Shown here piece by piece: positions 1 through 64,000 of a DNA stretch of 64,000 nt (positions within the stretch are counted from its first letter, which is position 1; each line of letters opens with the position of its first letter). The position numbers were made by a program, and so were the translations under genes. The notes beneath the pieces are model-generated. The model worked only from the letters and a program-made list of their open reading frames with translations. It had not been told where the DNA came from and ran no database searches. The DNA comes from Apus apus (Eukaryota; Chordata; Aves; Apodiformes; Apodidae): NCBI RefSeq assembly GCF_020740795.1, contig NC_067294.1:4960001-5024000 (forward strand), read 5' to 3'.

Positions 1-43
1 CAATTAAGATCAATTAGTCTAATGGCATCGGGAAGCCTGAAGT

Positions 44-165
44 TTTTTTGTGTTTGTTTTTTTTTTTTTTTTTTATCGCTGTCGTGTTTTTGGTGGGGTT
101 TGTTTTTTTTGTTGTTGTTGTTGCTTTTTGTTGTGTGTGTTTGTTGTTGTGTTTTTTTTTTCCCC
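44..165. repeat. T-rich low-complexity tract with TTG repeats
   Basis: A run of T's, then GTT/TTG triplets and another T run. It lies immediately upstream of the CpG island. The reading frames through it are low-complexity artefacts, so no gene is called. Confidence 0.8.
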
Positions 166-229
166 TCGCTGTGCAATTGAGTTTAAAATAATTAAACAAA
201 GGCAAGAGGGAAATGACATCAATGTGGTT

Positions 230-760
230 AATCGCCCGTCCGCCCTCCACCGCGCAGCGCTTCCCCCCGCCTCTCGCTGCCTCCCCGGGGGCCGATCGGC
301 TTCCCGGAGGGCCCGGGGAGGAGCGGCCGCGCTGCCCGCCCGCCCGGGGCCGCCCCGCTCGGCAGGCCCGGCCCGGCCCGCCCCGCCGCCTGCGGGAGCG
401 CTGGGCCCGGCGCGGCCTCGTTCCGGCGGAGGGAAACGGCCGGGCAGGGGCGGCCGGTGATTGCCAGCCCCGCCGGCCAATGGCAGAGCGCGGGGGGCGG
501 GCCTAGCGCCGGCACGTGAGGGCGGCGGGCCGGGCGCATGCAGGGATAAACAGAGGGGAGCTGGGGCGGGGGGCGCGGGCCGGGCTGGTTGAGCGGTTGT
601 GTTGGTTTGTGCTGTGGGGCTTTTTTGTGTGTTTTTTTTTCCCTCTTGCGGTTGGTTCGCGGGGACAGGTGTGCCGGGGGCCGAGCGCTGCGCCCCGCAG
701 GCCTGGGGGTGCGGTGGGGGCTGCGGGCAGCGCGGCCCCTGCCTCGTTTCGCAGAGAATG
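230..760 (+). promoter_or_regulatory. CNOT6: CpG-island promoter of CNOT6
   Basis: The block is very GC- and CpG-rich compared with the AT-rich flanks. It contains a CCAAT box (477-481), GC boxes (about 492-502 and 562-575), a CACGTG E-box (513-518) and an NRF1-like GCGCATGC (534-541), and has no TATA box. This is the usual architecture of a housekeeping promoter. Its position, 13.5 kb upstream of the first coding exon of CNOT6 on the same strand, matches the non-coding first exon known for this gene. The transcription start is not visible directly; it is probably a cluster near 540-600. A bidirectional transcript leaving the window to the left cannot be excluded. Confidence 0.8.
545..668 (+). 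other. CNOT6: candidate untranslated exon 1 of CNOT6
   Basis: The ATG exon of CNOT6 starts with a splice acceptor two bases before the ATG, so at least one upstream 5'UTR exon must exist and the CpG island is the only good place. The best donor-like site downstream of the promoter motifs is GACAG|GTGTGC (exon end 668). A second possibility is TTTT|GTAAGA (GT at 895-896). Both ends are guesses. Confidence 0.25.
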
Positions 761-3700
761 TTCGGCCTGCGGTCAGATCGGGCTTTAGAAGAGTCCGTAT
801 CTGTACACCTGCCTCTGGCGTGGTGCGCGTTTCTATCGCGGACGTGTTCTTTTACCTGCCGTTCTTCCAGCAACACTGAAACCTGCTTTGTTTTGTAAGA
901 AATAAATTCAGAACAAATACAGAGAAACAGAGGATTTGGTGGGGCCTTGTGGTTTAGGTTGATTCGTTTGTTTGGGTTTTTTTTTAGTACAGATATCTGC
1001 ATTTCCACCAATGCATAGGAAATTGCAGTGCTGAAAGCACAGCTTCACAGATGGGTGATTGCTCTGTAACTGGAGTTGCAGATCTCCTGTTTTTTCATTT
1101 GACTTCTGGGGCTTATTTTCACTATCTAGATTTCGCCACAATGGGTGGCTAATTCAAAATTCTAGGGATTAAGAATTACCTGTGGTATTTGTCTGGCTTA
1201 AATACAAAGATATGCTAGTGTTGACTGGTAATTGTGTTGTATCTTGCTTTTTTTTTTTTTTTCCATTCTAGAGCAGGTCTCGTAATTGGGAATTTATCAG
1301 CATTTCCACTGGGGTAATTTTACAGGATTATCCGCCCTCTGTTCTTCCTGCTGGTTCATCTGGACTTGGTGGAGTTTGCTGCTAGCAATGAAGCCTTCCG
1401 TGGGGGTTTACTCATGCTATTACTGAAATGGAGCCCTTCGCATTTGGATTAACTCTTTACTCACTTTTCACCTGAATCACGTGGATCAGTCCATTTATAA
1501 AAAGGATACTGCCATGCATCTCTTCTCTGTTTGCTTTTTGAAGTTGAACTCTGAACACATTCTTGATGTGTTCACGCTGTTTAGTTTGCTTGAATTTTAG
1601 AGGAAGATCTGAAATACAAAGATAGATGAGACTGTAATACTGCATGGGCAAGTAAATACTTTGGATGTTTTGTGTCTGAAGACTTGGAAACGTATTACAA
1701 AGGGTCAGACATTAAATGAGGTAAAATAAGGTAAAAATGAAGATCAGGCTTTACTAGATGTTAGGAAGACAGTCTTCTAAGCAAGTCCAATATTTGTGAC
1801 AGGAACTGCTGTTTTAAAATGGGGTAGAGTGATCCTAAGATTGAGCAAACTAAGGATTTTTTTCCCCCAACAGAAGAACAAAAGCATAGCAGTGTAAATA
1901 AAAACGGTCCTGTTAATTGAGCACCAGAAAGCTACGTTAGTTTTTTTGGTAGTGCAGTGTGTCCTGTTATTTGTTTTATTATCTGGCCTAAGAGGCTGGG
2001 TGGTGAACCAGAACTTCTCCTTCCAGTTGAGCAGCACCTGCTGCAACAGGCAGTCCCTGCTGCAGAGGCCCGTGTTCTATTTCCTAACAGACTGTTGCAT
2101 TTTAAATTATTCTCTGGTTTTGTCATGTAATTCTGGCTGTGCACGTTTGTGTGCAGTTGGTACTGTTACATTCCTGGCCTAAACAGCGCTGCCGTAAGAT
2201 CATACACAGTAACTTTGAGGAGGAAGATGCCTTTCAGTCTTCAAGATTGGAAGAACAGACAAGATTTGCCACTTCTTTCCATAGGAATTTTTTTGCTAGG
2301 ACAAATATATGGTATTCAAAGGTGTTGTGTGTGATCTTGAAAAAACTACCACTGACCTCCACAAGAATAATCTTAACAGACCCCCATCTCCAGATTTTAG
2401 TCCTAGTTGCATGAGAGGTTGACCCTTGCATACAATTTATCTGGGGGTTTTCAGTCTGTGTATTGAGATTTTCCACTGCTTACAGCGCCAAAATACTTGC
2501 CTGACGTTACTGAATCTGATCTAAATTTAGACTTCTTCGTGGTGTAATTTTGAAAGCTTCAGACATGAATTGCTCCAACTGAGTCACTGCAGGGTTTCAT
2601 CTGGTTTGTATTCCCTCTTCAGTGTTGGTGCCTCACACTTGGAAGTGTGATTATTGTACAAAATCCTGCAAGATTATGAGCATTGTATTAAGTGACATAA
2701 TTTATGTTCCTACATTGAAATTAAGTTGTAGAAGTCCACCCAACAGGGGAGCTTGGCATAAGTTTGAGGAGCTGCCCTCATAATTTCTACTTTGAGTGGT
2801 TTCTGCAGTTGAAGCCTTGAAAAGTTTACAAATGCTTAGGCAGGTCCCATAGAAAAAGCTGTTTAAATGTTTAATATGTGCTTTTGAGCTACTAATTACA
2901 CTTCCAAGATGGTGCTTATTTAAAAAAAAAAAACAACAAACAAAACTGGCAAGAACTCAGTTTTTTCTTTTGTAAGACTGCAACATGAATCCTTTTGTTA
3001 ATGCCTCTGAGGGCTTTTTTAAAGTGAAATCAAGGAGAGAGTAGAAGCAGAAAATATATACATAGTTGTTTACTTTAGAGTTAAAATGCTTGCTGTTACT
3101 ATTCCAATTTATGCTATAATGGAGCTCTGCAGGAAGACAGTTAGGGTTTGGTTTGCTGTTTTTTTTTAGACTGGGAAAGCTGAGGCTGTTGTGGAGGCTG
3201 CCATTCAGATTCCATCACAGCCTGGGTATTGTGCTGGCTCTTGTCTTAGTTCATGTTCCTCATGTGCAGCCTTGAATTTGCAAGTTAAGTGGCTTCCTAC
3301 CTTAAACCTTTCCTAAAATTGTTGTACTATTTTAGAATAACAGTGTCTCGGTGGCCTCCTTCAGCTCTTTGAGCTTCCCCTGATCTTTCGCAAGGCAGCA
3401 GTTCCAATCTGAAGACAGGGGACTTCCTGAACATGCTAAAGCAACCTGAGTGATAGCTCACATCATTAGGGTACAGCATCTTGCTATAGTTAGGAGACTC
3501 TGAAGTTTACCATAATTTATTGTACTGCATATAACAAAATAATCTGCAGCTTGACTGCTTGAGCTATTTTGGAGTGTATTAATGAGTGATCTGACTTCAG
3601 TGGTGCTCTACAGAAGCATCTCTGCATAGATCAGTTTGCAGAGGCAGGGATCAGAAAAAAACTTTAAGCACTGGCTGTGCTTCACAGGCAGATCCTTTCA

Positions 3701-6700
3701 TGTTCTTTTTGGAACAAAAACAACACATTGAACTAACACCTACAAAGACAGGAAGGCTAGAAACTAAACTAAAAACATAGCTAAGTTTGAGCCTGCACAG
3801 TCTGGTGTGTATCACCTGTCAGGACAAGGAGAGAGCATTGTAATGGCTAAATAATGAAAAGTTTTAATATGTTTTATGCAAAACTCTGACCATTAACACT
3901 TTGAAAGAAGTTTTAACAATTGTACACCCACCATTAGAGCTTTGCCTGACGAAGCAAAGGTCCTGTGGACTCAGAGGAGTTTCAGTGCTGTCTTCACCAC
4001 AATTCATCTGTAAATATATGGGTACTTTCAGGCACAAGAGTTTTTAGGAGATAAATGTGAAGAATAATTAAAAGTAGGAAAGAATCCTTGGTTTTCTGAG
4101 GGACATATGAAAGATCCACCTCTGGAGATTGGAGAACTGACCATGCAGTAATTGCCAGTCATGGCATAGATGCTTTTTCTGTAGGGAGCAACAGGCTAGC
4201 TCACCCCATGGATTCTTCTGGTGTGATATGTCAGGACTTTTTTCCAGTGGCAGAACTTGGAAAGCTGCTACTTTGGTTGCTCATAAACTCCACGTCAGTA
4301 CAACCATCTTTGGAATCATGCTGAAAACCAACGAGTGACATGGCTGGGGTAGTGATGCTTGCTTTTTTTTTTTTTTTTTTTTTTCTAAAACCACCAAATA
4401 CAAACCCCACTTTCTTAGCTGTGTATCATGGTTGGTTTTCAGTGTTGTCTCACAAACAGCTGTTCCAACACAGCGGAGGGGGGTGATGAAGTGGAACATG
4501 GGGACAAGAAAAAAATGTCAAGTTGGCTTTGCTGCACAAGAGCGTGGTTGTGGAACAATATTCTCAGACTTGTTGGTTTAATTTGAAGTAAAAACAATCT
4601 AAATAGTCTGGTTGGCTTCTATCAGGATGTGGCTAGATGGGTAGAGCATGAACTGCATGAATAAATTCTGTAATACCCTGAACTTAGTTTAGCAACTCAA
4701 TATTAACAGGCATTTAAATATCTAGAAATTGGTTTTTTTGGGACAGCAAAGATTTTGGGTTTTAGATACTGACATCTCTTGTAAGGCTCTTGTTCAGATC
4801 TATAGCAGGAATGTTGACAGTGAGTTTGTGTCCAGACTTTTGAAATAGCTAGGTTATCTCTTACTTCCAAGTTCTGTTGCAAGGCTAAGAAAGAACAACG
4901 TTTTGTGTGGTGACTTCATGTTTTCACCCCCAAAACAACAGAAGTGTGGTAAGTATCCTGCAGATGCATAAAGGAAAAATGTGGTAAGAAACTTTGTGGT
5001 AGACATGTCAGTATTTAAAATAGCTTACTGAGTTGGACCAAGATAAGAAGTTGTGCAGTAGTTACTCTGAACAGGAATTAATGTTTCATGTGTCATGAAG
5101 AATCCTAACTAAATTGTCAAATATAATTGTTGGACAAAGCCAGTGGAGTGAGAGTTGGCATTGTGTTAATGTTTTGGAGTGTAAAACCATTCTCATTTGC
5201 TTTCTGAAGATGTTTGTAGGTGAAGTTTTAAGCCTTGGTCTTTCTGCCTGTCTGCATTTTAAAGACTTGAAGCTAGATGTTTTATGATGGACCTCTTCCT
5301 TTTAAAGTTGATCTTTTAGGTTCCATCTTATTTGAACAGTGTATAGTTATGTAATGCAAGTAAATTCTTAAAAGATCAGTCAGGTTCACTAATTACTTTA
5401 ATGTATTGGCATTTCAGAATAGACTAAAATAGAAAATGCAAAATTCTGAATGTTGCACAGTGCTTAGTAGTGAGCCAGGGTGTTTCTAGGGATACCAGTG
5501 AAAGGTCAGCTTTGCTTTGCAGTTTGGGTTTGTGTTAATGTTTGTTTTGTATACAGCAGCCTTTGACTATAGGCATAATTACATACAATTGCTGATAATT
5601 AAGAACTATTCTAATAATCTGGGCTATGTCTATGTTACAGTGAGAACATTTGGACATAGTATTTGTAATCATTAGATGATGTGCTGGGTAAGGGGTAGGA
5701 ATTTGAGTCCTTTACCACGAGTCAGATAAAATAGATCTAACTTTGAGCTCTGTTTGCAAGATGGAGCAGTCAGGGATCTCTGTGTGAATTGTACCTTTTG
5801 TTTTCTGACCATTTTAGAGTTCTCTTTGAACCCAAACTGATCTTTATAGCAACTGAACATGAAAGTTAAAATCACTTCTTCTCTCAAGTGTAATTATGGT
5901 AAATCATTTTTTCACAACTTCCAAGGTGTAGGGAGTTACATGTGCACCATTAAAAATACTGTGCTCAGGAAATTGAGATTGCAAGTGGAGTGGAGGGGTG
6001 GCAGGTTGGACAGGAGGAGAAATTGGGAAAATGGCAACATCCTACCCCTGCCACACACCCAATAACCAGCCAGTTTGCATTTCTATAAAGAAGTAAAGAA
6101 GGACAAAGAAACCTTACATATAAAATACCTGGGGGTCAAAACTTAACGATACAGTCGTCTTAAAAATATGAATGGACTGATTATTTGACTTAAAAATTTA
6201 AAGCCTGATCTAGTTGGTGCTGTATAGCACTGTTGTCTAATCAAGCCTTCCTGATTTGAAACCAGCAAATATATTTATCCTTTGACTTTTATGACCCACT
6301 TGGTCTGAACTGGGATACTTTGCTTTTCTTAAGTTTCAGGAGGGTTGTGTCTCATTTTAGTCAGCTTCAGTTAAATTCAGGATTTTGCAGAACTGCAGCT
6401 TTGTAGATTTTTTTGGAAGAATATTAAAGCTGTTTTCATGTAGAAGAATTTATATATGCAAAATCAAATAACTTATCCATTAGTCATATTCCAGATGTAC
6501 TCACATGAACTAATGTGTATTGACTTACTCAGCCCCTTGTATTTATCATTACATAGTTGTAATGCATGCTCACATCCCAGTGCACTAAGTCTGAAAAAGA
6601 GGAAGGGTAACTTGTGGGTTTGTATTGGCAGCCGTGTAAAATTCTAGTTTTAGAAATCCTCAAAATATGATGAAGAAGCATTACTTCCCTGATGGAGCCA

Positions 6701-9700
6701 TTTAATCTTAATATGCTAACAGCCCATAAAATGTGATCCTACCAACTGAAAAAGCACTTGGAATAAATCAATTGACTTTGTGTTGACTCAACAGCATTTT
6801 TAATTTTTAATTTAGATTATTCCAACATTAAGCTATAAATTGGGTTAAAGGGATCTCGACACTTTCCCACACTTTATAGTTGAGTCTCTTGGGAGGTGGG
6901 GAGTGTTTCAGGATTCATTCTGCTGCTGCTCCAGTTCTGCCTGTTACATGCCATCCCTCCCCACATCAGGTGAAAGGAAATTTTTAATTCACAGCATGTG
7001 TTCTGAAAAATTCAGGTGCTACCCTTTAACTAATTTCCCAGTTGGATTTTTCCTAGTCTTTTTTTTTTTTTTTATGCTATTATACTTACTGTAAAAAAAT
7101 AAATCACTTCAACAGCCGGTGTAAAATAGAATGCCAAGAGTGATTGCACTAGTCAACAAAAAACAGGTGTTTACACAACAGAATTGGCATTTACCTAAAA
7201 GTAAAACACTAGTAGGGAAAAAAAAAAAATCTGTTTTCTTGCAACACTGGTGTCCTTTGTGTGTATTTCCATAGAGCAATCTTGTTCACACCTGCAAAGT
7301 TACAGGGAAGGTTGTATTTCAGTAGACAGGCAAGTCCTCACACTTCTGTTTATTCAGCATAAAAATATTTGTAATTTTAGTACTAGAGTGCTTTAGTTTG
7401 TATTCCTCTAATTTAAGGAGGGTTTAATTATTTCAAATTCTTTTCTTTTAGGTAGTGGCTCATACTTGTATTTCTGAGCTTTGGTTTTGTGGTGGTGTAT
7501 TGTAGCAAAATATAACCAGAAGCTATATTTCGTAGCAGACAAAGGGTCCTTCTGTAGGATGATGTTACCTGCTCCTGGTTGGGAAATCCAAAGCTGTAGG
7601 TGTATAGTAAGATTTAGGGGTTTTTAAATCAAGCTTCAGTTCAGTATGTGTTGAATAAGACACTGGTAGAAATAAAGCTGCCATGAAAGCTTTTGAAGGA
7701 ACACTATCAGCCACCCAGAAAAAACATTGAATTCTCTGGTTTATGTCTTGGGCTTGGGGCAGAGGTCCCCAAATAATGTTTAATAAGAACTCACCTGAAG
7801 TACTCTAAATCTGCTTCATGTGTGTTTTAGCTGGGATGGGCTGGGTACTTGCTTGCTTTCTCTCCTCATTGTGTTATCTTGCCTATGAAATATTTTCCAT
7901 CACTTTTCAGTATTCAGATCACTGTCCAGCTTGTTGCCCATGCAGGATACAGACTGAGGATAAATGGCAGTCATTGACTCAACTCGTCAAGGGTGTAAAT
8001 TCTATGGGGACTGTTGAAGTTTCTGTTGCCTGTTGAAACTTTTGTTGCTTTTCTGTGAGAAGACTGAGGTTGTGCCTTGTCATCCCCAGCAGGGACAGTG
8101 TCCATTTACACAGGGTGGGTTATTTGCCTGTACTTTAGGCTGAAATGGACTTAAGTTCCTGTAGAAATTTGTAACTTTCCGAGTCGTGTCACCAGTGACA
8201 GGAAGGTGAAAGCAGAAAGTTTGATTTGTCTTGGAAAAGCACTTGTATATAGAATGGGTAGTGTGTTTTGGAGTGGGAGTGAGCAAATGCTAAGTTTTAC
8301 AGTTAAAACTGAAATACAACACTGTGAAATCACCTTAAGGACTTTTTCCCAAAGCATAGTAGTTACTTTTCTGTTCCTTTTGAAGGGCGTCACTGTTTGG
8401 AGCTGATAGCAGTTATTTCTGGTCATTCTAATAAAGCTGAACAGTCCTGATTAACCCTTTAAATACAGGTCAAAATTTCTGATTAGCCTATACATTGCTA
8501 CAACTACTACAACTTAAAGTTATCTAAAAATCAGTGTACTTTGCCTTCAGTTAGGATTTCAGACTTTGTTCAGTGTTACTATTTAACTGATGCATGGGTG
8601 AGGGTAGTTGGAAGCACAATTTTGCTTCCTGCTGTGCAAGAAGAGATTTCGGGTAGGTGCAGCCAGAAAGACAATTACCTTCTTGTCCTGATTTTAGCCC
8701 TGTAAACAGCTGTGCTGCAAATCCACACCTACAGCATTACTGTACAGGAATAATGATGCAGGAAGCTAAGCTGCCTCAAATACCTCCCTCTTAGCTTTTG
8801 GGCAGTTTGATTCTTTTCACCAGCTGCTTTTGTTGTCAGACAAAATCAGTGCTAATGCAAGAGTGAAATGGAAAAGGATGGTCCTGGGGGGGAAGGAACT
8901 GCAGCAGGTCTAGTTTAGTTCTGCTTCATGCATTGTAAAACCACTGTGCAAGTGGCTGGTGGGGGAGGGTGAGCAGGGTCCTAAATTAACTTTGAATTCA
9001 AGACACATCAGTCAATTTAAGAAACACTTTTATATTTGTGGACAAAGTAATTGGAATCTGTTTTCAGAATGACTTTCCAAATCCAAAATGAAACTTTGGA
9101 TTACATGGAAAAGAGCTCCAAGGTTAATGGCACAGGGTTAAAAAGGAATGGGCTGGTATGAGCTTCCAGTATTAGGGTTTGGAGGTAGACAACAAAACTA
9201 AATCTCATATATGCTATAATTTTCTTACTAAATCTTTGAGCAACTTAGTGGTTTATAATTAATAGAAAGTACTGCAGATTTTGTTTTATCTTGCTAATTT
9301 TCAGCAGTGCAGAAGTTATTTAATTGGTAAGTAATACTGTACTGCTTTGATAAATGGAAAATTACTTGAATTGTCTTGTTACTTCTCTAAGGTCTGGATT
9401 TGCATAGTTTATTCACTGTTTTTAATCAAAGTAGCAAGAAGTTTGAATAGTTCTGTACTTGATCAAGGTGGTTCTACTTTATTTCCCCTGTCCTCTGAGG
9501 TACACCAGTTTATTGCTGTTTCCAGGTGAGGGGAAAAAACAGTCAAGACATCAACAGCTGTCAAGAAGTTTCAGAAGAGGTGTAATGGGTTCTTTAGGTG
9601 TTTCTAAAGGTGCAGACATATTTGTAAATGGGATTTTTAGATGCTGCTTAGCAAGTATTGAAGTAGTTATTTCAGAATTGTTGATTTGATCAGATAAAGT

Positions 9701-12700
9701 TGTCTGAACATTAACCCATGATGCTCTGACTTTTTCCTTGTTTTCTGTGAAGTTTTAGAACTCAAGTTTTCTTTGACTAATTTAAGTTTTGATGTGGAAG
9801 AAGCTGATATTTCAAGGAGAGAGTTTTTTCTAGTTAATTTGCTATCTCTACTGAAGGTAATACTATAAAGGATTGATGGTAACCTTAGCACACAGGAGTT
9901 TTTATAATGTATTTGTTTTTGAAATAGAGTTATTTTATCTGTGGTATTATAGAAAGTATTTCAGGAAACAAAAAACTGCTGTAGTATTTTCTGTTGGTGG
10001 TTGGTTTTGCTTTGTGTTTGTTTTTTTTTTAAAGCCACAAACACCTTACTTCTCACTCTCAAGATGTTTCACCCATCTACTTTGATAAAATCATTCTCAC
10101 CACCATCTTCCAATTTCACTAAAATGGCAGAAGGGAGGAAAAAAAAAGTCACTGTTTTTCCTGCCCTATCACTCAAAGCAGTTTCCCTAGACTATCATCT
10201 CTCCATTTTAGAGACATTATTTATTGGTAGTTTACGTAGTCATCTGGAGCATTAACTACCCTCATAGCCTAGTTTCCACCTCACACATGACTATAGCCCA
10301 GGAGACTTACCACTTCAAAGGACTGCTTGGACAATGGTCTGAGCCCTTTCATTTTTTTACATTCTTTTAGCAGTGTAGCTAAAATGTAGCCTTCAGGCTA
10401 CTCCCCAATTCCTTGTTCTCTGGGCCACCAGGTCCTCCTGACGCTGTGCCTTCTGTGGCCACAGGTGCTGTGGCTGTAGGTGCTCCTCAGGAGCAGAGCA
10501 GCAGCTGTCCCATAGTGCAGGGCTGCTGGTCATCACCCCATCTCTTGTCCAGGACAGTTCTCTAAAGCAAGCCCTGGCTTGGCTGATCATCACCTGATTG
10601 CACCATTGCTTCAGTCTGGAGAGACAGGCAGCCCTTGGTGTTGTTGCACCTCAACATGGGAACATTTGGCACTGGTGGGCTGTTCCTGAGGGAAGCCAGA
10701 GCCTCTATCCATCATCCACCTGCTGTAGTAGCTGACTTTGTCATCTCTTTTCTAACAGGTTGCCCTCTCTTGGCTTTACAACCTTTTGATTTTTTTCTTC
10801 TCTTTCTGGTCCTCATCATCCTTGCCCTTTCCCTGAAGGCTCTGATCTGCCCTTGCTCTCCCTTGCCCTGTCCTGCCTTTCTGTCAGTACTCGCTGTGCA
10901 GACAAGGCTTTAACGCTGTGTCTACACTGAAGACTCAAGATCTAACTCCCTCTGTCGGACCCTTTGCAGTGTTGATCCCATTTGCCTCATTTAGCTCAGT
11001 TTCTTTGGGGTGAGGGGTGTTAATTCTGTGTTGGGACTAAGTGTCCTGGGGTGGGAGTGGGCAGCCATGCTTCTTTTGAACTATCAAGCTCTTCTGTTTT
11101 TACGACTGTTTAAATAACAACTTTAATAACCTTGGTACAAGATGGTAAACAATTTCATTTGCATTCAAACTTATTTAAATGTCCTCTTCAATAGGTGTAT
11201 CTAGTGGGTGTGTTCCAGGCATCCATGTCTTATCTTTTCTACTTTACCAGCTACCTTACTGCATGTGGTAACAGTCTAATACTCCACGGTACTTTCCCAC
11301 ATAAGTGTTGGTGCAACTGAAAATTACAGGTGGTGTAATCTCATTTGAAAATTACCATTATGATACTTTAAAGCTGCATTTACCAATGGCTTCATGGCTC
11401 TTACTAAAAATTGCTTTAGTCTGACAAAACTGTATCACTTAGTCTCGTGTTTACCTCAGCTTTTGTGGTTAATTCTAGCAGCTCATCAGGCTCCAAATTT
11501 GGATTTGGGGAGATAGAGTGATTTGTAAAAGAGACTGATTTTCTTGAACTATACCAAGCTGTGAAGTTTTGAAATGCAATTTAAGGTATTGCACTCATGT
11601 TTTATGATGACCTATGAAATATGACCCAAATTTAGCCTTGCTGTCACATCCTGAGAAATCTCGAGCTCTGCATGATGGCTCTGAAGCTCTAACGCTTGGT
11701 GTGACAGTATCCTTGGTGTTCTGGTGTGGCCCATGTCAGTGACACAGTTGGTCAGCAGCAGCTCCTTCAGCCACGAGGGTCTCAAGCTGTTGCTACTTTG
11801 CTTGTTTGGTTTGATTTTGCTTTGTTTTGTTTTACTCCTGGTAATCCTAAAGAGCAGAGAATTGTGTGCTGGGAAGTGCAGCAGTGAGAAAGGGCAAACC
11901 ATCAAGAGCCAGAACTTTAACAGGAGGGAGAGTAATGCCACGGGTGGATGGGGACTGCGAGGTCACCAGGATGCAGTGTTAACACCTCAAGTTCTTAAAT
12001 GTCCAGTTGTTTTAACACACGTTAACAAAACCCACTGGAAAAGTGTGTCATCCTCCCCTGGTAGTGAGGAGTGATTCGCTGCCGGTACCAGCAAGGCTGT
12101 TAATTAGTGCGTGTGATTGAGAGCGCTCTGGGGAGCCTTCGTGTTTCTGTTCTGAATGAGGTTTCTGTCTCTAGTATTCCTGCTTCATTTATTGAAAAAT
12201 TGGAACATATTTATTAATTCAGGGAGATGCAGGAAGCAAAAGCATCAGATGCCCAAGGAAGGTAAATGTTTCCTGGCAAACTGAAGCATTCTGACGTGGC
12301 ACGGGTTGTTGTGAGTTATATGTAATTACCTACAGTAGTTCCAGAAGAGATGCTCTGTTCATTATTGTGCCACATATTATTGCACTAGTTGCATAGTTAC
12401 AGCAGTGACAAGTTATGCTTTTACCTTTCCAGTGATTTTAATCCAGTCTTGTTTCCTTTAATTAGCTTAGTTTGAAGAAGAAAGTGTTACACTTGGTGAT
12501 TCCAGTACCCTGGGTACTGAAGTGCCTTCATTCTTTAAGGACCACCCCCCAGCTGCTATTTATAATCTTAGCCTTTTACCCACAATCCACCTTTTAAAGG
12601 GAAATTTCTTTTCACTGCAGTAATCTGGTTTTGACCAGTAGTGGGAGTGGGAAAGGGAAGGAGGAGTGTGAATTAGTAAAGAGCCGTTGCATTAAAGTAA

Positions 12701-14244
12701 GCATGTGATGCCTAACAGCTTTATTTTTAATTAAGATGCACAATTAGCTGAAAGTTTGGGAGGGTCTTCTGTTGGTTTTTCTAATGTGGAGTAAACATTT
12801 CCCAGCAAATTCAATCAACAGATAATAAGTACGTTTCATAGTCTAATTTACTAACAGTTATTCCTTCCTTATTCCCTATATAATTATAACACTTTTCTGG
12901 TGTGTTCACTTTGTCCAGGGATATGAAAAGAATTAGAAAGCCTTAAGACCTGGTAGGTAGATGTGCTCATGATTTTGATCAGTATATCTTCTTTATTGGG
13001 TGTTTTTGCTTGGTATTGTAATGCTGCCGTAATGTATTTTGCTTAATAGTTCCATAATACTGAGTGTAATGTGTTTGTAAATGTGATTTGAGCCAGCATT
13101 GTTTAATTTCTCTATTTCATAAAAATTTATAGCTCATTTCTGTATATATTTTGGCAGCTCAAGATAGTAAAATCTTTTCTGTAAAAGCTCTTAGATATAT
13201 TTAGGGTCATGCAAAAACTTTACTCTTATTTGTGATAAATGTGACTTATATTAGAAGTCCCGTGTAACTAAAAATGTGGAACCAATTTGCAAAATAGTAA
13301 AATATTGGTTTGTTTAAAGTATATATAGGCAGATTTTCCTCTTAAACTGACTAAAACCCAGATGTATTTCTCCTGGAACAGAAGAGCTAGGAGCCAGGAG
13401 TACATTGGTAGAGTTTTTTTTTTTCTTCTCCCTCCTCTTTGCAGTGAAATGGTACAAATATGTTGATGTACAGGAAAGCTGGAAGGAATTGGTTTTTTTT
13501 GGAGGGGAATTTTGCTGCTTCTCTCTGATGGTCCATGATTGGAAATGTAAAAAGAGACAAGCAAATGAAAAAAGGGAATAAGAAATGGAGTTTGACTTCA
13601 TTGTTAAACACCTGGTGGAAGAAAGTAATTAAAATGTCTACCTCAGCTACAATGTTTTCAGATTGAAAAGAGTAGGATAAGAATTGCATTAAAAGTTTGC
13701 TTTGCAGACTTAAGGAACTGAGGATCTTTTTGAAATCTTAATTCTTTTCTTGCGTGCTGGGTTGTGTGAAGAGTTGAGAAGTGCAGTAAATCTGGAAGTG
13801 ATGGTCAAGGTTATTAGCAAATATTTTCTTTGCAGTTTGTATGAAGGGAAACCCAGTGGTTGATATAGTCATTGCTTCTTGAAGGTTCATTGTTGAAGAA
13901 CCAAGAGCCTACAGTAGGGTGGTTTGATTTTGAAAGGCACAGTGACAAGACACATGAAAGATTGCAGGACACAATGTGTACATAGGTCTGCAGATTTTCT
14001 TCAGTTATTGGGTTGGGGTTGGGCTGTTGTCTGGCTTTCTAGGGCCATGAGGAATCCGTGTTCTTCTGTTTTATAGGAGTCTTTCCCACTTAATGAAGTT
14101 TGTAAATGGGCACAGGTTATCTTAAGATTTGAAAAGTATTTGGAGTGAACCTAGAATACAAGATTTAACTGAAACAGGAATTACCTTTTAAAAATGATCA
14201 GTATATGATATCTTAATTAATCACTTGTCCTTTTGTCTCAACAG
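761..14244 (+). other. CNOT6: CNOT6 intron 1
   Basis: About 13.5 kb of AT-rich sequence with stops in all frames. I found no exon, RNA gene or recognisable CR1 copy. It holds homopolymer tracts (T runs near 1250 and 4363-4384, A runs near 2923 and 7220) and short Alu-free, SINE-free single-copy-looking DNA. The acceptor is TTTTGTCTCAACAG, ending at 14244. Confidence 0.6.
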
Positions 14245-14246
14245 GA

Positions 14247-14358
14247 ATGCCCAAGGAAAAGTACGATCCACCTGATCCACGGAGGATGTACACAATTATG
14301 TCCTCAGAGGAAGCAGCCAACGGGAAGAAATCACACTGGGCAGAGTTGGAAATAAGTG
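14247..14358 (+). CDS. CNOT6: CNOT6 first coding exon, residues 1-38
   Basis: The acceptor ends at 14244, the ATG follows after GA, and the donor is AGTG|GTAAGA. It encodes the conserved N-terminus MPKEKYDPPDPRRM up to WAELEISG. The start codon is fixed by this family-typical N-terminus. Confidence 0.96.
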
Positions 14359-17300
14359 GTAAGAAATTCAGGAATGGTCCTGAGTTACTAATTAATTGCA
14401 AGTTAAGAGTAGCCTACATAGCATGTGTTTGAACAAGAAGTCTGGAGTGGTTACCTACCTTGAAGTGAGCCAGCACAGCAAGGTAGTAGCTGCAGCCTTG
14501 GAGTGTGTCAGGGGAAGGGGTTGGGATAACACAGGGAGCTGTGGGATAGGTAAATTGGGGTATCCTAACATGTGGAAGGTTGGGAGGATGAGGATATGGA
14601 TGTAAGCTCCTTGTGTGGGTGAGAACATGGTGTTTAAGATCTCATTTGTCAAAGAGAAGAGGGTGAAGTTGGGGATGCAATATGGACATAGGCTGTTACG
14701 TTCAGTAATGTAACAACAGTGTATTAGTCCATGTCAGCATAGTTCCTATCGAAGCACAAGTTTTCAGTTTAAGAGCAGATGTAAATCTTTGCTCTGCTCT
14801 TGAGATTAAAACAAAAAAAATCCTCCAAGAGCTGTGCTAGCTTTAAGGTACTCTTTGACTTGTGAATCTTTTCTTGAAAATGAGATCATGCTCAGAATTT
14901 ATAAACATGAATTCCAACAGTTGTAGGACACCAGTCTCTCTTGATTTGTAGAGTGAATTCTGATTTTGCTACATAAAGTGTGTTTACAGGGAAATTCAAA
15001 CAAATTATTTTGTTTAAAAGATATTTTGTAATGTTGTAAATTGAGTCTGAAATTAAATATGGAGGTTATTTGAGAGATTGCCAGAAGTGCTATCTGGTAT
15101 TTCTACTTGGCTGTACAATAGAGAAATTTATGGCAGGAAGAATAAAAATAGTGTTATTTGAATTGTGAAGAGAGTTTCCATCCAGATCATGGAATTTGTG
15201 TCTTGCTTCAAGTGCCACGTGCCTTAACATGTGAATAGCATCCTTTACTTGAAGGTTACAGATGCAGAAACTGAGTTAAGTGCTGCTTCAGGAATCAGCA
15301 TTATGTATCAGCATTAGGCTTGGATATCCACTTGGACATCTGCTGCCTCTGCATAGGAAATGCATTAAGTGATGGCTCTTTCCTCTCATGCCTGGTAATC
15401 TCACTAGAGGCTGATTCCAGCCAAGAGAGGTGCAGGGAGTGAAGAGAGTGGGTGAGGGATGTTACAGGCAATCCTTTCAGCTCTAAGGGTTTCTTTGATC
15501 GCAGTCACTTGTTTGCATTGGGGCAGGGGGAAGAGGTGTTCATTCCATTTAAAAAATGCAAAGAACTATTGATTTGTATTTAAAACCTTCCAGAAGATTT
15601 CTTAATGAGCATTACAGTAACATGAATCCTTGAAGAACTGCATGCATTTGCTTTGTAAAATAAAATGGGACAATGTTTTTGGTTAATTAATGTTCACACC
15701 GTCTTTTCCTAGTGAAATACTTGGTCATCTAACACAGGAAGCCACAAATATTTTAACTGCTGTCAATTATATCACTGGGCATTTTCACTGCAGGCTTTTT
15801 TATGCCACTTACTTTCTTACAGCTCACTGGAAATTATACCTTTATTAAAACTTTGTTACTAGGGTCCAAGTCCCAGATACGTGTTTAGCAGTGTAGCTTT
15901 CCTCAGGCATTAAATATGACTTCTTTTGAAGAAAATAGTTTAAGGAAAGGAATTATAATGTGTGTACATTTGTATAATATTAACTAGATTGTTCTGAATG
16001 TTGTTGAGTCACAGTGGGGTTTTTAAAGACTGTCACAAGTAACTTTTTGCCTTGGAGAAACTAGTGTTGGTTGGTACTTTTCTTCTAATGCTTTTCATAC
16101 AGTGAGGTGAATTCTGTAAATGGAAAAGGAGCCTAGGGGGGGAAAAAGTCTTGGAGAGAATAAATGTTTTGAGACCTGATGATATCTCACATTCTTTGCA
16201 TGCAGGAATGTAAAAATCTTGATTCTATCACACATACCCATGTTTCCACCCTTCAGTTTGTAAAAAAATGATACCATTTTTTTAAATATCTGGCAATAGT
16301 TTATGCAGCTTTTAGTTGAATGCCAGATGGAAATCCATGTTCTCAACTAAGCATTTTAGTCACCCTAAATATAGTGCTTCTATCTGTTCTTGGCTGGATT
16401 AATGCCATAAAGATTTTTGGTTTGAAAGATGTTGCACAGAGATAAGGGGCAAACTGAAGAAGCATATTTCATCACAAATGTGTTTCTTAACCCCTGTTAA
16501 TGGTTGAATTCATGGTCAGTTAGGAAATATGTCTTATTTTGTGTGGAACTTGACAAAGACAGATGTTTAAACCATAAATATGGATTGGAAAAAAAACAAT
16601 TTAAGCATCCCTGGCACCACTTCACATTCGCTTATGCACTGCTGAATTTTTTTGATCTACAGAATCGGTGATGAGTGGAATTTTCATTGAATAAAATAAC
16701 AATAATAATAAAACCCACAACAAAACCCAAACAGAACTCCCCTTCAAGTCCCCACCTCCCCCACCCCCTACATACTTGGAAAATGTGTAATAATTGCTAA
16801 ACCTGATTTTATATCTTCTGTTTTCTTTTGTACCTTCCTCCCTCAGGGAAAGTGAGAAGCTTGAGTTCGTCTTTGTGGACACTGACCCATTTGACAGCTT
16901 TGCATCTCAGTGACAATTCCTTATCCCGAATTCCTTCAGACATTGCCAAGCTTCACAATCTGGTTTATCTGGACCTGTCCTCTAATAAAATCCGCAGTTT
17001 ACCAGCAGAGCTCGGAAACATGGTGTCACTCAGGTGTGTAAATCTTCACAGGAGTTAAAATTGGTCTCTTGTCATCTCTGTAGCAACTATTTAAATTGCA
17101 GCGTAATTTTTCTGTTCTAGTAAATGAAAGGCATAAACAAGTTCCCCTTTCCTCACTTATTTTTATCTGTCTCACTGAGTATCTGGTGTGGTCTGCACAG
17201 CTGTAGTGATGCTGGCTTTTCTGTGACCTGTTTGATAGGATGTCTCCAGGGATGGGGACATACTGATGGGTGACAGTACAGGTGAGTTTCAGAAGGGCTT

Positions 17301-19974
17301 CGTTTGATAGCAATCACCCGTTTTATGTCATGCCAAGTCAGGTTTCCTCTCTTACAGTTCTCTTTCCAGACTCTTTCACAAATCTTTGAGGTATTTTTCT
17401 CTAAGCAATACTGTAACACAAAAAATTTATTTTAGCTCACAGTAAAGTAGGCAAAAGGTAAAATTAAACATTCATAATAATGCTAACTACATTTTTTCTC
17501 CACTTTATTGATCTTTATTTTTTGTTTATTTTACAAGTGCAGCAACTTGTCTAATACCATCTTCTTCCCACCTTTGCTATCATTCCCGTGCAAACTGGGG
17601 AGGAGAAAAAAAATTTTCTAAACACACCTTTTTATTTTTCCTCTCAATTTTAGAATAACAAGATGTGCAAAGTTTGCATAGAATGATACCTCCTTTTTGA
17701 AGTGAAACACACAGTGATGCCTATTTAGATTATAATGAAGGCTGCAGTGTTTCACTTAGTAAAAACACTTATGTAAATACTTCATGATTTATGTAAGAGT
17801 AAGTATTTACAGGCAACATTCTTTTGCCCTTAACCCAAAGGAAGAGCCTTATCTTACATTTACTAAAGTTACCAGTAACTGTCGTTGTTGCTTTTAATTT
17901 TGAAGACATTTATGGACAGCTTTCTCAAATCCAGAAAAGACTGAGTCTAAAAGTAATGAGAATGTTATTGGAAGTAAAGAAGACAATAGAGAAAAGGACT
18001 GCCAGCACAGCTTTAATGAAACTGGAAGCAAAGCAAGTTTGCACATAGAAATATCAGTCACTGCATTTTCTGCTAGTTTAGAAAAAGTCCACTCTGCTGG
18101 GGAGGATTCAACCAGCTGATTAAATTGATACTAAAACCTAAAATTCCAAAGCAGCTGGAGTCTCAACCTTGGAGGCTGAGCAAAGGGACCTTGCTTTCTA
18201 GAGCATAATTTGCAGCTCTGTTTCATGGTGTGTTCTATGGTTGTTTTGATCTGTGAAGTAGCCTGTTCTAAAGAAAGCTTTTAGTCACTATTTCAGTTAA
18301 AACCAGCTATTGGTAACAGGTTGCTTCCTTCCTATATCCATGCCTAAGGTGTTGTGAGCTAGCAATTCTGAATTTACTGGAACAACCTCAAATTAATCTT
18401 TGGACTTCCCTAGCATCACTTTTGTTTTCATCACTCTTCTTCCTTTTAAAATATTGCTGTAAATGTAATACTCATGACATGGAGCTAGCTTGGTACTGCG
18501 TAGTTGTCAGTAGTGCCAAATGCTGATAGGCCTTTTTCCCAATTCATTCCGGATGATTCTATGAAATTTCAGCTCTTCCAAGCCCTAGATCTCTTCTGAG
18601 TACAGAAGGCTAAATCTTGTGAATGTGCAATGTGTAGCTAAGTTCTAGGATCACACTAGTTTTCTATTTTTGTCTTAAACATAACACTTGAATCCAGGTC
18701 TCTAGACGTGAAAAGCTAGTGCATTAATCCACTGTGTGCTCTGTCCTCAGTAATTGCAGCTGATCCATAGTTTCTTTTCATGGGGATGAAAGTGATAAAT
18801 TAAAAACCCTAAGTGCATCCTATGTGATAATGCTCTGCAGGTCTCAGCTGTGCTGGAGTTTAATGTTTCAGGCTGGCTCTTACTGCAGACACTTCCCATG
18901 GCTTCTGGGAAGCTGTTCAGACTGATGGTAATTGAGCACTGGGTATTGCTGATATGCTGAGCCACAGAGATCATTTGTGCTGGTGCAGCTGAGAACTGAT
19001 AACAGGTCTTGCAGCTCCCACATCTGGAGCTCTGGGTTTGGTCTGCATGGCAAAGCTTGCCTGGGGCTCCTTGCATCTCCCTTCTTACTGCAGGTACCTG
19101 AAGAAGGAGGTGTAAGAGAGAGCAGTGAGATTTGTGGTCTTTGTGGAAAGAGGAGAAAAAATAAGCACTGGCATGTTATCTTGGAAAGCTCAGCTGTAAA
19201 ACGGATTCTCTTGATATGCTTGACAGAACTGGTGGGATTTGCTGTGATCCCCTTTACTGTGTAGAGGGGGTGGGTTCTGCAGAGGCAAGGATCATTAGGG
19301 AAAATAGTTCTTTCATCCAAGTGAGAAAATGTAACGACACCTACTGCTGTGCCATCCTAGATTTTGTATATCTTCTTTGTAATAGCTACAGAACTTTAAT
19401 TTCAGCAGTGCTTTGAAAAACTCTTAGAGGAAAAAGTAGCTTCCTAAAGAAGAAATTAGTAGCTTTGTAATGTCATATAGAATATAATTGTAAAAATATT
19501 AGCCATTTAAGTCCCAAATGGCCTTGGAAGTGCTGAGAATTAGTGGAGATGTTGTTTATTCTTCTTTAACTTTCTCATCTGCCTCATTCATATTTAGAAG
19601 CCCTAGAATGGCACAGTGGGCTTCTGAATTTCTCTCTAATGATGTGCTTTTCTCTGTGGGATTTTGTATTGAAATAAACCCCAGCTGCCTGCGTGTGTGA
19701 TAGTCTGTCAATCAGTTGAGCAATGGTTTGACATTTCTAGATAACCCAGTGAAATAAAAAGGAAGTCACCTCCTGTGTCTTTCACACTTCCACACCTCAG
19801 TTTCTCAAAAACAAGCCACTTTTACCAAAGTTTATAAATATGCTGTGAAACACAGATAATTTCTCAGAAAGTCCTTGTTAGGGAAGGACCAGTCAGAGTT
19901 TACTTCTGAAATGCAAAGCTAGAAATAGAGATGTGACCCTAGCTAAAGTAACTCTTGGTATCCAGGTTGCCTTT

Positions 19975-20007
<33 letters not shown>

Positions 20008-23000
20008 CCTCAAAATACTTTTCAAGTCTCAAGGCACCAAGTTGTAAACATTTTGAAACAGTAACATTACACTGAATGTGATGAGGAAGGTCTTCACTGC
20101 TGAGATGGGAATGCATTTCAGAAAGTGAAAAGCTTCTTATAAGTCCCATCTTCTCAGTCCAGTTCATTGGAATATCAGAATTCAGGACATGAGTTCTGTT
20201 CCTGTTTGCATATTATTTTTGTAAGTTAAAAAGCCCTTATTTTGTCTTAGCACTGAAATTATGAAGCAAACAACAAAGTTGCTCCTGTAAATTACTCTGA
20301 CACAGTAATGTCACAGTTCTGATCTCACTGCCTTGGTCTTGGATTTTTTGTTTATTGTGGGATATAATTTCCCTTTATTTGGCCTTTACTCATAGCTGAA
20401 CTGTTTCATTGTCTGGTTTGTCAGAGCTGTTACTGCGTCACCACTTGTAGTTATTATTTAGTTATTGCTAATGTTTACAAAATTTCTGACTTTTAAAGAT
20501 GAACTCGCCAAACAATCCCTTTCCTATACTCCAACATAATGTATATTTTGTCTATATGTGTGTGTTTGTATCCAGCAGTATTTTCCTGTTCTGTTTAGTC
20601 TCTGAAGTTTTCAATATTGTGGTTTGCTGGCATATTGTTTCTGTTGTAGTTAAGCTTCTTGTACTATACTCCTAAAGACAAACGTTGCTCTGTTTTCAGC
20701 CCTTTATGATTCTTGATCTTTCTGCAGGGAACTACATTTAAATAACAACCTGTTACGAGTTTTACCTTTTGAGCTGGGAAAACTGTTCCAGTTACAGACT
20801 TTGGGTCTGAAAGGTATTGCTACTTTTTCTTGGTATCTGTACTTTGTTTAATGATACTGATTCTGAGATGTGATGGCTGTGGACTGCTAGTTCATAAAAT
20901 GTTGCTGAATCCCAGGTGTGTAGCTACTTACTTCACATTTATAAATACTGTTATTTAGGAATTATTTTTTAAAAAAATATCAAAAACAACACAAAAAACC
21001 CAAGTTTGACAAAGCACTCCGCATATAAAGAGGTTTGCTTCTCTTTCTGCAGAGGGAGAGGAAGCTTTTGATTGCTTGGGATTGGACACAGAGCTGCTTT
21101 AACTAAGAAACAGTCTGCAGTGACTATAGGTATTCAGCCAGAAAGGGAAAGTGCTTTGTACTGCTGCAGGGCACTGTGCTGTTCACGCAAGCAGCAATTT
21201 AAATATTTCTCCATTCATTTTTTTTTCCTCTGAACTATATGGATTCTAGCTTTAAAATTGCTATCCTTGAGGGAACCTGTGTCACAGAATCAGGAGCACA
21301 GATTGATGTAATACCTCTAAACACTGTTAAGCCTCAGAAGTCTGGCTTTCTTCCCCTTAAAACTGGATAATTGCAACGTGTGTTGCCTTTGAAAACTTTT
21401 ACAAGGTGCTTACACATTGGGCAGATCATAGACTCTACTCAAATATGACTGGCAACCTGGTGATGGATGTTCCACTCATGTTAAGCAAAGTGAGCAGAGG
21501 AGGCTCCTGTGTTTGGCCTCACCAGCTCTGCCTTTGTGTTGACCACACCAATTCTTCGCCTCTGTGAGAACCAACAACCAGCCTTGCAGTGGTCACTCAG
21601 AAGACAAACCCAGGAGGGAACGTTGTTACCTTCACTAGAGCTATTCACACATCTAGTGTTCTATGGGATTGAAGACCTGAGATCCAAAACCTCTAAGTAG
21701 TTCATAGTAGATGCACTTTCTCATCTTGGAGGTGCCAGCTTTAAAGGCTGATGTGTAAGTTCATACTTGTTCTGTGTATTTCATACAATATTTCTGAAAA
21801 TCTGTTTGCAGGAAACCCACTAACACAGGATATTCTGAACCTTTATCAGGAACCAGATGGGACGCGAAGGCTACTGAACTATTTGCTTGATAATTTGGCA
21901 GGTACTGCAAAAAGAAGTAAGTGAACATTCTTAAAACATTCATTTTGGCTGTGTAAAATAAATTTGATTATCACTTGTTGTATCTCTATTTTTAAATGTT
22001 CCCATAGTTTCAACAGAACAGCCACCTCCAAGATCTTGGATCATGTTGCAAGAGCCAGACCGTACAAGACCAACAGGTACTGTAACACTTCAAGAAATTT
22101 TCCTTGTATTTTTGTTTTCCTTTTATAAAAGGTGTTGATCTTTACTAGCTACTGAAAAAAAACAAACCCAATTAGTGCTTAAATTAACCAATCATCTGTG
22201 CAGTGCTGACCAGCTGGCTAATCTCAAATGGAACACATGTTCCAGATTTACCCATCACTTCATTTAAAGTAATTTCTTTTTAATTAATGTCCTCCTCACA
22301 GGAATTTAAACTGTTGTCCACAGTTAGTTAAACAGGAATTATAAAAGGCTTAATTGAGCATTTGTTGAAAAATGAAAAAAAAATGAGACTGTGAGCATAA
22401 TTTCCCAAAATTGTAGATTTTTTATTTTTTTTTTTTTAGTAAGTGATGTATCATCTTTGACTCAGCAGGTCATGTTTAATTGTTTACTGGTTTGTGGGTT
22501 TTTTGCATGATTAGTGTAAAATGCAGCCTTTCCTATTTACCTGCACACCAAGAAGTGTATTTCTCCTCTCTTTCCAAACTGCTGTACATTGCTTTCCCCT
22601 ATTGATTTTATTAAGATGGTTGCTTCAAAGCTCATTATGTGAATGCAGCTTGTCTTTTCCTGTCACCTACTTATTTTCAAATTGCTAGGCTTTGACCCTC
22701 AATCAGCCCAAGATTCTTGCCTCAATTTGCTAGACCTTCAAACAACTGTCTTGTTTCTTTTCCCTGAGCTGTGCTCCAGGTTTGAGTGGAGCTTCCCAAT
22801 AAGCTTCTATGCTTTCATACTGAGAATTTCTTAGTGCTTTTTAAAAACTAAAAAAAAACCCCCACAACAAAACAGAACCCTGAATCCGTGCTGCTGGATT
22901 ACCTGCCAAGTTGCCCCAGACTGTCTCATTATCATTGTTCCAAATTAATACAGAGAGTAGTTATTTCTTGACACTGGAATTGTCAGATTTTGAGGTGGAA

Positions 23001-26000
23001 ACATTTGGGGTTTTATTTCACCTGTACTTTTTTCATGGTGCAAAGGGATCATTGCCCTGTCTCTAGATCTTTTACAGTTTGTGGTGGTATAACGAAGGTA
23101 GATTTTGAATCTGTTTGAAGAGCTTTGTATAGCTATCAAATGTCAGTGTACCAATGCACTTACCTTGTTTTATGCTTTTCACAGTAGAGCACCTCTTAGC
23201 ATGAAGTAGGTTTGCCTGCTATAGTAAACTGCACTAACCATAAAAAGAGGGGGGTTGGTTTTTGTTTTCTAATTACATGCTAGAAGACAGATGCCAGAAG
23301 TCCAAACTTGTAATTTATCTTCTTAGGACTAACAATTATTTGTTTTCAGTATTGATACACAAGCTGTGCTTTGATTGAAGCAGATGAAGCATGGATTGAG
23401 AAATCTGCAGAAGACAAAAGTGGAGAACATAATTGTAGATACATGTATTTTGTTGTTGTTAAATATATCAGCATGTGAGTAGAATTCTTGTTCTGCAGCT
23501 TTGTTCTCTGTCATGTGTTACAACGTACTCTGTGATAAATACGCTACCCGGCAGCTGTATGGCTATTGTCCCTCCTGGGCATTGAACTGGGAATACAGAA
23601 AAAAAGCCATTATGCAGGAAATCCTGAGCTGCAACGCTGACATCATAAGCCTTCAGGTAAAAGATATTCTATTACTTCTTTTCCATTTCTATTCCCACGG
23701 GCTGGTTTCTCTATATTAAATGTATTTACAGTAAACGGTCTGTTTGCAAAAGCACCTGAGAAGGAAAGAAAAAAGAAGTGGTGTTTAGAACGTTATTTGT
23801 TGCTTGACATCAAAAGAATGTTTTTCAGCCTACATGGCTGGAATGGGAACCAGCAGCTGCTGATCAAAGCAACGTACATGGGGGTGTCTTTGTGCCTGTG
23901 TGTGTATGTGGGGATGTAATTGACACATTTTCAAATAAAAGGCTTGAGATAATCGTAACCCTGGGGATTACAGAAATTCATTTATATTTTCTTAAAATAG
24001 GAATGTTGCTCTCAAATTTGCATTCTCTGATGTATTTAATTCTTACTTTTTTTCCCCCCCAAATCTAATTTGAAAGTGATTTACACTTCTGAAGAGTCTA
24101 AATAATGTCAGTCCTCTGGATTTTGCTAGTAGTACATTCATGCTGTGCTGTCTTATAACTTCACAGGAGGTTGAAACGGAACAGTACTACAGTTTTTTCC
24201 TCGTAGAGTTGAAGGAACGTGGCTACAATGGATTCTTCAGTCCAAAATCTAGAGCTAGGACAATGTCAGAGCAGGAAAGAAAACATGTTGATGGTTGTGC
24301 AATATTTTTCAAAACAGAAAAGTAAGTGATGTGTTTTGCAAAGCCTCTGTTGTGTCCTGCTCTCTTGCGTGTAATTTCTCAGGTCAGTCTGTAGCTCAGT
24401 TTGGCATTAGTCCCCTTTTTGTAGCCATTCAGTATTTCTGGTAAAGCATTGTTCTGGTTAGAAAGAGTGGACTGGATGAGAAGAATCATTCTGTGCCTCA
24501 GTAGCAATAGAAAATTTTACCATGACGTTCTATTCAGGTTGAGGTTCATTCCATTAGAGCAAAGTGTGTTAGGAGGCCACTGAATTATACTTCAATTGTG
24601 GAGTGTGTCTGTCCCAACCATTAGATGCTAATAAGGACAAGTGAAGGAAATGTCTTGTTTTCTTCCTTTTCTTTGATTGAAGAAATTGATAAGCCCCAAA
24701 ATTGCTGAAATAAGACCTCAGATTACTTTGACTTCTTGATGCATCAGCCTTCTGATAAAGCAAAAGACAAGGCACTTAATATCACTGCTGGCTTCTAAAA
24801 AAAAAAAAAAAAAAAAGCCATTATTTAAGAGCTGCAGCAGTTATTGTGTCATATTGTACTTGCACAGCTGTTAGGTTCTAAGGGTAATAATTTCTCTTCC
24901 TCCTCATGCTTTCATTCTTTTATGTCAACAAGTAAATGTAGGTGCCAGGTTTGATTCCTTTTGGCTTAGAAAAATTACTTGTTCTATTAAACCTGTGTCT
25001 TCGAACTAGAAACTGGTGCAGAATTAGAAACAAGCACTCCTTTCCTATGGTTTCTGTCTCTCTAGAAATAAAACCTTTAATTGAAATTAAGGTTGTATAA
25101 AATATATAAAAATGTCTGGGAAGACTATCTTTTAAGTTCAACTTAGGAATTTAGGAAATTATGTGATTGGCTGAGATTTTCACATCATAAAGGTGTTTGA
25201 ACTTTAATTAAGAGGAGAATTACCTATAACATTTGTATTTAGCTGCTGAAAAAAACCCATATATATGTTGTTTCTCTTCCAGATTTACTTTGGTTCAAAA
25301 GCATACTGTTGAGTTCAATCAACTAGCTATGGCAAACTCAGAAGGTTCAGAAGCCATGCTGAACAGAGTTATGACAAAAGACAACATTGGAGTAGCTGTG
25401 TTGCTAGAACTGCGAAAGGAATTGATAGAAATGTCATGTAAGTCCTATTTAGTTTTAATATTTTAATGGATTATATGGTGTAAATGAAAAAATTTGATTT
25501 ATTTATTTTTTTATAGTAAACCAGAAAAACTAGGCTCTGCAGATGACTACAACTTTGCACCTTGTATGCTCAGACATCAAAAGAGGATTTGGGGAAAAGT
25601 CATACTGCTTAAATGGTCAAGATTTTTTTCCACTTTTACCTTTTTGCTTAGAAAATACAAAGATTTGAGTTTGAGTGATTTTTATTTTATTTATTTTTTT
25701 TTTTTGCCTGATGTTACGTACAGGTGTCAAAGTGTCAGTTGGTGTTAGTCACGTGTTTCTGGGTTATGTATTTGCATCATTTTAGCTTGTTTTTTCACTG
25801 TCATGCTTATACAACCTTGTCTTTCCTGTTATTCTTCATTTAGGAAATGTAAACTGGCTTTATAAGTATCACAGTGGGTACCTACTCAGTCTGTTACATT
25901 TCTCCAAATGGTTGTTTATTAATTCAAATTTTAATAAACAAGCTTTTTAAGAAGCACTTCTAGCAAGAGGTGACTTTATAACATGGATAACTTAAAATTT

Positions 26001-28427
26001 CAAGTTCATTGTCTGATAAAATACGAGCGGTCTGTGTTTATTATCACAGCCTGAGGAAAACTTGTTAATTTTTAAAACCACACTGTTTTTCTTTAATTAG
26101 GATTATCTGTTATTTATGTTAATTCACAGTATTCTTAGGTACGTTAGCATTACCTGGAACAAGATAGTCTGTTAATGGTCTTGAGTGTGATTAGAGACCA
26201 TTGATATAAAGCATTCAAGAACATCAACTAAAACACTGAGTAGATATAAGAGAGGTTGTTTGACCCTCTGCAACTAAATGGCATTAACCCTCTTCAAGTT
26301 AAACTGGTTGTTGTTTTTTTTCCTCCCCTCAAACATCTTGTTTAAAGTTCAATAATAGGTTTTTATGCTGTCTATGTAAGGTAAAAAATTGGTTCTTAAT
26401 TTTAGCTGGAAAGCCACATCTTGGGATGGAAAAGCAGCTAGTTCTTGTTGCTAATGCACATATGCATTGGGACCCAGATTATTCTGATGTGAAGCTGGTT
26501 CAGACTATGATGTTCCTGTCTGAGGTAAAGAACATTATTGATAAAGCTTCTCGTAGTCTCAAACCTGGTGTTTCGGGAGAACTTGGAACCATTCCACTTG
26601 TTCTGTGTGCAGATCTCAATTCTCTACCAGACTCTGGTAAGAGTTCTATTTCTTACTTATTTTTAGACTGTTTCAAGTGTGTAACGATTTAAATGTTAAG
26701 CTCTGACTTTTAAAAGACTGTTCAACTTGGGGAATATGTTGTTTGATTTCATAAGCTCTAAAGGCACTAAGAAAATAGGAGAAAGAGAGAAAAGATAGAA
26801 CTGTTTCTTTTGTGAGAGGCTTCATGCCTATACAGTAGTGTAGCTGTATCTGGTGCTTCAGAGGCATTTTCATTGCTATAATACAGGAATGTAAAGAAGA
26901 AAATATCTTCCAAAAATAACTAGTCAGTTTGGCTTTGCAGCCTTTTTGAAGTTAAGTTTATTTGATGTAGTGTCACAGAAGCTGGCTTTTTTGCAATATT
27001 TTAGCTGAAGAACATAGGAAGCCAAGACTTGAGCCCAGAGAGGAGGAAGCTGCACATCTCAAGCACCTATAGAATTTTACTTGCACTTCTTTAATCTTTG
27101 CATCCAGTCAGTCAGTTCCTAATGAACCTTCTAGTTTTTTCTAACTATAGCATATCTCAGTTTGTTGTAGGTGATATTTGCTCTTGACATGCAAATACAT
27201 TGTCTTGAAATACTTTATAAGAATAACTAGTGACTGTGTTGTATAAGTGTTGAGGTTTTGCTTTTATAATGCCTAAGGTTGCAGGTATGACTCAAAATGA
27301 CAACACACCTCCTGAATGCACATTAATACCTTCTTGTGTGTATGTGCCTCTCCTCACAGGTGTTGTTGAGTACTTGAGCACTGGTGGAGTGGAAACAAAC
27401 CACAAAGATTTTAAGGAACTGAGATACAATGAAAGTCTTACTAACTTCAGCTGTAATGGGAAAAATGGAACAACAAATGGAAGAATTACACATGGTTTCA
27501 AGTTGAAGAGTGCCTATGAGAATGGTCTAATGCCTTATACAAATTACACATTTGATTTCAAGGTAAGGAATTGGCTGAAGTTTTGGAAAAGTTCCATAAA
27601 CTTGTTTGACAAAGATTGTAACCCATTTGGGCAGCTAACAGTAAACTCACCAAATTTATATTTAAAACATAGTGAACTAGATTGCTCAACACTTCAGTCT
27701 CCTGGAAACCAAATATTCCTTTTTCTTGTTAGTACCTTGTAATAGATTTGCAGGAGCTGGGGTGCTGTTAACCTTCCCTGAAAACAGGAAGATTTTGTAT
27801 TTTAATACTCCATGCTAAATGAAATTATACAAGAGAGGCACTTAAACTGTCAACTGCAAGGAAATAATCAGTGTTGCTACTGGAAAACTCAGAGCTTTGT
27901 TGCCCAGGGGAAACAAAGATGGCTCTTTTCCTCTCCAAAATCAGAGGAATGTGATTTGAAGCTTTTGTAGGAGGCTGGAAATGACAACCAACAAAAGCAG
28001 AGCAGAAGTGATACTTTTTCTTTTGTTTTCCTAGTCATTATTGAGCAGCCCATGGGATATAGCAAGCAGAATGCTCCTAAATAGATGATGTTCTCTGGAG
28101 AAGGAATAGCAGCATTTCACTTGCTGATAATACTGAGCTCTCCTTTTGTTTGGAACAAAACCTTGAGTCAACAATATATACTAATAATTCATTTTATTTC
28201 TTCTCTTGTTTTAGGGTATTATTGACTACATCTTCTACTCTAAACCTCAGCTAAACATACTTGGCATTCTTGGACCTTTGGATCATCATTGGTTAATAGA
28301 GAACAATATAAGTGGTTGTCCCCATCCACTCATCCCTTCTGACCACTTCTCACTTTTTGCACAACTGGAGCTTTTGCTGCCTTTCCTGCCTCCTGTAAAT
28401 GGAATCCATCTCCCTGGCAGGAGGTAG
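14247..28427 (+). CDS. CNOT6: CNOT6 (CCR4-NOT transcription complex subunit 6, CCR4a deadenylase)
   Basis: Joined exons: 14247-14358, 16847-17033, 20728-20813, 21812-21916, 22008-22076, 23499-23656, 24167-24321, 25283-25437, 26406-26636, 27360-27562, 28215-28427. They total 1674 nt, i.e. 557 residues plus TAG, the length of vertebrate CNOT6. All introns are GT-AG and every codon phase closes. The product is a Mg2+-dependent poly(A)-specific 3'-5' exonuclease that shortens mRNA tails within the cytoplasmic CCR4-NOT complex. N-terminal leucine-rich repeats (about 45-130) bind CNOT1. The endonuclease/exonuclease/phosphatase fold follows (about 187-540), with N195, E240 (SLQEVE), H361, D412 and N414 (CADLNSLPDS), and D530-H531 (PSDHFS). 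It is CNOT6 rather than CNOT6L: it starts MPKEKY without the longer CNOT6L leader, and has SEGSEAMLNR, NGTTNGRITHG and the IHLPGRR end. Confidence 0.97.
16847..17033 (+). CDS. CNOT6: CNOT6 coding exon 2, residues 38-100
   Basis: The acceptor is CCTCCCTCAG and the donor CTCAG|GTGTGT. It encodes the first leucine-rich repeats (LTALHLSDNSLSRIP and LVYLDLSSNKIRSLP), the CNOT1-binding part of the protein. Confidence 0.96.
20728..20813 (+). CDS. CNOT6: CNOT6 coding exon 3, residues 100-129
   Basis: The acceptor is TTTCTGCAG and the donor GAAAG|GTATTG. This 86-nt exon encodes the next leucine-rich repeat (ELHLNNNLLRVLPFELGKL). It is too short to stand out as an open frame and was found by phase and protein continuity. 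Confidence 0.95.
21812..21916 (+). CDS. CNOT6: CNOT6 coding exon 4, residues 129-164
   Basis: The acceptor is CTGTTTGCAG and the donor AGAA|GTAAGT. It encodes the end of the leucine-rich region and the linker (NPLTQDILNLYQEPDG to LDNLAGTAKR). Confidence 0.95.
22008..22076 (+). CDS. CNOT6: CNOT6 coding exon 5, residues 164-187
   Basis: A 69-nt micro-exon with acceptor TTCCCATAG and donor ACAG|GTACTG. It encodes STEQPPPRSWIMLQEPDRTR, the linker into the nuclease domain. Only a 91-nt intron separates it from the previous exon. Confidence 0.95.
23499..23656 (+). CDS. CNOT6: CNOT6 coding exon 6, residues 187-239
   Basis: The acceptor is TTCTGCAG and the donor TTCAG|GTAAAA. It opens the nuclease domain with MCYNVLCDKYATRQLYG (N195 near the active site) and ends at SLQ, just before catalytic E240. 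Confidence 0.96.
24167..24321 (+). CDS. CNOT6: CNOT6 coding exon 7, residues 240-291
   Basis: The acceptor is ACTTCACAG and the donor AAAA|GTAAGT. Its first codon is E240, the metal-binding glutamate of EEP nucleases. It continues through VETEQYYSFFLVEL, SPKSRARTMSEQERKHVDGC and AIFFKTEK. Confidence 0.96.
25283..25437 (+). CDS. CNOT6: CNOT6 coding exon 8, residues 291-343
   Basis: The acceptor is CTCTTCCAG and the donor TCAT|GTAAGT. It encodes FTLVQKHTVEFNQLAMANSE, EAMLNRVMTKDN and the strand GVAVLLEL. Confidence 0.96.
26406..26636 (+). CDS. CNOT6: CNOT6 coding exon 9, residues 343-420
   Basis: The acceptor is TTAATTTTAG and the donor CTCTG|GTAAGA. It carries the active-site motifs VANAHMHWDP (N359/H361) and LVLCADLNSLPDSG (D412, N414). 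Confidence 0.96.
27360..27562 (+). CDS. CNOT6: CNOT6 coding exon 10, residues 420-487
   Basis: The acceptor is TCCTCACAG and the donor TTCAAG|GTAAGG. It encodes VVEYLSTGGVETNHKDFKEL, a GKNGTTNGRITHG loop typical of CNOT6, and PYTNYTFDFK. Confidence 0.96.
28215..28427 (+). CDS. CNOT6: CNOT6 last coding exon, residues 488-557
   Basis: The acceptor is CTTGTTTTAG. It encodes GIIDYIFYSKPQ, the catalytic PSDHFSLFAQLEL (D530-H531) and the C-terminus IHLPGRR, followed by TAG at 28425-28427. Confidence 0.96.
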   Translation, partial: GIIDYIFYSKPQLNILGILGPLDHHWLIENNISGCPHPLIPSDHFSLFAQLELLLPFLPPVNGIHLPGRR

Positions 28428-30530
28428 TCAAGTACATTTTAGAGGGCAACCTCAATCTAACTTGTACAATTGTAAAATCTGAATATAGAGGAGTGAGGTA
28501 TGGCCAACAGGGATTTTTTTTGTTTTGTTTCTTAATAATCTTAATCTTAAATCTAATTATTTGCTAAAGACATAGTAAAAGCCAGGTGCTATCAACAGAC
28601 ACAATTCTGAGCCCAAGATACTTTGTATACTGTTTGACAGCGATTGGTGTGTTTGCACCTTTCTTTAGTACGTTACAATTAACCTTCCTGTTTCTTTTAT
28701 CCAACCTGACATTTTCATGCCTTGAAAATAGGGAATTGTTATACAGTGTATTCTCTTTGCACAGTTATCTGTAGCACTACTTTTTTGAGGCCAGTAGGAA
28801 CATCCACAGAACATTCTTCCGTACTTCACTCCCTCCTTTTTCAGACTTCTTTGTAAAATATAGAATTTGAATTTAGCCTTTATTGATTGTATATGAACAA
28901 CAGAAAACCTGATTTATGAGATTTTGTACTTTAAAAAAAGAAAGATCAGATTTGGAAAATGATTGTATTGTAAACTAAGGCTAAATTTTTATCTGTTTTC
29001 ATGTGTTATAAAGGCCAGCTTGTAAAAGAGGTTGTCACAGGTTTTCTCTGCTAATGATTTGCACTGTTGGGGTTTTGTTAGCCCTTTTGTACTACTTTTT
29101 ATGTTCAATTGAGAACGTTGCTTTTAAAATCCAAACCTATAAAATCTTAATATCTTACAGAGATCTAAGTACATTGTCTATTTCTGATTTAAAAAAAAAA
29201 GAAAAAGAAAAAGGCAAGCATCAAGTTTTCACAGAACAGATAAGCTAAGCAGTGAGTATAAGTAGACCTGTAGGGATTGAAAGTATTGCTGAGATGTATA
29301 CACTCAGATATTTTTCTCATCTCTAACTTTTGAAGTAAAATTTAGGGATACTTGTGTACAGCTTCTGCGTTTCTGTTTCAAATACTTGTCCTCTCTCCAC
29401 TGTGCCTGCTTAAATTTGTTCTCAACTAGCACTGCCTGTGCATGCAGAGAGATCCTGTGCATCCTCTTTTATTTTTTTAAATAATGTTAAGACTTGTGAA
29501 AATTTTATGAAGATACTTTTGTATAAGCTGTGGCATCTGTTTTTTTTCCTTTGTGAAGCATTGAATATCACACTTTTCAAATGTGTTCAGGTTATGGGTA
29601 CACAGTTTCTAGCTTCTAATACCCATGCACTGCTTCTTTTAGTGTCATTGCACAGTGCTGTTTTTCCCTAACCTAAGAATTACTATCATGTGAATTCTCT
29701 TTCATTTAAGTGTGTTCCTCAGTTTCAGAAAGTATAATTCCTTGAAGTAAAAAAACAACCAACCTTACATTTTCTATTGATGAAGCAGTGTAAAATAAAT
29801 GCATTTTCAATACAGGTCCCAAAGACAATTCTTCAGATCATTTTTTTTAAAGTGACCAAGTCTTATTTTAAAGTGTCAAGCAAGACTGAAGTTATAGTGT
29901 ACCCTCAGTGCCATTTGTGTCATGAAGCCAAGTATGTAACAGCTTACAAATTACGTTGTCTATTTGTATCCTAAAAGGGAGAGTTTATCATCTCCTTAAA
30001 GTAATACAACTTGAATAATCAATGTAAAAAAAAAATAATAAAAAGAGATAGAGAGCTTGGTCTTAAACAGCTTTTGTTTCAGCTGCGGGCAGGGAAGCAA
30101 AAGGACACTGAGCATTAAAAGAAAACTTTCTAAATATTGTGAATTTTTATATATAAGAGAGTGGATTGGTAATAATGATTCAAAATTTTATTGCAAAGTA
30201 GTCAGCACGTGAGCGTGCTCAGACTGTTCTGTTTGAAGCTGAAAGGAAAAATCACTAACAGTTCTGTTATGTAAAATATACATTTTAAAACTTCAATAGG
30301 AGAAACTTTGATCTTGAATCCTTGTCTGGGACCTGATCTCTTGGGGTTCTTTTGTTTTGGTTTTAGTTGTGAAAACACCAAACATGTCCAGTTTATAATC
30401 AGTACATTGAAATGCTGGTAGTATTGCTGTAGTAGATTTAATGCGTAGTGTTATTTTTATTTTTATTTTCTGTTTGTTTCTTTGGGTTTTTTTGTAAAGT
30501 GTGAATAAAAGGTGTTTTACTCATGTTTCC
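28428..30530 (+). other. CNOT6: CNOT6 3'UTR, proximal part
   Basis: AT-rich non-coding sequence that follows the stop directly. Internal AATAAA hexamers occur near 29794 and 30039. The best polyadenylation context is at 30504-30509. Confidence 0.7.
30504..30509 (+). terminator. CNOT6: poly(A) signal of CNOT6 (proximal)
   Basis: AATAAA preceded by T/G-rich sequence and followed within 10-40 nt by GT-rich DNA (GGTGTTTTAC, then GATGTCTTGGT). Cleavage is expected near 30525-30540. Confidence 0.6.
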
Positions 30531-32320
30531 TTAATGATGTCTTGGTAATGTACATCATGACAATTTCCAGTGATGATGAGCCAGTTTAGCTTGTCAAACT
30601 GAGCAAACTATTTTTCTTTTCTGATTATCTGGCTTGTGTAATGAGTCCAGAAAGCTTTACAGAAGGGGAAGGGAAGCACTTAACTCATTTTGTATTTCTT
30701 AGAGGGGGATAATTTACTTTTAATAGATGCTGGAGCTTGAGTGCACTTGTTAGATTCTAAAGGTTTGAGCTTTATCCAGTATGTGTTCTCCTGTATTGCT
30801 TAATCTTCAAAAATATTTGAATTTGTGACAACATGTTAAAATATGGCCCTTTGTGCTTTTGGAGACAAAACTGTTCGTACTTCGTCACCTCACAGTCCAA
30901 GGGTCCATTTAAAGAACCTTTTCCTCCAGCTTTTTTATTAGTCCATCAGGTCCCAGTTGAAAACCCACTGAATACATTGAAGACACTCCTTTGACTTCAC
31001 TGGGTTTTACTTGGACTACAGCTCGGGGGCTGAAGGAAGGAGAAATATTTTGAGTATAGGGAAAGACCAGATGGTACCAAAACAGAGCTGAGAGAAAATT
31101 TGTCACACAATCTGTCAAGGAAAATATATAGTGCTGTGTCAAATCTAACTCAAAAGTCTCAATTTCCAGCTATAACGTAGAATAAGGCAATAAACAGTGT
31201 CTTCACAAAATCAAAATGTTTGCTTCATAGTTTTAACATTAAAATGGTTATTTGCAATATTTTTATTCGAGGTGGTTTTGGGTGTTGCCATAATTGTACC
31301 TTCAGTGTTCTTGTTGTAAAAGCACATATAGCAAAAGTCACAGAACATTCTTGGGGTTGAAAGGATTTATTTAGGTTAGACCAGGCTTCTTCCCACTTAA
31401 AGTACACTCAGCCCTGTCTTGTCTACTTCTATTTACATTTACCAAGAATTCTGGGTGTCAAAGTGTAAACTGAAGTACACCTTTAACTAAAAGAGTTGAT
31501 TAGAGTACAAGACTAATACCACAAGTTACTGCTTTTAACATAACACAAGTAGGGGGAGGGACAGAGCATGTAAGTCGGTGCATGTTGTAACTATTTTGTC
31601 CTTTTAGCAGCTTTAAAAAAAAAAAAGGTAAATTTGGCTAGTATTTGACAAAAGTGACTTTAAGGACATTGTAAATATATCTCTGATATAACTTTAGCAA
31701 GTCCTTCAAATTGTTTTTTTAGAGCAGACTCAGGAAATAGCTTCTGGTTTCTACCACACAAAACCTGTATGAAAGACAAAATAATTACAACACCATTGGG
31801 GAAAAAAAAGCTAAACTAATTACACTGTAAAACTTAAAGTTCAGTTAACTGCTTAAGTAGCAAGCCTTTTTCATCCAGCCAGACACAGTATTTTTTAGTA
31901 TGTTAACTGCTATTCTTTTCTTTTGGTTGCATAAATTTGTAATACTTAAGTGTCTTGGTATGTTTAAGTAGTGTCTAAAATAGAATATCTTAGTCTTTAT
32001 TCACAGTACTTCTGTATAATGTGTAATGCACTGGACTAACTCTTGTTTACCATTCATGTAACAAAAACCAGCACATTATCTGCACTAAGCTCAAAGAATG
32101 TTGCATTTGTCTATAGGCAGCTCTTCAATAAGATAAATGGGAAACTGAATATGGTCTGATGGTAAACAAGGGCTTTTACTGTTCTCTTCAGTGGAACTTT
32201 CTTCTTGGTCAAATTTTAACTAGTTAGTATTATATTTATATACAGGGTCTTCTTTTTCTTTACCAATGTATTTTCCTACTCATAGCTGACCAATAAATCC
32301 AATATCTGTTTCAAACCTTC
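30531..32320 (+). other. CNOT6: possible extended 3'UTR of CNOT6
   Basis: The sequence keeps the AT-rich, 3'UTR-like character for another 1.8 kb. It contains a Pumilio-type TGTAAATA (31670-31677) and another AATAAA at 32292-32297, after which base composition rises toward the GC-richer intergenic DNA. Long 3'UTR isoforms are common for vertebrate CNOT6. Whether this stretch is transcribed in this species cannot be seen from sequence. Confidence 0.4.
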
Positions 32321-35300
32321 TTGAAGTCTAATTCATATTTTAACTTCATTCCTGAAGCACCTCTGAAGACTTGCACCTGCAACCAGAGGGAGTGAAGTGT
32401 GTTGAGGGTCAAATGGCAGCTTGTAAGAAACTTGATGATCCCAGAAAGACTTGCCTGTACTTTCTGAAACTTTCTAGATCTGCAGACCAGAGAGCTCCTT
32501 CCATCAGCTGGGTTTGGATTGCAAAGTGAAGACCTGGTCAGTAATGCCTCCAGAGTTTCTGGAAAACCTGTGTCCAAACCTACTCAGATCTCAGCCCCAT
32601 GTCTGGCCACCTTCTGACCTTCCCATGTCAGTTGGTAAGGTCAGTTGTGCAGTGCAGTGTCTGCAGGTTTTGTCTGGGTCTAGCAGACCCTGCTCCTTCC
32701 TTTCTCTTCCCACCCCAGAAAGGCCAAGGTAGACCTGGGATTTGGGCATTGGGAAGGGACTCCAAGATTCCATTAATTTTCCATAGAAGGGGAACAAAGT
32801 GAAGATTTCTTGCATTTTTTTTTTTTTTTTTTTTCCCAGGAATGATGTTCAGCTAACTCTGGTCTTAATTTATTTTAATACCATGTTTTTTCTGGGGTGT
32901 TTCTTCTGTATCAGAGTGTTATGTGTGACAGTGCAGACAGGTTCTCTCTGATGTTCCTGTCACTGGCGGCAGAACACACAAACCACACTTGCTGTGTAAG
33001 GCACAGAAACACATGAGACATCTCCATAGCACCCATGTCTCCTCAGAACTCACCTCCAGTGTGTTGGCACTTTGCTTCGAAATTTATTGATTTCCATGAG
33101 TACCACAGGCCCCAGAGTGTTCAGCTTGGTGGTTTTAGCCTTTGTTATCTTGAAGCAGCTCTCACTACCGACCAGAGGGGTCAGTCCGTTCCAGACTTAA
33201 AACGATTTTGCTTCGGTTCTGTCAAGTGGGTGATTTTTTTAATTCCCACCATCTCTTTTTCAGTCTTGCCACTAGATGGTGCGTGTGACCCAGGCTTGGT
33301 CTGCACCAGGAGGCTGAGTGAACTGCAGATAATCGTCCTGTCCAGAAAGCGGGGCTTGTAGAATTATTTTTGAGAGTATTTGTGGGAATTCAGCCCCAGG
33401 AACGAACCTTTTCCACTGACTCCAGTTGTCTGGTAATGTCCATGTCAATTAAATGTTGGTGTTAGGCGTCCAACTGTAACGATGGGAATGAAAAAGACCT
33501 ACTTGGTCCACAATGGCAAAATCCTTCTAGAGGCTTTGCTCACTGCATTTAGTCTACTTAATGATATGTGGTTCCAAATTAGAGTTCTTGAGCTCTTAAT
33601 ATCTGCTAACCCTGATGTGTAAGTACTGGGAGGTGTGTCTAATGGAGAGCCTGAAGTCCTGTCCAGAGAGTATGTGTGGAAACCAGCATCTCAGCCACAG
33701 GACTGAGCTGACCTCGTGTCCTGTGCTCCTAAGCCATGTAGGAGAAAATTTGTCTTTCTTCAACTTGCAGTAAGATAACTACAGCTGTTTTAATATAATT
33801 GAATGAAACATCACTCTGGCCAGACTCCTCTTACCTGTCCTTCATACCCTGTGTCCACTGGCTCCTCCGTGGTAGCACCAAGTGGGGTTTGTGCCTTGCA
33901 GGGAACGTCCCAAATGAGCGTGTGTGACGTGGTGTTTCTGTTCTGCTGACGTGGGTACAGCAGAGAAGCCTGGAAACATCTGGAATTGAGCCTGGAGAGA
34001 GAGAGGGAAGGAAGAGAAGCTGAGAAGAAGGTAAGTGGAAAGGACAAGAATATGCAAGGTGCATCAGGTGACCTTTTGGGAGAAGGTGTACTTGGTTAAA
34101 GGGGAGTGTGTTCTGGTTCCTTTCTTGCTTTTCACCTTCCCCTCCTAACCCAGAGGCACTAATTGTTCACTCTCTAAATGTTCCTTCTGTTTGCATGGAA
34201 AGCAGTAAAACTAATTAAGCTATGGGGACCTTTGGTGCATTTGAATATTTTCTTATTCCAAAATAAGCCTGTTATTCTCACAGGTTATAAATTTTCAAAA
34301 GATATGAAGGTATGTTCTGGTTAAATATTCCCAATGTGCCAGTGGACAGTATCCATCTCATTTAAAAATGCTTGATGTTTGTTGTAAAAAAAGCAACATG
34401 CATTACAGAAAAAAAACAAAACAAAACATAGATATGCTCTTGCTGGGTTTTAATGACCCACAAATATTTCAGCTTCATCTCGTTGTTCATAGCACACTAT
34501 TTTTTTCCTAGTTAATTTGTTTATTTCAGTTTGTCTAGTTTTTTCTAGTTCAAGGCACAGGCTGCTCCCTTTGGGTGCCAGTAGTGAATTAATGGCAGTT
34601 TCTTCACTGTGGTTAATGGTATTGACAGCTCTTCAGAGAATGATTTATTGACTTTATTTCCCAGCACACCAGTTAACAGTCTGCGTTTTGGCCAAGAGAG
34701 CTAAGACCTGGGATGTCTAGACCTGAATTATGTGCTGGTTTTGCTGACTTTGGCAGCAAGACATCACTAAGGTGCAGATTGGATGGAGTGGGGAGAGGAA
34801 ATCTGGAGATGCACAGGTTTTCTTGTAACCATCTCCTCCCTTCCCACATCTCCAGATCAAGCAGTGGGAGAGGAGGGTGTTAGGAATTGCACGTGTCTGG
34901 CAATGTGGTACGCCCCTGGACAGGGCTGTTGTTATCTAACACATCAGTCACTGGATGAGGCTGGACCTTCTCTTGTTTAGATGCTCTCTGCTTTTTATGG
35001 GCTCTGTGGGGACATGATCTAGGCCCCAGTGACACCCAGAGTGTTTCACACACAGCGTGGTTGTGAGGTGTGCGGGTGCTGCCATCAGCTTGTGTTAGTC
35101 GGATGCAGGTCGTGGGGTGCATGCGCTGCCCCCCAGGCAGGAGCAGCTGCTCACATCTCAGAAATGTGAGTTACAGGCTGTTGTGCAAAGGAAGTGAAGC
35201 GAGATTCTTAATATCTGTCTTGATTAACACCTCAGAAGATGGAGGTTTCTTTGTCTTGGCGTGGTCGTGAGTTTTCCGGTCAGTAAGAGCAACTGTATTC

Positions 35301-38300
35301 TGTGAGAAGTGTGTGAGAAGTCCATGTGCATTGCCCAGAGAGAGAGGAACAAGCCAAACATGCTCATCATTAGAGCTGCGTTTCGATCTTCAGATTCTCT
35401 GTTTATGAGTTGATATATTTTCCTTACTTTTGCAGTGTTTTAAGACAATCTGTAAAACAGCTGAAGGTTTGTGCTTCCGTAGCTGCTCTCTGGGAGGCTG
35501 CACCTCTCCAGTAGTGTGAGCTATCCCTGCAAACACTTGCACATACTACACTGGAAATATTTCTGGTGTAAGTTCAGGTAACACACTACAGGAGGTGCTG
35601 GGATTACTCCTGGTAACGCGCTCTCCTTTAGGTGGAATCCTTTATCCAGGGGCCAGTGAGAGAGGAGGGAGATTAACAGAAGGTAGAAATTTGGGTCTTA
35701 GCCCAAAACAGCCCACCAGAAATTTTCCATTAACTCTACTGGGCTTTTACTAGGAGGAAAAAAGAAAAGATATTCCAAGAGGATGAAAAATGAAGTTCCC
35801 ATGTGTGTGTAGAACAGACTGTTCTGTGACCTGTGCTAATCCACTGAGGCTGGTGGGCGAGTGGGTGACCTGCAGCACCCAACACAGGAATTCACACTCC
35901 ACTGAACTGGGTTCAGGTTGCTGGGTCCAGTCCTGGGCCTTTGGGCTGGCTGTACAATTTAATTAAGCTGTCACATCAGACATTGTGAAAACTGCTGTTT
36001 TATCTGGTTACATCATGTGCCAGCAGGACAAGCCACGTGCCCTCAGTCTGTCAGGGGAGGTGGGTCCTTCTCTGTCCCTGGTGGGAGAAATGCCTGTGGT
36101 GCAGTGCTCTGTTTTCATAGTGTTTCTAAAAATACTGATTCTGAAAGCAGTGGCTCCTTAAGTATGTCTGCAAAGATCCCTGTCCATAAAGATCTATGAG
36201 TCAGTGTTGTCTGTTAAGTTCAGCAGAGCTTGGAAGCTAATGCAGATCAGGGTGAGAGTGCTTTGGACCACGAGCAGTAAAACCTTATAGTCCAACTGGT
36301 TTAATATGATCCAAGCAAGAAACACTATACCAGAAAAGAAAAAAAAATAATTAAAACATGTGTGACAAACTGCCATGTAAATGCAGCCCTTGATACTGTT
36401 AATGAGAAAGGAAAGAATTCCAATAAATTCTCAGAGAGTTGTGTCTGATAGCTGGCTCCTCATGGCCTCGCCGTGTCTCAGTCTGACAGTTGTGACAGAC
36501 CCTATTAAGTGTTGCTATTCCTGGAAGAGCAGGAAAATGGAAAACAGTACAATTTGCAGAACAGTTCAAACTTTATTTGAAATGAAATTGCTAGAATTGA
36601 CTGCATGGCATTGGAGGGAACAGAACTTGGTGGGGAGGTTTGGGGAAGGTTTGATTCCTTGGCAATTTTGGCAGCAGCTGTTTCCATCCTTCTTTTCAAA
36701 TACCAGAATCTGGAAGGCACCAGGCATCCCTATTTTCTGCTGAGTGTAATGGGATGATATTTAAATGTTGACGTTTTCCGTTCTATCCCGATTCATTTGT
36801 ACTGATCTGTATGAAGAAGGTTTTGTCTTTTGGCACAGAATCCAAAGTTTTCCACTGCTGGACTGAGATTGCCAGGTAATCTTATGTGTCCAGCATTAGC
36901 CTTAGCAAGACATTTCTCTCAGAATCCTTTTGTTGAAGACAGTGGAATTTAATCAAGTGAACTGATGAGCTTGGAGTGGGTGTGACTACCCTTGCTGTCA
37001 CACACAGTGCTCCATGCCTGCTAGAATATTGTGCCAGGAGCATTTTATGGTGTCAGAAAAATGTGCAAGGGATGTAGATTTTTGTCAGCAGCTTTCTAAG
37101 GAAAAAGAAATCTTTGGAAAAGATTATACTGGGTGCCTCAGCTGCTTCCTCCATGGTAGCCACCTCCAGGTGCTGTCTCCATGGAGCAGCTGGTGTGTAT
37201 TTGCCCCCCTAAAGAGTGAAGTCCATGTTTTACTTTGCCTACCAGCAGCAAAGACCTCCTCTTAGTGGTAGAAACTGTTGCCCCCCAGCACTTCCCTCCA
37301 GTGCTGCTTGTGTTGGCTTTTGGATTCAGCTGTTACCCTGCATGTTTTTCTGGTTGATGTTATCATATAGTTAAACAACTGATTTGGCTAATTATGCTTT
37401 GAAAAGTTTCAGAGCGGAGACCCAACTGGCTCATCTGCAGCTCATTCTCTTCCTGAGAAATTATTTGATGTGAAGCATAGAGGCAGCAGAGAGTTAAAAC
37501 TTCCATTTCCTATCTTTAAAATGACAAGGAGAGGGTTTCACCACGAGCTGTAGTGTGGATCAGTCAGCACTGTGGCTCTCGGGGACTTCCTAGAGCTGGC
37601 CATGTTTTATTGTTCTAAGGAAAGAGAAGAGACTTTGCAATAGATCTTGCTATTTCCTTGTTGCTATAAAAAGATTGGGCAGGGGAGGTGGGAAGGAATG
37701 TGTTTTAAATCCAGCTGGTACCAGCTCAGCCCTTCAGGGAAGCACAACACTTAATTTCTCTTGTATTTCTTTGACCCAGTTAGCATTGCACAAATGTTCC
37801 TGATCACAGGACTGTCTAATCCTCTCTTGAATCCTGCTAAATTTTATCTTGTTGACATCGTACAGCAATTAATTCCAGTAGCTGACCCTGCACAGCAAGA
37901 AGCCCTGATGCTTTTCTCTGAACCATCTACTTTTCATTTTCCATCTCCCTACTCTTGCTCCAAGAATCCATTTTGGAGCAGAGGCAGCACTGGGGGTGTG
38001 TGGAAGCAGCACCCAGGGGCTGAGCCAGGGCAGGTGGGTTGTACTGAGGGCTGGGGCTGCCTCACCAGGAGAGCTGCACCACACTGAGCAGCTGGATCAT
38101 GGTCCCTTGGCCATACTGTGTGTCACCTCCTAGCACCTCACACTTTGGATGTTTCAGGGAGTGCTGGGGTTGAACCAGGCCCAGGAACGGCAGCACAGCC
38201 CCAGCTGCAGCTTCTCCAGCTCATCCCTGACTGCTCTTCCTGGGCAGGAGCAGAAACTTGTTTTGTCATCACTACCAAGCTGCTGCTAACTGCAGTGTCA

Positions 38301-38343
38301 GCAGCTCAGACATCCCTCTGCCCTTCAGTTAGAGTCCTGAGTA
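32321..38343. other. intergenic DNA between CNOT6 and the CR1 remnant
   Basis: There is no gene that I can support. Short open frames are scattered on both strands without family resemblance or splice logic. It holds a T run (32817-32834) and the CTCF-like motif described separately. Confidence 0.55.
33269..33282 (+). promoter_or_regulatory. CTCF-like motif, forward orientation
   Basis: CCACTAGATGGTGC closely matches the CTCF core (CCASYAGRKGGCGC) in forward orientation, with one core deviation (T for C). It is a sequence match only. Confidence 0.45.
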
Positions 38344-38440
38344 GAATCATAGAATGGTTTAGGTTGGAAGGCACATTAAAGGTCATCTAGTTCCAAATCC
38401 CCTGCCATGGACAGGGACACCTCCCACTAAACCGGGCTGC
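38344..38440 (-). mobile_element. CR1 LINE 3'-end remnant
   Basis: On the plus strand the block reads GAATCATAGAATGGTTTAGG, then GGTTGGAAGGCACATTAAAG, ATCTAGTTCC, and a CCATGGACAGGGACACCTCC core. This is the reverse complement of the 3'UTR and tail of avian CR1. Similarity fades after about 38440, so it is a severely 5'-truncated copy of roughly 100 bp inserted in minus orientation. Confidence 0.85.
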
Positions 38441-41400
38441 ACCTGGTAGGACCTGGATTTTTCTGGATTCAAAACTGGATGCCATTAAGGCTTTGCTTGT
38501 ATGTGCTTGCCCTGAAGACCAGGAATATTTTTTACTAACTCTCCTGTGAGCAGAGAGGACCACGTACAGGTTCCTTTGCTCCTTGTGCAGATCAGCCTTA
38601 CTCTGCAGCACCCAGCTAATGTCACTGAGGAGGTCTGGATGGCGCCTGGGCTCAGCCAGCCCCAGGCAGCTGCTCTCTGTGCAGCTGTGCAGGCCCTGGG
38701 GGGGCCAACCCATGGAGGGCATCTGGTATTTTTTCTCTGCAGTTTGATGCTTCCATAGCATGAGCTGAGGGGGAACATGAAGAACACCTTGAGCAAAATT
38801 GGCATTTCTCCTGTAACTGCTTTGGAGTTTAGACACTCGAGATGTGGCATCTCCCTTTCCCAAAGCTTTTCCATGAGCCAGGTTAGCTCCACCTGCTGCT
38901 CCATCAAGTGAACTGGGAAGAGAGAAAACTTGCAGCCCAGCACCTGTTGTATAAACCAGAAGCTGTTTTCTCTCCTACATACACGTGACCAAGGGAAAAG
39001 TAACAACACATTCAGCTGAACTCAGTTGACTTGTAGATGTCCTGTTCTCTGTCAGATGAGATGTGGCTACTTCTGCTTTCACCTCAGGCCACCACCCTGC
39101 TTTGCAGAGCAGAGACTTCTTGTTTGCAGGGGTGAAAGGTCACTGCAAGTGGTGTGAAGAGCAGCAGACAGAACTTGGGGTTAGCACTCCGTCTTTGCTA
39201 AGCTCACAGCAGGCTGATGGTCTTCCAGCTAGATTAATTGAAAAGTAAAGACAAGAGATGTTTGACAAAAGGCTAATACATGCAAATAAATAAATAATTT
39301 CCTTTCCCCTCATCAGCTGCTATTAGAAATCCTGCTGTGTATGTTGCAGAAAATGACTGCTGTTACAAACCCGTTCCAAAGCACTTAGGGACTCCCTCTG
39401 GTTTTAAATGGCATTTGGTCAAACATGATGTAGCAACTAGATGGTATTCAAAAAATGCCCAGTTGTTCTACAGCTCCTCATATCAGTCCTTGGAAGTGTT
39501 GCCTCCGGGAGCATTAATTCCAGGAAGGCTGTGATTGCCAGGGACATTATATCTGTATTTACACAATGTGTATTTTGCATCAGCTCTAGCTCATGTCAGG
39601 CCAATTGTACTTGAGAATGCCAGAGCATGGGAAAAGGCCATGGGCTCAAGATGTGGCACTTCAGGGATCACCACTGGTGTCAACTGTAGCCCACATAAGT
39701 GATGCCAGCCACAAAAACACACGTGGGCTCTGGTGAGTAGGGCAGAATGATCTGACTCTTCAAAAACAAGGAGAAGATCTTCCAGCCACCGTTTCAGATC
39801 TCTCTGCTGCAAATGCAAAACCCTTTGCCATCAATCACGCTGCTGATGGGACATGCCAGCTTTGCATTCAAAGCAAAGAGATTCCTGCTTAGTCACTACA
39901 TCCAGTTTAGCTTCATTATGCACCATTTATCACTGCTCTCCACATAGGAAGGCTCAAAGTTAATTACAGTATGCCCTCTGTGAGCAATCCAGTTGCAGGC
40001 ACTTCAGGGCACGGGAAAGTCCTGGTGCACTATCCACAAAGCCTCAGCTTTAAGTGGAAGGACCTTGTGTTCTGCCTTGGGCTGGGGTCTGAGCCCCTTA
40101 AATTAGACACCATGTTTTCTCTTGGAGCTTTCAGAGTTTTTTTTTCTTAAAACAAAAATAGCTGCCTTTATTCTAACTTCAGAGCTCACATTTAAAGACC
40201 TTTTTAGCAATTGGTTTTGCTGACCTCCCTTATGCACCTCCTGCATCTCTCTGTTTGTGTGTGGCCCTTAAATCTGCTCCAGCTTGTCCCTGGTCATTAT
40301 GTCCCCTCACTGAGGAAGACTCATTTGTGACTTATCCTGGTCTGCAATCATGTTCCACTGACTTATGTTTTATTTTCTGAACAGCATTTGTCTCCCTGCC
40401 TGTCTGTGCTGGCATAGAAGCCCCCTCCTGGGGTGGAAGAAGGTCTCTGTGTGCTATGGCTCCTGGAAGAGTTTCTGAGCTGCTTCGTACAGGGCCTGGC
40501 TGCTTCCTCACCTTTGGTTTGAGCTGATCAGTATCTTTGTCATGTAAAAGACAAGGATCTGAGGTAAGTGTGGGACAGTTTTGTTGCTACCTTGCCATCT
40601 CTGGTTTGCAAATTCTGGTTGTGATTTTCTGTGTCCAAATGCATTTGATCTTTGGAGCAGTAATAGGCTGCATGATCATGCAAGCAAAATTGCACATTAG
40701 CTGAGGGATTGCTTGTGAACTGGTTGTGAAGGCTGAGACTGAAAAGCTGCCGGTGGGATTTGGATACCAATCCCCTTTCAAATTAATCCAAATCCCTTTG
40801 GCAGTTCTCATGATCTCCACAAATGAGGTTTTTTTTCTGCCAGTGACTTCAAATGCAGAGGCTGCCATGAGATTGGCCATGGCTTTTATCTCACTCCGTG
40901 ACCTAAATTCCTAGATAAGGTTTTCTTTCTTGTCTGGGAGCACTTCTGAGCAGGGGGGTGAAGAAGTCTGTGACTTCTGCAGGCTTATCCCACCTAGTGG
41001 TTCTTCAACCACTCCTTTGTACAGAGGATAAGAGGGAGAGCTTTTCCCAGTGTCCCCAGGAGGACATCTAAGGTGCAGCACAGTCACCAAAGAGGGGAAC
41101 AGAGATACAAGTGCTGTGTAACCACGTGCCATGTCACCCCATCCAAATGCATCCTATTTTTCCTCTGGTAGGACTGAGGCTCCCTGGGCAGCTCTTGGTC
41201 ACCCTCTGGAGAGGCCGGGGAGCAGCAGAGCAGCCAGTGATGGGGTGAAAGGGCTACACCACACCCCAGACCAGCACCTCCACGGGAGCTGGATGATGCT
41301 GCAAAACTGCCTTGTCCTGGGAACTGCTGCAGGAATTAATTGTCCTGCAATTCCACAGGGGCCAATGTGCTTGTTCACAAAAAGAGTGATGATGAAGAAG

Positions 41401-42084
41401 GTGAGGGCTGTGCTTTTCAAAACAGGGTGGTTGAAGGGTGGTTCCCAGAGCCCCAGCATCCTCCTGCTGCTGGGAACTGCTCCTCTCATCTTGCTGCCTT
41501 GTCACTCCTGGGACTCTGACTCGGCTGTACCCATTTGTCTCCCTCCTTGCTGCATCCCAGGGGCTTCAGCTCTACACAGATCCTGCTTGCTTGAGGAGAA
41601 CCTTGATTTTCCCTCAAGAAAAAGAACACCATAAAAAGCCAATCTACTCTAAAGCTTAATTCTTCCAAGCCTTGCTGCACCTGTGGAGCTGTAGCTCTAA
41701 CCCACTCCTGCACCTGGCAGGATTATGTAGCAGCTGAGAAGGAATCACAGTGTTGGGCATCAGCTGCCAAAGGGGTAAGGTGGGAAGACCCTTTCATGCC
41801 TTTGCCATGAGGATGAATATTTTAGCCACAGGACCCTGCTGGTGCAGTTTGACTGGTTATGAGACAAGCAATTGCCTGGGTCCAGGGCACAGAAGGCCTG
41901 GCCCTGACAAGGCAGCAAAGCTTTGCAAGGGATTGAATGTGTGGGGAAAGAGCCCAGGAACAGGCTCTGCTGGTGACCTGGTGGGGTGAGAGGGTGTTTG
42001 GGTGGCAAATCCTAAGCTCCTGTGCTGTGGTCCATCCCTGCACTGACAATAATCCCCCGTGGTTCTGCAGTAATGGAGACAGCA
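38441..42084. other. intergenic DNA
   Basis: Moderately GC-rich sequence with overlapping open frames on both strands, none with a recognisable product. It contains a CTCF-like motif on the minus strand at 40989-41000 (CCACTAGGTGGG). No repeats were identified beyond the CR1 remnant at its left edge. Confidence 0.5.
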
Positions 42085-43921
42085 GCTCAGTGTGACTGTT
42101 TTATTCATTTTCTCTGTCAAAAGCAGCAATACATGCAGTTGGCACAAGACTTGCTAGGCATCAGTTTCATAAATATTCACGCGGAGAGAAATCAAAATGT
42201 CAGCAGGGCCACGAGGAGAAGCATCAGCATGACCTGAACCCCAGTGTTAGCCTCAGAAGGAAGGGAAGGACGCGGAGGAGGCTGAGCAGGCTGGCACCTT
42301 CCTCGATTCAGCTCTTGCCATCAGCTCTAATAAAAGCTGGAGTCACCTCCACTTTAGTTCTTGCTGTGTGTGTGTGGTTGGGTCGAAAAAAAATGATGAG
42401 AAGCAGTTCAGCTCCATAATGAGGGCTAATGAGTTTCAACAAGAGAAAGAAAATATTTGAGGTAAGAGGTGTGAGAACGAGAAGCTCAAGTATGTTCATC
42501 TTTTGATCCTCAGGCATATTTACACTCATGTTGGTACTGAGCAGAAGGTGCCTTCTGATTCAGCTGCTCAAGTGTGGTTTAGAAATGGCTTGTGAACGTT
42601 TTTATAATTGCAGCTTTCCAATGGTGTTTCCCATCTTAGCTACAGCTGCACCAACAGCCTGGTCCTCTCTCTTCTGTGCCAAAAGATTTACTCCTGGTAG
42701 CAGCAGTAATAATTATGCTAGTATTGCTTTGCAGTTTTCTCACCTACTTTCCTTGGCTGGTTACAGAGTGTGGCATCAAACACGGGTGTGTGAGGTTGCT
42801 CTGACTGCAGGAGCAAGTGCTGATAAGAGGTTGTCTGGATGGAGAAGTCACCACAAGCAGCCAAGGATGACCTGGATGCTTGGTCCCCAGGTACCACACC
42901 AGGATCTCACAGTGCAGGAATGTTGCTTTTCCTACAGACACCCCCTGTAGCGTGGACATCAATAGAATTGGTCTATATGTGTTATATGCTGGATGGTTGT
43001 AACATGCATGTGTTTTTTTCATGTTTCAGTGTCAGAACCAGGCAAAGAACAGTCAGCATGGTCAGGCAGGTGAGAATACAGAAGCACAGATATACACAGA
43101 AACCCAGAAATGATGAGTTTACATTCAGGTAAATACCAGAGTGGTGTCTGGGTTTTGTACAGCTGGCATGGCAGGTGGTTCCAGCTCCAAGCCAGCTGCA
43201 GCACTGGCACAGCAATGCCCACCCAGAGCTCCTGGCTCTCCTCCTACCAAGGATAAATCAAGGAGTAAAGGTAACAGGGTTGTGCCAGGGTGAGAAGAAA
43301 ATCCCCACCCAGAGGAGCTGCATTATTCTCTATCTTGCTCTCTAGCAAATCCTCATAAAAGTCTTCTTCAGATTTAAAATAATGTTTCTTTATGCTCCTG
43401 CACAAACAGATGACCTCTTCAGGAGTTTCTGGTGTTGATTCAGGGATCTGTACTGGGTGTCCTAGTCAATGTGTCTGTCAGAGAGCACGTCATACTGTCG
43501 AAACACTGGTCAAAATGTTCCTTTCAGAATAACTGTCCAGATGTGAGCAGCATCTGGCTGTTGGCATTTGTTGGAAAACACCAGTGGATTGATGTTCCTG
43601 CAGATCTCCTCCAGAACAGATGGGGTTTGTACTCTCTCCAGGTTTTCTCTGTGCTCAGTGCAGCTATAGGCAGTAGGGGAGGGGAGGTGCTCTATGAACT
43701 GTTGCCTTTCCAAAATGAGAACTGGTTGCTGTTTTCTTGGTGGATGAGATTCTGAATTGTCCCTTTGCCCATTGATGAGGGATATATATGATGAGTCACA
43801 AAGTCTGCCTGACTTGCATGCACATCCAAGCCATGTTTTCTGTGTAAGGACTCCAGGGAGAGCTTCTAGAGCACAGGGTGGTTGTATCTTGGGAATAAAA
43901 TTATTCTGAGCAGCTACTTCT
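42085..43921 (-). other. probable 3'UTR of the DEPP-like gene
   Basis: This follows the TGA of the DEPP-like frame on the minus strand, about 1.8 kb to the first AATAAA on that strand. No other gene is visible in it. The length is an inference from the poly(A) signal alone. Confidence 0.4.
42100..42105 (-). terminator. candidate poly(A) signal of the DEPP-like gene
   Basis: AATAAA on the minus strand, the first canonical hexamer downstream of the stop codon. A CATAAA variant near 43391 could serve a shorter transcript. Confidence 0.35.
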
Positions 43922-44905
43922 TCACACTTCAGCAATGGCTGGGAGCAAACAAGCTTTTACCTTTGCTTCTTTCCAGATGGATCTGTGCTCTGAAATCCAG
44001 CTATGGATCATGGCTTTTTTAGCTGCCTGGAAGCACTGGGAGTATCTCTGCTTAGTGAGGACATCGTTTTTGTCACGGTGAGAGTTTTCTCTCCCTTCTT
44101 TTTCGTTGGTGCCACCTGTATTGAACAAACAATTCTGCCACCTTACAGAGCAGGGCAAGGATGGGTTTCCCAGCAGCTTTCCTCTGGCTGAGCATGGTGA
44201 TGACTCTTCACCAGTAATGAACATGGGGCTGTTTTCTCTCTGACCATGGTAACTCCCTAAAACTGCTCCCTCATCTCTTCGAAGATACTTCAGCTCTGAG
44301 CAGCCTGCTTCTTTCTGCAGTGGTCTTGGGGAGGGAAGCCTTGGAAAACTGAACACTCGTGGCAAATTGGGTTTCCCCGCAACTTTTTCTTTTGTAGTTT
44401 GGGGGTGAAGTTCAGTGTTGGGGGAGGAAGAGCTGCACTGTGAGTAACTTGTGCCAGAGCTTTTACCATACGAAGTAGCCTTGGAGGAGCAGAGCTTTCC
44501 TGTGCATGTGTAGATCTGGGCCAGGGGGTCATCTCTGGACCAGAAGTCAGCTTCTGCAGGTGTGAATTTTCCAAGTGGCACCACATTTGAGATGAAATTG
44601 GTCAACTTACATTTTGAATTTTCTGGCTGTGTCCCCCCAGGGGTTGAGGTCCATGACACTTCTTCAAGGGTCTTCAAGGCCTTTCTGCCCTGAGCCTTAC
44701 GGCTGCTTTCAGGAAGGCCTGGGAAGGTGGGTCTGGCAAGATGGCAGATGGATTGGATGTAATCGTCGCTGGAGTGCAAGTCCGGGCAGGCTGCAGTGCT
44801 GCCTGTGCGCCCCGTGTGGCTGGTTGAATCTTCCAGTGCTTCCTCATGGCTTTCACGTATGGTTGGGAGGGACTTGGAAAGGCTCAGTCTTATCTGGGGT
44901 GCCAT
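43922..44905 (-). CDS. DEPP-family protein (DEPP1-like)
   Basis: An unbroken frame of 327 codons plus TGA, far longer than chance here. The start is the ATG at 44905: a consensus acceptor (TTCTTTGCAG) ends two bases before it, and upstream in-frame codons would be intronic. Family evidence: SLPTIRE at residues 12-18, with the same spacing from the start as in human DEPP1; SSDDYIQSICHLARPT at 45-60, matching the DEPP DDYVRSI-x-x-LAQPT motif; RDDPLAQIY at 125-132, resembling DPLDWLFG; and an LPAIAEV end at 321-327, resembling LPVIHEL. No signal peptide or membrane segment; the rest is Ser/Pro/Lys-rich and probably disordered. Human DEPP1 is about 212 residues, so this protein is clearly longer. 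DEPP1 is a FOXO-, progestin- and hypoxia-induced regulator of autophagy and oxidative stress. I assign the family, not a proven function. Its location between CNOT6 and ADAMTS2 suggests a paralog of DEPP1 rather than DEPP1 itself. Confidence 0.8.
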   Translation of the reverse strand: MAPQIRLSLSKSLPTIRESHEEALEDSTSHTGRTGSTAACPDLHSSDDYIQSICHLARPTFPGLPESSRKAQGRKALKTLEEVSWTSTPGGTQPENSKCKLTNFISNVVPLGKFTPAEADFWSRDDPLAQIYTCTGKLCSSKATSYGKSSGTSYSQCSSSSPNTELHPQTTKEKVAGKPNLPRVFSFPRLPSPRPLQKEAGCSELKYLRRDEGAVLGSYHGQRENSPMFITGEESSPCSARGKLLGNPSLPCSVRWQNCLFNTGGTNEKEGRENSHRDKNDVLTKQRYSQCFQAAKKAMIHSWISEHRSIWKEAKVKACLLPAIAEV

Positions 44906-45068
44906 GACTGCAAAGAACAGACCAGACATTATCAGCATGAGCAAGCCAGGAAAAGAAATTCAGGGCTTGCTTCTGTAAAGTTCACCTCCTACCTGAGCCA
45001 CCTCATGTTTTCTTGGGGCAAGCAGCAGGGTTTATAGAAACTGCATTTTCATAGTTTGCTGGCAGGAC

Positions 45069-45075
45069 TTTTATA
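45069..45075 (-). promoter_or_regulatory. TATA box, possible alternative promoter of the DEPP-like gene
   Basis: GGATATAAAAGTCC on the minus strand contains a consensus TATAAAA. About 30 bp downstream a start near 45044 would give a first exon ending at the donor CTCAG|GTAGGA (exon end 44993) and an 84-nt intron before exon 2. In that transcript an upstream ATG (minus strand, near 45006) opens a frame that overlaps the main ATG out of phase. This makes it less attractive than the upstream CpG promoter. Confidence 0.35.
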
Positions 45076-45662
45076 TCCTTGGCTTCGTAAAGAGCCCGTA
45101 TATACAAAGAAGCCAAGTGATCGAGTGCAGCAGAAAAGAACAGGTTCACTAAAGAGATCAGCCAGGGTGCTCCCCTCTGAAGACTGAGGATTGCAAGGGG
45201 TGGGCAGCTGAGGCGGTGGGGTGCAGGGCACTCCCTGGGTTGTAGCAGCAAGGGACAAACTCCTCCAAACTGCTCTCTTTATTTAACACTCCACTGATCT
45301 GTTCACTGTGACAGGGCTCTGACTTCACTTCGCGTCTGAACTGGCAAGAGCTGATCTCACCAGGAGAGGAGCTCACATACTTCGTGGGGAGCATCACGGA
45401 AATGAAGTGACATTACAGCTGATCTCTTCTAGAAGCTGTAGGTGCAAATGTTTTTTGTCTCTGCCAGTGGTTCCTAAGTGTAGTTATGGGGTGGTGGATC
45501 CTTCCCTGAATGCTTACGTAGAGCCAAAGGGATTTAACTCATGTTCTTGATATTCAAATAGTTATCCTCAATTCTTTTTAAGGTGGATTTCCATCTGGTC
45601 CCACTAGTTAGAGAAACCTTTTTTACAAATGTTTAATGTTGCAATGTTTTCTAACTGTACAG

Positions 45663-45686
45663 ATTTATTTATTTATTTATTTATTT
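45663..45686. repeat. (TTTA)n tetranucleotide microsatellite
   Basis: Six consecutive ATTT units. It lies within the DEPP-like intron and may vary in length between individuals. Confidence 0.9.
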
Positions 45687-46648
45687 TCTCAAAATACTTC
45701 TACCTTGTGCTTTGCTTATCTCCCCTTCTGGCAGAAATGACCACATAGCCTGGATCCAGTTTTTTTTGTTTTTTTTTTTGTATTATCTTCCCCTCCCCAG
45801 TGGAATTTGTATGTGAATAATCTGCCGACACAATATAGCTTTGTTGTGTGTTTAAACCAAAAAGTGTTCTGCCGGCTATTTTAGTGCCTTGCTTGTCATG
45901 GCTGGAAGTAAATCTGGCTCTGTTGAATCTCTCTGTGAAGCTGCACATCACACAGGGAGCACAAGTGAGCAGCTCATGCTGAGTCCAGGGCAGAGCTTGT
46001 GGGATGTCCATCCCTTCCCTGGCTTTGACTGGTTTTCCTCTCAGGTGCTACTGGTAAAGTCAGTCAGGCTGGGATTTGCTGAACTGAACATGGGACTTGT
46101 TTGTTTTAAACCTTCTGACCTTTTCATTTCTTTTTCTTTATTCTGCCTGCCCCTTTCTTCTCAGTTCTTTAAGCACCAAGCAGGGGGTTTGCTCCTCTGC
46201 CTTCCCTCCCAGCCCTTGCCCGAGCCCAGCGGTGTCAGGATCAGGGGCTGCTCTGGCCCTGGGGCCAAGGGGGCAGCCGGATGCTTCAGAAAATGAGTCG
46301 TGTTATCTTATGATAGTGCTAATCATTAACTAAGTCCTGTCAATGTGCCCTTCCTCCGGAAGGAAATTAGATTACCTATTTACAGGAAAACTCTTCCGAT
46401 GGGTGGATGGGTTCCAGCCTGGATACCGGCCCCTTCACCCCCGGCACTGCACTGGGCTGGCCCCTTCTGTGCCGAGGTCACCTTCCCGCTGGCACCCACC
46501 ACCCCATCCTGTGGGCACCCAGCAGCCCCCGGAGAGCACGAACCCCCTTTCCAGCCACCCTGGGAGCATCCCTGGCTGCAGCCATCCCGGGTCCTTCCCA
46601 GGACACATCCCGCATCCACATCCCAGCGTTCGGATGTCCTCCCCTTAC

Positions 46649-46770
46649 CTGCTCCGCAGCCCGGTGAAGAGACACGGGTGGCTTCTTGTCTCCCCGGCTC
46701 TCCCCGGCCCGGCAGCGGGATGTGCTGCCCGGCTCCAGCCCGCGCTCCAGCCTCCCGGCAGCGGATCCGG
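46649..46770 (-). other. candidate non-coding exon 1 of the DEPP-like gene
   Basis: The 3' border is the strong donor GGAGCAG|GTAAGGGG (exon end 46649). The 5' border is set about 30 bp below the TATA-like element, so it is approximate. Splicing to 44907 places the ATG two bases into exon 2, the same layout (5'UTR exon, then one coding exon) that I recall for human DEPP1. Confidence 0.5.
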
Positions 46771-46792
46771 CTGCCCGGGATGTTGCGGTTGC

Positions 46793-46800
46793 TAAATATA
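46793..46800 (-). promoter_or_regulatory. TATA-like box of the DEPP-like gene
   Basis: TATATTTA on the minus strand, in GGGATATATTTAGC, within otherwise GC-rich DNA. On the plus strand the same bases (CTAAATATA) resemble an MEF2 site, so the role is not certain. Confidence 0.45.
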
Positions 46801-46899
46801 TCCCGCTGGCTGCCTGCCCTGCCCGGGAGCCCGCGCCTGGCAAGCGCTGTGTAGCATCGGGACAGCCAACGGGCACCCGGGCCCGTTCCCAAGGGGCTG

Positions 46900-46906
46900 G
46901 TCAACA
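46900..46906 (+). promoter_or_regulatory. forkhead (FOXO)-type site upstream of the DEPP-like promoter
   Basis: GTCAACA fits the forkhead core RYMAAYA and lies about 100 bp upstream of the TATA-like box. It is noted because human DEPP1 is a FOXO target. A 7-mer match has little weight alone. Confidence 0.3.
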
Positions 46907-47198
46907 ACACATCCCTGCTGCTCCCTCGCCCTTGTTACATTCCCGGTGGGAAAGGCGGGCGCGGTGCCGCGGGAGGGGCTGCTGCCCTGAGCTGGGGGGC
47001 GTGAAAACAGGAGCTGTAGCACCGTTGTATTTCATTGCTGAACCCTGAGATTTTGGGCTGCTTCTTGCTCCTTCTCTGCCTCCCTTCATGGGCAAATTTC
47101 TGCCGTGTCACCAGGTGTTTGCCCGAGGGGGGTTCTGGCACCATCCCTGCCTGCCCCCCCGCTCCCAGCCCTGCGCAGGCAGAGCGGCCCCGCCCGCC

Positions 47199-47257
47199 AG
47201 CCCCCCCGGCTCCTCTCCCCTGGCCCCCACTGCCCCCCCCTCCCCACTGCCCCCCAC
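47199..47257 (-). other. G-quadruplex-prone tract
   Basis: Six runs of four or more C's on the plus strand in under 60 nt (47201-47207, 47217-47220, 47224-47228, 47233-47240, 47242-47245, 47250-47255). The minus strand is therefore G-rich with short loops. It lies about 400 bp upstream of the DEPP-like TATA-like box. Confidence 0.65.
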
Positions 47258-50078
47258 ATCAGCCCTGTTCCTGTTTCTCCAGCCATCCCACACCAGCGCC
47301 TGACGGCAAACCGCCCCGCCAGGAGGAGCGGCCGCCTCCGACCTTGCGGGTCTCTGGGATTTGTCTTTGTTTTCTGGCTTCATGAACGTGCTGCGACCTG
47401 CTTGCGGCTCTGGTGTAACTCCTGTGTCTCTCTGGTAGCCTCTCCTGCAGCATCACCTTGGCTGGGGAAGCTGAACAGTCATTTTGCAGCTGCATCTTTC
47501 TGCTGCTTTTGTTTCCCAACACTGTCCTTGGAGGGAGCCTCGCCGGCTGCTGGTCGGGACTGGGGAGCAGCCAGGCTGCCCGACCTCCCTGTGCGACCAA
47601 GGAGAAGAGCATGGCTGCATTTCTGAACCCTGCTGCTCCCCACAGCCCCTGTCCTGAGCTGCTGGGAGGGAGAGAAAAGCAGAAATTCTAGATTAAACTT
47701 CACTGCTTAGTTTTATTGCAAATATTCTCAGTGTTACCAACATTCAGGCTGGAATTGGGTTTCGCTGCTGAGTTGGTGGTCCAAGCCTCATCCAGGTTCT
47801 TTCTTCATCTCCAGTAGAAATCAATGAGCAGCTCAAAAGACTTGTACAACCCTTCAGGATAAGGTTCAAAGCAGCAATGCATTGCTTAGCATTTAAATAT
47901 AAAATGTTTGCAAGCTTCAGCTGTTTGTCTGGACTTCTGATGCCAAACAGCTGAAGTGTGCTGAAATGACCCTCAGCCTTCATGCATTAAATTTGCTAAC
48001 CAAGATCAGCTGGGGTCCTGCAGGTGTAACAACCTACAGCTGAGATTTCTCTTGCTTGCTTGCAGGCACCACAATCACCATCAAATGGGAAAAAATAAAC
48101 CCCTCAGACCCCATCTACTCTAAGCAGCTTCAGTATAAGGCTTGAGAAGGCCATTTCATGAGGAAAATCACTGATGTGGCAAAAAAAATAAAACAACACC
48201 AAAAAAATGACATGTGCAGATGTGCATGGATAGAACCTCTTTATAAAACTATTTGAGACTGTTCCCTTGCCCTGCACAGTCTCCCCTCGCAGCTTGAGAT
48301 GTCTCTTTCTCAAAGGCCACATTGGGAGTAGATCCAGGGCCATGTGAGGCACCAGGCTGGCCCTGGCCACCCCACCTGTGATGGCAGCAGTTCCAAGAGC
48401 AGCTGAATTAGGAAAACATCATCTCCAAGTGAATTGCAGACTCAGATGTCTAACCAGGTCAGGGTCCCTCCTAAAACTCTTCCATATCATCACCCTTCTG
48501 TGTGGATTCAGTGGTGTCTGGTGGGACATGGCAGCCTCTCCTGGACGAACCTCAGGCTCCACACCAAGAAGCTGCCCAAGAACCTCTAAAGTGACCAAGG
48601 TCCTCATAAAATGTGGTCAGGTAAGATGTTTCTTTATGAAACTACACTAAAAATGTGGGTTTGCAGTAAGAATCCTTCCTACCTATTGAAATTAGTTTCT
48701 TCCTGGCATCTGGTGCTACGGTAGGAAAATGACATTTAGTCAAATACTTGTCACTGGAATTACTTGGATAACCCCAGTGCAAGTGATTTGTTCTCTATCC
48801 TCTTTTTTTCATTCTTAATGATATGAAGATTAAATTAGAATTTTAAAAATACCAGGTACAGCTTTAAAAGTAGATCTAATTAACCAAATATAATTTACAG
48901 CAATGTTGCTTCCCCCCCACCTCAATCACTGCTGATCGATCCCCTTTTTATCAAGTGGTTGCTCAAAAAAGGGTTAATTTAAAAAAAAATAAAAATGCAC
49001 CTTTGAACACTTGTTTCTTCACAAAACTGCCATAGGCTTCTTCCAAGCACTTCTGAGGACAGCTCTGGTTCAACCATCCCAGTCTCCTGTACTTCTCCTC
49101 CCCCCAAGAGTGTGGTGAATCAGCATTCCTGGGTGCATGAAAACTGGAACCCAGTGGGATTAATAGCAGAAGAAAACAGCAACTGCCACAGTGCCCAAGC
49201 TGCAGAGGAAAACATGAGGTACTTGTTCTGCAAGGCTTGGCTGAGTGTCTAATATATAAATGCTGTAGAGGGGCTTTTTGTTTGGTTTTATCTTTGCTAG
49301 TTTTATTTAATTAATTAATTTTTAATGGTTCCAGTTTTGGGGAAAGGAGCATATTCAGATTCCCAGAGTTACAAAAAGGTAAGAGGCAGGTCCCCTCAGG
49401 GCAGTTTTGAAGCTTGTTGATGTTTGAATAAACAAAGCCATTAGTCTTTGGGAGCCCTAAATAGACACCAAAGTCCATTCCTGTTTGGGGTATTCTCAGG
49501 AAAAAGGCTCTTAATGCCAAATGGGGGCTCTGGACCCATGGCAGCGCTGCTGCCCAGCACCAGTGGCCACCAGATGGGCACCACTGCTGCTGAGGCTGCT
49601 TCAGAGATAAGTTTTGCTTTGGAATATTGCAAGGAATGTTGCAGCTGCAGCCCCTGGAGGCAGCGGCACGGCCAAGGTTCAGCCACTGGCTGGTGCCTTC
49701 AGTCCTGCCACATCCCTACCCCAGAAATGAGGCTTTTTGGTAAACTAGCAAATATTGTGCCTGGTACGTGACTGGGCCACACTGCTCCCATGCTGCAAGC
49801 AGTGTCTAAACACATGCCAGAGGGTGCCAGGAGGGGAGAGGGGTCCATGTCAGGCTTTGCTGTGGCCTTGGCTCTCTCTGGGGTTAGTGTGACCCTGAGC
49901 ATCTCCATGCCTCACTGCAGAGACCTGCTTCTCTCCTGCATGTTTGTCATTAGTTCAGGAAAGGAAAAAGAGTTTGACCTGGTTGGTGCCAGATGCCAGA
50001 TGATTGGTGTTCTCTAATTATGCCCTCAGCCCATTAACCCCCCGGGTGTTTGGGCGGGCGCTGCCGCGTTGCCGTGAA

Positions 50079-50088
50079 TCATTAATGA
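50079..50088. promoter_or_regulatory. homeodomain-type palindrome TCATTAATGA
   Basis: A perfect 10-bp palindrome with two overlapping ATTA cores. It sits just after a short GC-rich patch (50038-50078) and before another ATTA. This could be a small enhancer, but nothing in the sequence proves it. Confidence 0.25.
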
Positions 50089-51563
50089 GCTGGTTTTGTA
50101 TTAACTGGATGGAGCTGGGTAAGAAATGTTGCACCCACAGCTGTTGCCTTGGCCGCAGCTCACACGGTCACCGGTGGTGGCTCCTTGTACAACCACTGTA
50201 AACGATGCACACAGATTTTCTGGAAATTACCAGGTATTTCTTTGTCTTTTGCAAGAGAGGAACTGGTTGCTGCGAGGGCTGGGCTACTGCAGCCCATCAG
50301 TATTGAGCACTAGGCTTGTTTGCAGGGCCTGGACTCTCCATCCTGCTGGGAACAAGTGTGGAGTCCTTTCGGGAAGTTTTGAAAAGGTTCAGGGTGATTT
50401 GGGCACTCAGTTTCCTTGGGATTTCAATTAAGCTTGGAAAATGACTCCAGGGAGCCTTCACCAGGCTGGGCTGGTGCCACAGGTTTGCCAGCCCAGCAAA
50501 GAGCTCAGTGCTGCTGAAGGCTTTTTAAAAAGTACTTTGGAGTCTCAGAAAGAGCAAACTGTGGTGGATGCTCACTTGGGACTTCCCCTGGGAATCCAGA
50601 CCCCGATATTTATTTGAAAGAATATAAATCTTTGTATATCTGTATTATTACTGTTCTGCAGAAGGTTACAGTGTGTCTTTGTATGATGCATTTTTCCACA
50701 CATCATTTGGAGATGGCAGAAATCTACATCCAGACTCCAACACAGCACCTGAGCACCCCAAAGCACCTGGAGGCTGATGCAGACTGGTCCCTTTCGGATG
50801 CATCCCTCAAAGAGGCCAAGGAGCTGCATGATCCTTTGATCCTGGAAGGGCTTGGGAAGGACCCTGGGCTGCTACCAGCAGCCTTCTCCTTCCCAGGTCC
50901 CTGTGCCACCAGCAGCCTGGAGGGCCGAGACACTCGCAGAGACTCTTTAATCCTGAACAACTGCAGGAACATCCTGGACACTTGCAAACAGAAACTGATC
51001 CCTTTTTGCTGCATAAATGGTTTATCACAATCTGTCCAGCTGTTAAATCCAGGCTGCTGACTCATCCCAGTCAGGTTTGTCTTCCCATAGCTGCTGCATT
51101 TCTTTAACTGGTCTAGCATTTTTATTATTATTATTTTTTAAATCAGGCAAAACACCACCAGTGGAAAACCCTGCAGTGCTACTCTCCTCTAAAATTTCTA
51201 TCATCAGCTGGAGCTGGGCTGTGTTTAGATGTCTTAAGAAACGGTAGTCCCAGAGAATAACTTAATTCCTGAGCTATTTTCGGATATTTGGGTGGTGGGG
51301 CTGATCATGTCTCTGTTTCTCCACTGCTGCTGCTGTCTGTGTTTCTCTCCCACAGGTTTCATGCTTGTGCTTCAGCCCACAGCTGCTGCTGGGGCCTGGA
51401 CAGCTGGACAACAACAGCTTCGGATACATCCACGCTGTGGTGGGGGCTGAAATGAGCAAGTTTTACTCCATCTGGTCCTTTTTGCACCACCAGGATGCAG
51501 AGGGATTTTTCACCCCAGTACCCAAGTCCAGCGCTGTTTCATAGCTGCAATTCTTGTGCCGTG

Positions 51564-51577
51564 TCACCATCTAGTGG
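51564..51577 (-). promoter_or_regulatory. CTCF-like motif, reverse orientation
   Basis: On the minus strand the site reads CCACTAGATGGTGA. It shares 13 of 14 bases with the forward motif at 33269-33282, and the two point toward each other. Confidence 0.45.
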
Positions 51578-54002
51578 TAACTCAACCAGAAACTGCATTT
51601 GGAGAGGTGAAGCAGCCTGAGCAGACCTTCCACCCATGGCCTGCAGGAAAGTCCAGCTCTGCTTGGAGTGGCACAGATGCAATTTCATCACCTAAGGTTA
51701 GTTGGAGTACTCTGCTGATGAAGCATAAAATCAAGCAGATTATCTGTGATGAGGTTTCTCCTGTCAACCTGCTCTGCTTCTCATCCTAATGAGCTTTCAG
51801 GGCTGCACTTGCACTTGATGTGGGTCTGTGGCTCCATTGCTTTGGTCCCTGCTCAGGTCTGGAAAGGTGCTAATGAGAGAGGGATTGTGGAAAGGTGGTG
51901 GGCAGGGATGGTGGGGGAGAGAGCAATGCACACACACTTGCATGCACAGCAGCAGGGCCCAGGGGAAAACAACAATATTTCCTCTTAGAGAGGAGGAAGA
52001 TTATGAAGTTAAAAAATTCTGTTGCTTCCCGTCATGTTTGGCTCAGGAGCTTTGACACCTGGAGGAGCCAGAGCTGCCCCAGGGGGCCGTGTGTAGCTGT
52101 CTGCATGTCTGGGCTCCCCTATGGGCACTAGATGTTGCCCAAGTCTGAAGAATAGATGCAAAGGGGTAAAAAGTTGATGTAGGCCAGGAAAGGAAGAGCT
52201 GGTCTCCTGTAACTGGCATCATTAGGCATTTTGGACATAGAGAGGAAGAGCAGGGGGAGGGAGGGGTCTTGGACATGTTGGATGTGTTTGACTCCACCAT
52301 GGGTGTTTCTCATGTCTGGAGTGTGGATGTGAGACCCTTTCCTATGGATGCTTTAATCTACTGTAAATCTTTGTGTTGGGAAAGCAAATGGCAATTAACT
52401 GTAACCCTTGTCAGAGCTGTAAATTAGACACTCTACAAGTTGTCACAGTACACGAAACCCAGGATTTGACTGCTCCTTTGCTCTATTTGGACATTTAAGA
52501 AAGCAAATGTCTTTTCCATATTGAAAATGTTGAAGTGGTTTGTTACCTGAGTAAAGAACATGTTGGACTTGAATGCACTGCATGGTGCTAATGAACAATC
52601 CAGGTAAGCAGGATCTTTAAAATCCTCAAGCAACAAAAGTGAACTAGATGGAAAAGATTCAATTATGCTTTACGGGGAACCTGGCTATGAGTGTGCAGGA
52701 TGTGGCAGGAAAATGTGTGCAAAGGAACTTCATGGAAAGGAGCAATTGTTTTATCAATAGAGCATGCAAAGTGAAATTGGCTGATCAGCCCTGAATAGAA
52801 GCTCAAATAGCTGAGCCTTGTAAGGTTCTGATACATGGACCAGGGTGGATTTCCTGATGAAAGGATGAGAGTCTCAAGCAAGTTTAAATCAGTTTGATTA
52901 AATATCCATGTAGTTATCAACTGGGGTTTTGGTCCAGTGACTTCAGGATATTTGGCCTTGGACAAGGGATGTTGTAACAAGGATGTAGGAATTTGGCTGC
53001 AAGTACATCCCAGTTTTTAGAAAATAAATGGATTTTGAGTCAGAAGGTGCTGGCTTCTCCTCTCCCAGCACCTCTAGATAACATCACTGCAGTGAAAAAA
53101 GCACAGGGAAAAGTCAAACACTTTGCAAAAGAACACAGACATTTGAATTTAATAAATTATAAAATTAAAGATTCTAATTTGTATATACACTTTTAATATA
53201 CAAGAAATGGCTATTTATTGCAATTTCTGTTAAGGCATATGTAAGTGAATGGAAGTTGCATATAGATACTCAGATGAACATAGCTAATACTGTGCATTGT
53301 AGGTGAGTAAATAAGACATTAAATGCATTATGTAATAAAATAAAACAAAACCCTTTGAGGACTGGTAAAGCACCATTTCTAGAATTCTCAAAATATCTGA
53401 AAGTGTTCTATGGAGATGTTGTGAGACTCTAAATATTGAATGGATACATGAATATAAAAAGTGATGCGTTCATAATAGATGACAGAAATTTTTTAAAGGA
53501 ATGTTGGTGAAAAAATGGCAGTAGGTTGGAGCCAATGGAATTGGTCTGGGATCTTTTTTCTTTTTTTTTTTTCCCATGAGGGGCTATCACTCAGATTTTC
53601 AGTTTAGATCACCAGAAAAATGACAATGTAGGAAGCTTGTGACTTGCACGATTAGGTCACAGAATTCATTGGGAGCACGTTGCTTTAACTCTCAGTTCTC
53701 TGCAGGAATGTATTGACTTACAAATCTATTCTCTTTAGTTTATGGGGATTAGGTTATATTAAAATAGCACTTTCTGCTCAGTATGTTTCAAAATGCAGAA
53801 TCTGGGCAACAGCAAAGCAGTTGTAGGAGACACCCTATGGTGATGCTCTTGCCCAATTACAGCATTGTAGGAAAGAGGAAACAGATGTCAAAGCTGAACC
53901 AGCCAAAGAATGACCAAAATTTCCACTGCATGAAAAGGAACAAAGATCAGCTGAGACCAAAACCCCACCAGCTGCCTTGGGCTGCTTTTTCTTTAGCAAT
54001 AG

Positions 54003-54590
54003 AGAGGTCAAGAGGTCAAGAGAGGTTCTCCTCCCCCTCTATTCTGCATTGGTGAGGCTGCATCTGGAATATTGTGTCCAGTTCTGGGCCCCTCAGTTCA
54101 GGAAGGACAGGGAACTGCTGGAAAAAGTCCAGCGCAGAGCCACAAAGATGATTAAGGGAGTGGAACATCTCCCTGATGAGGAAAGGCTGAGGGAGCTGGG
54201 TCTCTTTAGTTTGGAGAAAAGGAGACTGAGGGGTGACCTCATCAGTGTTTACAAATACGTAAAGGGTGAGTGTCAAGAAGATGGAGTTAAGCTTTTCAGT
54301 GATGACCAGTGATAGGACAAGGAGTAATGGATACAAATTGGAGCACAGGAGGTTTAAGGTGAATATCAGAAAAAAATTTTTTACTGTGAGAGTGACAGAG
54401 CCCTGGAACAGGCTGCCCAGAGAGGTTGTGGAGTCTTCTTCTCTGGAGACATTCAAAACCTGCCTGGACGCCTTCCTGTGTGATGTACTCTAGGTCACCC
54501 TGCTCTGGCAGGGGGGTTGGACTAGATGATCTTTCGAGGTCCCTTCCAACCCCTATGATTCTATGATTCTATAATTCTATGATTCTATAA
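54003..54590 (+). mobile_element. CR1 LINE, 5'-truncated copy with the 3' part of the reverse transcriptase ORF
   Basis: The translation gives CR1 ORF2 C-terminal motifs: [56 protein letters not shown], then in another frame [16 protein letters not shown] and [20 protein letters not shown]. The frame changes near 54300, so the copy is dead. The 3' end shows the CR1 signature (GGTTGGACTAGATGATCTTT, CCCTTCCAACCCC) followed by about four ATTCTATGAT-type units (54553-54590). It is inserted in plus orientation between the DEPP-like gene and ADAMTS2. Confidence 0.95.
54015..54493 (+). pseudogene. broken CR1 reverse-transcriptase ORF fragment
   Basis: The C-terminal part of CR1 ORF2 is split over two frames (open to 54312, and again 54266-54493). 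Only the region after the catalytic reverse-transcriptase core remains, so it cannot encode an active enzyme. Confidence 0.85.
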
Positions 54591-57500
54591 TAGAGCTCTG
54601 CTCTGTTTTCCAGCAGCAGTGGGGTACATGTTCTTAGGGAACCACCATCATGGGAAACTGCTGAAAAAAACCCCACCTTCTGAAAAACTCATGCCAGCTT
54701 GAGAAGAAGGCACCTTCCTTGGCCTGAAGAGACTTCCCCCTGCAACTCATACAGCAAGACTGAAAAGAGAAGGCAGCTGGTGGCTCTGCTCCATAAGGAG
54801 CTGGAACAGAGTCTAACAGCATCTCACTGTCTTGAACAATATGGACTGAAGCTGCTCCTTCAAATATGTTTCAATGTTCTCCAAATAATGGCTAAAGAAA
54901 TTTTCAGTAGAATTAAAACCAGCAAGAAAGAAATCAAATGAAATCTCACAAAAGGTGAGACTGAGAAGGGAACAAGCCCTTCCGAAACACAGAGGCCACT
55001 GGGCATTGCATTGGGTCCCTGATGAGCACCAGACCTAGTGTAGCACCACACCAGCCTTCTGGAGGCTGCTCCTGCTCCAAGGTGCAGCAGAAGTTTCTGC
55101 TTTTGGTTTGTTTGATTGCAAATTCACTCACTCTGGAGACAGAACAAAGCAGTCAAGTTTCTGAATTTCAAACCAGCTTTGCAAGTTCAGTCACATGTGA
55201 GAGAGACCCTGCAAACTGACCTTGCTCAGCCTACAGCAGTCCTGGCCACTGGGAGACACAGCTGGACATGACCAGCAAAGAACCACCAAGACCTTTTTAA
55301 ACACTGGGTCTCTGCACTGGAACAGGCTTTTCCTCATGCTGTTTGCAGAAAGGTCTCTTGAAGTTGCACCAAATGAACTCCGGTCCCACTTGTTACTGGG
55401 ACACAACTTAGAAGTCCTTTGGACAGAAGATGCTTTGTGTAGGACAGCACTTGAACTGTGGGAGCCTCCTCCAGTGACATTTCTTCACCTTGCCTGGTTG
55501 GCTAAGCCTATTCCTGATGCTAAGGAAGAACAGGAGCTACCAGATGGGTTGTCTCAGGTTTCTGGAGGTCAGAGAAATGGGTCTCCACAAATTCCCAGAG
55601 AGTAAGACTGGTACCATTTAGGCAGCCAACTTCAACCTTGCCACTTGTGTAACTTCAAGCCCCAACCCCTCTACCCTTGGGTTTGTGAGGCTTTTTTCCT
55701 AAGTTTATCATATTATTGGATCTGCTTCTAGGCTCTGAAAAAGCTGGGAGTTGTGGTTTATTTTTATTGTCCACAGAGCTAAAAGCAGGATACTAACTTG
55801 AAGGGGAAAAGATGAGTTTTGCACTAACCACATTTGTGTAAAGGAAATGTGGAAGGCAAGAAATACTAAGTCTACAGGCTGGCAGCCCAGTTAGAGCTTG
55901 TGTCTTCTGTGGCACAGCAGCTGGAATGATGTTGATTTAGACACGTCTTCCTTGTTTATAAATAGCATGGTGGGGTTTTTTTTCCCTTCAGTGCTCATTA
56001 CCACATTGCTGTTTTGTGCTGATGTGACCTGACCCTGCTCTGTAGACAGCCACAGATCCCTCAGGATGATGCTCCTGGGGCCAATACCAGGCTCACCCAG
56101 GCATTGTGGCTCTGTCACAGCAGCCAGGCCATGGAGAGGGGCCAGCAAAGGCCACGGTGTGGGCAACTCAACACAGGCAACCTCTGTCTACATGAAAATG
56201 CCTGGTGTCTCACGAGTTAAAGTCTGAGGTGAGACCCTGCCCCAGCCAACCACTGCTCAAAGCTGCCAAGCTGCAGAGCTTTTCTTTTACTTCTCCAAAC
56301 CAGATCAGATTACTTTGTTACTTGTGCTGGCTGCTGTTTTCACATCTGCAGCCACATCTTCTTGGCCCAGAAGATGTTTCCTAATGCTCTGGACTTCTAC
56401 CAGGCCAATTATGCTTCCTGGACTTCATAGTCTTCAGTTTAACTCCCACCTCTGTACTATCCGAGCGAAACACTCACCCAAGTATATCACCTTGATCCTC
56501 TATTAGAAAGGACACTTGGTGCCATCACACCAGCTGAAAACATTTCTTCTCTGCTTTGTATCTCCATAAAGGATTTTTCTTAAATCAGGTCTTCTCCTTC
56601 AAAGACTTCCAGCCACAGCTCAGGCCAGAACAGTTCAACACCTCAGTGCTGCAGACAGCAGGTCCTGCAGGCTCTCCTCTTCTTTCCTGCAGGACTGGCT
56701 TGTTGGGAAGAGGAGACTGGGCTCATTCAGCCCTGGTGGTCGAGGGCAGATGGCAGGAAGCCACACGTGGTTCACCTTGCAATACTTCTGAAGTTCTTTG
56801 CCAGCAGCCAGGCCACAGAGAGCTTACACATTGCTGGAAACACCACACATGGGCAATAATTCTGTGACTGTACATACAGGGTTATTGCTGGTGCTGCTTC
56901 AAACTAAGGTTGGAGGATGAGATCTTACTCTCAGACTGGAAAATCTGAACTAGAAGCCATCAAACCTACCTAGTGGTAAAAAGGAGGATTTCAGGGAAGC
57001 CCTGGGCTCTGCAGGAGGTTTACCAGCAAAGAGGAAACAAATGGAAGAGTCCAAGCCAGGAGACAGAAGACCTTCTCAGATGGCACCCACAGCAGGAACC
57101 AGCCCACACTCCCTGACTCTGCAGTGTTAGAACCAAGCTGAACTCATCTTCTGATCTCCAACCAGGAATTCAAAATAGCCTATGAAAATGACCATGATGA
57201 CCCTGAGGGGAAAGAAAGTACTCAAAGGGTTGTCAGGTTATACACCTTAAAGTTTCTAGCAGACCTGGTACTGTGAGTACATGTGTATGTCTGTATGCAA
57301 GGGCACAGCAAACAATTGTTCAGTTCTGCACCAATAAAGCTCTCTTAAAGAAAGGAAGAGAATACAAAATTGTTTCCTCCAAAGTAACCTCATCCTATGA
57401 GAGAAAAAAAAAAAAACTGTTCTTAATAAAGCACCAAGGAAAAGGCAACAAGAACCCAGTCATCTTCAACTGAAATGGAATGTGGGTAGAAAAACATCAG

Positions 57501-57939
57501 ACCAATAAAAAAAAGCACCAACCAAACAAGATCACTGAGGTTGTTGCATCACAGGAACTTAAAGGCTATAAAAATATGGATAACTGTAAACAGAAAAATT
57601 AAGATGCTGTCAGTCCAAGTTGGCCAGATCTATCCCACTGCATGTAATTCAAGGTTTAGAAGAATCCTTTGAAATTATCTATGGAAATATATAAACTATT
57701 GTTTGCCAGTTTTTAATGTACACATAAATATATGGCTAAAGAATTTTCTCTATATTTTCTTACACAGCCCCAGTTTAGAACGCTGTGTAAGCACATGCCT
57801 GGCTGTGCCCACAGCAGCAGCTCTACCAAAGTCAGCTAAACTTAAGCTGGCAAGTCCTTAAGCACCTTCCTGAACCAGGGCTGTGTTGGTGCTTGGGTTG
57901 ATGCCATGCACAGCAGCATCACAGGATTGCTGGCCACCT
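54591..57939. other. intergenic DNA downstream of ADAMTS2
   Basis: I can support no gene. The part from about 54600 to 55800 is unusual in being open over long stretches on the plus strand (for example 55222-55605) and may be an old unclassified repeat, but I cannot name it. Plus-strand AATAAA hexamers occur near 57333 and 57424, and minus-strand AATAAA near 55757-55768, without an associated gene. Confidence 0.45.
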
Positions 57940-58355
57940 GCTTGTCAGTGTGAAAGGGATTTATTATCTCTTGGGGCTGTTTTCCTCCATCCTAAATGTA
58001 ACTCCCATTACCATTCCCAAACACAGGCACAGAAGGCTTAAAAGAGCCCATAAACAAGAAACCTGCTAACCTGGCCTAGGTGTTAGCTTGTTTGGACTCG
58101 ATGACATGCTGTAATGATATTGCACTAATACTCTGCTGTACCCTGTAAACCTGGCCCTCAAAGTGTTCAGATTAGCACTTATGGAAGAATCTGTCATTCC
58201 CATTGATAGTAGGCTTTAGAATTTGGCATCTCTGCCATAGCACCACTTTTGATTATTTTTTTTTTCACCCTTTTTAGTCTCTATGACATGGGCAACACTA
58301 TGATGTTGGTAACATCTCTATGAGAGAAAAATGTTGTTTGTGCCATACTACCATT
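57940..58355 (-). other. ADAMTS2: 3'UTR of ADAMTS2 (shortest form)
   Basis: The minus-strand sequence after the TAA stop at 58356-58358 runs to the first canonical poly(A) signal. A longer form could reach the AATAAA near 55757-55768. Confidence 0.55.
57960..57965 (-). terminator. ADAMTS2: candidate poly(A) signal of ADAMTS2
   Basis: AATAAA on the minus strand about 390 nt after the stop. GT-rich DNA (TGTGATGCTGCTGTGCATGG) follows about 35-55 nt further on. Confidence 0.5.
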
Positions 58356-58819
58356 TTAGTTTCTTTTTCTAAGAGTCTCTTTTTTCCTTTTCTCCTCAAT
58401 CAGCTCCTGAATTCTTTGATTCCTTGTCCTTTCATAAGGTATCCTCCTCCGTGTAATGATGTTGTGCTGCGACACCTCGTTATCCAGCCCGTGGATTTTA
58501 TAGGGAACATCCACAGCATTGATTTCTGGGTGCTCCTCAGTTGCATTGGAAGGAGGTGCACGCGTTTTGGAAACAAGAGGAGGGCTGGTGGCAGCCTGTG
58601 TGGTGGACACTCCCACAGGAGGGCTGAGGGTTGTCGGGAGCTCCTCCTCAATCACATTATTCTTATTTAGGTTAGAACTGGTTACATTGTTGTCCTCTGT
58701 TAGGTTGCTGTACATGTTACAGGACTTGCAACACAGCTTATTGTAACCAGGAATTGAGCAGTAACGAGAGAGAACCTCCATGCGACAGAACATTGACTTG
58801 TCTCCTTGACAATGAGCTT
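58356..58819 (-). CDS. ADAMTS2: ADAMTS2 last coding exon: PLAC domain and C-terminal tail
   Basis: The acceptor is TTTCTCTTTCAG (AG at 58821-58820). The exon contributes two bases of the junction Lys codon and then 153 further residues to TAA at 58358-58356. All six PLAC cysteines are present. The stretch between PLAC and [12 protein letters not shown] is low-complexity and differs most from the mammalian protein. An open frame continues upstream of 58819 but is intron. Confidence 0.93.
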
Positions 58820-61800
58820 CTGAAAGAGAAAAAAGGATCAGATAAATAAAGAGCATCTTCACATTGATCAGAAAAAGAAACACAGCTGAAGCTTTGGCAG
58901 TGGGCAGAGGGTTTGGTATTTAGTAGGATGGAAAACTGGCAAAAGAGCCTTCTTTAGACAGAAGCAGGCTTAGTATTAAACCTAAAACCCGTATGAAGGG
59001 ACACGAAAGCTGATCTGAACTCTGTGTATCAGCCCCATCCACATTACAGACCATAGCACTCTGATCTTTGCTCCACACTGATTTTTGGCTCCTCACTCTG
59101 GAAGTGATGCCCTGAAGACCGTGCAGCCACAACCACCTGCGTTCCTGCCTTGGCTCAGAGGTTGAAACACACCAAAAGTGCTGTTTGTTGCTATTCCTGC
59201 CTTAAACTTCAAGAAAGTCATCAAGGTTTATATTGAAAATACCTTTTTTTCGTCCCCTTTTTCTCCTTTTAATGCTTTTCTGTAATCTAACAGTGACTAA
59301 CCACAGTCAAGCCTGTTTTATTTTTATATATATATTTATATTTCTCTGGACTGCCTCAAGAGAGTCAAGCCCGTTTCTATGTGTACAGTGTAACACTCTG
59401 AATTAATCCATCTCCCACTGGAGTGATTTTTTTTGGCCTGAAAAGAGCAGCATTGCCTGAGCAAGTCCCTTGCTTGAGAGAAAAGTGGTGCATTTAGCCT
59501 AAGGCTTTTCTCCTCCCAGAAGGGAGCTGATATTGCCAGAACAACCAACTCCAGTTGGATGGAGCCGCTGGGAGTGACTGGGAGACTCAGTAACAAGTCC
59601 TGATTTTTATGTCACTGACTGGAAAACTGTCCTAAAGGGAAAAAGCAGTAACTGATAGGTTTGAAGCTGACGATAGATGTTATGACAATCATCTGCATTG
59701 TCATATAGATGTAACAGCAGATCCTGATTGTGCTGGAATACAGGTAACACAAGGTAGGCTAAGGTGTTCCAGGGGAGCTGGTCACACTGTTTTACTGTCT
59801 GAGAAGCATTAACAGGCATCTACTCAGAGACCACTCAAGCCCCTGTGATTTCTGCTCAGAGGAGGTAGTGGATGGTATGAATGGATATAAGCTGAGGGGC
59901 TAGCAGGCTCCTCTGAGAGAAGCTACCTGTCCTCTGTCCTACTTACACACCTTACAGCTCCTGTGCCTCCAGGCTGAAGTGACGGTGCCAGGAACTACCG
60001 GGAACTGCACTGGAGGAAAATCCCAACATACAGCCCATGCTGAAAGAAAGAGGAGCCAGAGGGCTTGTAGGAGAGGAGAGGGCTGAGGAGAAGAGCAGAC
60101 TGACCAACACTTGGCATAATCAGTAACAAAACATTGCCTCTGTGACCAGACATGAAATCACTTCTGCCTCTCTCCCTGCTCTAACTACATTTCCACCTAC
60201 TCTTACAGTAAAGGATGAGTAACTCCAATCACTTGCCTCTATTTTGAGCGTGCTCAAATCAGCTCCTGCTTCCCCATCCTGCTGCAAACACTGACCTACC
60301 CTGCCAACAACCTTTCAGCCAAGACAAGAACCAGAGATACCAAGTGAACTCAGAAAGTGCAAGTGTTGCTGCTTCACTCACCCCCAGTTAACAAAATAGG
60401 GCATTATAGGTGTTTAATTGGCAAACATAGCAGTCTCAAATAAATTAATAACTGTTGCTGCTGCTTTAAAATACTTGTGCTGGCTGAGAAAGGTGTAAAC
60501 ACCTTCCCTGCCTTGTATTTATACCCCAATTGTTGCATTTGTTGCAGAAAAGCAAAATTCAGGTTCCTATTTTCAAATGTTTTAATTAATTTTCATACTT
60601 TTCAAATGTTAAACCCAGATGCTGCTGGGAATAAAAAACAAATCCTTCCTTAGGAACCTAAGAATAGTACCTTGATTTTGGAGACATTTTCAAACCAGTC
60701 TTTAAGAGCTGGAACTGTTCATCTCTGCATGCACAACTCTATACAAAGGACTTCATGTACCTATATAACTTTATATAGATTTTTTACATACCATGTAGAG
60801 TCCCCTTTGAACATTTTGCCTTGCGTTGCATGACCTTAATGCAAGCTGCTCCAAATAGCTTGCAAAATAAAAGCCAACAGGTATAACATTTAAATGTAGT
60901 TTCAACAAGGCAGATCTGTTCTTGGCTTTGTAAAAATCACTAAAAGCACCTTTAGAAAAATGCCTTTTTTCCCCCTATCAAATATATGTAACGCCAAGCT
61001 TAAAAAGACATGAAAATAAAACTGCATTATAGAATACTTTTAGTGACACCTGATAAGTTATATAAATAAACTTTGTAGCTTATGAATGTCAGAATGAAAT
61101 TTTTATCCTCCATGCAAACCAAAATACCCAGATTTGCTGAACTTTTATTTATTTTTACTTGCAGTATGCATGACAGACTGGAAGTATATCTTCAAAACAT
61201 CAGTAAGAAAAAAATAAATCAGTTTCACAGTCACTTTGGTACACATTAGTCTCTTAAAAAAATATTGAAAAGCAAACTGAATTGGCACATCTTTAATATT
61301 ATGTTAAGTACATACAAAACACTAATAAAATATCCCTGATAAACCAAAGTGCATATAGACATAGTGCACAATGCCCAGATACCTTATTGCACCATTCTCT
61401 ATAGCCACCCATCTCTTGAAACATCACTAAACATTGTCTATTTAAAGGTAACAGTCATGAATATATTTATACAGTTAAACACCAATTATTTTACATAACA
61501 GTATTCAGTGCCAGATACGTGTCTTTGCTTTTTCACCTTGTCATGTAAATTGTTAACATCTTTCAGGAAATTATCATATTAACAGCAAAATTTAAATATG
61601 TGATCACATGATAATGACAAGTTTGAAGTGCTACACTGTTGACGACCCAAAGATTCAAAAATGCCACTTTGCCAAAGAACATGATCAATGCAATAAGGTA
61701 GTAATTTGCTCCAAGACTGCAGAGTTAAAGTTGATACGGTTCTACTACTGGTACTGACTCACAAACAGGTTTATTACTCGTGAAACCCAAATCTCCAACA

Positions 61801-63205
61801 CAAACACGGAAGGTGAAGCAAGAATGCAGTTAAATCTCAGTAAGTCAAGTCACAATCCTGCCTTGATGAAGATGTGGATATGCACTGTGCAAATGAACCT
61901 CAGGTTAACTTTACTGCCTCCTAATAGTTATCATTCAAGTGAAAACACTCCGTATGAAGATTAACTCAAGGTACCAGTGTCCTGTTTATCTTTAAAGCTG
62001 GATCTGGTAAATTAATGCCATTTACATTTCAACATTAAGGCATTTTTCTAAAATTCTTCTTCTAAGCAAAAAAAAAAAAAAAAGCAATAAAAATTGAGGT
62101 AATTCTGTAGTAGTTCACACTGTTATGTTTGCCAGTTGACACATCTATAGAGCACACACACGCACACATACAGCCGCACCAGTCAAGTCAGACATGCACA
62201 TGGTGAAAAAAGACCAAAGATGTAATGAGTATAAACAGCTCCATGTCAAGCAGCTGGAGACATCATAGTTGATGAAAACATCATATTGCCTCCACCAGGT
62301 TAAGGAAAACACCACCATGCAACCTTCAATGTGGCCCAGGCCTGCTCTGCTTCGGTTTTGTTTCTAAAACTGAAAGTAGGCAAAACCGGCCCAAATGGTG
62401 CAACGGGCAAAGGGACGAGCGGCGCTCAGGGGAAAATATTTCAACCCATCACCAGGAGTCTGGTGAGAGCCACTGGTGTCATAGCAGCATTGAAAGTACC
62501 AACAGAGACTGAGCTTCTGCTTCCCGGTGAGCCCCCCTGGGATACAAACATAAATGTGAGGGTCAGGAATAAAAAATGAGGAGCAAGGGCAAGCAAAGCA
62601 ACGGCACCGCAATGGAATGAAAAAGTTCTTTCACTCATCAGACTACCCTGTCAGTGAACTGAACCTGGAGAGTTATGAGATTTAGGGGGTTTAGATAAAG
62701 GAGAACTTTAGCACTACAAGGTGTCATTATTGTGATGTGATCACATTCACAATAAGTTCTCAGTTTTGTTATCAAACTCAACATCATGAACCAGTAAAGA
62801 GCCTTTTTTCACCATCACCAAGCAACAAGCAAACCGATCCCAGCTCCCTTTCAGAGGACCGCAACATACTGTGGAGATCCAACTTCACACATCCAACACT
62901 TCAAGACCTCCACCACCAGTGCTATGCAAGCTCCAGAGAAGAAAAACACCGAGCACCAAGTGCCTGGTGTGAAAAAAAGATTCAGCCCAAGATTTAAACT
63001 TGGCAAAGTCAAGGGAACTTTCCGCATAGAGAGAAGAAGAGAGCAAAAGGCAAAGTCCACATTCGATGTGGCATGCATTTAAGGGCAAAGGCAGAGTTAT
63101 AAATGGGTCTTTTACTTGAAGATATTTTCTGGATGGGGTAGTCTGGATCAGGTCTTGACAGCCATTGTATCATGTAGGTTTTCTTTGAAGGATCAGAAAC
63201 ATTTC
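58356..63205 (-). CDS. ADAMTS2: ADAMTS2, 3' end (procollagen I N-proteinase), partial
   Basis: Two coding exons (63116-63205 and 58356-58819) join in phase across a 4.3-kb intron to give the C-terminal end of a secreted zinc metalloproteinase that removes the N-propeptide of fibrillar procollagens. What is seen: a segment with [20 protein letters not shown], the junction codon K, then a six-cysteine PLAC domain ([20 protein letters not shown] and LCCKSC), a Thr/Pro-rich linker with N-glycosylation sequons (NLT, NVT, NAT), and a basic tail with [10 protein letters not shown] and [13 protein letters not shown]. This tail identifies ADAMTS2 rather than ADAMTS3 or ADAMTS14. The metalloproteinase, disintegrin and thrombospondin repeats lie to the right of the window. 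Gene order with CNOT6 agrees with human 5q35.3. Confidence 0.93.
58820..63115 (-). other. ADAMTS2: last intron of ADAMTS2
   Basis: A 4.3-kb intron. The part from about 60400 to 62650 is AT-rich and looks like 3'UTR sequence, with minus-strand AATAAA hexamers near 61144-61155. There is a CA-rich microsatellite near 62151-62170 and an A tract at 62068-62083. I saw no repeat copy or nested gene. Confidence 0.6.
63116..63205 (-). CDS. ADAMTS2: ADAMTS2 penultimate coding exon
   Basis: A 90-nt exon, phase 1 at both ends. The acceptor is CTATTCAAG after a long pyrimidine tract, and the donor is TTCAA|GTAAAA. It encodes [15 protein letters not shown], then [14 protein letters not shown], with an NVS glycosylation sequon. 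It links the last thrombospondin repeat to the PLAC domain. Confidence 0.9.
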
Positions 63206-64000
63206 CTTGAATAGAGGGGGGGAAAAAAAAGATAAAAAAGAGATGTAACACAACATAGGTTAACATGAGTCATTGACCTGCCAGACATGGATGAGCTGAG
63301 ACTGAGTGGGTGAAGGAGCCCAGGGAAGGACTGTGACCAGGCTGTGCAGTTGTGACCTGTAGGTGCTGTTTGGCCAGTTTGCTACAACATGTGCCCAGCC
63401 CATGAGAGGGAACAGCCTGAAGGCCAGTTCTCCAGAAGTACCTCACAGCAGTACTTCCTATCCAGTCTGGTTTAGTTACAGTGCCTCTTTAAAATCTTTG
63501 TGTTGCAGAGTGTAATTGACAGCTTGGTTCTAATTAATTAGGAATCTAAAGCTACCCTGAGAAATACATCAGGAATGAAAGAAAAATATTAATTATGTAA
63601 TAATAGGAGTATGTAAAATGATCTCACAAGCATCATCTGCAAACAGCCAAAAACCTAACAAGGATAAAAGCATTAGTGCTCTGGATTACATAGGAATAAA
63701 TTTATTATAGCTTAAGAAACAGAGTTGTATAACCCCTGAAGATAACATGTGCTTAACAGAATGGAAAAGAAGCCTGGAACTGTCATGGGAGATGAGGAAA
63801 GCAAAGAGAGGCATCTTTGTATATGATGCCCTTGATTAGCCTCAACCCAGCAGCCTCTTGCCAAGCCCAGCACAGGGGCACAGGGCTGGACTCAGGCAGA
63901 CAGGGAAGCTGTCACCTGCTGGCCAGATCCACCTATCATTACTGTGCTGAGCTCTGCCCCGGCCTCTCATGCTGTCCTGGGGCAAACGGGCCTTCCCACC
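63206..64000 (-). other. ADAMTS2: ADAMTS2 intron, cut by the window edge
   Basis: Non-coding sequence upstream (minus strand) of the penultimate coding exon. No further exon with valid splice sites was recognised before position 64000. Confidence 0.65.

What the first reader, a model, noticed from the sequence alone, without database searches (positions are those of the whole stretch)
43922..46800. A second DEPP-family gene between CNOT6 and ADAMTS2
Seen: a 327-codon minus-strand frame with a splice acceptor two bases before its ATG and motifs SLPTIRE, DDYIQSICHLARPT and a C-terminal LPAIAEV. Known: human DEPP1 (on 10q11.21) has HLPTIRE near its start and a DDYVRSI motif. Human CNOT6 and ADAMTS2 are on 5q35.3, which shares ancient duplicates with 10q11 (RASGEF1A/C, HNRNPF/H1). 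Inferred: this is an ohnolog of DEPP1 that survived in birds and was probably lost in mammals. It is about 1.5 times longer than human DEPP1. I know of no description of it.
Basis: partly seen in the sequence, partly recalled or inferred. Interest (0 to 1): 0.88.

Follow-up and report, generated by a model that had tools for sequence, protein, structure and literature searches.

The report
Divergent DEPP-type gene beside CNOT6
A bird-like genome carries a divergent relative of the mammalian stress gene DEPP1 in a different, anciently duplicated part of the genome, and it may be the only DEPP-type gene left there; if confirmed, birds and mammals kept opposite copies of a pair of stress-response genes.

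Summary
The minus-strand frame 43922-44905 (327 codons) begins two bases after a splice acceptor, lies in the longest stop-free run of the window and carries LPTIRE, DDYIQSICHLARPT and C-terminal LPAIAEV. It resembles recalled human DEPP1 (BLASTP E 2e-6; 0 of 3000 shuffles as good) and ranks first of 4052 frames from 294 kb of this genome with a human+mouse profile. Pfam DEPP is its only Pfam hit, below the curated cut-off (18.1 against 27 bits); human DEPP1 alone gives a weaker signal, and one chance locus scores nearly as high unfiltered. The gene lies between CNOT6 and ADAMTS2, about 285 kb from RASGEF1C; TMEM72, CXCL12, ALOX5 and RASGEF1A lie on another contig. This fits an ohnolog of DEPP1. 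No second DEPP and no RASSF4 were found, with weak searches, so two DEPP genes in one species are not shown; a moved DEPP1 is less likely but not excluded, since no other vertebrate could be searched. The PTS2 pattern seen in DEPP1 is absent. Most likely it encodes a mostly disordered inducible stress/autophagy regulator without PEX7-dependent peroxisome import (inferred). New variant of a known kind; moderate interest.

The parts
43922..44905 (-). coding sequence of the DEPP-like protein, 327 aa plus TGA, all in one exon
44852..44869 (-). LPTIRE block (residues 13-18), identical to residues 12-17 of recalled human DEPP1
44726..44767 (-). DDYIQSICHLARPT block (residues 47-60), aligned with DDYVRSISRLAQPT of recalled human DEPP1
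43925..43945 (-). C-terminal LPAIAEV, same distance from the stop as LPVIHEL of recalled human DEPP1
   Evidence: 4 of 7 identical; 63 of 200000 random draws from the protein's own residues do as well. Local alignment of the last 12 residues: 184 of 20000 draws do as well
44908..46648 (-). predicted intron in the 5' UTR (GTAAGG donor, polypyrimidine tract and CAG acceptor)
   Evidence: no RNA evidence
46649..46770 (-). predicted non-coding exon 1; its 5' end is a guess about 25-30 bases after the TATA-like box; no ATG inside
46793..46801 (-). TATA-like ATATATTTA inside a CpG-rich stretch
42100..42105 (-). only AATAAA/ATTAAA between the stop and 40900, possible polyadenylation signal
14247..28424 (+). 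CNOT6 coding exons (flanking gene, tail-to-tail)
58365..58823 (-). ADAMTS2 C-terminal coding exon with PLAC-like domain (flanking gene, same strand, upstream)
63117..63188 (-). another ADAMTS2 exon

Best explanation
This is a real, divergent DEPP-type gene and most likely the 5q35-side ohnolog (whole-genome-duplication copy) of DEPP1. This genome, bird-like by its size and small contigs, seems to have lost the 10q11-type copy together with RASSF4. Mechanism, partly inferred: a CpG-rich/TATA promoter makes a two-exon mRNA whose start codon lies just after the intron. The product is a mostly disordered 327-residue intracellular protein. Its N-terminal block (LPTIRE ... DDY[IV]xSIxxLAxPT) and C-terminal LPxIxE tail are the parts it shares with DEPP1, so they are probably its binding sites. 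By analogy with DEPP1 (FOXO3- and HIF-induced, raises ROS, promotes autophagy of mitochondria and peroxisomes) I think it is an inducible stress/autophagy regulator. Without a PTS2 signal it should not enter peroxisomes through PEX7 and more likely acts at mitochondria or in the cytosol. Shown: the frame, splice-site matches, the three blocks, synteny, absence of the PTS2 pattern. Inferred: expression, disorder, function, localisation, ohnology.
For: BLASTP to recalled human DEPP1 E 2e-6, 45% over 56 residues. The recalled human and mouse sequences score 322.9 and 262.1 bits on Pfam DEPP, which validates them broadly. Smith-Waterman 78 against a maximum of 65 in 3000 shuffles. A human+mouse DEPP1 profile, filters off, ranks this frame first of 4052 frames, E 2.8e-5, next 0.39. 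Pfam DEPP is the only Pfam hit up to E 10, E 0.0031; its model starts at human residue 25, so LPTIRE is independent of it. Tail match 63 of 200000. CpG-rich stretch and TATA-like box at exon 1. Paralogon in this genome: RASGEF1C C14:4698286-4719432, the gene at C14:5003922; RASGEF1A, ALOX5, CXCL12, TMEM72 on C5. DEPP1 biology: PMC11361356 and PMC4197242 (passages), PMC13373476 (passages).
Against: Pfam score 18.1 is under the curated cut-off of 27. With human DEPP1 alone phmmer finds nothing among the 4052 frames with default filters and gives only E 0.0093 with filters off, though this frame is still first. In tblastn without low-complexity filter human DEPP1 scores 32.3 bits here and 31.6 at L025 (C15), a locus picked from the whole genome by a DEPP1 query; L025 has no LPTIRE or DDY block and drops out with the filter on, where this gene keeps 25.4 bits. 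Some 260 residues between the N-terminal block and the tail show no significant similarity to DEPP1 (other BLASTP pieces E 1.9 or worse). No second DEPP was found, so a paralog pair is not seen in one species. No transcript, no orthologue from another bird or reptile, no tree. FOX- and HRE-type matches upstream are no more than I would expect by chance. AlphaFold2 without an alignment gives mean pLDDT 40, uninformative.
Confidence: 0.6

Rival explanations
1. It is the species' DEPP1 itself, moved from the RASSF4/TMEM72 region to the CNOT6-ADAMTS2 interval, not a paralog.
For: Only one DEPP-type gene was found and none in the TMEM72 or ALOX5 flanks read. The layout (start just after intron 1) matches that of mouse Depp1.
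Against: The predicted 5' UTR intron argues against a retrocopy. No RASSF4 or TMEM72 match in the window at E 0.5 (only RASSF2 at E 0.044, far off at 9861). A one-gene move would have to land by chance in the block ohnologous to its source. RASSF4 is also not found, so loss of the RASSF4-DEPP1 pair explains the missing DEPP1 without any move.
Confidence: 0.2
2. Both genes exist in this species, and DEPP1 was missed because it diverged, lies in an assembly gap or escaped the search.
For: The genome search is insensitive: human full-length DEPP1 did not report even the window gene, nor did its first 60 residues. Only 50 kb at TMEM72, 40 kb upstream and 10 kb downstream of ALOX5 were read.
Against: A composite DEPP N-terminus, partly of window letters and so biased towards it, found the window gene (24.6 bits) and nothing else. 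RASSF4, recalled as overlapping DEPP1, was not found either although RASSF2 and RASSF6 were.
Confidence: 0.14
3. Chance frame or non-coding RNA with DEPP-like letters.
For: No RNA evidence; Pfam score below cut-off; human DEPP1 alone gives E 0.0093 at best among 4052 frames and a chance locus scores nearly as high without filter.
Against: Three collinear blocks at the right ends of a full-length frame; 0 of 3000 shuffles reach the score; first of 4052 frames with the two-species profile; stop-free run longer than in 60 of 60 simulated 64-kb sequences.
Confidence: 0.06

Closest known systems
[quoted passage not shown] Pfam PF15343 DEPP)
   Same: LPTIRE, DDY[IV]xSIxxLAxPT and LPxIxE tail in the same order; start codon just after a 5' intron (as in mouse; here predicted)
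   Different: 327 against 212 residues (human, recalled); PTS2 pattern RLx5HL absent; middle not alignable; Pfam score under the cut-off; different chromosome block (CNOT6-ADAMTS2, not RASSF4-TMEM72)
RASGEF1A/RASGEF1C pair
   Same: ohnolog pair (recalled as such) split between the same two contigs, here C5 and C14
   Different: both copies are found there; of DEPP only one copy was found

Membership tests
DEPP (PF15343) | score over Pfam's gathering cut-off of 27 bits | tested here: not met
   18.1 bits, residues 41-60
DEPP (PF15343) | DDY[IV]xSIxxLAxPT block | tested here: met
DEPP1 | LPTIRE block shortly after the start | tested here: met
   residues 13-18
DEPP1 | C-terminal LPVIHEL-type tail | tested here: met
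   LPAIAEV, 4 of 7 identical, 63 of 200000 random draws
DEPP1 | N-terminal PTS2 that binds PEX7 (PMC4197242, passages) | tested here: not met
   a loose PTS2 pattern (recalled) is found in recalled human DEPP1 (RLLLSVAHL) and nowhere in the 327 residues; a stricter recalled pattern matched neither
DEPP1 | intron 1 before the start codon, coding region in exon 2 | tested here: inconclusive
   consensus donor and acceptor, CpG-rich exon 1; no RNA
DEPP1 | locus with RASSF4, TMEM72, CXCL12, ALOX5 (recalled for human) | tested here: not met
   window gene is on C14; TMEM72, CXCL12, ALOX5 are on C5; RASSF4 not found
ohnolog of DEPP1 | linkage to other 2R duplicates of the DEPP1 block | tested here: met
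   one pair only: RASGEF1C about 285 kb away on C14, RASGEF1A on C5, 6 to 8 Mb from ALOX5, CXCL12 and TMEM72; MAPK8/9 not answered; HNRNPF/H1 not tested
ohnolog of DEPP1 | sister position to DEPP1 in a vertebrate tree | not testable with these tools
   no other vertebrate sequences held
DEPP1 | induction by FOXO3/HIF/progesterone and effect on ROS or autophagy | not testable with these tools
   needs experiments

The most novel reading that the evidence does not exclude
The 2R duplication left two DEPP genes; mammals kept DEPP1 and lost the 5q35-side copy, while birds kept this longer copy without a PTS2 and lost DEPP1 with RASSF4. The DEPP stress/autophagy role in birds would then rest on a protein that cannot use the peroxisomal import route of DEPP1.
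Probability: 0.44. Interest if true: 0.6.

Novelty: new variant of a known kind. Interest (0 to 1): 0.5.

Why it matters
DEPP1 is studied in mammals as a FOXO3/HIF-induced regulator of mitochondria, peroxisomes and autophagy; no paralog appeared in the rows that my literature searches listed. A second family member would show which short blocks are under long-term constraint, would separate the peroxisomal signal from the rest of the function, and would give a case of reciprocal ohnolog loss between birds and mammals. It could also explain why a search for DEPP1 in a bird comes up empty.

Tried and rejected
Retrocopy of DEPP1: unlikely because of the predicted 5' UTR intron. Longer start in the upstream open frame (43922-44944): rejected, it lies in the predicted intron. 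FOXO and HIF sites: one TRTTKAC and two RCGTG-type matches in 2.26 kb, by my own estimate no more than chance, not used as evidence. Pfam family search of the whole genome found nothing, but its control genomes rang nowhere either, so it is uninformative. Weak genome hits (L002-L006 with P0001; L024, L025, L040, L041 with DEPP1): a motif scan of these nine found no LPT[IV]RE, DDY[IVL]xS[IV] or [ST]LP[TS]I. L025 needed a closer look because it scored 31.6 bits with human DEPP1 without low-complexity filter; the aligned stretch lacks both N-terminal blocks and the hit vanishes with the filter on. phmmer with human DEPP1 alone, default filters: no hit among 4052 frames. PDB and NCBIfam, a prokaryote library: no hits. 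AlphaFold2 on the single sequence: mean pLDDT 40; no fold search was made. Rfam: no match at the gathering score in the window. Eight other long frames of the window: no Pfam match at E 0.01. Literature, search listings only, rows listed of papers found: 20 of 54, 3 of 3, 20 of 95, 20 of 29, 20 of 848, 6 of 6, 10 of 6550; no listed title or abstract start describes a DEPP paralog or this locus. PMC4290089 on genes missing in birds was searched in its main text for C10orf10, DEPP, RASSF4 and ZNF22, none present; its supplements were not read.

The plain title was reworded, since a second gene is not shown.

Full report
What is there. The minus-strand frame at window 43922-44905 encodes 327 residues and is part of the longest stop-free run in the 64-kb window, 345 codons. 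In 60 first-order Markov simulations of the window the longest open run was at most 284 codons, mean 169. The start codon follows a good splice acceptor by two bases. A consensus donor lies at 46649/46648 in a CpG-rich stretch (GC 0.71, CpG o/e 0.73 for 46640-46900, against 0.18 for the window) with a TATA-like box at 46801-46793.

Kinship. BLASTP of the window protein against it gives E 2e-6 with 25 of 56 identities. The best of 3000 shuffles of the window protein scores 65, the real one 78. A profile of human and mouse DEPP1 (mouse also recalled, 262.1 bits on Pfam), run with filters off, puts this frame first of 4052 stop-to-stop frames from 294 kb of this genome, E 2.8e-5, the next at 0.39. 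Pfam itself gives 18.1 bits against a cut-off of 27, E 0.0031, its only hit. The Pfam model covers human residues 25-212, so LPTIRE is independent of that hit. The last seven residues LPAIAEV match LPVIHEL at 4 of 7 in register; 63 of 200000 random draws do as well.

Results against it. With human DEPP1 alone phmmer with default filters finds nothing among the 4052 frames; with filters off this frame is first but only at E 0.0093, the next at 0.18. In tblastn without a low-complexity filter L025, a locus brought in from C15 by the whole-genome DEPP1 query, scores 31.6 bits against 32.3 for this gene. L025 lacks the LPTIRE and DDY blocks and drops out with the filter on, where this gene keeps 25.4 bits, E 0.039 in a set of ten loci. 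So the pairwise score alone would not stand out in a whole genome; the case rests on three collinear blocks in one full-length frame, the two-species profile and the Pfam hit. The 260 or so residues in the middle have no significant match. I call it a divergent DEPP-type protein. By Pfam's own rule it is not a member.

Place. CNOT6 matches lie at 14247-28424 on the plus strand, ADAMTS2 C-terminal exons at 58365-58823 and 63117-63188 on the minus strand. The window is C14:4960001-5024000 of a 1.10-Gb genome in 110 contigs, bird-like in size (inferred; species not determined). RASGEF1C lies at C14:4698286-4719432; six stretches covering eight of its nine matches were fetched, and five of six matched recalled RASGEF1C best, one RASGEF1B. 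RASGEF1B itself was not located. RASGEF1A (C5:26.00-26.03 Mb), CXCL12 (C5:18.23 Mb), TMEM72 (C5:18.11 Mb) and ALOX5 (C5:19.68-19.70 Mb), the recalled human neighbourhood of DEPP1, lie on C5. This is the split expected of an ohnolog, resting on one duplicate pair. MAPK8/9, a further test, did not complete by the machine.

Is there a DEPP1 as well? Queries with the window protein, its first 62 residues, human DEPP1, its first 60 residues and a composite N-terminus found no other DEPP. The two human queries did not report the window gene either, so this search has little power. RASSF4, recalled as overlapping DEPP1 in human, was not found, while RASSF2 on C27 and RASSF6 on C5 were; two weak matches on C1 (E above 0.05) were left unidentified. 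Beside TMEM72, 50 kb hold frames that look like ANKRD22 and an acid-lipase gene (my reading of the letters, not searched) and neither RASSF4 nor DEPP. The 40 kb upstream of ALOX5, with a MARCHF8-like frame (also my reading), and 10 kb downstream hold none. The simplest reading is that RASSF4 and DEPP1 were lost together at a break beside TMEM72. But it is an inference from one genome.

Mechanism. DEPP1 is reported as a FOXO3 target that binds PEX7, carries a PTS2, lowers catalase activity and raises ROS (PMC4197242, passages, some from its abstract), and as a HIF target found inside mitochondria that is needed for hypoxia-induced autophagy (PMC11361356, passages). The window protein lacks the RLx5HL pattern that recalled human DEPP1 shows. 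I expect an inducible, mostly disordered stress/autophagy regulator that works through the two conserved ends, at mitochondria or in the cytosol. The structure prediction without relatives is too poor to add to this.

Novelty. In the rows listed by seven library searches no title or abstract start describes a DEPP paralog (the lists were capped in five of the seven). Subscription journals, preprints and gene databases were not searched, and automatic annotation may already name this gene in birds.

Noticed in passing
own genome C5:18058001-18108000 (L031-L035): TMEM72 is followed by frames resembling ANKRD22 and an acid-lipase gene (my reading, not searched), which I recall on human 10q23; neither RASSF4 nor DEPP1 is there, so a rearrangement or deletion may have removed the RASSF4-DEPP1 pair.
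   Followed up: partly
own genome, all contigs: A human RASSF4 query finds RASSF2 (C27) and RASSF6 (C5) but no RASSF4, suggesting that RASSF4 is lost, unassembled or missed here.
   Followed up: partly
own genome C5:19655184-19655600 (L037, reaching into L038): A MARCHF8-like frame (my reading) lies upstream of ALOX5 on the same strand; in human I recall MARCHF8 downstream of ALOX5 on the opposite strand, so the order may have changed.
   Followed up: no
own genome C5: One 115-Mb contig carries both the 10q11-type block (ALOX5, CXCL12, TMEM72, RASGEF1A) and RASSF6 (recalled on human 4q13), which hints at a fused chromosome in this species.
   Followed up: no
window 44162-44180 and 44368-44386: A 19-base direct repeat, 89% identical and 206 bases apart, lies inside the coding sequence. 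The spacing is no multiple of three, so the copies are read in different frames; it may be chance.
   Followed up: no
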